A DNA stretch of 64,000 nt from contig NC_088790.1 of NCBI RefSeq assembly GCF_949628265.1, positions 17,054,545 through 17,118,544 of the forward strand, given 5' to 3'. The position numbers and the translations under genes are program-made. Source of the stretch: Cloeon dipterum. Its lineage: Eukaryota; Arthropoda; Insecta; Ephemeroptera; Baetidae. Below, in pieces: positions 1 to 64,000 of this stretch. Numbering within the stretch: the stretch's first letter is position 1; each line of letters starts with the position of its first letter. The notes under the pieces are model-generated. The model did not search any database. It saw nothing but the letters and a program-made list of their open reading frames with translations, and had not been told where the DNA came from.

Positions 1-220
1 TATGCTTTTAAATAGAATACATAGTTAACAGTGTGTAGATGATTGTTCTCAAACAAAAGAGAATTTTCAAGATATTATTTTTTCTCGATGATTCTAGCAT
101 TTTTTAATCAAAAAATGTTTTATTGTAATAAGGGCTAAAACTTGAATTTCAAACGGATAATGTGAAAAATCCAGAAAATTATTTAATAAAACTTTAAATC
201 AAATAAAATATTTTATAAAT

Positions 221-273
<53 letters not shown>

Positions 274-1703
274 TGTACTAATTTTCATAATTTTTAAATA
301 TCTCCTTAATCACATTCCAATATAGCTCCTCTATTATATGAACCACTAGAATACAGTTATTTTAGGTAGCTTCCGGTAGCCTCGTTTATTGAACGCCTCG
401 CTGTGCTGAATTTATTGCAGATTATCAATCGGCGGGAGTAAGTAACCAAGTGTTAGCCGGTCTTACTTAGCCTTCCATATTCCCGCACTGCTGTTGGCGC
501 CAAGTAAGCACTGAACACAGGTTTGCTCCGTTGCTAGCAGATGGTAGCATGAAAGGCTTAACCACGCCCACGTTGCCGTCAAATCAAAAGGGTTTGGTTC
601 CAGCCCAGCGGGCGACCACGGCCTGCAACTATTCGTAGTACTCGTGTGTATTGCTGGCAAGGCGGGCGGCGCCTTTGATGTGATTTTATCAGGTAATAGG
701 GGAAATCTGCACTCGGAAGCGTGAGCAGTTGCACGGATTGCAATTAATCCGACGATATTAGCGACAAACAAGATTCCAGGTGCGCGAATAATTTGCATGC
801 CGAGGGGGCGGCGCCCAACTGTTGAGCCAGCCAACTCTTTGTTTGTGCACCTGTGAAATTTGCATTATGACTTAAATTTTTTTAATATTCACCTGCTTTT
901 CACGATCTTTAAACTATTGACCTGAGTTAAAAATTTATCTTTTACAATTTTATCGTCGCACCGATTTTATTTTAAGTCAGATTTTGCTAGGGTTGCAATG
1001 CCGTTGGCCCTGGATTGAAGGTTAAGTGTCTCAGTAAAAAACAAGTCAGGTGACCACAATCTTTGGTTCTCGCCACAGACACGACGCTCACGGTAGCCTA
1101 ACAAGAGCACCAGTAGATTGGACAGACCTTGAAGCTGATTAAAGGTTTTTTGAAAATTTCTGCATCATCATATTTCTAGATAAAAATTGGAGTGATCCCA
1201 ATTTAGAATGTGACTCTTGGATCTTTTTCCGGCCAAACTTCTGGCAAATTGACAAAGATATTAAGAAGGATATTTCTCTCCCCCTAACACCATTGATAAT
1301 TAAATTTATACAGAAATGTTTTCACGCGTTTTAAACTAAATTCTAATCGAATAGTTTTTCTCCTTGGTGAATATAAAGTTCGAAAACTATTAGGTGCAGT
1401 AAATCTATTCAAGGCTGCTGCGCATGAGAGATTGTTTTAAATTCTACTTGCTTATACAGAAAGATTACAAAATAAATCATTACCGCCCTTAACAGGCATC
1501 ACATTGCCCTCGACAATAGAATAAGCCGTACCTCGCTTAGAAACCAATTAAATTTGAAACGGCATTCAAGTCAATTAACTTATCGCGGGCCAATGACCAG
1601 CGGTGCTAATTGGCTTTGGGGACGAGTATCATCACCTGACAACAGTTCTAATAGTTTGTGCAAACCTCACTAGGTGCGAGCGTGAGGGAGAGGGGGTGCA
1701 GAA
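1..1703. other. upstream region, no gene recognised
   Basis: This is mostly AT-rich sequence upstream of the ENT gene. About 365-840 is clearly richer in GC and holds a 123-codon minus-strand open frame (463-834) that I do not recognise. It may be a promoter or a 5' non-coding exon of the ENT gene. The bases just before the ENT start (GGTGCAG at about 1695-1701) look like a splice acceptor, so a non-coding upstream exon is plausible. Nothing else is supported. Confidence 0.4.
221..270. repeat. (AC)n(AT)n microsatellite
   Basis: Five AC units are followed by about 20 AT units, an uninterrupted compound dinucleotide repeat of 50 bases. It is probably length-polymorphic. Confidence 0.95.
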
Positions 1704-4700
1704 ATGTCTGGCAGCGGCAGCTACGGCAAGGACGGCGCCGGCGGCGCCGCACCTGAGAGCCAAAGACTACTGAATGGCGCCGACTTGCCCACAAATGGAC
1801 TCATCCAACGCTCAAACAATGGTAAATTTTAAATTTTTTTCTAAATTTTGTATGTATATTTGACATTTCCTCCCTTTTAATTTCATTTTGCAACTAGATT
1901 TTGATTGTTAAAACATGGTTATTTCAATATGATTGAATGAATTAAGTTTTGTTATTCACTGGTGTCCTCTGCAGTGCAGAGTACATTTTTAATCTACTGT
2001 AGGCAAGGACTGATTTTGTTAAAAATTATCAGGGGCACTTCAGTAAATAGCTAGTTAAAATTCTGCTAATCTTTTCATATACACACACAACGCCAGTGCA
2101 AACAAATGATTTTGAAGGAAGTTATTTCATCGCACTGAACCACATTGTATGGATTTAATTTCCGACAGAACAAAACTATTACATAAAATAAAAATATTTT
2201 GATTCATAATCCACTCATAAAGTGTGTTTCTCTTTTATTTACAAGATAATATCCATACAAACGGTCGATTTGTTTTGTGTCTAACGAGCACTTATGTCTG
2301 ACTAAATAGTTATGAAACGTGTTCACTTTGCTTGGCTCTACAGGCTGGGTGGTTGAGCAGCAGGTGGAGATTAGTAGGGAGTTAAAGGGGACAGACATTG
2401 TTGAGGGCTCATATAATTCAAACATTGTGCCAGGAAGACTTTTTACACAATCAGTCGGGATAAGTTACTCATTAAAAAATCAAATAGTTTAGTTTTACGC
2501 AATAAATTAAAATTAATACTCTTGTTTTTAATTCCAATTGTTGTTTTGGCATAGTTCTTGTTTTAAAAATAACATGTTGCAGGGAAATTAAAATAAATAT
2601 TGACCTTTCTGTTCTGCAAAGTTCAGAAGAAGACAAAAGATTGGAAATAACAACAGCAAATTGTGATGAGGGTTGGCTTTGTAAGAGACTCGCCAGAATC
2701 TCGCTTTGTTTATCCAGCGAGATGTGAAGTAAACAGTTTTTTCCGCTACTGACTGACTGCTTGCTAGTGTTCCTTTAAGAGCGATAAAATGTGCTCTCGT
2801 TTTCAAAATAGACGTTGAATCCTTCAGTTTCTTAATTTTGAATTTGCCCAAACCAAACCAAATCAAATATCTTATTGTGAGAGAGGAGAAAACATTCCAT
2901 TATATTGGTAAAATAAATATCAAGGAATCACGAACACTTGATCTTTGTAAATGAATACAAAACACAAAATCAGCAGACAGTGCTTCTTTGACAGTTAAGT
3001 CTAATCAAATCAAGTGATCTAGGGAAATAGATTTGTTTGTTAGCTTTGAGAAAAAATTGCGGTATACTTATTTGTTCGATTAAAACCAATATGGCTGCTG
3101 TGGGATAGCAGGAACGGAATGCTTATTGCTCAAAGGTCGGCGAAACACTCCCGATTTTATGTTATAATGGTTGAAGCGAGCGCTCAGGTGGCGGTCTCAA
3201 CAACCCTTCGTCACAGGGGTGGATCGTGATTGGCTGGAAGACAACAAAAGTGCTCGCAGCCCGCGAAACGCAGTCCACTGATCAACATGCAGGGGATTGA
3301 GTGTCACTATGGAAAGAAAAATATAACACAACAATCTTCCAAAGAAATAGTACTGTCAAATTTATTTATCATAATTCAAAATTTCTGAACTCTCAACTCT
3401 AATTTTGTTTGGTAAAAATGTTGTAGAAAACTTTTAAACGTGAATATTATAAAAACAGTATGCTTTTACCAAATAATGAAGTGATTTTTTAACGATATTC
3501 TGAGTGTCTTCAGTAGAGGTTTTAATTGAATCTCTCGCTTGCTTGATTTGACCCCCTAGTTACAAGTGTGCCGGCTCACGGTAAAAAAAACACTGAGCTT
3601 GCAAATGAGTGTTTATTTTCAGCCAGACAGCGACACAAACACGTGTGCGGATTTCGCTCTCAAACTCATTTACCGTGAAATGCAACATGTTTTATCTTTT
3701 GAAATCGGCATGCTGGTGCAAAAAACATAAGCTTCTCTTCTCTTTAAGTTATGCAAATGAACGTTTATTAGATTTGATAAATGGATGACGAATTTTCTTC
3801 TACCCACCAGTTGAGCCCAATTTGAAGGGGTCGAGCTGCTTTCATTCTCAGCATTTTTGCGTGCGTGCCTCTTAATTAATCAGTTCGAATACACGCGGCT
3901 GGGGTCGAGGAGGAGAATGTAATATATGGGAGGCACCAGCATCTCTGCTCTGGCGGAGAGTTTATTGAATAAATATTATTTCTCGAAGACTTCATCCTCG
4001 AAGTCATTATTTATAATCTCTTGGTCTTGCTGACCGCTTCTGTGTCAAGGCGGGTCGGAAAGCGTCACATAGTGAGTAAAGAGACTTTATAGTTTGAAAT
4101 CTTTATAATTCGATAACTTGATTCTGTTTATTATATTTCTGTTGCTATATAACCAAAAATGTAAAGTTAAATTCAATGAAACGAAATCTAGACTTATTAA
4201 ACATTAAGTTCGATAAATAAACAATTGAACGATTTTAAAAATAAATTTTTCTGAATAGAATCCATTTTTGGGCCGGTTTTTGCCTTCAAAGTAAAAGTTA
4301 AATCATGAAAATGCATGTCATAGAATACACTGCAAGAAACAGCCCAACAGCCATTAAAGTAGTTATATATTATGCAACTTTCTGGCAACTGTACCTGTCT
4401 AATCTTGTTACTCGTTTCCAAATCTTTTTTGTCTACATTTTCTACAAATATTTTAGACTCTACTGAAAAAGTTATATCCAGTTTTTTGTGAACTCGACGA
4501 GATTCAACGTTCTCTCCAGTCCAGAACATGACATGGAATTAATCAGTAGACAGTTTTTTTGGTCTTGCCGGCGTCCCTTCATTTTCATGAAAGCAAAATA
4601 TTGTCATGTGAGGTACGGGGGAGACAGATGAAAGGGTTCGTTGGTTGGAGGCAGAATCCGACCGTGCTTGGCAGGATGCTTCCATCATTTTATTTCGCAA

Positions 4701-7700
4701 ACTCTCGCCGCCGTCGCTACCAGTTAGAGTGACAGTTTTTTATTCGAGCCGCACAGCTCAACTTCCACACAGTGCATCAAAGCTTGGATTCGATATTTCT
4801 CTCCTTCGAATGATACAACTAACGCGGAAGAAAAATTGTGGTTCTTTATAATACATTCAAAGCAGGGGAAAATGCGTCACTATTTATTCTCTTTTATCAG
4901 CTAAGTGTACCCAGAGAAACCAAAGGGAAAACTGATAAGCGTTTCTTGGCGGGAAGGAAACAGGAAAGCTTGATACATCTAACGCGTTGGAGCACTCATT
5001 CCCTTCACACTGACTCAATATTCTGGTCCAATCCCCCAAAACACACCTGGGTTTCGTTGATTCAAAGTAATGCGGCTGCTTGATAAGAGGTTTGGTAAAT
5101 ATCAAACATTATATTTTTATCATCCCGACCGAAAATAATAAATGCTTTTTGTAGTCTGGATTCTGGATGTCTAATTTTTCATAACAAAAAAGGCCAAAAA
5201 CGTTGTTCCCAAGTTTTTTTTGTCGAAAATTCGCTCCTTCACGATAAAAAGTTAAAAATGGTATAAAATTCGAATTCTGTCGTTCGCAGTGACATAAAAA
5301 GTTTGAAGTGCAAAAATGTTTTAGTGTGTGGCCGTGATCCCCTTGTTGTTCTCGCCCGAGTCTAAAGTTCAGTTTGGATTGAGCGCTGCAGGTCAGCCGA
5401 TCACTCATTGTCAACCAATGAGAGCGCAGCGTAGGGAGCACCACCGACCCAACCCTGTGACCCCCCCCCCCCCCCCGCGAGGGTGAGCGAGAGAGAGCGC
5501 GAACCGAGCCCCTCGACCAGCCCAACCGGCACAAAGTGGGGGCTCGGCAGTTTTTGTTCGCAAATTTTGCACTGTCCACCTTCTTGCACCCTTGTTAGCT
5601 TACCCTGATATCGCTATGTCTTGGTTTAAGGGCGGGAATTATTGTTACTTGCCCGAAATCGACTGTGTAAAATGGCTCGTCACGCCTTTCCAGTCTCCGG
5701 CGGCTCACAGCCCGCGTGTTACGGAGTTCATGGACAGTTTCGACCGGCCTTTGGCCGAGCTGGCAAGGCCCACGACCCTGCTTGCAGTCGCCACGCACGA
5801 TGGAGGTGCTGCCCCCTGAGCTGCGTGATGCGCCACCTGCTGTAACGCCAGCGCCCATTGTAGCGCAGCGTGAGGTGCAGCGCGCTGCGCCGCTTGAAGG
5901 GGCACTGTTTATCGTGCTACCTGAGTTTGAACTTGGCTGCCAGCCTGCCAGCGCCGCGTGAGGCACCAAGCAAGGTGCCACCTGAGGCGCCGTGCAGTGC
6001 GCCATTTGAGGCGCTGCCAGTGAGGGTGCCAGATGTTGCCCCGCCGGCGCCACTTGTTGCGCCTCCTGAGGCGCCAAGCAATGTGCCCCTGAGTGTGAGC
6101 TGGCTGCTACCCTGCCAGCGCCGCGTGAAGCCCTGCTTGAGACATTGCCTTTTAAAGTGCCGCATGGGGCGCCGCTTTTGGTGACGCTGTCAGATGTGCC
6201 ACCAAAGCGACTTAATAAACAATAAATAGTGTATAAGTTTGTGCCAAAAAGTGTATTATAATTTAAAGGGTATTCATTTTATTCTATAAAATTAGATACT
6301 AAAATTGATTTAATAGGCTTACGTCTTGAAATTGCACAACCCAAGTCCAACTTCTGGTTGACAGAATAATTTATTTAATTAGTAAAATATTAAATTTCAC
6401 TCGGACTAGCGCTAATTGTAAGATCAGGTTTGGGAATGTAAGTAACTATTTGTGCCGCCGCGAGTGAGAATCCAAAGTGAGGTCCACCTCCTCCCTAGAC
6501 CACTGACCCCAACCCTGTGACCACCCTCCCCGCGAGGGTGAGCGAGAGAGAGAGCGCGCGAACCGATCCCCTCGATGAGCCCAGCCGGCACAAGCGCCAA
6601 GTGCGAGCAGCTTCCGTCTACTTCCGCACAGAATGCGACATGTGCTCCGTCGGTCGTCATTTGAATTTTCGCTTATGTTTTTAGTGAGCCGCGAGGAGAC
6701 GCTGCGTCGTCTGCAGGGCGGGGAGGACGGCCGCCGCTTCTCGGAGGACCACGCGGCGGCCGCAGCTCTCAATGAGTCGCCAGTCGTCCAGCGGCAGCAG
6801 CCAGTCAAGCTGACACCGAGCTGGGAGGACAGCAACCTGCCCGACGAGGAACTTAACTTCCGAGGAGTCACCATGGAGGTTGCCGAGATGGAAATAAACC
6901 CCCCGAAGGACAGGTAAAAGTCGCCATGTGCACTAAATCTCTTTTCAATTTATAATCCGGTGTAAAATTAAATTACGTTTTTAATGCTTTGAACAAGGAA
7001 AAGAGTCAAAATAGTTAAAGAGAGGGAGGCATAAAATAAATGCAGCATATTTCAGGTTTTGTAGCAATGGTTTTTATTACAAATAAATAAAGGTGCTCAT
7101 AACAATGGCTTGGATGATTACGGGGTAGTAGAGCATAATTTAATGTGAAATTGCATGGGGCGAGCGCAGACTTTCTCTCGGCCAGCTCTCGGTTCATATA
7201 TACAAAGCTGAAACTTCTCCCTCCCTAAAAATAATGCCGAAATGTATATTCGTTTCAACATACCTAAAAGAATATCTGAAACGAATTATTAATTAATATC
7301 AGTGTAAATTTATGCAAGTGACTTTGAAGTATGCTTGAAGGATTAATGATAAGTTAATGTTTTAATAAAGCAAATCAAAGCAAATGAGCTCAGTAGAGGT
7401 AACGGCTCCTTTTACAAATGTTTGCGTTTTTGAAAACCAATCTAGCAAAGTCAGTTACATCCAATCATATTTTATGGTGCAATTCTTTTTGATAAAATTA
7501 TCGCGGAATTTTCAGTGAGTAAAATGGAAAATAAACCTTTCAAGAGACATGAAAATGTAGTATCATTTATGATAAAAATTTATTTCCCTCTCAGAGCCAT
7601 TAACTAATGTACAAAAAAAAGACTCACATATTAGAAGAGGGTTTATTTTAGTTTAGAATGTAAAAATTCCGCACGTTCGCAAGCAATTTTGAATAAGACA

Positions 7701-10700
7701 GCAAACTATTGGCAAGAACAAACCCCTTTTGTGCGTAACGTACCGAAACATGATATATGTCGTACACACCACTTTGAGAGCGCAACGAAATTTTTGCCTC
7801 CCCCTGCGGCACATAACGCTCGCTCCTGCACACACCTTTTCTATTTCTATCCTTTTGAGACGATTAAAAAAGCTCAACGCTACTCGCACAATAGCCCTTT
7901 GTGGGTATTTTCGGCCCTGGTACACATTGCGAGACGAAAGAATCTTGTGTCCATTGGCCCTTGTCTTGTCTTCGCCGCCACCATTCTCGTCACTACCCGG
8001 TCTCTTGATTGACGAGCCAATTCCTGTCGCTGCTGCTTCGTCGTTTTGTCTGCTCCCCTACCCCGTTCGTTGACGCTGTTTATTTTAGGCGATTCAAAAT
8101 CCTCCGCTTTTTCTCCTACGTATTTTCGGATTCCTTTGGGGTAAATGCACTCTCAGCCTGAAGGAATTAGCTCTAGGAGATTATGCTTCGTGTCAAACTA
8201 TTCGTTGTACGTTCGCGCCTGGTTGAAATCAAATTATAATTATGTGTATAGTTTCAACTTAAGCTTAAAAGAATTTCTAGTCTATGCTTAACATCAATGA
8301 GAAAAACAACACTTATTTTTTATTGACGGGGCCTCCAGCACAAAAATATGTAGGGAAAACAACATTTTAATGTTCACTGTTGTGTCTAATGCTAGCAACG
8401 CAAAATACATTTTTTAACTGAAATAAAATCAATTTAATGAAACTTTAGTTATGAGAATGAATTTTGATTGTAATCTATTAATCCGGATATTTTTTCATTA
8501 AAAAATGGACAATTTGATGTTTTGTATCTGCTTTCTCATGACAAATCAAACTCAAATCTAGACTTCCGTTCACGCATAGAAAAAATGAATTGTTGTGAGT
8601 GGAGTCAGCTGCTCCAAATCTTCACATATCATTAACATTTGTGAGATTCTGCTCCTTATCTCTATCCAACGAATTAGTTCTCGTGGACTGAGAGTTGTAG
8701 TTTTTGTAGCCCCACAACAATGTTTTGATGTTCCTAAGTTAATTTAAGATAAAAAAATGTTTAAATTGGAAAAGATTCCCAAGTTGGAAGTCGAAATTTT
8801 CCATTTAATTAGCTTGTACAGGAAGCGAAATTTAAAAATTAACTCCAATTGATTCTGTTATTAATTTCATTGAACAATTCTTTAATTTCACTTCCTGACC
8901 ATAGAAGCCAATGAAAAATTTTCACTTCCAAGTTGAGAATTTTTCCAATTTTAACATCTTTTTGTTCTAATTGGGCCAGGCAAAATTCCCTAACTTTGCG
9001 TGCGATCAGGTAAAATAGAAATATCAACATTAGTTTTTAACAGTTTGAAGTTAAAATTTCTAAGCAAATGAAAATAATTATTCTCTCGCTGCACCTTTGA
9101 TTTTTTCACCGCGAAAAGGTGCATTCCTCCTGCTAGATGCATTTAATTTACATCACATATATTTATCTTCATTCGTCTACATTTGCTAATTAAAATATTT
9201 CCAATTCAATTAATATTCAGCCCGATCGATATTATTTTCCCTATGAAGGGAGTTCTCATCTTACACAAATTCCGCATTTTATCTCGAACACAGATATTTT
9301 ATCGCTTGGTGGCCACTTGAAATGGGCCCAAAATTAATTTTCGAACACACGCGTGTCGTGTTCTGCGTTGCTCGCGAGGCTGCTTTAAATTTTAAGTCCC
9401 TGCGATGCAGAGCACGTGGTTGCGGCGTAGAATGCGAAAAGGGGGCGCGGTTCTTTCCGGTTCACTCTACCGTGCGCAGTCTCAACGGGGGAGCAAACCT
9501 GCCTTTTAATACTCATACAACCCCAAATCGATCGGCACGCACTGACTCATTTGCCCTCCAAAGTGGCGCCGGTTTTTCTTTCTCGGTGGCCGTTTACTAA
9601 GTATTTCGCAGCTTCATCGGTTTGTGAGAGCGATAATATCGGAAAGGGGAAATTTAATAGAATTTTCCTTTGGTTATCGTTTTACTGAAAAATTATATTT
9701 AAAACGCTTGATGAATCTTTTTTAAAAATAAATTACCTGTAAACAATTTGTTTATTCTCTATTTAGCATCAAATTGAAAAAGAAGTTCATTGTTTATTGT
9801 TATCATGCTGTTGATAGTAAGTTAAAAAATATTTTTGCGAGATACCTGCGATAAAAGTACTTTTATTTATTCTTGTCACGTGTTGTTATACGAATTGAAA
9901 AACATTTTTAATTTATTATGCACCACCAATAGACATCGTAAAATTAGAGCAAAAGTGTGGCTTCTGATAAATTTTCGTCCCCTGGGTGCACCGTTCAGTT
10001 TGCATGTCTGTCGCTCCACCCTCAGAGAAGCCCCAGAATGCTGCACCGGCTGCTCACGAAAATTACATTGAATCTCTCGTATCAATGTGACATAGCTAGG
10101 CAACGAGTGTGGCATATCTGTTGTACGTGTTGCCTAACTTCACTAATGCCGATTAAAAGCTAAAAAAATACCTGTGGGCAAATAACATGTTATCAAAATC
10201 ATGAAGGTTGTTCTAATGTATTTTTCTTGAAAGTCAAAATTCCGTGTTTTCCGATCGTCTTTCCCCGGAGCGCTCTCCACCCCTCCACACGTCACTCCCC
10301 TCGCTGAAACCGGTTGTGTATAAAAGAAAGGCGAACCGTCGTCCATAAAAGCGCTTCGCACCCCGTCGAGTTCGCACGCTGCTCTCAACCGCTCCGCGAA
10401 CTCTTAAGACCATGGACCAGGGACAGGCGACGGAAGCATGGCCCCAGCGGTGCGGTCAAAAGGCACCGTTGGCCTCTTGCGAGGACCTATCGGCCGCAAG
10501 CCCGGCGGCCAAGCGGGCGCAGCAGGAGGGACAGGAACAGCTCGTCGAGCAAGGATTTACGATAGAGGATCCGATGGCCGCGCCGCTTGACAGGTCTTCA
10601 TCTTTTTTTTAAAAAAAAACTTTCTCGGAAATTCACTTAATTTTGTTTTTTATTTCGAGAAATTGATTTTGTCGGCTGTACTATTTTTTGCTGACGAGTA

Positions 10701-13700
10701 CTTTTTACTATTTCTAAAAATATGTTTATTGATAAGGTTGTTTGTGCATTACGAGTTAAAGCTTTAAAATGCAAATTGCTTTTGCACGCACGTGCCAGTG
10801 GAATCGTTGCACCCGAGTTCAGTTCGTGTTGAATCTTTGATTCGTCACTCACAATCAGCAACGTGACGCTAGTTTTCGCGACCAGCCTCCAGAGGGAAGC
10901 TTTGAAATGTGTTGAATTCCGTAATCCCCGGTTTTTACGAGCCAATTGTTTTTGGAAAATTTATTTTCTCGTCTCCATTAAATTTTAAATAAATATGACA
11001 GGTATCCTACAGTACCACAGATGTCGCGAGTAACTAAACCTTTTTTTAACAAGACAGTGTATTGGAAATTAGATGATACGTAGAAATTATCGATTGATTA
11101 GGCTGAGAGAGTGAATTTGCAGTAGCCAAGGACCTTAAATAAATTCGTGAATGCTCATGGTAGTAATCTTACATCAATTAATAATAACCAAATCTCCTTC
11201 TTGTTAAATTAATACTTTTAAATTTATTGCAATCATTACTCACTTTCAGTTTCAAAAGTTTTACAAAATGTTGCATGAATTTGATACACATTTTCAAACT
11301 TTGAAGGTATATATATTTAAAAATATCTTTTTAATTAAAGCTAATAAAATGTAGCCATCTAATTCAAAGAACATTGAGGACTTAAAATACTTTTAGTTAA
11401 ATAGAGCGTACAAAATTCTTTTATCATTCCATAAAAGCTATTTCAGATAAAAAATCTTCAACAAGTGCCAGAATTCTTGTTAATGCTAAACATAACCTGA
11501 AAGGAATTTTTATGACAAAAACAAAAACAGTTGATAACAAACGATGCGTGTAGTTTCAATGTAATTTCAAATGGAAAGTAGTGTAATATTGCTAATATGA
11601 ACATAACTTTAATGATGTGAATAATAAATTGACATTCATCTTGTGGGTGTTAAAGGTAATTGTGCTGCGTGGAATTCAAACTTCCCAACAAAGTCCTTGA
11701 GCGGTGATATATTTATTGTAGTCAGGAGATTGAACTGTGAAAATACACATTTTATAGCTTGAATAACATAGCTTGCATGATAAAATATTTCTTAACTAGT
11801 AAGTAAAACTGATAATTAATTAACAATAGTTTGCAGTCATAAATAAATAAATTAACACATTAAAATCATAGAAGTTTGTGTTAAATGCACGCGCTCAAAG
11901 TGGCCTTGCTCGCGGATTCACAAATCACAAGTGTGCAAAACTGGAAATCAACATAACAATTTCTCAATAAATATAATAAATTATAAACCAATAATTCTAA
12001 AAAACTACACAAATATCACCGGTAAAAATACCTCAAGTATGAGCTTGCTCCGAGAGAATTAATTAAGTGATGGATGCACTCGTGTTTGCTCGACCGCTGC
12101 AGGTTGCATACTCTGCACGGCGGTCCCCATAATCTCATAATATTATGGTATTAAACATTCAAAAAGATTTGTAGGTCATGTTGGAAAACGTTGTAATCGA
12201 TTTTTTTTTTTATAAATATCTGTCTTATTAAACTATCTTAACTTTTCTTGAATTTGTTTCAGATATAATTTAGTGTACTGGATTTTTCTACTTCACGGCA
12301 TCGGAACATTGATGCCATGGAACATGTTCATCACTGCCAAGGAGGTGAATATTTTTCTTAACTGTCATAATTGCCATTGAACTTTTGTAAAACGCTTTAA
12401 TTCAACTTAAAAAATCCGACAAAAGTGTTATTTTTTAATAAAATACTCTTCAATCAACTATGTGTTCAATGGATTATATTTCACTTAAAAGTGTGGTAAT
12501 AACATTTTTCGTGACACACTGTCCGCAGTATTTTGTTGACTACAAACTGAGTGAAGAATACACGGGTGAGAAAACGGCTTTGGCATCCAACTTCCTGGCC
12601 TATGTCGGTCTCACTGCACAAATCCCTAACGTCATTTTCAACTGGGCCAATATCCTATGGGAAGGCAAAGGCCAGAACCTGACGACCAGAGTTGTCTACA
12701 GTTTGGTCTTTGAAGTTTTCATCTTCATCCTGACCGTCGTGCTTGCCATGGTGAACACCTCCACCTGGCCAGAGGCCTTCTTTTTCGTCACCATGGGTTC
12801 AGTTGCTGCCCTCAACAGTAGGCGAATTCCAAATTGCTGCTGTTACAATTGTTTAACTGTTTCTTTTTTCTTATTTTCAGTGGCCAACGGAATTTACCAA
12901 AATACAGTTTACGGCATGGCAGCTAAATTGCCTTTCAAGTACACAGGCGCTGTTGTGCTTGGCTCAGTGAGTATTTTGAAAGAGATTTAAGGAATGCCGT
13001 AATTTTTGTCTGGAACAAAATTTGATCTATTACAAATGTGACTTTGCAACTTGAACCTCTCCAACCTAAAGCCCTTCAAATGCGTGTCTTTCAAGTTCTG
13101 ACCAGAGCATAATCAACATAATTGGCTGTTTCGCCGATTCAATTGATTAATCACGAGTCAAGGATCCCTAACTGGGCTCAAATAGACTGATCCTTTTGCT
13201 AGCCGTCCCTAAGGCGTTTCATTTCTAGGAGGAAAAATGATAATCCTCTGCTGCAACATTGTTTGTACGTTTTGAATTGCTTTCAGTTGCAAAAGAGTAT
13301 TATTTATAGCGCAATCAGTGCCCTTGCCCCAGACACAGAAACCTGATAGTATTAAAAACAGAAGCAGGTCGTCATTAGTAATTTTGCTAACAATAAAGTT
13401 AGCACGCGCTCTTCCTGGTCCTCGGACAGGAATAAAAAGTAAAAAGCCTAATTACCATCTTTTTTTTAGAACATCAGTGGTACATTCACATCCATAGTGA
13501 GCATTGTCTCGTTGTTGATTGCACCTGACGCGCGGACGTCTGCAATTTATTACTTCATTACCGCGTTGTTCATCCTTCTTGTCTGCTTTGACACCTACTT
13601 CGCACTGCCGCTCAACGTAAGTGTCCGCAGGAATAGATCTTAGACCCAAATTAACCTGGTTTTGCAGAGATTTTACCGATACCATGAGATGGTCAACGAA

Positions 13701-15429
13701 AAGGAGCAGCAGGCACTTCGCAGAGCCCAAATTGGACAGACAAGCTCAGCTCCCTTGTGGCCCATATTCAAGAAGTGCATGCCGCAGCTCTTTAACATTT
13801 TCTTCGTTTTCTTCGTCACGCTGGCCATTTTCCCAGCTGTGCATGCTGGTAATTTGTTTGCTCAAAATCACGTTTGTGATCACTAAAATTGTACTTTTTT
13901 CAGACATCAAGCAGTCCAGCCCAGACTTCTTCATCAGCGAAAAGTTCTTCACAGAGATCACGTGCTTCCTTACGTTCAACATGTTCGCCATGATTGGCTC
14001 AATGACCGCCTCCTGGTTCCCCTGGGTAAGCACTTAACTTGATTTAGTACCTTCAAAATAGTGGATTCTGCTAAAAATTAATATGCTGCTTATCTTAACG
14101 AAATTGAACTGAAGTAAGTTTCAAGTTCAAGGTGAAAAACATAAATTAACATGGAAATTTTTACAAAAACACAAGTTTCACTGCTGATAATTAATTCACA
14201 TTGTGATGAGCACAAAAATAATCATTCTGGCAAAACCATTGCATTCTTGTAGCTTTTCATGATGTGAATTGTGTATAGTAACTACAGTGGTTGACAATTT
14301 TTGACTCAATGGTTTTAACAATTCACGGAGCGTTTGAAATAAAATATAAGCAAATGTCTCTAAATTAATTAAAAATAGAGATTTTTGCTTAATTTAGCTG
14401 AGCGTTTAGGTTTGTATTGTTTAATGAAACAAATTGATTGATTTGTTCAGGGCTTGACCATGAAACAAAAATCTAAACATATTCTGAAAGCTGATGAAAA
14501 CAGCCCATTTAAAACAGATCAAAAAGTTTAAAAAACATTATCTCAAACCGTTAATGAGCTATTTGCATATTTCCAAACTGGGTCAAATCCAGAAAAAAAT
14601 AAACCCACTGATTGGGTCATCTCGTCAAGGGAAAGTCTACCGATGCAATATCATCATGATTGAATAAAAATGGCTTTATAATTTGATTTAAAGTAACTTT
14701 AATCATAAATCTCATAAGGATTAATATTTGGAGTTAAAAAATTCATTTTCAAACGCGTTTACCAATACTAAAAAGCAATTTTCACACCTCTTACAATTAT
14801 GTCCACCTTGATTGCAGCCTGGGCCAAAATACCTGGTCGTGCCAGTGGTTCTCCGAGTCTTTTTCATTCCGTTCTTCATGGTTTGTAACTACCAACCCCT
14901 GCCAATCAACTCTCGGCTGTTCCCTGTATTTATCAACAACGACTGGGCTTACTGGATCGCCTCCATGTTGCTTGGATGGACCTCAGGCCACTTCAGTGCC
15001 CTTGGGATGATGTACTGCCCAAGGTAAAATTTAAAAAATGCTGTCACAAACCACGAAATAGACATAAATCTGGAATAAAAAGGAAAAATACCAAGTATGA
15101 TTTTTTGAGGAAAAATAGTTACATATCAAAATGAAACTTCAATAGTTTTATTGATTTGTTTTATTATTTTTCAGTTTTATTTTTCTGAATGATTGTAATT
15201 TTTTACTTTTCTAAAATGATTGCAAATTTTTAGTGCAGCTTGGGAAACTCTTGCTGCATTAATTGTGAAATTAACACCAAAATATTTATGTTGCAGGATG
15301 GTGGAGCCACAACATGCTGTTCGCGCTGGTATGTTGGGCGCTGGTTTCCTCATTACTGGCATTTTCTGCGGAATTCTGTTCACGATGCTGCCACCAATCT
15401 TTGTCAAGAGCATCTCTTGGACTGTGTAA
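1704..15429 (+). CDS. equilibrative nucleoside transporter (SLC29 family), 10 coding exons
   Basis: This is a polytopic plasma-membrane carrier moving nucleosides down their gradient. The exons I join are 1704-1821, 6685-6913, 12263-12344, 12529-12817, 12881-12966, 13470-13616, 13668-13848, 13904-14025, 14818-15023 and 15297-15429. All phases agree and give 530 residues. The first about 115 residues are a hydrophilic cytosolic tail. TM1 follows, starting at YNLVYWIFLLHGIGTLMPWN, the ENT family signature. Later hallmarks are the NGIYQNTVYG-type helix, a hydrophilic loop after 'YFALPLN' (exon 7), the 'FLTFNMF' helix (exon 8) and 'RVFFIPFFMVCNYQP' (exon 9). The usual FN..D..GR motif of TM8 reads FNMFAMIGS here, so the Asp and Arg are replaced. 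As I recall, insect ENT1-like proteins share this. A second N-terminus is encoded at 10412-10593. A possible poly-A signal lies at 16137-16142. The family call is firm; the subtype is not. Confidence 0.9.
5443..5535. repeat. duplicated GA-rich segment, copy 1
   Basis: This stretch runs from ACCGACCCAACCCTGTGACC through a GCGAGGGTGAGCGAGAGAG core to CCAACCGGCACAAAG. It is repeated about 1.05 kb downstream at 6501-6594, immediately 5' of ENT exon 2. The main difference is the length of the C run and of the GAGAG tract. It may be a duplicated promoter or 5'-UTR element. Confidence 0.75.
5810..6215 (+). pseudogene. degenerate Pro/Ala/Val-rich coding-like repeat in ENT intron
   Basis: A GC-rich block is built from degenerate repeats of the type GTGCCACCTGAGGCGCC. 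On the + strand it reads as short Pro-Glu-Ala-Pro units (for example VPPEAPCSAPFEALPVRVPD) in one frame. Before about 5960 the similar units are in another frame, with a stop at 5959-5961. It ends at two overlapping AATAAA-type signals near 6211-6225. This looks like a decayed low-complexity coding segment, perhaps the 3' end of a retro-inserted gene, or a minisatellite. I do not recognise a parent gene. Confidence 0.35.
6501..6594. repeat. duplicated GA-rich segment, copy 2
   Basis: This is the second copy of the segment at 5443-5535. It lies about 90 bases upstream of the acceptor of ENT exon 2 (6685) and contains a GAGAGAGAG tract that could bind GAGA-type factors. The identity is visible across the whole segment apart from small indels. 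Confidence 0.75.
8762..8952. mobile_element. foldback MITE-like element
   Basis: The left arm (about 8764-8806, reading AATTGGAAAAGATTCCCAAG onward) is the near reverse complement of the right arm (about 8910-8952, ending GAGAATTTTTCCAATTTT). The complementarity continues inward: GGAAGCGAAATTTAAA pairs with TTTAATTTCACTTCC. The whole element is therefore a hairpin of about 190 bases with no coding capacity. A relative of the right half occurs at 18437-18548. Target-site duplication is not clear. Confidence 0.7.
10319..10326 (+). promoter_or_regulatory. TATA box of alternative ENT promoter
   Basis: TATAAAAG lies 86 bases upstream of the ATG at 10412, in a GC-rich patch. It would place transcription start near 10345-10350, giving a 5'-UTR of about 65 bases. 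This supports an internal promoter driving the alternative N-terminal exon. Confidence 0.6.
10412..10593 (+). CDS. alternative first coding exon of ENT
   Basis: The exon has an open frame from ATG (good context, ACCATGG) to GACAG, followed by GT, ending in phase 2 with residues ..AAPLDR. Main exon 2 (6685-6913) also ends in phase 2 with ..PPKDR. Both join the exon at 12263 to read DRYNLVYW. This exon replaces exons 1 and 2 and gives a 475-residue isoform with a different hydrophilic N-terminal tail. The shared phase, the shared terminal Asp-Arg and the upstream TATA box make this a genuine alternative start. Which tissue uses it cannot be read from sequence. Confidence 0.75.
10594..12262 (+). 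other. ENT intron 2, 3' part
   Basis: This is AT-rich intron with no exon signals that I trust. A segment at about 12072-12146 (CTGCAGGTTGCATAC... CCCCATA) resembles 41643-41690, which lies in a segment found only in the SEFIR-A copy of the duplication. It may be a short dispersed repeat. Confidence 0.4.
13399..13440 (+). mobile_element. 3' fragment of SINE-like element in ENT intron
   Basis: The sequence CGCGCTCTTCCTGGTCCTCGGACAGG followed by an A-rich tail matches the 3' end of the poly-A insertion at 42797-42969, which has CGCGCCCTTCCCGGTCCTCGGACGG. It lies in the intron between ENT exons 5 and 6. It is a 5'-truncated, diverged second copy, showing that the family is dispersed. Confidence 0.6.
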
Positions 15430-17035
15430 CAGCAGCTAAAAATGCACATCATCGTCGCGTCTCATCGTCATCCATGTTGTCATTATTAACATTTTTAGTT
15501 TCGAGTCTACCTTTTTTGGGCTAATTATTTTAGACTTTACTTCTTTGATACAAACTTTTATTTATTCCTCTTCTGCACCACTTACACACAATTTTCCATG
15601 TGACAATAAGCCAAAAGTAACAGTCATTCGGGCTAGAAGCGGTGCCAACAAAGTAAATATTTTTTGCAGAAAAACCTATACCAAATATACAAGCATCACA
15701 GTAAAGAAAGTAGAATCTCTCTGCTTTCCTTACATCGCACCTTCATTTTTATATATGCATGAAGCGCAGACTCAAGATTGAAACACGTCTCACAGGACTG
15801 TTGATGTAACTCACACTCTCACACATTTGCCTTAATTAAATCGAAACCAGAGGAATGCAAAGGCTTTGTTGTTCAGCGATCAAGTGAAACGCATTTTGAA
15901 TTTCAAGTTTTTCAACGAAATGTATGACATATCTCCTATTGTGTCCGAATTTTAAATTTGGTTTTGATCAAGGCACTGGTGTCAACGACTGCACAACTTT
16001 TATTTTCTCTTGTTGGCTTGTTATTCCAATTTCCGGCTTTTGGTTTAAGCGAAATTGAGGTTGTTTATCTCGTGATATTTTCGAGAGCATTTGTTGTAAT
16101 TTGATTGTTGGAGAAGAAAGTTGACATGTAAAAGCAAATAAACTAAAATGGAATTTATTAAAAAATGACAAATTAGGTTTTTTGAATTTGCAGCTAACCA
16201 AAACAAATATTCACAGGATTATTATTTAAATCCCCTGGAGTTTGACTGTTATTTTTCAAAAGAGTTTTACTGAAATTTTAAATATAAATTGTTGGAAAGA
16301 AGGTATACAACGAAACAGTTTTTTATATATATTCACATTTATTAAAACAGAAAATAAACTTAACATTAATGTTAATATTTTGTTTTGTATAGTCACATTT
16401 ATATCTTCTACCCTAACACAGTTACACAAAAACGCCAGCAAATTTGCCTAAAACATATCAGGCAGTTACAACTTTTATTTGAAAAGTAAAATTTTACAAA
16501 GCCTTGGCAAATCAACACAGGACGCTTTTTAATTACATTTTAATTAGCTAGGAGCTCTCCAGCCTACATGAAATGCGCAACTTAATGTTTCTCATTCAAC
16601 GAGTGAAAAATACATTCATTCTTGCACTCAGCTCACACATCCATGAATCTCTCTCTCTCTCTCTATGCAGTACAAATATTTGAGCAAACATATTGCTTAG
16701 AATGCGGCGGTCAAGGCGCATTGCCACATTTGCGTACAATTAGAAGACACGAAACTCCCGAGGGCAGCTCGTCCTTTAACACAGCCAAGAGTATTTTGCG
16801 TGGTGGTGCGGACACCATCAACAGACAAAATGTACAGAGGCAATCAATTACGAGTTTGACCAAAAAATCAGAACTCTCCTTTTTAATAATAAGCCCTAAT
16901 CAACCCTATGGCACAGTATCAAGGAATTTTATCAATGCCGATTCCGTCATTAATTTTCTATTTTCCATTCATTGTTATTTGCTTCCTCTGTACACACGTC
17001 TGTTGTGTGTGCATGTGTGCTGTCGAGCCCTTCGC
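15430..17035. other. intergenic / 3'-UTR region between ENT and Tret-A
   Basis: The two genes converge here. An AATAAA at 16137-16142 could end the ENT transcript, giving a 3'-UTR of about 0.7 kb. TTTATT (AATAAA on the other strand) near 16336 and 16465 could serve Tret-A. A CT microsatellite lies at about 16650-16664. No gene is seen. Confidence 0.4.
16137..16142 (+). terminator. candidate poly-A signal of ENT
   Basis: An AATAAA hexamer lies about 710 bases after the ENT stop codon. It is one of several AT-rich candidates, so use is not proven. Confidence 0.35.
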
Positions 17036-20000
17036 TCACACGGGGAGGATGGTGCTGTGCTTTCGACGGGTCAACTCGAGCTGAATCTGCTCGCTAGACT
17101 TGCCCTTGGTCTCAGGCACCACGAACAGCGTGAAGAAGATGGCAGCCACGCACACGGCGGCGAAGAAGGCGAACGCACCCGTCGATCCCAGGGCGTCCAC
17201 CAGGCTCTGGAAGCTCTTGGTCACGGCGAACGCAAGGCCCCAGTTGCACGACGCGGCCACGGCGCTGGCAGAACTCTTGGCGCTGTCGGAGAACAGCTCA
17301 CCCATCATCATCCACGGGATGGGACCAAATCCAATCTGCAATCCAAAATGAAAATTTAGACAAACTTTTTTTATTTGTTTAGAGTAAAATAATTTAGGAG
17401 TGATTGTAGTAATTAACAAATTATGTTTGCAGGCTATTTCGAGTTGTTTTTTACCAAGCTTATAAAATATATCTCAACATTTCTTATATATATTTTTATA
17501 GTGAATCGACCCCCGTTTGTAGTGGTTCAAAAACAAATCGTTTGAGTGAAATTTGGGTCTCATTCCTGTGGATTAAATAAAAACTTTCAACTAGTCTGGG
17601 CGTTTTCTCAGGCCAAATTTATGTATCTTTACGAGTAAAATACAAAAAAATCAGCTTTTACAAAACTACAACTACAAAATAAATAAACAAAACTGGAAAA
17701 TTGACTTACCGAGAAGGCCACAATGTAGACAGCGACGCTAAGCACTGGCAGCCAGTTGAGCCAGTCAGGACGCACAGCATCCTCAGCTGTAAGGTCGGGG
17801 GTGTACGAGAAGGAGACGGCCAGAGCGGCGAGACAGGCGGCCATGAGGGCGGCTGAGAGCAGCAGCAGCGGCCGGCGGCCGGCTTTGTCGACGAGCAGCG
17901 CGGAGCAGGCGGTGGCAGCGACCATGACGGTGGCGATGACGATGCTGGCGACGCTGGGTGACAGGGTGCCGCCGGCCGAGTCAAAGATGGAGCCTGAGTA
18001 GAAGACAACGGCGTTGATTCCTGAGAGCTGTTGCAGTGCCATCAGGCCCAGCGAGACAAAGAGCGCCTTCCGCGTGGCAGGGTCCAGCACCAGAGAGGAG
18101 GCACCGCTCATTGAGGACGCGTCAGCGGCACTCGCGGAGCTCTGCATCACCAAAAGCTCCTTCTGCACGTCGCAGCCGTCACCGCCGCGCAGCCACTGCA
18201 GAGACTGTTCCGCAGCAAATCTGCGACCCCTGAAACACGAACGCATAGTTTGTGGTGAACCCGGTCAAATGTGGGATATGCAACCTGCTCGACTCGCGAG
18301 ATGGTCGCATTGCATAACTTGTCTAATTTTTAGCCGCAATTAAATCATGCATATTTTAAATGAAAAATAACAACATCCTAATTTATTTTATATTATTTAG
18401 TCTTAAAAACGCACAAAAACTCGACACCATAGTCCCAATTGATTCTATGATTGTTCTCCTCACACAATTTTTGTTTTAAATTTCTTGTTCCGATCCTGAC
18501 CGTACAAGCAAATGGGAAATTTTCACTTCCATTTTGGGAATTTTTCTTTACTTTAGAAGAAAAAACATTCTGACTTTTCTCACGGTATGAGAATTACGCA
18601 GAGGGAACATTATTTGGTAATTTTTCTAACTTGTTTACAACAAATACATTTGTATTTAATCAAATTGAAATATTTTTAAATAACTACTGTTGCTTGATTA
18701 AATTACATTATTTTTTTACCTTGAGAGCAAGAATTGGGGAGTTTCAGGCATCCAAACGAAGGTGACCATGAAGAGGGCGGGTACAAGGGCGCACGTGTAA
18801 GCGAAGCAGTTGATCGGCGCCACGGCGCCAACCACGTAGGCAAACAGGATGCCGACGACGAGCTGCAGCTGGAAGAGCGTGCCGAGGGCGCCGCGGCACT
18901 TCTGCTCCGCAATTTCGGCGCAGTAGATGGGGGCGACGACGCTGACGGCGCCGGTGGCGAGGCCGCCGAGAAACCGGCCGACGTAAAGAGCGGCTACACT
19001 CGTGCTGAGGCCGAGCATCAGCCACGAGGCCAGCAGCGGCAGAGACAGCGCGACCAGCAGCCGCTGTCGGCCCACCACCTGACTGACGGCGCCAGCCGGC
19101 GCCGCGCCCATCAGCGCACCCAGGGTCAGAAGAGAACCCAGCCACGAGCCCTGGTCGACGTCGATAGGCACCGGAGAGTCGGCGCCCTCCAGGATGGGTA
19201 GCGCCGGCGACGACCAGCCTAGGATGGTGCCGGCCGAAAAGGCGCTCAGAGTAGCTGTAAAACGTGAACCAACTCCGTTAAAATTGGGTTTTAAATTCAC
19301 TATTGAATTTATGGTTCAAAATTAACAAAAAACGACGAAACAAATTTAATCACAAGAAATATTCCTTTAGTTGGAGGATTAAATTTTTCTACATATTTGC
19401 TTTATGGTCAAGTTTTAAAATTTTTAAAATTGCAACAAGCACTGTGTTGTTGTAAAAAAATTACGGCTTTTAAATTTATTTTTAGAAATCTCTGTTTATA
19501 TGAATTTGAAAATGTGTGCAGTAATTTCAGCCAAAAAGAGCCTTTTCCTTCAGGGTCGGTCATGGTTTTTCGATCTACCACCTTGTTATTGCAAAAACTG
19601 CCCCATCGCCGCGTTTCCCTTCTCTGTGCAAAATGCACTTGTCTTGTGGTAAGTTATTGTGAATTGCGGCTCAAAGGGCGGAGAGAGAGAGATAACCTTT
19701 TGTAATTGATCGATTTTGCGGTGTCTTGCGGAGTATTGTTTGCCCATTATTACTAAGAATTTTCTTAATTAACAGCGCTCGATCTTCAGATGATCTTTGA
19801 AGATGAAGTCATGATTTTTCTTTAAAATAGATGTGTAGCCAGGGATTTATCGCTAATTCCCGATCTTATTTTTGAATAAATCCTTCCAAAATGTCTAAAA
19901 ATAAAGCCGTTATCTGGGTTGAAAAATAAACCACAAATGAAATTTAATTTAAACAGTTAGTTAAATGTTTTGATAAAAAGTATCCACTATAGGCTTTTGC

Positions 20001-21428
20001 ATTGTGTGTAAATAGTTCTACCACAATTCGTATTCCTAAATGCATATTAAATTAAGCAAAACATAATCAAAATAAATAGATAAATATTTGCTTTGGATAA
20101 AAATTTAAAATATTTGATTTGTTAATATAGCAAACTTTAATTAAGTCAGAAAATAAGATTTAACAGGATAGATTAACAGTTGAGACGGATGAAACATTTA
20201 ATATTTTGAATCGAACTCACAATCAAGATATAACGGTTAACATTGAAATAGAGTATTTTAAAATCACTTGTTTCGCTTCCTAATACAAAATGTGCTATTC
20301 CGATGGTGACAGTGCACTCGATAGATAATGCATTCAGCTTCCCACGAGCGTGGGAATAGATTTTATATCTCGCTTAGGAAAGTCATTATGCAGCGAGTGC
20401 ATCAACTCGTCAATAAAAGAATTTGCCGAAAAAAAACATGTGGCTACCATGTGAGGCACTTTGTATTACTGCTCTCTGCATTGTTGCATCAGCCAGAAGC
20501 CACGCGCCGAGCATTCCTTGAATTTTGAACTCCATATGGGCAAAGCATGCGTTGTGATCTCCGAAATAAAGGCGATAAGAGTTGATCTGGGGCGTTTCAA
20601 AAGCGATCTTAGAGTAAGTTTGCGTATTGGTCAAGAACAAACAAGTGTGACGGGTGCCAAAATTAACGATCGCTTGCGAACGACGCTGCTGCTGAGGGTT
20701 TCCAGACATGCAGCAGAATTAATTGAAAATGCTAATCGAAGGAAAAAGTGCGCAGCACTTGTCGCCGCGGCCGCTGATGGGCCGTGGACCGCCTCAAATT
20801 GCAAAAGCAAATATTTTACTCTCATTTGCAGAGTTAACATCCTGCATCAGCTGCAAATAAGCATTAAAAATTAGGGCGATTCTGTTAGAATTTTTCACTT
20901 TGTCGTTTTTGACCGCGGGCGCGTTCACGAGGCGCCAATTCCGCGCGTCCCTCGGCCGTTTCTTTCTCCTAATTTCTCTCTGGCTCGCGCATTGCCCAAG
21001 GCTGTTGGCTAAATTTTTGCACAGGGCGGGCCCGCATGCGACAAACCGGCTTTGTGTTAAAAATAAAGGCAGATGAGGCGCCGGAGCCGAAATTCGCCGA
21101 CCGCAAATTTTTGACGGACACGCGATAGCATCTCGGCTGGCACCGACTCAAAAGGAATTAACCAAACCACCAAGGTCGAACGGGAACACCTCCGTGGTTA
21201 CATAATTTAGCCATAAATTAAGTTGATTTTTTAAATTTATAATTTATAAAAAAAATTACCTAGCGCCGCTGCAAAGTATTGCGGCGCCGTGCTGCACGAG
21301 CCGTTGCCGCTGTTGAGGCTCGAGTCGGAGCCGGACGTGTTGTCATCGTCGGCGCCGTCGGCCATCGCCGTCAGCGCCGTGCGGCTGTTCTCCTCGCGGA
21401 GGATGCGTCCCTGCGGTCCAGTGGTCAT
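17036..21428 (-). CDS. Tret1-like MFS sugar transporter (Tret-A), 4 coding exons
   Basis: This is a twelve-helix facilitative sugar carrier of the plasma membrane. By family the likely substrate is trehalose or glucose. The exons on the minus strand, in order, are 21428-21260, 19254-18720, 18229-17710 and 17335-17036. Phases agree and give 507 residues. An acidic, Ser/Asn-rich cytosolic N-terminus of about 55 residues precedes TM1 (SAFSAGTILGWSSPALPIL). Signature motifs seen are VGRQR in the loop after TM2, 'RFLGGLATGAVSVVAPIYCAE' in the TM4 region, PETPQFLL at the end of the first half, QQLSGINAVVFY in TM7, GRRPLLLLS, GFGPIPWMMMGELF in TM10 and PETKGKS near the C-terminus. The start is the first ATG that leaves an open exon with a good donor. 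It is convergent with ENT. Assignment to the Tret1 subgroup is from memory. Confidence 0.9.
18437..18548. repeat. half copy of the foldback element
   Basis: CCAATTGATTCTATGATT ... TCCTGACCGTACAAGCAAAT ... TTTTCACTTCC ... GGGAATTTTTC matches the right half of the foldback at 8762-8952, with indels. It sits in the intron between Tret-A exons 2 and 3. The left arm is not evident. Confidence 0.6.
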
Positions 21429-22157
21429 GGTGCGTCCGGGTGTCGGCAGACTAATGAGTGTCCTGTCTTCGCTCGCTCGGGCACACACAGAGAGTAGAGG
21501 TCTAGAGGACGAGCAGGAAGGGAAAGAGACGGGCCCCCCGACCAGTGCGACGAGTGACGCGCGCGCACTCTCGCTGCTCGCGCTCCTCCGCCAGCGCCGC
21601 ATTGTTGACGAAGGCACGCATATTGTTGATTCAATTTAAGCTCAGCGCCCGCAACAAGCGAGTCATTCACGAGATTTAAAAAACTAAAAATTTTCCACGT
21701 CATTTTCGCATGATATCAATTGCAAAAATTCGCTTTTATTGTGTTCGTAATTATGAAGTTTTTAATCTATTGAGGTGGAGAAATGTTGTGAAAACATTGG
21801 CATTTTTGCTTTATTGGAGTGAGGTGTTAATGAAATAATAATAATAACTGTCTTTATTACTGTAAGTTATTCCAAGAACAGTAAACACGACATGTTTGCA
21901 CCATGCCATAAGCTATAATCAACAACCTCAAAAAGAAGACGCGTATTTTATAATGAGAATAAGGTTTTGGGCAATATTCTTCATATTTTGATTTGAAATT
22001 AATTTCATATGAAAAAATCATTAGCACTGACTAGTGTTTAAGAGAAGCAGCGTTTAATAAAAAAATTATTCAATAAATATATAAAGCGGTTAAAAAAGAA
22101 AACATTAATTTCTAATTTAAAGAATGCAGACTAAAAGTAAAAACATCACTTTAATTT

Positions 22158-22379
22158 ATGATGAATGTTTTTACGAGATACTCATTCCATGGTTATCATT
22201 TCCTTATTTGTAAAGACAAATATTTCCATCTTGATATTTCTGTAAACTGTAATTGCCAATTTTGTGACGAAGGTAGTCTGTATAGATATTTGTATCATTT
22301 GCTCAATTGTAAAAATAGTACTATATCACTCTATTTCAAGCTGCTAAATATTAGAAAGGGTTTCTTAAGAATTTTGTAA
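22158..22379 (+). mobile_element. LINE 3'-end remnant
   Basis: The translation contains VFTRYSFHGYHFLIC followed by CNCQFCDE and a YHLLNC tail. It lines up with the end of the reverse-transcriptase fragment at 53947-54771 (VFTRFACHGYHYLFC, CKCRFCGE, YHILKC). The Cys-rich CxCxFC...HxxxxC tail is the common C-terminal knuckle of such elements. The copy is 5'-truncated and diverged, and its 3' end is unclear. Confidence 0.7.
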
Positions 22380-24020
22380 TATGATATATTCCAAGTGTTG
22401 TACATCGTTGGTGTTTAATAAATATAACAATAAATTTTCTACAACTTTTTTATCATTATTTGATTTGGGCCAGCAGAGGAACCTATGCCCTATACCTGCC
22501 CACATCCAAAACAAAAACAAATATTTTATATTGAATCAAAACATAGTATATAGTAATAGAGAGGTGTGTTCAGTAACGAGAGAATATCAGAAATATTTAA
22601 AATTCAACTCAAAATTCAACACCAAAATATTTCTGGATATTTGGAAAGATATCATGATTTAACTACAGATATATCACTATGCTCGCTCAAAAATAAAATA
22701 TTCAACACCTTTACCTAAATATTTTCTTTGCAATGAAAATTTTTAAAAATTAATTTGTAACGGAGGAGCAACTTACTTTGAAACAAAAATGCATATATTT
22801 GAACTACAAATTGGATATTTTTCTCATTAGAATTAAAATTCAGTTACGGAAAACACTATTAATCCTTTTCCTTAAAAAACCAATGACCATTTTTGTCAAG
22901 AAATAAATTTAGGCTGAATTAAATAGAGATATGAGATATAAATAATGTGACAATGTATCAACTGTAGGATTTTTTTCTTTGTGATACAAATTAGTTATAA
23001 AGAATTAATGAGGACATCTCTTTGACCTTTGAACGTATCTTTTAAAACTAAAAAACACAAATAATCCAAACAATGCTCGTAAAATTAATTTTTTTGTTCT
23101 TGCAAAGTTTAGATTTTTGGTCACAATTTGATATTTTACGTTTTAAAATCCTGCCGAGTGTCTTATTTCCATTTTATTTGGTAATCACATTGAACTTTTT
23201 AAGTTATAAGTATTACGTAATCACGGGTATAATGCTTTGTTAGAAAATAAAAACTCCAACTGGTTAAAGGAATATGGAATATGTGCAACGACAACCAGCA
23301 ATGGAGTCACTCCACTTCATGAATATTCAAATGCGCGCACTACATATTTGTATCTCAAAACCAAGGTCGAAAAGTTCAGACTCAAGGTTGCCCACTTGTG
23401 ATCTCTGATCCCCGTCATTCAAGAAGTGACAAAAATGGCAGTTTTCTTCTAATGTTTGCGAATTCAGGGGTTCTTCAGGGAGACTAATTGTAAGATCAAC
23501 TTAAGAAGGATGCAACTGCAAGAAATAATTGCAAATAATTTCTAGTAGCATCAAATTGCTGATGAATTTATTATGGCTTTTTACAAAGTCTGTGGCTTTT
23601 TAAATTAAAGGTTTCATTTTTTTACATCACTATATTGAATAAACTGTACAGAGATCAGGGTAATTTACTCGTTTCATAAAAATATCGATTTTTGACAAAA
23701 AAAAATTGGTGTGTGTGACTATAAATTATCATTTATTTTAAGTGCCAATATTTGTCTGATATATTCTGCTTAAATTTCTAGTTCTGTGTGCTCAGCTGAG
23801 CATAATTATCGTTAATTAATTTTATATTCTGTATTTGCTAGACAGATTGAACGTTTTAGAGAAGTGTAGAATGTGAAGAATTTTATAATATTTATAATCA
23901 ATTATTTTCCCCACTAGAAGATTTTGTAGTTCAACTAAGTCAGTGAACTCAGTCAGTATGCTTGCGAATCGCAGCAGTATCTCACCCGTGGCAGAAGGCG
24001 TTGAGGGCGGAATTTTCGTT

Positions 24021-24028
24021 TGACGTCA
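24021..24028. promoter_or_regulatory. CRE palindrome in GC-rich segment
   Basis: A perfect TGACGTCA lies inside a locally GC-rich, CG-containing stretch (23940-24260). The stretch also contains two TCAGT motifs, the arthropod initiator core, at about 23938-23958. It may be the core promoter of Tret-B, whose coding exon 1 has an upstream splice acceptor. The distance to the gene is 6.7 kb, so this is only suggestive. Confidence 0.35.
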
Positions 24029-27000
24029 CGACGCGGCAGCATTTAGCCTGAGCAGAGGGCGATTGCGAACGAGTCTCGGATCTTCTGACTTTTTATTATA
24101 GCTTCTGATTCCGCTCTTTTGCAAGGCGAAACGCGTGCCAAACGTTTTGTGCGCGTGATCTCGAAAACTTTTGGCCACGCGCGGACAGACAAACTCGCGG
24201 GCTCGTCAATTTTGTTGCTCTATGTCAGCCACACAGTGCTGACGAGACGGACCTAATTATCAATTGTTGACAGGCTGCATTACGACAAACTCAATCAAGT
24301 GAACAAACAGATTTGTGACAATATGAAGCGTTGAAAACAGTCTGTGAGAGAAGAGTGGCAAATTATATTTCAGCGAAGTCGAATCGATTTTTCACAATAA
24401 TTCAGATTTCTTCATTAATTTAAACGTTTTTTTTTCACACAAAAAATGATTACGTAACAACTGCAGACTTTGAATAGTGTTTGGAGTTAAAAGATAATTG
24501 TTGACATTGAATCGCTGCTGGCAAACCTCAACTTAGAACAAGATGTAGAATTAAAGAGCTGAGGCCTAATCTGGCGGATATTTTTAAACATTTCGAAATC
24601 AATTTGTAGGATCCGACTTAAGCTTTTTCCGTCATTGTCAGAGGCCAATCAGATCAGCTTGCATTTTCACCTAAAAAAATAATAATCTTATAACGGTCTG
24701 AGCGGTAAGCTTAGTAGGTTCCCGTTCCAGTAATTTATGAAATAACTCTGGATTTTATGTGTACATTAAATTTGCTGAGTTGAGATAAAAATGTTTAAGG
24801 GATTGGCTCCTAAAATACACCAGGTTGAGCCAGCTATTCAGGCTAAAAATATTATCACACATTTAAAATTCGTAGAGATCAGAAAACAGGCATTGCTTGA
24901 ATATGATTTTTTATATTTAGATGTATTTTGAAGCCTAGGAACGATGCAAATGAACTGAAACTTGAGTGGTTATAAATTATCATTTTTTACCAGAGGTCAA
25001 AACCAAAAATGTTTTTGGGTTGTTTAAATATGCGAATTAATAATTAATTGCATTCAAATTGATTGTATAAATTTTATTAACATAAAAACAGGCTGAGAGT
25101 TCAATTGAACCCTTTTTGCCAGTCGAATCTCATTCATCTGCCTAAATTAGCACACTTTAATCCGACCCACATACGCAGTTCGCTGTTTTGGTGTCGGCAG
25201 CGCTAAAGGCATGTGACCAGGAAAAACGTGTTGCGCGTTCAATCTGACGAAATCAGAAGAGCGCAGGGGGTGCGTTCGCAGAGGTCGTGCAGAGGTGAAA
25301 CCCCTGGCGGGCCTCCGTCCCCTGTTCTAGACCGCACGTCAAGGAAGACGAGCCCACTGCGGGTGCACTGACGTCGCTGGTCGTGCCCCCGAATTGAAGG
25401 AAGGAAGCAAGTGGAGAGAGTGCTCGAAATAGAGCTTATGCGTGTGTTTGCGTGCGTCCCATGATGCACGGTAAACACAGCACTTAACTGATCAAAATAG
25501 CCTAAAACGGCGTTTCGCTGCTGGCCACTCTTGAACAAGTCATGTGTGCGCGCTCTTGTTGCTGAAAGTATCGCAATTTGAGACACGAAGTATTTTAAAA
25601 ATCCCCAGATCGAATATATATGACAGTCGAATTTCATTCCTAATCATAATGACATTTTTACCTTTGAGGTTTTACTAGTCTTTTTTTAATTTTTATCATC
25701 AACTCTCGAAAAACCACAGTTGAAAAGTGTGTGTTTTGGAATGCAAGTCTCTGTGACATGCAATTGATGGTAAATTCAACAGGCGTGTTGATTATTACTA
25801 CTTTCCCGAAGCTTCCAACGTGAGAAGGCGATAAATGCATGGCAAGACAGCCATGAATTATGATTATTATACTTGCACCAGTTTGAAGGTGGACTGCTTT
25901 TAGAAAAATTGAGCTTGGTGCGTTTTCTCCTGGACAGCTACTACTCAGTCTTTCTTAAAATTAGCATTGATATAAAAAATTTTCTACGTATATTTTGGAA
26001 TATAGTTTTTTATTAAACACCAACGGCGTACATCACTTTTTATTTTGGACAGCTTGGTATAACGTGAAACTATTTTTATTGTGTTATAAAGAGCCAAATT
26101 TGACCAGCAAAAAATAAACATATTTGCGAGGAATTCAATTAACTTGGAAGTGATTTCTGCCCAAGATATACAGTAATTAGGACTACATTTGCATTTTTTC
26201 GTATCTGTGCTAATTAAACTTGGTAAACTGGTTAAATATCTGTTCGTTTCTGCGCAACATCAGAAGAGTGGCGTGACCCGCGCGACCAGTCACAAGAACA
26301 GCATGAAATATCTTATAATGATATATGGCCTGCCTTGCTCGCTTCTGCGGTACAAATTTCAGCGGCGATACATGTATTTCTTCGTCCGTTTATCTGCTGC
26401 TGATGTACATAATAGGCACATGCGAGATAACCTTTCCAATGTATGGCGCCGGAAAATCAGTCGTATCAGCTGAAAAATAATCAGAAGATACACACGTTGC
26501 ATCACATTCACTCGGCGCTGTTAATTAACTTACATAACAAAGCTCAACCGACTTTTCAATGAATGATACAAATTAAGAGAATTGTCTTCTGCGCAAGACA
26601 TAGTTATCATTGGTTAACGGCGGTAATTCATGATTTTTGTTGTTAACTGCGATGGTGTACGGATAATAAACTTACCCCAAATATAATAAGCTTAAATTAA
26701 ATCGTTTGAAGGCAGGATCAGCAATAAAATTTGTTTTAAATTGTAGTAAAAATTCCTAATTACAATTTGCAAAATGCCTTTAAACTTCAAGAAATTGTTT
26801 TAAAATGGAGCTAAAGAAGATACCGACTGTTTGTTCACGTTCGCGAGTCCATTCAGACCAATCTTTTTATTTTTTAAAATGTCCAGACCTAATTAAATAG
26901 AAATATTTGGTTTTTCTACATGGAGCAAAGTTCATTGAACTCTACTTTACTTGTTTATTGTTTATTCTCACTTAAAAATACATACATATATGTGTGTCAA

Positions 27001-30000
27001 ATATCACAAAAAATGACTTTGTCAAAAGATAAAAAGTAAGCAAGGGCACCAATTCTGGACGATTCTTAAAAAAACTGCGCTGCTCAAAGCTAAGTGAAAA
27101 AGGTGATTGTTTTGCCGCAGGTGTCACGTTCAGTGTTTTCGCACTGCGAAATTCTTGTTTGAGAAGGACCAATTATCTCTGCTCCGCAATTATTTTCTTA
27201 CAATACAACGCACGCATGACCTCAAATCGTTCGCCGCAATTCTCGCTTTTGGAGAGGGCTCGCCATTGAAACCATCCGGTGCTGATCGGCTCGCCAATGC
27301 TGGCTGGGAATTGCGAGGGGGCTCGTCGGCTTGAAGAACGGCTTCGGCGGCCAAAGTTTGTTGGCGCCGCGGGTCTGATTGTCGCCTGCCTAGCGACCGG
27401 AGGAATCGCGTGATCGCCAAAAGCAGCCAACACTCGCCGCATAAATTATTGAACAGGACCTGTTTTCTCTCTGCACACCGGACTCGCCGTACGAGAAAGA
27501 CGAGAATTTCTTTTCGCCTTTTTACTTGCAATCAAATGGCCCGAAATTGAGTTCGTCTCGGCAGACAGGCATTTCGCACATTGCATCACTGTCCAAAATT
27601 GAATTTGGCTCGCAAAATAGGCCGCGTGTACTCCACTTTGGCTCCGATCATGAACATATTGCGACCTAATTGCTCGTGTTCCGCGTAATTTTAGATCCAA
27701 GCATTTTGTGTTTGGGTTCGCTTTGCAGAGGCGTTGAATTTTGGTGGTCGGCCCCTTCTGGGCGACGGCCAGCAAGCCTATCTATTGTGACTTCTCATCA
27801 GGCTATTTTTAATGATCATTTTTAAAAGGTCACATTCACAATGAAATTTCGGTTAGCGCTATTTTTTAAAAGGCACGGTCGTTGTGAAAGGTTTTGGTGG
27901 AATTGCGAAAACTTGAAATTTGAGGTTTTGCCAGGAAACGGATTGTTCGCATTTTTATTCTTTTTTCAGTTTGTAAAATCAAAATTAATTTCCTATATTT
28001 TATTTTCTACTCACCAGGTGAAAATGCTCAAGATTGAAAATTAGGGGTGCAGTTTGTAGTTAGTTGTTTTTTCTCCTCTCAATTATTTACAAATACAAAC
28101 TGTCAGATAATATTTATTTTTATTTGTAATAAATAACATAGCCGTCCACTCAAGGACGGAAAATTGAAGGACTTTTTCATCCAGCCAAAAAACTAATAAA
28201 ACATATTTACAAAAAAGGTTTCAAAACGGAGGAAAATGGAAAAGTACGATCTAAGCAAGCAATTTTAAACTATAAAATAAATTCAAAGAAAAATTAAGCA
28301 TTAGTAGCAGAATCACAAATTTTTGAAGAAAATTACAAAACATCTTTATATTTTGAATCCTTATTCCTTGCATTTCTTCCGCAAGAAAATCATTAACAAA
28401 TACCAAAAATTACAGTGAGAGCTAGCAGGGTAAAATGCAATTATCCTGGTTTGTTTCCATTGTAAATTTGAATTGACTACTTTGATCAAAACAAAGCTTA
28501 TTTTTTATAATTCTGAATTAATGCGATAGTTATAAAAATCAGTTTTTCTGCCCATAAGTTTGAGTTGTACAGTTTTGGGGCACCGGAGAACTAGCAGCCA
28601 ATCAGCCTCTAGCAGATGCTGTTTATCAAAGAAGGAAGAAATAAAATTTGCAAGCCGCTCTGTGTCAGAAAGCCAGCGGTGCGATTTGTTATGTAAACGT
28701 TTAGCGAGGGAACAGCATCCCAACTCCAGCGACCTTTGCATGTGACCAGCGATCACGTGCCGATCACGCCCCGTGCGATCACTGACTTCTTCGTCCGCAG
28801 TTTCGCAAAAGGCTAGCAATTTTTGTTATGTTTGCTCAGGCTAATAAATTTTGGTAGTAAAAAAGAGTGGAATGGATCGAATGGAGGACTTGTTTCCTTT
28901 TGAGGTGAGGAAGCAAATTAAATATTGGGTATCATATTATCTCTTTTAAAAGGTATTTGATTTGTGACGAAGATTAGATAAATAGAAAGTTTACAACATG
29001 TTAACAAGTAAAAGGATAATTATTTTTTTCAATATTGTGAGATAAGAATTCTGTCTTGTAATTTTATGAGTTGTGCGTGTACAAAGTAGCATCAAATAAT
29101 TTAATATTAATTAACAGAACCATTACTTCTTATAGACACCAACATCTTTACCACATTTTTTTAAATATTAGTCCATAACTGGAATGGAACTTTTAAGGCC
29201 AAAATTTATGTTTCTTCTCAATCGGTAAGGATATTTGGGCAGTGGAACGTATTCTAATGTAGATTGAGTATTTTATCAAAAATATAAATACAGGACATAG
29301 ATCATGAAAATGGTATTATTTATCAATCCTACCTCTCCTCTTAATAAATATCTCTGCCGCGCTCTTGATTGACTCAAGTATGCCAACCATCACTAACAAT
29401 TGAAAATCTCAAGTAGTATGGCAGCAGTGAAAGCCATAGAAAACGAGGCAAAACTAGATTACACCAATCATTTGAAGCTGATTTTTTAAAATAATATTAA
29501 TAAAAAATTTCCCCTGCCAAGCATACTTTTGAGCAGCGATACTGCGATTTATTGAAACAAGAAAGGCGGTTGGATGAATCGGTTTAAAGGTCATTTACTA
29601 AGATACAATTATTTTTAATTTTACTGCGTATGTTATTCAGCTATCAAGTGTGATGATGGCGCAAGGAGAACCTCATTTACAAACGGTTTTCCGACATACA
29701 ATCCACTTTTCGTGCGTTCCGACGGAATCACAATCGTTATTCAATTTACCACATATCGTTATAAGCTCTTACATAATGAAGAACTACACCTACGTTGCAC
29801 ATTGCATTGTTTTTTGATAAAAAAAAGCAACAGGGGAGGAGAGAATTAAGGACCGTGAGCATTATCGACAAAAATGTGAAGAGCAGCCCTGATAAAAAAA
29901 TCTCGAGTGTCCTAAAGGCTCCCATTCTTGACGCGACGGGAACGGTGGTGAGCACATCAAATGAAATGACAAATCCTGCCTGAGTGAATTTTAAAAACTG

Positions 30001-30747
30001 AATCAACCGTTGGATTTTCCCTTCATTCCAAGAAGCAGAGGTGAGTTTAAAACTTAATTTCAAGAGTCCTGAAATGCAAAGAGCAATTTTCTTTTGCAAC
30101 GCGTGCTCTGTTAAATTGCCTTCATGGTAAAATTTTATCCAGTCGACCACATATCCGATTTAAAACCACCCTACCAAGCGTTAAACAGTTTTCCAGAAAA
30201 AAAATTTTTCCACTAGGGAAAAATGGATGAGTTAGAAAATGTGGTGTTCCAGTTAGGGGAGTATTACTAATAATAACGTTAAAACGATCAAAGGGCCCGA
30301 TTGAGCTGAATGAGTTAGGAAATCGAAATCACGGCCTAATGATAAGCTGTGCAAATACTATATTTGTCAGCTCAATTGCCTACCTCTAAGTTGCACTGCT
30401 GATATCACAATTAAGGACGAATGACACGCTAATCGAATCAATAAAATATGCATTAAGATTTAAGATGAAGCAATACTGAGATTTCTTTAAATTATATAAT
30501 CTTAATGGGTTTTTAATAGGTGTATTATAAATAATAATTGAAATTAAAATTTAGTTCGAATGCTCATATATGGCAAATAACGATTCTCGTTTTTTAAAAA
30601 CAAAGGAGAGCATGAAAATAGCATCAGTTGTTTAGTTTGTTCATATATTTATGGAAAACGGTTGTCCTGCCAAACAGAAACAATAAAAGAAATTACATTT
30701 TTACAGCATTTTTCAGCTAACTACCAGTGTGATATTTGGAAGAAAAG

Positions 30748-33700
30748 ATGGAAGGCAAAAAAATTTATCAAGAGACGTGCACTGTGATGCTGCCGGAGAA
30801 AGAACAAAATGCACTACCTCAAGGCAAAATGTTTCCACAGTATACCGCTGCGCTAATAGGTAAATTAATTTTATTTAGATTAAATTTTGAATGTTGATTT
30901 CCAACAGCAAGAAATTTTTTTCAAACGCATAAACATAAAAATATTTTACACACGTCACATTGTTCTGGGTTTCATAATTTAAATTATCGCATCATTTATT
31001 TTGGAACTGTATTTATCACAAAAAATTGTTGATCTGGAAACTTCATTTTCAGTTTATCTTTTTATTTAATGAGCGAACATAAAAATTAGAATGTCATAAT
31101 GGTTAAAATGTTTAGAATTGATTAAGCTTTTGATATTATCTCTGTGGCAGTGCCTTTCCCAGTAACTTTCGACAAAAGTTTTTAATTTTGGCGTCAATGT
31201 TGAGCGATTTTCGCAACACTCAAATGTGTGTTTCATTGTGAGAAGTGACTGTTGATTGACTCGCCATCAAAACATTTTTCATACAGTAATAAATAGAGGT
31301 CTAAAGCTACATAGTTTTAGGCGGCGGCTGGCTGAACCAGCTGCAATTGAGTTTTGGGCCGGCGGCGTTGGCTGAGCATTCTAGCCGGCGGCTGGCGCGA
31401 CTGACAAATTTTTAAAAGTTAAGTTTGATAGTGCGAATTTTTCTCCTACACTTTGGTTATATATTCCGACTTGTCACCGGCGGCTGGTGCTTTGCCAAAT
31501 TCACGGCGGCTGGCGGCTGACCACTTGACCCCAAATTTGCTGACTGGTGCGGCGCAGCACTGCTGGCTGAGACCTCCAGTAATAAAATATTAAAAACTGA
31601 TTAAAAATAGAGATCTCAGCCAGCCGCGCTGAACCACGCCAGCCGGTAAATTTTGGGTCACGTAGGCAGCCGCTAGCCGCCGTGATTCTGGCTAATTGTA
31701 AGCTGCGCCAGTCGCCAATGAAAAAGGGTCAAAAATTAAATAGTGCAAGAGAAAAATGACTTTCGCAAAAAAAACTCTATCTCACTACACTTTTAAAATA
31801 TTGTCAGCCGCGCAAGCCACCAGTCGCCGGAGAAAATGGCCAGTCGCCACCGGACAAAAAATTCGGCTTAACCGGTCCCACCAGCCACCGCCTTTAAATC
31901 TCGCGGCTGACACCTCTATTAAAAAACAAAATTCACGTTTAATGCCGAAATATGTGCCTCTATCAGTACTAGAGCAGGTAGGGTATTTTAAAGAGAAAAT
32001 AAATAAATAAATAAATATCTCCCGCTACGAAATTTCCAAAAAGCAACGCTGGGCTCGTTCGCCGCGGGTACGGTGATGGCTTGGACGTCGCCGACGCTGC
32101 CACTGCTGACGGGTCCGTCGAGCCCGCTGCCCATCACGCCTGACGAGGGCTCCTGGGTGGGCTGTCTGATGGCTGTCGGTGCCCTGTGCGGCGCCCTGCC
32201 GGCCGGCATCGTCGCCGACACGATCGGCCGACGCCGCGCCATGCAGTGCGTGGCGCTGCCGATGCTCATCTCGTGGGTGCTGATCATCTTGGCGTCGTCG
32301 GTCGGCTGGCTGTACGCGGCACGCATCATCGCCGGTCTCGGGGTCGGCGCCGTCAGCGTTGTGGCGCCGATCTACGTCGGCGAGATCGCGGCCAGCAGCA
32401 TCAGAGGCTCGCTTGGCGGCTTCTTCCAGATGCAGCTCACCATCGGCATCCTGTTCGCGTACCTCTTCGGCGCCGCCGTCCCCTACCTTTGGCTCAACAT
32501 CCTCTCTGGCTGCGTGCCGCTCATCTACATCATCACCCTGTTCTTCATCCCCGAATCACCCCAGCACCTGTTAGCAAAGTAAGTTAGAAAAATAATCCAG
32601 AAGCTTCAATGGTACGGGATTAATTAAACTTTGACGGGCTAACAATAAGCTAAAAGCACGTGCTTTTCAATTCTTAATTTAATTGTTTCTGTGCATTATT
32701 TTTCATCCAGATAAAAATAGAAGTACGGCAGTTAAGATCATGCTGGAAATAAAGATTTGGGGTATTAGCAATTCCTTCCGCGCTTAGAAATTATTTTTCC
32801 GCAAAAAAAAATTGATTTTCAATTTTTTTTTAGCAAAATACCATTAATTGTTTCTATAGGTTTCCCATTTATTAAAATCTTATATGGACCGGTGCTAAAT
32901 TTATAATTCTAATCTTAACTGCCAAAACTGAGAAATTTCGAAACCAATTTTTTGTGCTGTCAGAGAGTTGTCACGATAAGAAATTGCTAAAAAAGTGATA
33001 TATTTTGACAAGAATGCTATTTACATGCTCTTGAGATGTTTTCAGGGTTAATTATTCTCTGAAACCTATACCAAGTAATTTTTTGTGCTTGACAAAAATT
33101 AAATCGATGCGCTAGTATGCAACCTGCTTAACGTCTATGCCATACAAGTTGCCTAACAAAACTACATTCAATGCTTGTTAGATGAGACGACTCTTTGGAA
33201 TCTGCGAGATTTTTTCAATCCATAATTTCTGTAGTATTATGATAAGCTCAAAATTGATAGAGCAATCCGTCCTGGTCCCGGCAAAATTGCGTAACTTCAA
33301 ACAACTAAACGCGAATTTCCTTTTTGCAAGTAAAGGTCAACAATCAATTCGGCAATGAAAATTTGGGTGTTTGTTGAACGTTGCGCAATTTTGCCGGGAC
33401 CAGAACGAATCCTTTCTTTATTTTTATAATAAAAATTCCCTTTAGAAAATTTCGCTAACTTTTTTATTTTGTTTTTTTAGGAACAACCGTCGCGAAGCTG
33501 AACGCTCTCTGCGGCGTCTGCGAGGCGCCGGCTGCTACATCGATGAGGAGCTGCGCCAAATGCAGACGGCTCTGGACCGCCAGCGGGCCGAGTCCACCAC
33601 CCAGATGGAAGCCTTCAAGTCCATCTTCACCGAGAGGGCGGCCAGGAAAGCGTTGCTGATCGGGCTAGGCTTGATGCTGTTCCAGCAGCTCTCGGGTATC

Positions 33701-34918
33701 AACGCCGTCATCTTCTACACAGTGAGCATCTTTGAAGCAGCCGGCAGCACCCTCTCCCCTAGCGTTTCCACCATCATTGTCGGCGTCGTCCAGGTCGTCG
33801 TCTCTTTCATCGCAACCTTGCTTGTTGACAGGTACCTTGTTTAATAATTTCATCAAACAAAAAACTTTCGAGACAATTGAGAGGACTGATACAACTTAAT
33901 CTAGTTAAATGATTACAAATAAAGGTTTACAAGGACGACACTAGGTAAATTCAATAGTAATCAATTTCAAATATTAATAGAATCAAGACAAGGGAAACAG
34001 TTTAAAAATTCAGATAAAAACAGTTGTAAGGTTGCAAAAAAACTCAATAAATCTTAATTTTTACCTAAAATCAGATAATATCCAATAAGAAACTTATAAT
34101 TTAAAATTGAATTACATTTTTATTGAAATTAACTAAATCTTTAGAGCTGGACGTCGCGTGCTGTTGTTCGTGTCAGCGTCGGTGATGGCTCTTTGTCTAG
34201 CGGCCTTGGGCGTGTACTTCCATCTCCTGGATACTGACGTCGATGTCTCTTCGTACGGCCTAATTCCGCTAGCCAGCGTTGTGCTCTTCATCGTCATGTT
34301 CTCGGTTGGATTTGGGCCCATCCCGTGGACAATGCTTGGGGAACTTTTCCCTGCCAAGATCAAAGTAAGCTAAATAACATACCAAGTCTACCTGACCATT
34401 TGATTTAGAATTCGGCCTTTTGATTTTTACTATGGCTTCAAGAATTCAGGCAAAGCCTGAAATATTTCAAATTTTTAAAACATTTATTGTGATTTTAAAC
34501 TTATAAATCCACAGCAGTTGCTGACTGTGAGAAATTCGGGTTCTAATTTTTTGAAAAATGTTTGATTGAGATATTTCATCTTGCACCTTTTTTTAAAAAA
34601 AAAGTAATGAATTTATATATTAAGACGCTGACAGTCTTGAACTTTTCTCGTTTCATAGAAGTTTCAGCTGTTGTTAATCCTTAATTTTTTCCATTAATTA
34701 TTCAGGGTGCAGCCTCTGCGCTAGCCTGTGTTGAAAATTATGTGCTGGTCTTCACTGTGACGAAGAGCTTTCAGCCACTGGTCGAGGCTGTCGGCTCCGC
34801 AGCAACATTCGGAATTTTCGCGGGAATCTGCGTCGTTGCAGTTCTCTTCACAGTCTTCGTTGTGCCCGAAACTAAGGGGAAGACTTTAGAAGAGATCCAG
34901 CAGGAGCTGGCAAAGTAA
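30748..34918 (+). CDS. Tret1-like MFS sugar transporter (Tret-B), 5 coding exons
   Basis: The exons are 30748-30859, 32044-32578, 33481-33831, 34145-34364 and 34706-34918. All phases agree and give 476 residues. A 36-residue hydrophilic N-terminus is followed by TM1 (ATLGSFAAGTVMAWTSPTLP). Motifs seen are ADTIGRRRAM after TM2 (the canonical D-GRR loop), 'VAPIYVGEIAASSIRGSLGG', PESPQHLLAK, QQLSGINAVIFYTVSIF, GRRVLLF, GFGPIPWTMLGELFPA and PETKGKTLEEIQ. Exon 2 has exactly the same length (535 bases) and phases as exon 2 of Tret-A, but Tret-B has an extra intron after 'LLVDR'. An acceptor (TTTTTCAG, ending 30716) lies 31 bases before the ATG, so a non-coding 5' exon exists further upstream. It is convergent with GNBP, with only 176 bases between the stop codons. 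Confidence 0.9.
31291..31920. mobile_element. large GC-rich inverted-repeat pair in Tret-B intron 1
   Basis: Arm 1 (about 31291-31587) starts AATAGAGGTCTAAAG and ends GGCTGAGACCTCCAGTAAT. Arm 2 (about 31604-31920) starts AATAGAGATCTCAGCC and ends GGCTGACACCTCTATT. Arm 2 is an imperfect reverse complement of arm 1 over nearly its full length. Shared blocks include CAGCCGCCAGCCGCCGTGA, the TTCGC / GCGAA region and the repeated GCCGGCGGCTGGC motif. Each arm therefore looks like a 300-base MITE with AATAGAG(G/A)T ends, two inserted in opposite orientation with a spacer of about 15 bases. No coding capacity is seen. Confidence 0.7.
32579..33480 (+). other. Tret-B intron 2
   Basis: This is a 0.9 kb AT-rich intron. 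Two short segments, near 33268 (GTCCTGGTCCCGGCAAAATTG) and near 33390 (GCGCAATTTTGCCGGGACCAG), are near reverse complements. They form an inverted repeat of about 20 bases, 120 bases apart, possibly the ends of a small foldback element. No gene is seen. Confidence 0.5.
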
Positions 34919-35001
34919 AACTTACTATAAATATACATATATCATTATACTTGTGTGTCGGTGAACAGTATTAATCGATGCGTCACTTTGTAAACTACTT
35001 A

Positions 35002-35007
35002 TTTATT
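35002..35007 (-). terminator. poly-A signal of GNBP
   Basis: TTTATT (AATAAA on the minus strand) lies about 90 bases after the GNBP stop codon, within the 176-base gap to the Tret-B stop. The two 3'-UTRs therefore probably abut or overlap. Confidence 0.55.
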
Positions 35008-35094
35008 TTATTGTGATTCTTTTTTACACAAACAGTGCAGAGCATTCGCACAATCACACAGTAAAATCAACTCAGTTGCTTTTATTTCCTCGCC

Positions 35095-38000
35095 TCACAA
35101 CGCATAAACCTTAACGTAGTCTATCTGCATGGATCCATCTTGCAAGTCCCACGTTGGGTACCATTTGTTCTGCTGCTTCCAGAAATTCAGTTTTGCCTGG
35201 AAACGGTTTATTATAGCACCAATTCAGGTCTGTATTTTCCAACCATACCTTGGGTTGACCATTTGTCCAAGGCTTACGTTCTCCATTGTTGAGGCAGTTG
35301 TCTGGGAAGTCGTGGATGCCGCCCACTCCAACACCGAATGCGATGTAAAACTAAAAACAAAATATAGGATTACTGTAGATGTTACACGCAAATTGCAATA
35401 TAAGAAGCAAAATATTAATTGCTTTCCTAATTAAAATATATGACTTGAGCCAAATTATATACATTTAGATTATGCAGAACGGATGCTAGAAACCACAAAT
35501 CTTATAATCAGCACACAGGATATATCAGTGTCGTGGTATCAAGAAATTTGCATATGCTAACTTGAGAAGCTAACAGTTTCTTTTGAAATTGAAGTCCATA
35601 AATAAAAATGTAACAAACTGGAAAACTTGTGAGAAGTAAACCAAACCAAACCAAGTAGTGCATAAAAAGGCCTTCTAGATTTTTATGTGTGAAAGATGAT
35701 CTAAAGACTGAGGTGATTTTATATTTAAACATGATTATATATATTACACCAAGTGTTTAAAAAGATGTACAATTTATAAAATGTGAAATTTACCTCCTGA
35801 TCAAATGGAGCAAATTTGGAACCTGCTCTCCAAGGATTTGTAGGGCTCTCCGAGAATTCCTCTAACGTACCAAATCCTCCAGGTGGTGGGAAAATTGTGT
35901 TGATCACGTTCCCATCAATCTGAATGACGATTTTGTCTGAAATTAAATTGAATTAAATTTCTAAACTCTGCGCAAAAGCTCATTCAAACTTACCGGGTGA
36001 CCAATCCGCGCGGAAAACATGGAAATTCTGGTCCCACGCTTGACCATTGGGCAGCTCGCGAGAGCTCAATTGACGTAGCATGTAATCTTCACTTGCGGTC
36101 AACACTATTCCAGACTCGACCTTCAAATGGACCAAAAAATCAAGAGAGTTTAGCTACAGAGGAAATTAGAACAAAATATTGAAACTTTTTAAACTTATGG
36201 CTCCATCACATTTTCTAAAACCTATATTTAAAAAAAATCAAGCATCCTAGTTAAAAAAAAAAAAACATTTTGACTCTTCTTAGATAAGATCGTTTACAGC
36301 GTAAAACAGATTTTGGTTCATGCTAAACGTTTAAATAACTTTATATTTTCTTTTTTTTAATCTAGAGACCAGGAGTAGTAAATTGCCAATGAAACCTGAA
36401 TGTTTTGTGAGAACAACTGACCAGCGAGATTCCGGATTCGACGTCATCGCACTCAAGCCTGATGTTGCCCTTGGAGACTCCCATTCGTACCTGACCAGAG
36501 TCATACCTTGGGCCATAAGTGCGTCGTAAAGGTTCAAGGTAGATTCCTGCCAAAAGCAATGTTTTAAAATTTTGAGCCCTATTACATTATACATTATTAA
36601 AAATCTTTCCAGTTTTATTTAATTTCAAAGAAACAAACTGCGGAATGCGGAAATAAACGCTTAACGAACATGATATCATTTTTTAGTATATCTGAAATTG
36701 CAATAGTAATATCCCAACCTGAAAGGAGCCAGTCACCAAGAGCCATCTTTGCCCTGACTTCTACGCGTCCGAATTTGAAAGTGAAATGCGGCACCGAGGC
36801 GAGTCTGGCAGACTGTACAGGCGGCATAATGAAGCCGAAGTTTGCTTGGTGCGAGCATTCGTCCCTAACCGTCGCCGTGCACCTGAGCAAAATGAAACAA
36901 TTTAATTTTCCTGCTGGCTCTAAATTAAATTAATTATTCAACTGATCAAGGGTGATGTTGCCTGAGGTGATGAAATTGGCACCGAAAGTGCTTTCAGTGA
37001 GGGTCGGCCTGATGTGGAGCACACCTTCGCGAACATACGCGTTCTCCTTTCGGTTTGTGTACATGCAGAATTCGAAATCCTGCAAAAACACAAAAATGCA
37101 CTCATTGAATAATAATCATTGCGAAAAATTTATATCTATTTTTTCAATTTGTTATATTTCTAAATAAAATAAGCGATCCTACTTCAAATTTAAATTCCTA
37201 AACAAGAATATTTAAAATAATTATATCTGAAGCAAACCCACTGGTGCATCCGCAATGTAGACGGAGTGCTTCCACTTGCGTGTGTCCAACGAGTCGAAGT
37301 GATCTTGGAAAAGGAGCTGCCCTTTGCAGGCAGGTTTTCCGTTCACAACCGTACTCGAAGGTCGGCACTGTTGAGCTGCTGCAGGAGGTCGTTTCGTGGT
37401 GGCCGCAGCCGGCGGTTTCGGAGGCGGAGGACGAGGCGTTGCGGCGGGAGCCACAGGGGCGGCAGGTCGTGGAGGCGGCACTGGCGAGCTGCCCCCGGCA
37501 CTCAACTCCACTCCAGGCCATGTTATATTTTCGGGCACTTCTTGAGCTGCTTGGTTTGGCAGTGGAGTTATGACTGTGAATGGCCCAGTGTTAGTAAAAC
37601 AGTAAAAATATCACTTTGGAGGATTGATTATGAGAGATCTGATATGAGAGAAAGAGGTCTCGTTATTTCCTTATTGAAAATTATTTATATGCAGGAAAGA
37701 AATTTAACTGTCGAAAGGAAATTCCACAATAATAATTTTGAGATGTGATAAAACTTGGTAACATGAAAGAGGCATCAGTCAGCAATATGTTGCGTTAAGA
37801 TAAATTTCGATTGGCAGTGAGTTATCCTTAATTGGAGTTTTTATTGCTTAAATTATTTTTGTACGCTCAAAAATGAAAATTGTAATAAAATTGCTGCTAC
37901 TCAAACTATAAATTTATTACAAGCTTATAACTTTTTACAGTTCTACGTTGGTTTCCCGTTCTTATGTATTCCTTGGTTAAAACTTGCTTGAGCTTTACAG

Positions 38001-39394
38001 CTACTTAACTTGAAACTTCTAAGAAACATACCGATGATAAAAATTTATTATCGCGCTTGCTCCATTGGGCTATCGAAGCAAGATAAATTGTTCCGGAAAT
38101 GCCTACTGGACAAATTAAATCTTTCAAGACAGTGGTTTTCCCCTTAAAATGCCAATTTTCCTTAATCGTATCTAACCAGACCATGTGCGACTTATATTAT
38201 AATCCACATGCGTATATTACCATTGACCCTGAAGGAATGTGGTCCTGAAAAGTGCAGCTTGCCCTTGTGCTCAACGGCAAGTTTGTAGTTGATGATGTCA
38301 CCTTCCTTGAGAACTTCGTGAGGAAAGAAGAAAACCCAGAGGCGGTTGCTGCGCGCTTGGCGGAGTTCCTTGGTCAAGCTGGCTGTTGTGTCCGATATGG
38401 ACAGCGGCTTATTCACGTTGGCCAGCAAAACTGCGCGTGTGATTCCATCCTCGTCTGTAAATTAGCTATATAAATATTAACTACCAAAACACTAATATAA
38501 GCGAAGAAAACAAAATTTGGTTTTTAATAAAATATCTGCTTGATTAATTCAACAGGAAATACGCACTTTATTTTTTCAAATCATACGACATTTTTGAAGT
38601 TAAAAAATCGATGGAAACAAGGAAGTATACCGTAAAGCAAATCTAAAAATAAATTACAAAAACCACAGAGCTATCTATGCGATTAACAGATTCGCCATAA
38701 ACATTTGTTTTTCGTTTCTTTTGAAAAATTAGGTTAACGCAACATTGCCGGGCTCCACTCCAACCTGGCTTTATGCATAGTAGAGTGATTCCATGCCGTT
38801 GACCTTTAATCCAGTTTCTTAATAAAAACCGGTTGGCTTTGCGCTTGCAAACCAAAACCTTTTTTTGTCGTTACGCAAAAGGCTCTTCGATGAAGTGAGC
38901 AAGACTGTTTGTTTTTTCAAGTTATTGAAGAGCAAAGTCTACATTCAATTAACAGATGCAGCGGTCATGCATTTGTGTATTCACCAGAAGGGAACTCACA
39001 TTTGGAAACATCTGCTCGTCTCCGATTTATGCAATATTTCGGGACAGCTGTTGGTCTAATTTTTATTTGCCCGTCAATGTCTTTTGCTTGAAAAATAATA
39101 CCATAGTGAAATGGCTCTTGGTATCTTTAGTGGAGTAAATATCACTAATTTTACTATATTTATCGCACTGGTTAATTTAAAAATATATCATTTTAATTAA
39201 TCGGACTAAATCCTGAATTTTTGGAATCAAACAGTAATTACTGTTCATCTATATGAACCTAATTACTCACGTGGCAAAAGAAATCTAAGGGCTCTTGGCG
39301 AGAAAACAGTGATCCGAGGTCTTGGAATCTCGTAGGTCAAAAACTGGCTCTCAGCAATCGAAATTGACGCCAGAATCACAAGCAGGAGCTTCAT
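35095..39394 (-). CDS. GNBP: beta-1,3-glucan-binding protein / GNBP (CBM39 + GH16-like), 10 exons
   Basis: This is a secreted pattern-recognition protein that binds microbial beta-1,3-glucan and feeds Toll / prophenoloxidase signalling (family knowledge). The exons are 39394-39271, 38454-38221, 37573-37242, 37079-36943, 36882-36719, 36546-36422, 36120-35994, 35936-35794, 35350-35249 and 35196-35095. All phases agree and give 529 residues. A signal peptide (MKLLLVILASISIAES) leads into a CBM39 domain (about 20-119) with ALRFLLPHEDGI and GKLHFSGPHSFRV. A Pro/Ala/Thr-rich linker follows (about 125-185). The GH16-like domain (about 195-529) contains LLFQDHFDSLDTRKWKHSVY, FGRVEVRAKMALGDWLLSG, FYIAFGVGVGGIHDFPDN and WYPTWDLQDGSMQIDYVKVY. 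The catalytic E-[IL]-D-x-x-E is replaced by SGQVRMGVSKGN, so it should bind but not hydrolyse. The last intron is only 52 bases. The start was chosen for the signal peptide; an in-frame ATG lies 30 codons upstream. Confidence 0.9.
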
Positions 39395-40875
39395 TTTCAC
39401 GCTGAAGGAGCACGCAGCGAGTCGTCCATCCGACTTGCTTCCGCTGACTGGCTGAGACAAATTGACTCTCTCAGGGTCAAGCATGCTCCAGTCAGCGCGT
39501 ACCTTCTCCCTTCCTCAACGCCTCTCTCAAATTACGCACTGATGATCATGATCTTCTGATTTGTTCTCGCGGCATCTATTCCTCTCGTCGGTGGATCATT
39601 GGCTTTGTTTTTAGAGTGATGTGAAATTGAACAGGAATAATTGTAAAATATGCTTGAAGGAAACATCAGTTGTGGCGGTGCTGCATGCTTTCGCCACCTA
39701 AAAACTATTTACTTTCAATGATTCTCGCACACGAATTAATCTTTACAACCCTACTTTTTGAGAAAGTTCAATCCATTGTATTTTGAAAACGGCATGATAT
39801 TTTGCTCACTGACCAGCCGCGAGTTGCGGCTGTAGATGAATAAAAGCACCAGCGCTCCAACGGTTGAGTCAGTGGGAATGTCGATTCCTAATCTTTACTC
39901 TCCTTAATGGGAGCCACATTACAATGTAAAAATCCCCATACAAAAGAGACAGTTTATTGTTAAGACAATGAAAATCACCAATGGCAATTTCAATTTCGAG
40001 CAAGTGTTACAGTGTTATACATACATATATGTCAGACACGTAGAAACACCTAGAAATGACACAATAAACTTTTTTCAACTATCGATGAGAAAATTAATTT
40101 AACAATATTAGTGTTGTGCTTTTAACAAAACGTCCACCACTTTACTTGCGTCACAGCGTGGATACAAAACAACTATAGATTTTCAACACGTGCACCAAAA
40201 AGTTGAGTCGGCACGCTCAGTTAGTCATACTGTCAACGTCACAATTTCATCACTGGCAGGAAATACAAAAATAATCCTTTACAATAAATATGCAAAGAGT
40301 GCATTCTTTTAAATTTACGCTCTCCGGCAGACATATAACGTCAAGTATTTAGATTGTGGAAAGATTTTGTTATCACGCCTTCGATTGTAAAATGATCCGA
40401 TCAAAAATTTACCTAAAAAATTGAAAAACCATATTGCAAACGTTTTTGCCATTGTTCGTTTCAATGGAAATTTTGACTTCTACTGTTAAATACGAAAAAT
40501 AAACAATTATGTAGGAACGAGTGACCAAAAATGCAATTCAAAAAATTGGAAAGGAGAAAAATTGAGTGACAATTATTGAACTGATGTATTTCAAAACCTT
40601 TTCACATTGGGACGTGCTAAGTTTCAATGAAGTCAACACAAGACTCTAAAATTTAAAACAATTTGTTTATATTTTTCTGTAGGGTTAAGGCTATGGGTCA
40701 TATTTTGACGACTTGTGTCGATAATAATTCCCTTCCGTTTGATAGCATTTTGCTACACTAAGTGAGTAAGCACTCGTCCGTCTGCAGTCGCCGGCGACGC
40801 ACGTTTTGAGATATTATAGCTCTAATCCAGAATGCAAGGAGAAAAGAACAGGAGTGCGAATCAAACGTCTCTACC
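39395..40875. promoter_or_regulatory. shared head-to-head region of GNBP and SEFIR-A
   Basis: About 1.48 kb separate the two divergent start codons. No gene lies inside. The part next to SEFIR-A (from about 40430) is conserved in the second unit, whereas the part next to GNBP exon 1 is missing there. A joint or bidirectional promoter is plausible. I find no clear NF-kB-type site that I would defend. Confidence 0.45.
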
Positions 40876-43800
40876 ATGAGGGCCTGTTCTTACGGAATTT
40901 TTGTATTGGCTGTTATCCATACATTGATACACGTGAGTCAATACTGTAATTTACCAAACAAGGAGTCATTACTTATAGTTCTTATTTTTTTTAATTGTTT
41001 TTAGTTTTTTTTATAAAATGAGCCTGCACTATAACTAAATTTGTATTGACTTAAAAAAGGTTGATGTAGACTCACGTTTGCTTTGATGCAAATATTCTTA
41101 ATTTTATTTGTGAAAAAACTGCGTCACAATCCAGTTGGTTAAAACTGAAATGTTGTGTGATTTTACTAACATAAAATAGACATGAACCTGCAGTAAAGTG
41201 CGTTTGACCAGGTTAATATTTTCCTCTGCCAATTAACAGTCCTTCGTTATGTCTCATATTATAACGCCCAAGCTTCAACCTTTTGATTAGGTGACTATGC
41301 TGCGCTCAAAACTATCAGCATGATTTTAAAACTTAATCAATTTACAATTTCAGAAATCATTATTTCCTACCCTTTAAACTTTTTGTTCGTAATTTTGTTA
41401 TTCATGCAAAAATTATGATTGTTCATTTGGAAGAAAAATACAATTTCTATGTTCAAAGTCTCCAAATTGTAGAATTTATATAATTATATAATTTAAAAAT
41501 AAAAATAATTGGTTGATTTTTTTCTGGAGTGAGATATCACTATTTGCATTTAAGTTCAGACACTCGTGTCGTCTCGGCTGCTGCAGGGCGTACTGACAGA
41601 TTTTGCTGTTGCTGAGACGCGAAGGGAGCAAAGTAACCTGCCGTGCAGGTTGCATACGCGGACAGGTGGCCCCCATAGTATAATGCATTGGAAGAAGTTT
41701 TTAAAGGATATATTTATAATGAACCATGAACAGTAAATTTTTTTACGAAAAACAATGAAAATCTTGGTATAAATAAACTCTTTGAAAATCACTGTCATAT
41801 ATTGAACTTTTCGTTATTTGATAAATTTGTCTCGTCAATACAAAAACTTTTATGCTTCTCACTGCACTTTTTTAAAGACTATAAAAGATAGTATTTGAAT
41901 ATATATCAATAACGTTAGAACAAAACAATAAAAATGGTGAGTCTTCTTTGACAGTTGCATATTATAAAAATTAAATTAGATCAACTTTCAAACCCCTTTG
42001 ACTTTCTGACGTCCAACCTTTTTATCAGGCTTGCTTGACTGGAGAGAACAACAAACCCCTTCTATTATTCCCCCCTTTTTCTGCGCATAAAAATATTACT
42101 GCTCACATGGTGATGCCAAAAACCATTCTTTTATCGCGCATCTATAATTCAAAAGATTAAACGTGGGTCGAGTGCGGGGGAAGCATTGAAAATATTATTT
42201 CAATTCAAATATCATGTGATCAAAGAGAAGGAAAAATTAGAGTTAAATCTGCAGCAGACGAAGATTCAGAATGACTGTACTATTCATCAGCACTTAAATA
42301 GCCTTGAACTCGTTATCCGAATACGCCTGCCCGGGCAATTCTGCACTGCTTGGTTGTAGAATACCATCAAGTTAAAACGCAAATTCAATATATGTAACAA
42401 TCGCTACTCTATTATGAGAAATCTCCAAACACGCCACCCCCCCCCCCCCCCCCAGAAAACTCTATCACATAAATCTTTACTTATTGTTAAGTGTTCAAAT
42501 CACAATTTAATTTTGAAATGTCACATAGGATTTTGCAAGGTACAAAATTTAATGCTGACAATTAATAGTTGTTGGATCATTTTTTAATAAAGTGAATTTA
42601 AGTGACAGTTGAGGATGAATTTTTTATTTCTATATTTGGTTTTTGCAGGGCGCGCTCGCTTCCTATCCAAGACGCATTCCTTGTATGAATGAAACGACTC
42701 CGTTTCGTAAGTAAAGAGACAAAAATAAAATAAATAAATAAATTTGTTGTTAAATCATTACAGCAAACACACTTACAACATCATTTGATGCCGAAGGTAA
42801 GTGGCCCTTCAGTGGGCTGGGTCCCTGTGCGGCCTGGTGCGCCCATGTTATCCGTTCGCGGTGTTATTGGGACCCGGGTTTCAGCATTCGTGCTAGTGCA
42901 GTGCGCGCCCTTCCCGGTCCTCGGACGGACAAGGATAATAAGAGCAAAAAAAAAAAAAAAAAAAAAAAAGTCAATTTCATTCGATTGGCCAACCAAGCTG
43001 AAATGTGATCTATTCACCAAATCTGAACTAAAATTTTACACAACTCCTCTTGAAAAATGCTCCAATGAAGAAACAATAAAATTCGATATAAGCCCGTGTC
43101 GAACCGCTACTGAATGTAGCTGCAATAATGAAACTTACAGGATTCCATACAAGATTGGGTGTATAAGTAAAGTTTGCTTAAAATTCTACTCCAAAGCAAA
43201 AACAAGAAGCATATGCTCAAGTTTTTTCAAAGTTGAACTCGAAAAATTTTCAATCTCCACATACGAGAAAGAATTCAGGTAAGCACTTTTTGTGTTCCTC
43301 GCAGAAAATGAAGGAAAACATAACTTTGCTGTACAGTATGTTTGTTCTGGGTGCTAGTATCATTTTTTGGATTGCATTAAGACGCATGAACACCTTTCTG
43401 ACATCAAATTCGTTTTCTTAAGCTCTAGCTGGATCTGTGAAAAGAATTTGATTGGAACCAAAAGCATCAATACGACTACCAAAATAACTTGATCAGCATG
43501 CCATACATGTTTTTCTTTCTTTTCTATATTTTCAGCAAGAACGTTTTTAACACTTCATATGCGAAGTCAATAAATTAATTTAGTAGATTTTTGTAGCATG
43601 AAAGATACCTACTCAGCAATTATATATTATACCATCTTATCTTTTGTATTGAAAACGGCAGTACCAAAAGCTATCAGTGGAATTTAAAATTTTTAAATTT
43701 ATGAGTCTTCACAGCCGGAGAAAATATTACTAAATATTAAATGATGTGTGGTAAAAAAATAAAAAAACAATTTCCTAACTTTGCAGACGAGAACGGGATC

Positions 43801-46511
43801 AAAAAATATATGGAAATTTTGATGTGGATTTCAAACCCAAATTGAGGCCTCCATTAAAGGTCTATGTACAAATGATAGACGAAGCAAATCACATCAAAGC
43901 ATTTACCTTTGATAAAAATAAGGCGATTAGCTGGGACATAATAGCAGTGCAAGAGGCAATTAATATTTTTGAAATTATCAAATAATATAGCGCGGTTATC
44001 ATACTTTTTTTATTTCAGGAAGACGGACACTCTCAAAAGTCAATGAATGAATCATGCGAGTTGGTAAGAAATATATTATTTTATGTATTTTATCATATCT
44101 ACTGATTTTAGTATAATTAAATTCACCCCAAATGTTTTTTCTTTTTAATTATAATTCAATTGTTCTGCTATGTTAATATTATAAAAAACGTTAAAAGCTG
44201 ATCTTTCTAGGTGTAAATGTGTGCAAATCATTTCCCTCTTTCTATATAGTTAAAAATAATACATCGTTCGTGTACTCACGCTCAGTTCCAAGAAACCAAA
44301 TTAAACTAGTAATAGTTCGTTTCTATTTTTTACTTATCGTCAATAAGTAAGAGCAGCGAATAAGAATACTGCTAGCTGGGTAGAGAGATTCTTCATGGCG
44401 GAGTAACAGGATTTCTGATCGATTTTCGGATCCTACAATGTCTAAAATCTTTATTCCCGAAACAAAGAATGCAGATCTTGTGTTTAATTGAGTTATCTCT
44501 GTTAAATTAAATTTTAAATCGTCATTCTTCGCTAAAAAATTCCCTATTTATTTGCCGATCAGGATAATTCTGCCCACGACATTTCCAATGTTCGCTGTAG
44601 ATTTGGAAAAGCTTCAATTCTAGGAAAACAAGTTGGATTCAAGGCAAGCCATAAATATTTTGAATTCTGAAGAAGATTTAACCAAACATATCAATCTTCC
44701 AGGTTTTAATTTTTGATGAGGAATGCACCATTTCTTATAAGATCATTGGCGGCGCTGTCTTTGAATGTACGTACGTGCAGTTCTATTATTTGAAGAGCGA
44801 GCTTAACATTTTGTCAATCTCCAGTCAAGGTAAAGAATTGCAGCGAAAATTGCATTGAAGAGGAAACAATGCCTAATGCAACAAAACCAAACGAGTACAC
44901 TCTTAAACTGGTAATTCCTTTGAGCGTTTTGGCATCAATTTCATTATTAGGCATCATGGCAAAGAAAAGGTCATCTATAAGGAGAAATCTCAGATGCGAC
45001 AAAAATGCTTATCAAGGTAAAAAAGCGTCCAAAACCTTTTTAATGGTAATTTTATGTGTGAACCTCAACCAGATGGGTGGAAAGCGGAAAACAGTGAAAA
45101 ATTTATACCAAACATTTTCTCGTACGCGTTCCCTTAATGTTCAGTGGCAATTTTGAGCCGCTCATCCTGTTAAAGATCAGCGCAGAGTATTGAACCATTA
45201 TAAAATATTTAGTTCCACGTTTTTTTTTTACTATTTTTCCACTTGCTCGCAATTTTGATCTTGTTTAAAAATAATCTCATACTAACTTTCTCAGCGAGAT
45301 AAAGGAAAGAACTAGACTTTCCTTAAAAATCGGTGACTAGACATGGCTCTAACTGTTGTTCAATCATTCATGTGATATAAAAATATAGATTTATTTTATG
45401 AAAATTCTTATAAAATTTGTTCCTAAAAAAGCTTTTAGATGCTTAGTATGATTTTTAAGTCAGACTAAAAAAGGAGATCAAACAAAGCATGTTGAGTTTG
45501 GCTACTTTCACGTACAATAAATGATCAATCTCTTTCATCTTTTAACACCCACAAATACGATGTTTTTATTATACTTTATTTTTCCCTTTGGTAGAGATTA
45601 TCACAATTTCCCTATAATATTTTCAATCAAATCAATGTGTTAGACCAATTTGCCTCTTTGCTTAATTCATTTATTTTGTTTGCCTGCAAGGAATATCTTG
45701 TATGAAAGAGGGAAAGAAATGAAAAAGTGACACATAATATACTTTTTTAACTTGATTGATTTAAACGACTTTCCTCCCAACAAAGAATGTTTCAATTATA
45801 AGACCATCTAATGGTTTCGATTTTTATGTCTATATTTTTAATCAGGATTGGAAAATCCTCGTTCTCCGATGAACAATTGGAATGGAAGCAGAATGAATCT
45901 TAAGTTGGTGCTGATTTATTTAAAAAAGTCTGAGCAGTTCATGGAGGCTGTCAACGAACTGAAAAAACTCCTCTGCTCGCAATTTCCCACAAGTGAAGTA
46001 GGAAGATTAATTTTCTTTTCGTAAGCAAAGTAATTTTTCAACGAAATTTAGGTCATTGATATATTTGACGAGGACTACGAAAAGGAATTCAACATCCACG
46101 GATTGCATTTTATCGCAAGGCTAACTCGAGAGGAATATGCGAATTCCAACGTCAAGATTATTTTGATCCACAGCGACGAAACTGTTCATCTCCTGCACAA
46201 GCGCGGCAACCTGGTTGAACGGGAGGAAAACGAGAAGCTGATTCATTTCGTGAACAAGGATCTGATGGAAAACCCATGCCAGTTGAAATACAACAAAGTG
46301 TACAACGTGTGCCTCGAAAAGTTCCCTCTCACCCACCCAAACCAGAGGCTTTATTTCAACAATCTGACTCTCTATCACTTCCCGAAACACTCTGAATTGC
46401 TCTGCAGAGATCTTTGCAAGTAGGCTTAATATTGCACAGCGAATTTTAAATTGCTCTAACGATTTGTTGCAATTAATATTTTGCAGATGTTGCAGTGTTA
46501 CCAACGTATGA
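40876..46511 (+). CDS. SEFIR-domain receptor A (IL-17 receptor-like), coding exon interrupted by SINE
   Basis: This is a single-pass receptor. The exons are 40876-40932 (signal peptide, MRACSYGIFVLAVIHTLIH), 42649-42706, 42764-42796, the insertion (42797-42969), 42971-43278, 43787-43946, 44019-44063, 44563-44643, 44703-44766, 44825-45016 (TM, LVIPLSVLASISLLGIM), 45846-45997, 46052-46419 and 46487-46511. The cytosolic part is a SEFIR domain: LKLVLIYLKKSEQF, then VIDIFDEDYEKEF, then NVKIILIHSDET. SEFIR domains recruit Act1-type adaptors in IL-17 signalling. The insertion shifts the frame if read through. Splicing GTAAGT at 42797 to the AG at 42883-42884 restores it (542 residues, with a Lys run). 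The intron after 44643 starts with GC. The exon starting at 43787 could end at 43946 (GT) or 43955 (GC). It is therefore either a pseudogenising or a SINE-exonised allele. Confidence 0.75.
41160..42013. other. segment present only in SEFIR-A intron 1
   Basis: In the second unit the flanks join directly (TGTTGTGCGAACCTTTTTATC near 49358-49372). About 0.85 kb is thus either inserted here or deleted there. It contains a GC-rich patch (about 41555-41690) resembling 12072-12146, which favours a transposable-element insertion. No coding capacity is recognised. Confidence 0.55.
42797..42969 (+). mobile_element. SINE-like poly-A retroposon inside SEFIR-A exon 3
   Basis: These 173 bases are GC-rich and end in an uninterrupted run of 24 A. 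They are absent from the identical site in SEFIR-B, where GAT GTC GAA GAA AAC reads straight through. The body starts GTAAGTGGCCCTTCAG and ends CCCGGTCCTCGGACGGACAA before the tail. A truncated relative lies at 13399-13440. The pre-insertion sequence would be GAAGAAAAGTCAATTTC, fully in frame. Target-site duplication cannot be told apart from the A run. It may be a short SINE or the truncated 3' end of a LINE. Confidence 0.8.
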
Positions 46512-47105
46512 AATTTCTGGAAGTTGGAGAGTAAAGTGACGATGATTTTTACAGACGTGTGTGAATATTTTTCCACAGACAGTTAAGCATTTACGTTCTT
46601 GAAGCTAGTATTAAAGTTTTTTTTCAATTTTCTGTATTTTACTTCCACGGTACAGTTAAACGTTTTTATAGTATTTATATTAGTGTATGGTCAGTTTATA
46701 TAAGTGCCATAATCTCCAGACGAGGCATTTGTATTTTTACATTTATATGATGAATTTTAATTTAACTCAGAATAAAACTAATGTGATAGTCACTCTTATA
46801 TTTTATTCAAGTTTTATCATTTAAGCACGATGCAGTCTTCTTACCCCGTATGTAGTGCGGGTCTTAATTTGAGATCAAAGTTTCTAGAATATTCTCGTTC
46901 GCACTAAATCTCTTCCTAGCCGGAGGGAGAACATGTTGCTGTGACTGCTCCGGTGCGAGTCTGATTGTGCAGTAAGGGACGTAAGGGTGCACTGCTTATC
47001 ACACACCTTGACACTGCCACCTGGCGATACAGGTTTAATGCAAACTAGTTAATAGGACAGTAGTGGCGAGAAGGCGCCACACCATAATATCGCTGTATGT
47101 TAATC
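46512..47105. other. junction between duplication units
   Basis: Up to about 46825 this is SEFIR-A 3' flank, homologous to 53225-53530. From about 46827 to 47105 there is a sequence with higher GC than its surroundings and no counterpart elsewhere in the window. It has no open frame of note. It may be a piece of a mobile element tied to the rearrangement. Confidence 0.45.
46771..46776 (+). terminator. poly-A signal of SEFIR-A
   Basis: AATAAA lies 260 bases after the SEFIR-A stop codon, in a position matching the signal at 53483 after SEFIR-B. Confidence 0.55.
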
Positions 47106-47354
47106 AAGTGTGAGCCAAGGAAGGGGACCAGCGCCGGCCGAGAAAGCCACGAGGTAGAGGCAAACAAAAATAATCGAAAGTCAACCAATTCATTTCACAC
47201 TTTGTGCGTCGCCCTCCCTTAAAATACAAATAAATTTGATTCAACAAAAATAAAAAAAACAGTTAATTAGCATTAAGAAGGAATTGAAAATTATTTTTTA
47301 CATGTGGTACAAAAGTAGACGCTGAGGAGGAACGTGGACATGGCCATAGCTACC
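47106..47354 (-). pseudogene. Tret-C gene fragment (two partial exons with intron)
   Basis: The stretch matches 60877-61130, inside Tret-C, at high identity. It covers the upper part of the exon coding for the GAGPIPWLTLGE region, the complete intron, and the lower end of the next exon. Because the intron is kept, it arose by DNA duplication, not retroposition. An extra A near 47313 shifts the frame, several missense changes are present, and no other exon of the gene is here, so it cannot make a transporter. It lies immediately before the second duplication unit. Confidence 0.85.
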
Positions 47355-47451
47355 TAATAAAATTAGCGATCCTAGTTCAAATTTAAACAATCAAATAATT
47401 TAAATTCCTTAACAAGAATAATTGAAATAATTATATCTGAAGCAAACCCAC

Positions 47452-48618
47452 TGGTGCATCCGCAATGTAGACGGAGTGCTTCCACTTGCGTGTGTCCAAC
47501 GAGTCGAAGTGATCTTGGAAAAGGAGCTGCCCTTTGCAGACAGGTTTTCCGTTCACAATCGTACTGGAAGGTCGGCACTGCTGAGCTGCTGCAGAAGGTC
47601 GTTTAGTGGTGGCCGCAGCCGGCAGTTTCGGAGCCGGAGGACGAGGCGTTGCGGCGGGAGCCACAGGGGCGGCAGGCCGTGGCGGCATTGGCGAGCTGCC
47701 CCCGGCACTCAACTCCACTCCAGGCCATGTTATATTTTCGGGCACTTCTTGAACTGCTTGGTTTGGAAGTGGAGTTATGGCTGAATGGCCCAATGTTAGT
47801 CAAACAGTAAAAAATATAGCTTTATATGATTGGAAACTTTGGAGGATTGATTATGAGAGATCTGATATGAGAGAAAGAGATCTCGTTATTTCCTCATTGA
47901 AAATTATTTATATGCAGGAAATATACTGTCGAAAGGAAATTCCACAATAATAACTTTGAGTTGTGATATATCTCGGTAACATGAAAGAGGCATCAGTCAA
48001 CAATACGTTGCATAAAGACATAATTCGATTGGTAGCGAGTTATCCTAAATTGGAGTTTTTATGGCTAAAATTATTTTTGTACGCTCAAAAATGAAAATAT
48101 TGTAATAAAATTTCTGATACTAATCTTATTACAACTACAACTTTTTATATTTCTACGTTGGTTTCCCCTTATGTAATCTTTGGTTAAATAAACTTCCTTG
48201 AGCTTTACAGCTACTAACTTGAAACTTCTAAGAAACATATTGACGATAAAAATGTATTTTCGTGCTTGTTCCATTGGACTATCGAAGCAAGATTAATTGT
48301 TCCGGAAATGCCTACTTTCAAGAGTGTGGTTTTCCCCTTAAAATGCCAATTTTCCTAAATCGTATCTAATCAGACCCTATACGACTGATATTTTAATCGA
48401 CATGCGTATATTACCATTGACCCTGAAGGAATGTGGTCCTGAAAAGTGCAGCTTGCCCTTGTGCTCAACGGCAAGTTTGTAGTTGATGATGTCACCTTCC
48501 TTGAGAACTTCGTGAGGAAAGAAGAAAACCCAGAGGCGGTTGCTGTGCGCTTGGCGGAGTTCCTTGGTCAAGCTGGCTGTTGTGTCCGAAATGGACAGCG
48601 GCTTATTCACGTTGGCCA
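47452..48618 (-). pseudogene. GNBP pseudogene fragment (exons 2 and 3 only)
   Basis: An exon-2-like block (48415 to about 48618, truncated at its 5' end) and an exon-3-like block (47780-47452) remain. They encode the CBM39 core, the Pro/Ala linker and the start of the GH16 domain, ending IADAP. Exon 3 differs from the parent by one deleted codon and a few substitutions and has no stop. Exon 1 with the signal peptide, and exons 4-10, are absent. No functional recognition protein can be made, although the fragment could be transcribed. The relative lack of stops suggests a recent event. Confidence 0.85.
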
Positions 48619-49074
48619 GAACCATATTGCAAACTTTTTTGCCGTTGTTCGTTTTAATGAAAATTTTGACTTTTGCTATTTGACATGAAAAATAAACAAT
48701 GATGTAGGGAAGAGTGATTAAAAATGTAATTCAAAAAATTGGAAAGGAGAAAAATTGAACTACAATTATTGAACTGATGTAATTCAAAATATTTTTCCAA
48801 TTGAGACGTGCTAAGTTTCGATGAAGCCAACTCAAGACTCTAAAATATAAAACAATCTGTTGATATTTTTTCGCTAGGGTTAAGGCTATAGGCCATATTT
48901 CGACGACTTGTGTCGATAATAATTCACTTCCGTTTGATAGGATTGCTACACTACTCCGAAGTGAGTAAGCACTCGTCCGTCTGCAGTCGCCCGCGACGCA
49001 CGTTTTGAGATATTATAGCTCTAATCCAGAATGCAAGGAGAAAAGAACAGGAGTGCGAATCAAACGTCTCTACC

Positions 49075-52000
49075 ATGAGGGCCTGTTCTTACGGAATTTT
49101 TGTATTGGCTGTTATCCATACATTGATACACGTGAGTCAATACTGTAATTTACCAAACAAGGAGTCATTACTTATAGTTCTTATTTTTTTTAATTGTTTT
49201 TAGTTTTTTTTATAAAAATGAGCCTGCACCATAACTAAATTTGTATTGACTTAAAAAAGGTTAATGCAGACTCACATTATTTGCTTTGATGCAAATATTC
49301 TTAATTTTATTTATGAAAAAACTGCGTCTCGATCCAGTTGGTTAAAACTGAAATGTTGTGCGAACCTTTTTATCAGGCTTGCTTAATCGGAGAGAACAAA
49401 CCCCTTCTATTATTCCCCCTTTTACTGTGTATGCAAATATGATTTTACTGCACACATGGTGATGCCAAAAATATTTCAACTATCGTGCATCTATAGTTCA
49501 AAAGACTATTCATAACAAGTCTGAGTGGCTCACAGTATTTGTAAATCACATGCACTGCGTACGCTTGTAAGGCAAGTAAATGCATTAAACGTGGGTCGAG
49601 TGAGGGAAGCATTGTAAATATTATTTCAATTCAAATATCACATGTGATCGAAGAGAATGAAAAATTAGAGTGAAATCAGGAGCAGACGAAGATTCAGAAT
49701 GATTGTACTATTCATAAGCACATAGCCTTGAACTCGTTATCCGAAATGCCTGCCCGCGGAACTCTGCACTGCTTGGTTGTAGAATACAATCAAGCCATAA
49801 CACAAATTCAATATGTAACAATCGCTACTCTATTATGAGAAATCTCCAAACACGCCACCACCCCCCAGAAAACTCTATCACATAAATCTTTACTTAATGC
49901 ATGTGTTTAAATCATAAATTAATTTTGAAATGTCACATACGATTTTGCATGATATACAATTTATTGCTGACAATAAGTATGTAGTTGCCTGGATCATTTT
50001 TTAACTAGTACATTTAAGTGACAGTTGAGGATAAATTATTTATTTATATATTTGGTTTTTGCAGGGCGCGTTCGCTTCCTATCCAAGACGCATTCCTTGT
50101 ATGAATGAAACGACTGCGTTCCGTAAGTAAAGAGAAAAAATAAAATAAATAATTAAATTTGTTGTTAAATCATTACAGCAAACACACTTAAAACATCGTT
50201 TGATGTCGAAGAAAACTTAATTTCATTCGATTGGCCAACCGACCTGGAATATGATGTATACAACAAATCTCAACTGAAATTTTACAGTGCTGGTCCTGAA
50301 GAATGCCTCGATGAAAATAAAATAGAGCAATTTGCGCCCCCAATAAAATTCGATATAAGCCCGTGTCGAAAATCTCTTGAATGCAGCAGCATTAAAGAAA
50401 CTTTTAGGGTTCCATACCAGATTTGGGATATTAAACCTTTAATTAAAGTATGCCTGGAATTCCCATCCCCAGTAAAACAAAGAAGCATATGTTCAAGTTG
50501 TTTCAAAGATGAGAGAAAAAAATATTCAATCTCTGCGAACGGGAAAGAATTCAGGTAAGCGCTTTTTGTTTTCCTCGCAGAAAATGAATGAAAACATAAC
50601 TTTCCTGTTCAGTCTGTTTGTGCTGGGTGCTTGCATCATTTGATTTGAATTTTTGGATTTCATTAGGGTGCATGAACACCTTTCTAACATCAAAATCGTT
50701 TTCTTAAGCTCTTAGCTGTATCTGAGAAAAGTTTTTCATTGGAACCAAAATAACTTGATCGGCGCGCCTTATACATGTTTTTCTTTCATTTATATATTTT
50801 TAGCAACAAAGTTTTTAACACTTCATATGCGAAGTCAAGAAATTAAATTAGTAGATTTTTGTAACATGAAAGATACCTGCTCAACAATTAGATATTTAAC
50901 GATATTTAATTTTTGTATTGAAAACGGCAGTGCCAAAATCTATTAGTAAAATTTAAAATTATTACATTTATTATTAGTCTTCACAGCCTGAGAAAATATT
51001 ACTAAATATTAAATGATTAGTGATATAAAATAAAATACTTTTTTTTAAAACTTTGCAGACGAGAACGGGATCAAAGAATATATGGAAACTTTAACGTGGA
51101 TATCGAACCCAAACTGAGGCCTCCACTCAAGGTCTATGTACAGATGATAGACGAAGCACATCACAATAATGCATTTACCTTTGATAAAAATGAGTCCATT
51201 AGCTGGGACATAATAGCAGTGCAAGAGGCAATTAATATTTTTTAATTCCTTTATCAAATAATACAGCTCGGTTATCATGCTCTTTTTTATTTCAGGAAGA
51301 CGGAAACTCTCAAATTTCAATGAATGGACCATGCGAGTTGGTAGGAAATATTATTTCTTATATCTTATTATTTCTACTAATTTCAGTATAATTAAATTCA
51401 CCCAAAAATGTTTTTTTCTTTTAATTATAATTTATAGCTATTCAGCTGTGATAATATTTGAAAAACGTTAAAAGCTGATCTTTCCAGGTGTAAATGTGTG
51501 CAAATCATTCCCTGCTTTCTATTTAGTTAAAAATAATGTATCATTCAAGTACACACGCCCAGTTCCAAGAAACGTCATCAAGCTTGTAATGATTCGTTTT
51601 TATTTTTTACTTATCGTCAATAAGTAAGAGCAGCGAATAAGAATACTGCTAGCTGGGTAGAGATTCTTCATGGCGGAGTAACAGGATTTCGGATCAATTT
51701 TCGGATCCTACAATGTCTAAAATCTTTATTCGCATAACAAAGAATGCAGATCTTGTGTTTAATTGAGATATCTCTGTTAAATTAAATTTTAAATCGTCAT
51801 TCTTCGCTAAAAAATTCCCTATTTATTTGCCGATCAGGATAATTCTGCCCACGACATTTCCAATGTTCGCTGTAGATTTGGAAAAGCTTCAATTCTAGGA
51901 AAACAAGTTGGATTCAAGGCAAGCCATAAATATTTTGAATTCTGAAGAAGATTTAACCAAACATATCAATCTTCCAGGTTTTAATTTTTGATGAGGAATG

Positions 52001-53224
52001 CACCATTCCTTATATGATCATTTACGGCGCTGTCTTTGAATGTACGTACGTGCGGTTCTATTATTTGAAGAGCGAGCTTAACATTTTGTCAATCTCCAGT
52101 CAAGGTAAAGAATTGCAGCGAAAATTGCATTGAAGAGGAAACAGTGCTTAAAGCCACCAAACCAAACGAGTACACTCTTAAACTGGTCATTCCTTTGAGC
52201 GTTTTGGCATCAATTTCATTATTAGGCATCATGGTAAAGAAAAGGTCATCTATAAGGAGAAATCTCAGATGCGACAAAAATGCTTATCAAGGTAAAAAAG
52301 CGTCCAAAACATTTTAAATGGCATTTTTTTGTGTGAATCTGCCAGCAAAATTTTTCTCGTTGCTTCATTTGGGTAAAATTTATTATTATTTTTTTAATGC
52401 AAGGAATTTTCTGTGTGAAAGACTGAAAGAAATGAAAAAAGTGACACATATTCAAATTTTAAATTTGATTGATTTAAACGACTTTCCTCCCAACAAAGAA
52501 TGTTTTAATTATAAGAACATCTAATGGTTTCGATTTTTATGCCTACATTTTTTATCAGTATCAGAAACTCCTCGTTCACCGATGAGCAATTGGAATGGAA
52601 GCAGAATGAATCTTAAGTTGGTGCTGATTTATTTAAAAAAGTCTGAGCAGTTCATGGAGGCTGTCAACGAACTGAAAAAACTCCTCTGCTCGCAATTTCC
52701 CACAAGTGAAGTAGGAAGATTAATTTTCTTTTCGTAAGCAAAGTAATTTTTCAACGAAATTTAGGTCATTGATATATTTGACGAGGACTACGAAAAGGAA
52801 TTCAACATCCACGGATTGCATTTTATCGCAAGGCTAACTCGAGAGGAATATGCGAATTCCAACGTCAAGATTATTTTGATCCACAGCGACGAAACTGTTC
52901 ATCTCCTGCACAAGCGCGGCAACCTGGTTGAACGGGAGGAAAACGAGAAGCTGATTCATTTCGTGAACAAGGATCTGATGGAAAACCCGTGCCAGTTGAA
53001 ATACAACAAAGTGTACAACGTGTGCCTCGAAAAGTTCCCTCTCACCCACCCAAACCAGAGGCTTTATTTCAACAATCTGACTCTCTATCACTTCCCGAAA
53101 CACTCTGAATTGCTCTGCAGAGATCTTTGCAAGTAAGCTTAATATTGCACAGCGAATTTTAAATTGTTCTAACGATTTGTTGCAATTATTATTTTGTAGA
53201 TGTTGCAGTGTTACCAACGTATGA
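49075..53224 (+). CDS. SEFIR-domain receptor B (IL-17 receptor-like), 11 coding exons
   Basis: The exons are 49075-49131, 50065-50122, 50179-50554, 51059-51218, 51296-51340, 51838-51918, 51978-52041, 52100-52291, 52559-52710, 52765-53132 and 53200-53224. All phases agree and give 525 residues without stops. A 19-residue signal peptide exon identical to that of SEFIR-A is followed by a Cys-containing ectodomain of about 290 residues, a TM helix at about 308-326 (LVIPLSVLASISLLGIM), a basic stop-transfer segment and a SEFIR domain (about 358-480). The intron after 51918 is of GC-AG type (TTCAAG/GCAAGC). Exon 3 lacks the SINE of SEFIR-A and has an 11-residue insertion around ENKIEQFAPP. The SEFIR exon 52765-53132 encodes the same protein as in SEFIR-A. 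The role by analogy is a cytokine-type receptor using an Act1-like adaptor. The ligand is unknown. Confidence 0.85.
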
Positions 53225-53482
53225 AATTTCTGGAAGTTGGAGAGTAAAGTGACGATAATTTTTACAGGCGTGTGAAAATTTTTCCACAGACAGTTAAGCA
53301 TTTACGTTCTTGAAGCTAGTATTACAGTTTTTATTTTCAATTTTCTTTATTTTACTCTTACTTACTATTAAACATTTTTATAGTATTTATATTAGTGTAT
53401 GGTTAGTTTATATAAGTGTCATAATCTCCAGACAAGGCATTTGTATTTTTACATTTATATGACGAATTTTAATTTAACACTC

Positions 53483-53488
53483 AATAAA
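53483..53488 (+). terminator. poly-A signal of SEFIR-B
   Basis: AATAAA lies about 260 bases after the SEFIR-B stop, equivalent to the signal at 46771. Confidence 0.55.
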
Positions 53489-53946
53489 ACTTAGTCACTA
53501 TAATTTTTTATTCGTGTTTTATAATTTAAGCCTAACCTGTTTATTTGTTAGGAATATCCAGAACCCAGCTGGCCCATAACACAGTAAACAAAGTTGAACC
53601 CAGTATCAATCATTTATTGCTTTTGCAACAAAATTTTCCAGCATTTTATCCTGCACAGTTGTCAAAAAATAGGAAACAAATTTCATAAACACATATATGG
53701 CAATGATAAAAATGCAGGAAGAGAAAAAAGAGCAATCAAAAATTTAAAAAGTAATCTCCATTATTAAATTGATCTTGACCATAATATGGCTGTATGATAA
53801 TACAGATTTTGTAATTAAATTTCTCGTTATTACCAAATAATAAGTCTATTTCGAACCAGTGATATTTTAATATTTTTGAGAAGATAAAATAATTGAATGA
53901 ATTTATTATTAAACGCATATATGCGTGCGACACTAATCCTATACAA

Positions 53947-54771
53947 TCAATTCTTACAAGTCTTCGCTGCTGTTCTTAAACTAATTCTTTTTACTACACA
54001 TTTCAAAATATGGTATTTTTCACACTGTTCTCCACAAAATCTACATTTACAAATCTCCTGAGGTTCATAATGGTACATCTGAGTTGCACAGAACAAATAG
54101 TGATATCCATGGCATGCAAATCGAGTAAATACATGTCTATCTTCAAAATTCGGCACCCTCCAATTCCCATTCATCATTGTTTGAGTTTCATAAAATGCAT
54201 CACAAATCAAGCGTCTATTCATAATCTTTATGTTAACAAACTTCTTATAATTATCAGTTTCAGGGAGATCATATTTCATTTTAAGATCTGTAGCAAAAAG
54301 GTTTAAGTCTTTGGTCACCAGTTCATAGACGTATCGCGATCTATTGTATTTAGAGATCCCCAGCACTTTCTTTAGATATCGGGTTTTGACTCGCTCTAAT
54401 GTTTCAAAATCATGAATAGTAAGATAAGGCCAAATAACTTCTATGCCATAAGAGGCAGTAGGAGAAACTTTTAGGTCAAAGAGTTTAACTGCCGTTTCAA
54501 TGGAAAGTTTATGCAAGTTTTTAATACTATACGTTGCCATAAGGGCTGCCCTCGCTCGTTTCTCCACATGCCTACCAAAGGATAATCCTGATACTTGAAA
54601 CATAACACCCAAATAACAAAATTCAGGGACAAAATCCACATTCACACCTTCTAATACAATTTTTTCATTCAATGCATAACGACCTCGTCCCTTATTTCTA
54701 AATTTCATTGCCTTACATTTATCTAAGTTCAACTGAAGACTTCTAGTTTGTAAGTATTCCTTTACAGCCAC
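53947..54771 (-). mobile_element. 5'-truncated non-LTR retrotransposon, reverse-transcriptase C-terminal part
   Basis: An open frame of about 274 residues covers the end of a LINE reverse transcriptase. The LNLDKCKAMKFRNKG segment and YLGVMFQ (the classic 'K-[ST]-K ... YLG' stretch after the catalytic palm) are followed by the thumb (HVEKRARAALMATYSIKNL). The C-terminal Cys/His knuckle is CKCRFCGEQCEKYHILKC. The catalytic YADD and the endonuclease are missing, so it is dead on arrival. The family resembles mobile elements with apparent Jockey/CR1-like tails, but I cannot name it. It lies just outside the 3' edge of duplication unit 2. Confidence 0.85.
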
Positions 54772-55008
54772 ACACAGAAGATAAAATAAATAAGTTTTTT
54801 AATACTTTTTTTCGTATGTCTTTAAAGAGTGTAGGCAGCGATTGAATCGCGCGGTGTTTTTAAATCTCGTCGCGTTTTCTATTCACGCTGACTGAGAGTG
54901 CCCTCGTGCAAGCGCTAGTGCGGTTCTCTTTTTATCAGTTCGTCCGTTGGTCGGCGGTGGCAAGAGAAGAGAAGAGCGCGAGCTAAAAGAGCGAGAACCA
55001 ACGCAGCA

Positions 55009-58000
55009 ATGATGGGCATGCCATTCGCTGCCCTTTTACTTATTATTTCTATTTTGAGCTGTTTCACCAACCTTGTCATTGCTGACAATTTAAATTGCCC
55101 AGTGAGTATATTTTACCTATTACAATATTTTAATAATATAGAGGTGTTAAGAAATAACCTAGCTTTAAACGGAGATAAATAATTTTAGCCTTGCTATTTC
55201 TATCTTCGTTTTGCGACGATAGAGAAGAATATTGCGTGAAATTTTATTTGCGGTTTTAGCAACGTGTTTTCCCTTCAATCACTCGCTCTCAACGATAAAA
55301 GATGACTGCTACGACGTGATTAAATGAGAGCTGTTATTGCTTACGTCATAGGGTTACAGAGACGACCACATGCGCTGTTAAAAATAATCGGAAGCAGAGC
55401 AAAATGAATTCCTTTTTCCTTACGAATTTAAAGAAATAATTAAGCGCTTTGATTTGTATTTAATTGATATTTGCCATTTAAAAGCACTGACGCAACAAAT
55501 CTAGCTTTGAGACGCATATGCATTAGTTCAAGGCAACATTGCTATCACAATTTGTGGTTTCATTCGCGAAGGAAGTGCTATAAGAAGTTGCCTTACATGA
55601 TTATTTTTAAATAATAATATTTAAAAAAGCATGGTAGAGCAGTTTTAAGTAATTTTTATTTAATATTTCTAAAACATTAAAATTCTACACAAAGCGTGGA
55701 CAGGGAAAAATTTTCCTTAATCACAAATACGAGAAAAAAACTAAAACCTTTTTGTTCCTTCCCTTATTACAGAAATATTTATTAAAAAATAAGTTTAGTT
55801 TAAATATATAGATCTTCTTTAGACAAAATATGTGACGCGAAAATTTTAAAGTGGATTAAGTTCAAATAAAACTTTTTGTTTGCCAAAATTTATAAATAAA
55901 ATCAATAAATGTAATAATAAAATTGAATTTTTAATTAATAAAGCATCATCCCCTAGACGACCCAAGTGACAATATGTTCACCGAGACGAGATTTTGATAA
56001 GCCAATAAGCTGCAGCAGGAAAATATTTATTACAAAAATCATGCGTAGCATTAAGCGAAAGGGTGAGCGTGGGTCGTTTTTCTCGTGATCTTTCCTTTTG
56101 GCGTCTGACAGTGAATAAATTGATAGCAAAACCCACATCTATCGGGATTGCATCAACGTATGAACAGGAAAAATTTGTCCAAAATGTTACTGTGATTTTG
56201 AGGAAAACACCTAATTTCGTCTAAATACTGAGGATCCATTCCAACTGGGTGTTGACAATGTTTGGCCCAAACTGTGCCTGTATTTTTACTGCATTCTATG
56301 ATGAGAATAAACAGCAAAAAAATTTTAAGTAAAATTAAAATTTAAGCTGGAGATTGAAATCATTTTTAAAATTTAAGGTATCAAAAGCTCAAATTAATAC
56401 TGAAAATCTTGTGGAAAAGATTAAAAAGTATAAATAATTTGTTTATTATTGTTGCAAAGTTCAATACATGTAGAGTTCACAAAGTCTAAAAGGAAATAAT
56501 TTAATGTGCTATAATATGGAAGTAGGTACTTTGCAAAATTAAACACGTGGATAGTGTCAACGCTAACATAATAATCCGATGGATGAAGTGAATATCAGTT
56601 TGAAATCCCTATTTGGCATCGATTTGGTAATGAAGACGAAATAATTTGATTAATTTAAAAGTAACAATACCACATTAACAACTCAATATCTAAAACTAAC
56701 TAAGCTATTACTTGAGATTTCAGTAATTTGACACTTTTTTGGCAAAGGAATATGATGTGAAATGAATATTCTGAAGATTCACAAAGTTTTATATAAATTT
56801 TATGAACAAAATTCAGAGCGAGTATTATAGTTTTATATTTAAATCGCTTTTTCACCCATAGCATATTTCCACGATAGTTAATTTAAATCTTATGAATTTT
56901 TCAGAGGTCATTTGATCAACATAGAAACGAACGGTCTATAGCCTGTTCAAGTTCAACTGATATACGTAAGCTTATATTCAATTGTGCTCCATATTCTATT
57001 ACTAATGTTTGACTGATACAGCAAAACGCGTGAATGCCTCTCTAACTGCATGGGGAAAACAGCATATCACCGTTTCTCTCGTCTGGCCACTTATCAACTG
57101 TGATGATTTCAAAAATTACAATGTGATGGTGACCATTTACAGGAAAAATGAGCCTGATGATCTCGCATTCCGTGACAAAGACCGTTACTTTACGAAATAT
57201 TACACCCTAAGGACGGATCAAAGTAGTCCTGCCAGTTCTGGCACATTGGAACAGTTCCAAATCAAGGCCAAACGGGGCTACTATGGATTGAAATTGGTTT
57301 TATCGCCGAGAATCCGAAATTTCAATGAATGGTCATCTTCCACTCTCTACGTTGATGGAGCAACAAATTACGCTAACCTCTCATTCAAGCATTATAAAAA
57401 GGAAACGCTCCGGTAAGTTTCCTCTTTGGAAATTCCGATAAATTAGGAAATGCTATGGCCAATTCATTAATTCTTTCTTATAGTAATTTATACTTTATCA
57501 TAAAATCCGCAGATTGAGCCTAGACCAAAAAGTTCCAGCCATATTCAATGGACGAATTGAACCTAAATTAGATCCCTATGCAAAAGTTTACATCTCGATG
57601 ACGAATAACAGTGCGCACACAAATCAATGCGTCTGCGATGAGAATACAATCGATTGGGTAGTGTTCGACGAAGCGTCACTAGAAGTAAATTTCATCTGAA
57701 CTTGCATTTACGAATAACTCTCTTGAAAATTTTCAGGAGCAGAAAGATGGCGTTCGCGAGTCACTAAATTCGCTAGAAATAAATTGCACATTGGAGTCAA
57801 AGGTAATATTACTTTATTTCAGACTTTCTAATGTTTCATTTTTTCCACGCAGGATAACTCAACCGTCATCGAATGTGACTTTGTCAGAGTTCCAGTCGAG
57901 GAAGATGGCGTATATTTCAAGGCATGCATTTTCATTTATACTTAAAATAAATGTGAAATTAATTAAAAACTGGTTATATACTTTTATATTACAGGTAATT

Positions 58001-59269
58001 GTTCGCGGAGATAGTTTGTGTGAGTATGGCTCCGAGGATAATACAAACATTTGTTGCGCTGAATTCTTTTGTAAGTGTTTTGCAACGTGAAAAAAATTTC
58101 CAAAATTAATTAGACGCACCTTCCAGATAAAGTAACAACTAGTCCTACAGACAAATACAACGCCCCACCAAAGTCGGATAATGATCTCCATCAGCCTGGA
58201 GTAGCAATGCGTACAATAGCAATTCTGCTTGTGGTAGTGTGCACCTTGGCGTCGATTGGAATATTGTTCATCCTGATAAAGAATAGAACCTTCATTTGGA
58301 AGACTTTGATGAGAAAGTATGAGATGGAGCCACAAGGTGAGAGAAAATAAAGCACACTTGAATTGAGAAATAAAAACATTATGTAGCTGTTGTGTAGTCG
58401 TGGTGGCGCTGAAATTGCGCATCGCTCAACAGACAACCAAATTTTTACTGTCGGAATTGATAGTTGCCCTTTTCTTTAACAAAAATCGCGTTTGGTTTGA
58501 GTTATGCGCAATTTTTCCGATCCTAGACACTGTGGTCTTAAAAAATTCGTATACTTATAAAGTTTACAATTATTTTAAAAGCGTTTTCTAAACCACTGAT
58601 GAGCACGACTAATAGAAGTAAAATGAGCCTTAACATATTGCTGGTCTACTCTAAAACCACCAAGAATTTCAAGGATGCCGTTGGAGAATTGAATAAAAAT
58701 CTCTGCACAGTTTTCCCATCAAGCGAGGTATGTTTTTATACATTAAAAATTAAATCTGAGTTAGCAACAAACCTTTCAGGTCATCGATATATTCCATGAA
58801 GATTACGAACAGCAATTGAACATCCATGGATTAGAGTTTATCACCAAATTCACACGAGAGGGAGGCGCAAATCCCAATGTCAAGATAATATTGATCCACA
58901 GTGATGAAACTGTCGGTCTCCTGCAAAAGCGTGGCCACTTAAAAGAATGCGAGGAAAACGAGAAGCTGATTAAAATCGTGTACAAGGATCTGACGGAAAA
59001 CCCGTGCCAGTTGAAATACAACAAAGTGTACAACGTATGCCTCGAAAAGTTTCCTCTCACGGATCCGAACCAGAGAATAAAAATGAACAATCTAACTACT
59101 TATTACTACCCGAGGCACGCTGAATTGTTGTGCAGGGATCTTTGCAAGTAAGAAAATTTTAAATCAGTTATATGCTTTCTAAATGATTATTTAATTACTA
59201 TTAATAAGCGAATTTAATTTTCCAAAATTTTAATTGCTAAATCCACTCTATAGGACTGCCGAGGTGTAA
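55009..59269 (+). CDS. SEFIR-domain receptor C (IL-17 receptor-like), 11 coding exons
   Basis: The exons are 55009-55101, 56905-56965, 57022-57412, 57513-57684, 57737-57802, 57853-57921, 57995-58070, 58127-58336, 58582-58727, 58780-59147 and 59254-59269. All phases agree and give 555 residues. A signal peptide (MMGMPFAALLLIISILSCF) is followed by an ectodomain of about 300 residues rich in Asn glycosylation sites, a TM helix at about 339-361 (TIAILLVVVCTLASIGILF) and a SEFIR domain from about 396 (LNILLVYSKTTKNF, VIDIFHEDYEQQL, NVKIILIHSDETVGLL). Exon number, order and phases equal those of SEFIR-B, and exon 10 has the identical length (368 bases). The intron after 57921 begins GC, as in A and B. 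The ectodomain is only distantly similar to A and B, so this is an older paralogue. The acceptor at 58580-58581 is weak and was chosen on frame. Confidence 0.85.
55102..56904 (+). other. SEFIR-C intron 1
   Basis: This is 1.8 kb of AT-rich intron between the signal-peptide exon and the ectodomain. I see no repeat or gene in it. Confidence 0.4.
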
Positions 59270-60489
59270 AATCAACACACTTCAAAAGAAGAAACTCTTC
59301 ACGAAATTTGCTCCAAAGTACCGGCAATCATCATCTTTTGAAAAAAAATTAATTTTGCTCAAAAAAGGTGCAGAGTGCACGAAGGATCTGTCCGGAATCT
59401 CCATTTACACTAATCATGTCAACATAATGCATAATCAATGTATTCTATTGAAACATAACAAAGGAAATGATAACGTATGATACCGCCGCGCTATAAAAAT
59501 TTCACTAAGATTTTTAAGTTAAAGATCGATTTAGTGTACAATAATCATAATTTTTTTATACATATTATGCTTTAAAGAAACACGTGGCCACACTATTTTA
59601 ATAGAATATAACAAGGAGTATATATGGTGTGCTTTGATAGTGGCTCTATTTAGATGATAATAAATAATTTGGTGTCGCAAAAGCTCTAATGAAGCCGTCA
59701 TAACATCCAAAGCGAGTAAAATTTAAAAATCTTTACACTGATTGAGAAAAGCTTATTGATATTTACCAAATTGATCTACGATTAAATTAAAAATAAAACA
59801 AAACTATCTTCTTTTATAATATTTTGCAAGATATAAGACTATTTATTTAATCTTAGAACTGAATAACAAAGGATTAAATGTTTTTTATTTTGTATAGGTG
59901 CTGCTTTTGCTTCCAAATTTAAAAATTAGTTTTAATAATGTCGCAGTTATCACGTAGGCGAGTTGTAAAAAAACAATGTTACATATTTAATCTAGTTCCT
60001 GGTCTCAGGCTTAAAGACTTATGGCCCAAAGCCTCTGAATGAAAATCTTGTTCGGGAAAAAGATAAGTCCATATTATTGCATCACCGCAAACACAGTTTA
60101 CTTTTATTTCCTTTTGCAATGCCTCAAAGTACATTTTTCGCCTCCAGAAAGAGCCATCAAGATTGAAATAATTGTAAGAAACGCACTGGTAATTTATATA
60201 TAATTTTATCACAATTTACCCATATCCGGTACGCTTATTGAAAGGAAATATGATATCGCACATAAGGCTTTTGATGACCTTTCTCCACAAAACAATCATT
60301 AAAATCGGGCGCTTGTACTTTTTTCTGCATTCTGTTAAAACAATGAATAAAAATAATGTACAAACTTTTAAATCTAGTACTTGGTTTTAACTTAACATAT
60401 AACCTAAAGTAGTTAAAACAATAATTATTTTGTTTTAATGAAGTATTTTTACAAAGTCGTTAAATCACAGAAGGATATAATTCTTCAAG
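59270..60489. other. region between SEFIR-C and Tret-C 3' ends
   Basis: The two genes converge here. An AATAAA at 59659-59664 could end SEFIR-C. TTTATT at 60103-60108 could end Tret-C on the minus strand. A 77-codon minus-strand frame (59979-60212) matches nothing I know and may lie in the Tret-C 3'-UTR. Confidence 0.4.
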
Positions 60490-63461
60490 TTAGAATTTAT
60501 CCATTTGAATATTGTGTTGTCCTTTTGAGGTAATGTTTTGCGAGAAGTGCGACGCGTTGCTACTGTCTGGCTGTCTGGCCAACATGGCCTGAATCTGCTC
60601 GAGGCTTTTGCCGCGAGTCTCAGGAAGGAAGAAGTAGACGAACGCCAGACCGAGCAGCAGCAGCGCGGTGAAAAGCCAGAATGCACCTGAGCCGTTAATC
60701 GCACTTACGAGATCTCCGAAAAATCTGAAAAAATTTAAATTATGTAGGCATATTATTCAAGTATATTTTTTAACAAAAATAAAGTCATACCTTGTTACCA
60801 GGAAAGCGAGGAGCCAGTTGAAACAGCTTGAAAAGGCTGAGGCAAAACCCTTGACTTCCGAGGGGAAAAGCTCACCAAGTGTGAGCCAAGGAATGGGACC
60901 AGCGCCGACCGAGAAAGCCACGAGGTAGAGGCACACAAAAATAATCGGAAGCCAACCAATTCCTTCCACACTCTTTGCGTCACCCTCCCTGAAAATATCA
61001 ATCAATTTGATTAAAAAAAAACAAAAAATAAAAAAAACAGTTAATTAGCATTAAGAAGGAATTGAAAATTATTTTCTACCTGTAGTACAAGTAGACGCCG
61101 AGGAGGAGCGTGGACAGGGCCATGACCGCCTGAGACGCGCCCATCAGCGCCCGTCGGCCGAGCCGGTCGACGACCATTAGGGCGGCAACGGTTGCGATGA
61201 TCTGCACGGCGCCGACGATGACGACGGTGTAGCGGGCCTCCAGTGAGGAGCCAGCAGCCTTAAAGAGATCCTCTGTGTAGAAGATGACGGCGTTGATACC
61301 GGACAACTGCTGGCACGCCATCAGACCGATGGACACCAGCAGGGCGACGCGCGCGGCCTTGCCATTCTCGCCCGTGAACGACTGCTTCAGCGAGGTCGAC
61401 TGCTCGCGTTCGCTCTCGCACGCCAGCTCCATCTCGCGCAACTCCAGGTCGCACTCTGCACCGCCGCGGAACCATCGGAGGGCGCTAAAGTAATATGAAC
61501 GATAGAGTTAAGTTAAAATTTAATTTTTTTCAATCATCCTCGTTGCTTAAAACAGGAATATTTTTACGCAACGAGGATGATTAATTCCGTTCAGAATACG
61601 CATTTTTAGGGGGAAGAGTGTCTTGATTTTCTAACTTTCTTAATTTAGAGTACATACTTGTAAGCTTCGGATCTCTTCCTAGCCTTAAGGAGGTATTGCG
61701 GCGTCTCAGGCATCCAGAAGAAAATAAAGGCAAAGATGACGGGAACAGCGAGACACAGAGAGTTGAGCACCGTGAACGAGGCAAAGGCGCCGACAAGATA
61801 CGTGAACTCGATGCCGATGACCACGTTAAGCTGGAACAGCGTGCCCAACGTGCCGCGGATTTCCTTCTCCGCAATCTCACCCACGTAAAGGTTGCACGCG
61901 ACGCAGAAGACACCGCCGCAGAAACCTGTTGATATATTGGTAAAAATCATATTGTTACACGTCTAGTTTCTGATAGCAGTAATTCACGCAACAATTTAAC
62001 CATTTGACCACACCCTAGATGGCTTTGCGATTAAATTTGATTTCATCTTGACTGGTATTCTGGTGTACCCATAATATAAGTGACAATATAGTCTAATCAT
62101 TTTTGGACACTGAACTATTTTTTCCAAAATGATATTTGATATTGGGGCCGTACGTTTCAAATAAAAATATGAATGAAGTTAAAAGAGAAAACAGTTGTAA
62201 TTTAAACGAAATGATTTAACATTTTAAGATGCGTTGAAAACATAATAATAATTAACAAGAAACGCGGTTATATTATTTAGTAGATTCAAACAACTGCCTA
62301 AAATTTTAATATTAAAAAAACGTAACTTTAGAATGTTGGTTTATAGCTTCTTTAAATAATTTTTAGATATAACAGACCTCAATAAACATGCAAAATTGCG
62401 TTTTTAGAGGATTTTTAATAACAATCAACGAATAAAGTTTCTGGCCTAGAGCACAGCATCGTTTTTTATGTCGACTCATATGAATGTGTTAAATGCTTTA
62501 ATTTTTAGCTGTTTTTTTTTTGTATCGTTATAACATATTCATGCTTCATGAATTTCTTTCAAGATAAGTTTATTTTCCTTTCGAAAGCTTTTTGTTTCCA
62601 TGTTTTTTTTTTATTTTCATGTGCCTATTTATCCTCCTACAAGAACAAAAAACCCACTTACACAACAAACGTTCACCATAGTTCAATATTTTGTAAAAGA
62701 CACGTCGCGAAAATTGATAAATCTATTTTGATCAAGATATTACCTGTGATCACTCTGCCCACGTAGAGCATGTTGACCGACGAGGCCCAGAGGATGAGTG
62801 CCCATCCGATGGCGAAGGGTACGGCCGTCCAGAACATGGTTTGCTTGCGTCCGATCTTGTCCACGAGGTATCCGGCTGGGAAGTTGGAGGCGGCCGCGCC
62901 CAGCGTCAGCAAAGAGCCGACCCACGCGAACTCGGAAGGGGTTACCTGCAGCGGGCCTCCCTGGACATGGCTACTTGCGGGCGATGACCAGCCGATGACT
63001 GTACCTAGGGCGAAGGCACCCAAGCCAGCTGCAAATACACACAATTTGATTATTTTGCAATTTTATGGTTTAATTAATTTGATGATAATTGTGCCAAAAT
63101 AAAAACTTTGGAAAAGAACAGCCCACTACACACGAAGCATTAAATTACTTCTAAAATGAATAGTTAAGTTTGAATCCAAAAAATGAGATAGCGTTCAAAA
63201 CTATTCAAATCAAAAATTAAAAATCAGGATTTTTATTTAAAAAATATTGAATAAACAGTTATCAAATGAACTAGTTAAATTAATTATCTTATTTTCAAGC
63301 TTTGTGAAAACATTATTAAACTTATGAATACCAGATATCGCAGCCATATACTGGGTCAGTCTGCGAGGCTTCTGGCCTGCCGCCTCTTCAGCCTTGAGAT
63401 TGGCTGCCACCGAGTCCACAGATCCAGTAACCAGCGTGGCCGTGCTTGCTGTTGCGCTCAT
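60490..63461 (-). CDS. Tret1-like MFS sugar transporter (Tret-C), 6 coding exons
   Basis: The exons are 63461-63332, 63028-62744, 61925-61658, 61484-61080, 60988-60791 and 60724-60490. All phases agree and give 506 residues. A 43-residue N-terminus precedes TM1 (AGLGAFALGTVIGWSSPASS). Motifs seen are DKIGRKQTMFW after TM2, NLYVGEIAEKEIRGTLG, PETPQYLLKA, QQLSGINAVIFYTEDLF, DRLGRRALMGASQ, GAGPIPWLTLGELFPSEV and PETRGKSLEQIQ near the C-terminus. The C-terminal tail is longer and more polar than in Tret-A and Tret-B. An intron splits the region that is a single 535-base exon in the other two transporters. It is expected in the plasma membrane as a trehalose/hexose facilitator (family inference). 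A fragment of this gene is found at 47106-47354. Confidence 0.9.
61926..62743 (-). other. Tret-C intron 2
   Basis: This is 0.8 kb of AT-rich intron, holding only T-rich stretches and chance open frames. Confidence 0.5.
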
Positions 63462-64000
63462 TCTTGTATTGTTGTTTTTCTTGATAAAAACTATGAATCC
63501 GTCTTTCTAGGCTGTCACCTGAAACGAAATTTTATAAATAAAATAGTTATTTTGCCCAAACTTAGGATCAATAGCCCCTATTTTTATAAAAAAGTATTTT
63601 AATTAGATTTTCAAGCTCTTCGAGTCTGGAGGAGAAGCGGTAGTGAAAATTTTTGGAACATGTGTGACAAATAAAACTAACATGTACACTGAGATTAAAA
63701 ATTGGTTTGAATCAATTTCAAAAAAAAAAACAAGTCTCTTAATTTTTGGTGTAGAATTATTTCTACACCAAACTAATTGCAAGTTAAATGTTTAGTTACA
63801 CCAAATCAATTTAGCTCAACATGAAAAATGAAAAGTGGAAAGACTATCAACGTTGACCTATTCACAATTGCAGCGCAGGTGCGTGCGGATGACAGTGTCT
63901 AGCGTTGCTGTAAATTGATAAGTCTGTGCAAGCGATTAGCACTTATTTGCTAACCATTTTTTCTCCTCCTCCGTCCTCGCATCAAAACGCATTAAATTAA
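63462..64000. other. upstream region of Tret-C
   Basis: This is AT-rich sequence 5' of the Tret-C start. It contains a perfect 12-base-arm hairpin (63745-63772). No gene is recognised up to the window edge. Confidence 0.4.
63745..63772. repeat. perfect inverted repeat
   Basis: TTTGGTGTAGAA and its exact complement TTCTACACCAAA flank a 4-base loop. A further TTACACCAAAT follows about 25 bases downstream. It may be an operator-like protein site or the tip of a small foldback element. It is about 285 bases upstream of the Tret-C ATG. Confidence 0.6.

Follow-up and report, generated by a model that had tools for sequence, protein, structure and literature searches.

The described systems closest to the genes reported here are the IL-17R and CFSH receptors of decapod crustaceans, exemplified by Lvit-IL-17R and Sp-SEFIR, for which published accounts describe a signal peptide, an ectodomain, a single transmembrane (TM) helix and a cytosolic SEFIR domain, all features shared with the genes of the insect Cloeon dipterum considered below. 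As in this insect's genome, an IL-17-domain ligand is described from the same animals. Sp-SEFIR continues for about 150 residues past its SEFIR domain (residues 376-498 of 652), whereas the protein described here ends with that domain. The decapod receptors come from crustaceans and ours from an insect, and the two sets are compared by description, not by sequence.

IL-17 receptors of another ecdysozoan, Caenorhabditis elegans, are also known. In this nematode, ILCR-1 and ILCR-2 are the receptors associated with ILC-17.1, and the pathway uses an Act1-like SEFIR adaptor, a kind of protein that was not detected in the Cloeon dipterum genome. The roughly joined ectodomain of one of the insect genes, termed E below, matches Pfam Ig_ILCR1 at 14 bits, under the cut-off of 27. 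The vertebrate receptors IL-17RA-RE have the SEFIR domain and the receptor architecture in common with the insect genes, but similarity to them and to Act1 at the level of sequence is low, no PDB SEFIR chain was matched, and no Act1 was detected here.

For the insects surveyed, the published record points largely to absence. One survey gives a single IL-17 for Daphnia and none for pea aphid, honey bee or fruit fly (PMC4517768), another gives none for the honey bee and a single doubtful gene for the fruit fly (PMC8353272), and a third paper counts CFSH among the hormones seemingly missing from insects (PMC4888303). Because absence has been reported from the insects surveyed, comparative immunology tends to treat IL-17 as lost from insects. 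Among the matches listed in a literature search, with most subscription journals and automatic annotation outside its scope, no title or opening of an abstract refers to an insect IL-17 receptor; such a blank does not prove that genes of this kind were never noticed in insects. If ligand and receptors occur together in an insect, that species could be used for a direct test of the ancestral arthropod job of the system, whether defence or, as in decapods, sexual differentiation, and for the study of SEFIR receptor signalling if Act1 is absent.

A candidate IL-17 system and its possible roles

The window analysed is a stretch of 64,000 nucleotides (positions 17,054,545-17,118,544 of contig NC_088790.1, here C5) from a genome that was searched as 190 Mb in 10 contigs. 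Between 40.8 and 59.2 kb on its forward strand, reading frames define three tandem genes, A, B and C, of common build, in which a signal peptide, an ectodomain and a TM helix are followed by a SEFIR-type domain. Two paralogues, D and E, were located on a different contig (C3) by a protein search of the genome. We hold with high confidence the overall explanation that these genes encode IL-17-family type I receptors in an insect, accompanied by a candidate ligand and by predicted TRAF-type signalling, and shaped at A and B by duplication and probably by conversion.

From the gene content we infer a scheme in which a secreted IL-17 dimer, the product of a gene on C5, would be expected to bind the divergent receptor ectodomains, while the cytosolic SEFIR domains would pair mutually or with an adaptor, and the SEFIR complex would signal via TRAF-type proteins to a transcription factor. 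Five receptor genes stand beside a single detected ligand, which suggests that one signal may be answered by different receptor pairs. An ancient cytokine system thus seems, on the evidence of its genes, to survive in this insect. The fuller proposal is that a working IL-17 system of five receptors and one ligand, with no Act1, was kept from the pancrustacean ancestor and lost in model insects, its receptors homogenising the half that signals as the half that binds the ligand diverges; this is tentative, and we place it just short of an even chance.

The cluster had originally been put forward as a candidate for an undescribed immune system, but its role may be immune or hormonal, and neither possibility has a better than even chance. 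The main competing explanation accepts these genes as real IL-17 receptors and contests only the immune reading, assigning them instead an endocrine, CFSH-like role in sexual differentiation or growth. It is a serious possibility, somewhat below an even chance. GST pull-downs from work on decapods show CFSH, a hormone with an IL-17 domain, binding to SEFIR receptors, and knockdown of the receptor changes sexual differentiation or IAG expression (PMC10604874, PMC10418988). Veenstra considered a CFSH-type system distinctly possible in the more primitive insects (PMC4888303). Against this stand descriptions of IL-17 as an immune factor in the larvae of sea urchins and in marine molluscs (PMC5457136, PMC8353272), and no feature of this locus separates a hormonal from an immune role.

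Architecture of the receptor cluster

The three consecutive genes of the original prediction are present, with the start proposed for the cluster coinciding exactly with the ATG of gene A (Table 1), and the sequence motifs on which the prediction drew, LVLIY / ILLVY, VIDIF[DH]EDYE and NVKIILIHSDET, occur in the reading frames. The succession of signal peptide, ectodomain, TM helix and SEFIR domain claimed for all three holds for B and C, and the same type I single-pass build is found in D and E; in these four genes the frames were judged, and the signal peptides and TM helices called, by eye. Gene A as assembled departs from this build, its main ectodomain exon being interrupted by a SINE-like insertion.

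Exon borders were set by eye at AG/GT sites that keep the frame. Exons 1-5 of gene B splice together in frame, with the stretch from exon 5 to the TM exon lying outside the model, and the last seven exons of gene C are separated by GT-AG introns and give an open frame of 473 residues. B, C, D and E have in common a phase-0 intron between Glu and V-[IV]-D, and the same intron was assigned to A via its near-identity with B at that point.

Table 1. Features of the receptor cluster and its neighbourhood, with the ligand gene. Positions are those of the window unless a contig is named.
Feature	Position	Strand	Remark
GNBP-like region, first copy	37187..38425	-	89% identity to 47397-48619; named by eye, frame without Pfam match
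Gene A, IL-17-receptor-like	40876..46423	+	ATG 40876, stop 46421-46423
Gene A signal-peptide exon	40876-40932	+	
SINE-like insertion, about 170 bases, poly(A) tail	about 42797-42970	+	in main ectodomain exon (exon 3) of A
Gene A TM exon	about 44800-45010	+	
Gene A SEFIR exons	about 45860-45997 and 46052-46423 (stop included)	+	
Gene A SEFIR exon 2	46052..46423	+	protein identical to that of B, 123/123
GNBP-like second copy, apparently partial	47397..48730	-	duplicated with gene B
CBM39 exon, second GNBP-like copy	48377-48730	-	Pfam CBM39 26 bits, cut-off 25
Gene B, IL-17-receptor-like	49075..53136	+	tandem duplicate of A; ATG 49075, stop 53134-53136
Gene B exons 1-5	49075-49131, 50065-50122, 50179-50554, 51059-51218, 51296-51340	+	first is signal-peptide exon
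Gene B TM exon	about 52069-52300	+	
Gene B SEFIR exons	about 52570-52710 and 52765-53136 (stop included)	+	
Gene B SEFIR exon 2	52765..53136	+	
Gene C, IL-17-receptor-like	55009..59151	+	ATG 55009, stop 59149-59151
Gene C signal-peptide exon	55009-55101	+	
Gene C exon 2	56905-56965	+	single weak candidate
Gene C later exons	57022-57412, 57513-57684, 57853-57909, 57995-58070	+	
Gene C TM exon	58127-58336	+	
Gene C SEFIR exons	58582-58727 and 58780-59151 (stop included)	+	
Gene C SEFIR exon 2	58780..59151	+	94/123 residues identical to B
Ligand gene, IL17-family match	C5 16,592,120-16,592,332	-	

Tandem duplication and mosaic divergence

Genes A and B form a tandem duplicate, with 82-94% identity in the blocks that align; part of a neighbouring GNBP-like gene belongs to the duplicated unit too. 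When four GNBP-like frames were compared with Pfam, the CBM39 exon of the second copy alone gave a match. This glucan-recognition neighbour had been offered as a pointer to the function of the receptors, but its nearness says little about what they do, since part of it was copied together with them when the unit duplicated.

Identity between A and B, measured in 150-base windows, varies along the genes. It reaches 98-100% around the signal-peptide exon, 96-100% in the intron tract before the TM exon and 98.7-100% in the SEFIR exons, and is just 79-81% across the greater part of ectodomain exon 3. Across the 164 codons of the SEFIR exons there is one synonymous change and no nonsynonymous change, and the TM exon has diverged to a dS of 0.08 and a dN of 0.03; exon 3, in which 60 of 102 residues are identical, has a dS of 0.28 and a dN of 0.26. 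Positive selection on the ectodomain was considered and set aside, the dN/dS of exon 3 being about 0.94 and its dS raised as well. Partial gene conversion that included the signalling half would leave a mosaic of this kind and seems, from the pattern of identity, to be its cause. A and B would thus have arisen by tandem duplication, with conversion keeping the signalling half nearly identical and the main ectodomain exon diverging, and gene A would have been struck by the SINE after the duplication.

The insertion in gene A is a young SINE-like element, which gene B does not have. A first look with this piece gave 1622 candidates genome-wide, and among the best 40, which were scored, the window copy is 100% identical and the 39 others are 99% identical. 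Because 170 bases do not make up whole codons, gene A is frame-shifted in this assembly, although the frameshift is not certain, for the poly(A) run may have been given a wrong length.

A frame-shifting SINE in gene A, together with the exon 3 ratio given above, is what might be expected if the cluster were decaying, its recent duplicates heading to pseudogenes with little function. We regard decay as improbable, however, in view of the constraint on SEFIR exon 2 between B and C (dS 0.77, dN 0.15 over 123 codons), of exon 4, in which A and B differ by a dS of 0.27 and a dN of 0.08, and of the seven resolved exons of C, all of which read open.

The IL-17-type ligand gene

The search for IL-17 ligands in the same genome that had been recommended as a check was rewarded with one match of the IL17 family over the cut-off, about 0.5 Mb from gene A on the same contig (Table 1). 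The C5 ligand has both a Pfam IL17 domain and, as judged by eye, the look of a secreted protein. Its two exons join in phase 0, exon 1 having a hydrophobic start that resembles a signal peptide, again by eye, and the other encoding the IL-17 domain; against Pfam IL17 (cut-off 24) the score is 28.1 bits for this exon alone and 26.4 for the joined protein. The gene is single-copy at this sensitivity, with two other genome rows at E 6.8 and 9.3. Three further rows for the IL17 family, all below the cut-off and in frames that by eye are unlike IL-17, were rejected. The ligand has CPT where a CPW motif is expected, its cysteines having been read by eye, and the third residue of the CPW/SPW motif is reported to vary (PMC8353272).

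Among PDB sequences, IL-25 alone gives the ligand a row below E 10, and the E of 1.2 is not significant, which leaves room for PTTH or another cystine-knot hormone. The Pfam IL17 match alone is not decisive on this point, since Drosophila proteins annotated as PTTH isoforms have been reported to have an IL-17 domain (PMC8353272). That the ligand is really such a hormone is nevertheless very improbable. Bombyx PTTH leads to Pfam Noggin, below cut-off, with no IL17 row, and the genome's best PTTH match lies elsewhere, on contig C1, and is itself weak (E 0.03). In shuffling comparisons, the ligand aligns with the IL-25 fragment at a z of 10.6, with 0 of 2000 shuffles as good, a z inflated by the choice of this fragment as the best match, and with PTTH at a z of 1.3, with 221 of 2000 shuffles as good. 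By these comparisons of sequence, the C5 ligand appears to resemble IL-17 more than PTTH.

Adaptors and downstream partners

A look for an Act1 or TRAF adaptor had likewise been proposed, and its two parts gave different outcomes. TRAF-type MATH domains occur over the cut-off at two places in the genome, and no Act1-type SEFIR adaptor was found when the genome was searched with three SEFIR domains, those of C, E and D. Below E 1, these searches return the five receptor genes only, and a divergent or intron-split adaptor could escape them; further weak rows, at E 4.9 on C1, where the frames were read, and at E 1.5 on C2, were taken as chance. The TRAF6-binding motif has the form P-x-E-x-x-[aromatic/acidic], and it is absent from the tails of B and C.

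Assignment to the SEFIR family

The SEFIR-type domain that had been recognised in the window genes by eye finds its support through paralogue E, the scores of the window genes themselves against Pfam SEFIR being below the cut-off of 23 or absent. E matches at 27.3 bits over profile positions 2-150 of 150, C and D fall under the cut-off at 16.1 and 15.9 bits, and B, whose SEFIR protein is that of A, has no SEFIR row and only a sub-threshold, unrelated match to Mob_Pre. When E is the only query sequence, its paralogue D scores 78.5 bits and the window genes C and B score 53.5 and 52.4 bits, and none of 1000 shuffled sequences exceeds 5.9; a profile of D and E recovers C at 90.9 and B at 79.8 bits (best shuffle, 9.3). 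The assignment of the window genes thus follows from their similarity to E, not from their own Pfam scores, and this similarity supports the placement of the domains of A, B and C within SEFIR.

Other searches were less informative. Pfam SEFIR gave no match against the raw genome at E 0.001, the domain being split by an intron, and control genomes were equally blank, so that absence is not tested by this search. Profile searches of the PDB with SEFIR alignments yielded chance-level rows only, at E 0.31 and above, and no Pfam family reaches its cut-off with the ectodomain of B, C, D or E, the part in which IL-17 receptors have fibronectin-III-like D1/D2 domains. SEFIR and TIR are related folds, and with C and D under the SEFIR cut-off the five genes might be taken for TIR-domain or other flavodoxin-like receptors of the Toll/IL-1R type, but this is extremely improbable, for the Pfam check, which had been advised for both domains, finds no TIR row up to an E of 10 in any of B, C, D and E (filters drop most rows above 0.1), whereas it gives a SEFIR row for C, D and E, that of E exceeding the cut-off and extending to the last profile position.

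Other observations in the genome

The repeat (TTAGG)5 was not found in the genome; TTAGG is reported missing in mayflies, dragonflies and Diptera (PMC8977481). Five 7tm_6 matches in the genome, a lower bound, indicate a small odorant-receptor set. The frame of one of these matches bears the Orco hallmark, and this match and the four others indicate that the host is an insect. Parkin scores 283 and 276 bits with chains 6djw/6djx, presumably those of a fruit fly, and 262 bits with 5caw, presumably that of the body louse.

Genes and Repeats Flanking the SEFIR Genes

The gene resembling GNBP and carrying CBM39 occurs in two copies, the second of which looks partial. Some 2 kb (38426-40426) is present at the first copy, and the second is continuous at the corresponding place. 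For the sugar transporters of the Tret1 kind, Pfam Sugar_tr scored above cut-off in both frames tested. The 283-codon frame situated between SEFIR genes B and C resembles, by eye, the end of a non-LTR reverse transcriptase; its sole Pfam match is sub-threshold and unrelated.

Features of the window and a locus elsewhere in the Cloeon dipterum genome
Feature	Location	Strand	Basis
GNBP-like gene, first copy	37187-38425	-	named by eye; sequence comparison
GNBP-like gene, second copy	47397-48730	-	sequence comparison and Pfam
Sugar transporter genes	16-19 kb	-	named by eye
Sugar transporter gene(s)	32-34 kb	+	Pfam Sugar_tr, frame 32007-32582
Sugar transporter gene(s)	61-63 kb	-	Pfam Sugar_tr, frame 61076-61507
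Putative non-LTR reverse transcriptase end	53947-54798	-	by eye
PTTH/Trunk-like frame (L044)	C1:32249542-32249844		similarity to Bombyx PTTH

The SINE-like element within gene A (42797-42970) has a poly(A) tail, with GTAAGT close to its start. A first look across the genome returned 1622 candidates, the best 40 of which, when scored, showed 99-100% identity; the element is young and high-copy.

Matches Elsewhere in the Genome

The PTTH/Trunk-like frame is 35% identical to Bombyx PTTH across query residues 15-100 (E 0.03). Of 25 candidates scored genome-wide for 7tm_6, only five reach E 0.001 (L020-L024, on contigs C2, C3, and C4), and one of these is an Orco-like exon; taken as a lower bound, this points to a small odorant-receptor set in Cloeon dipterum.
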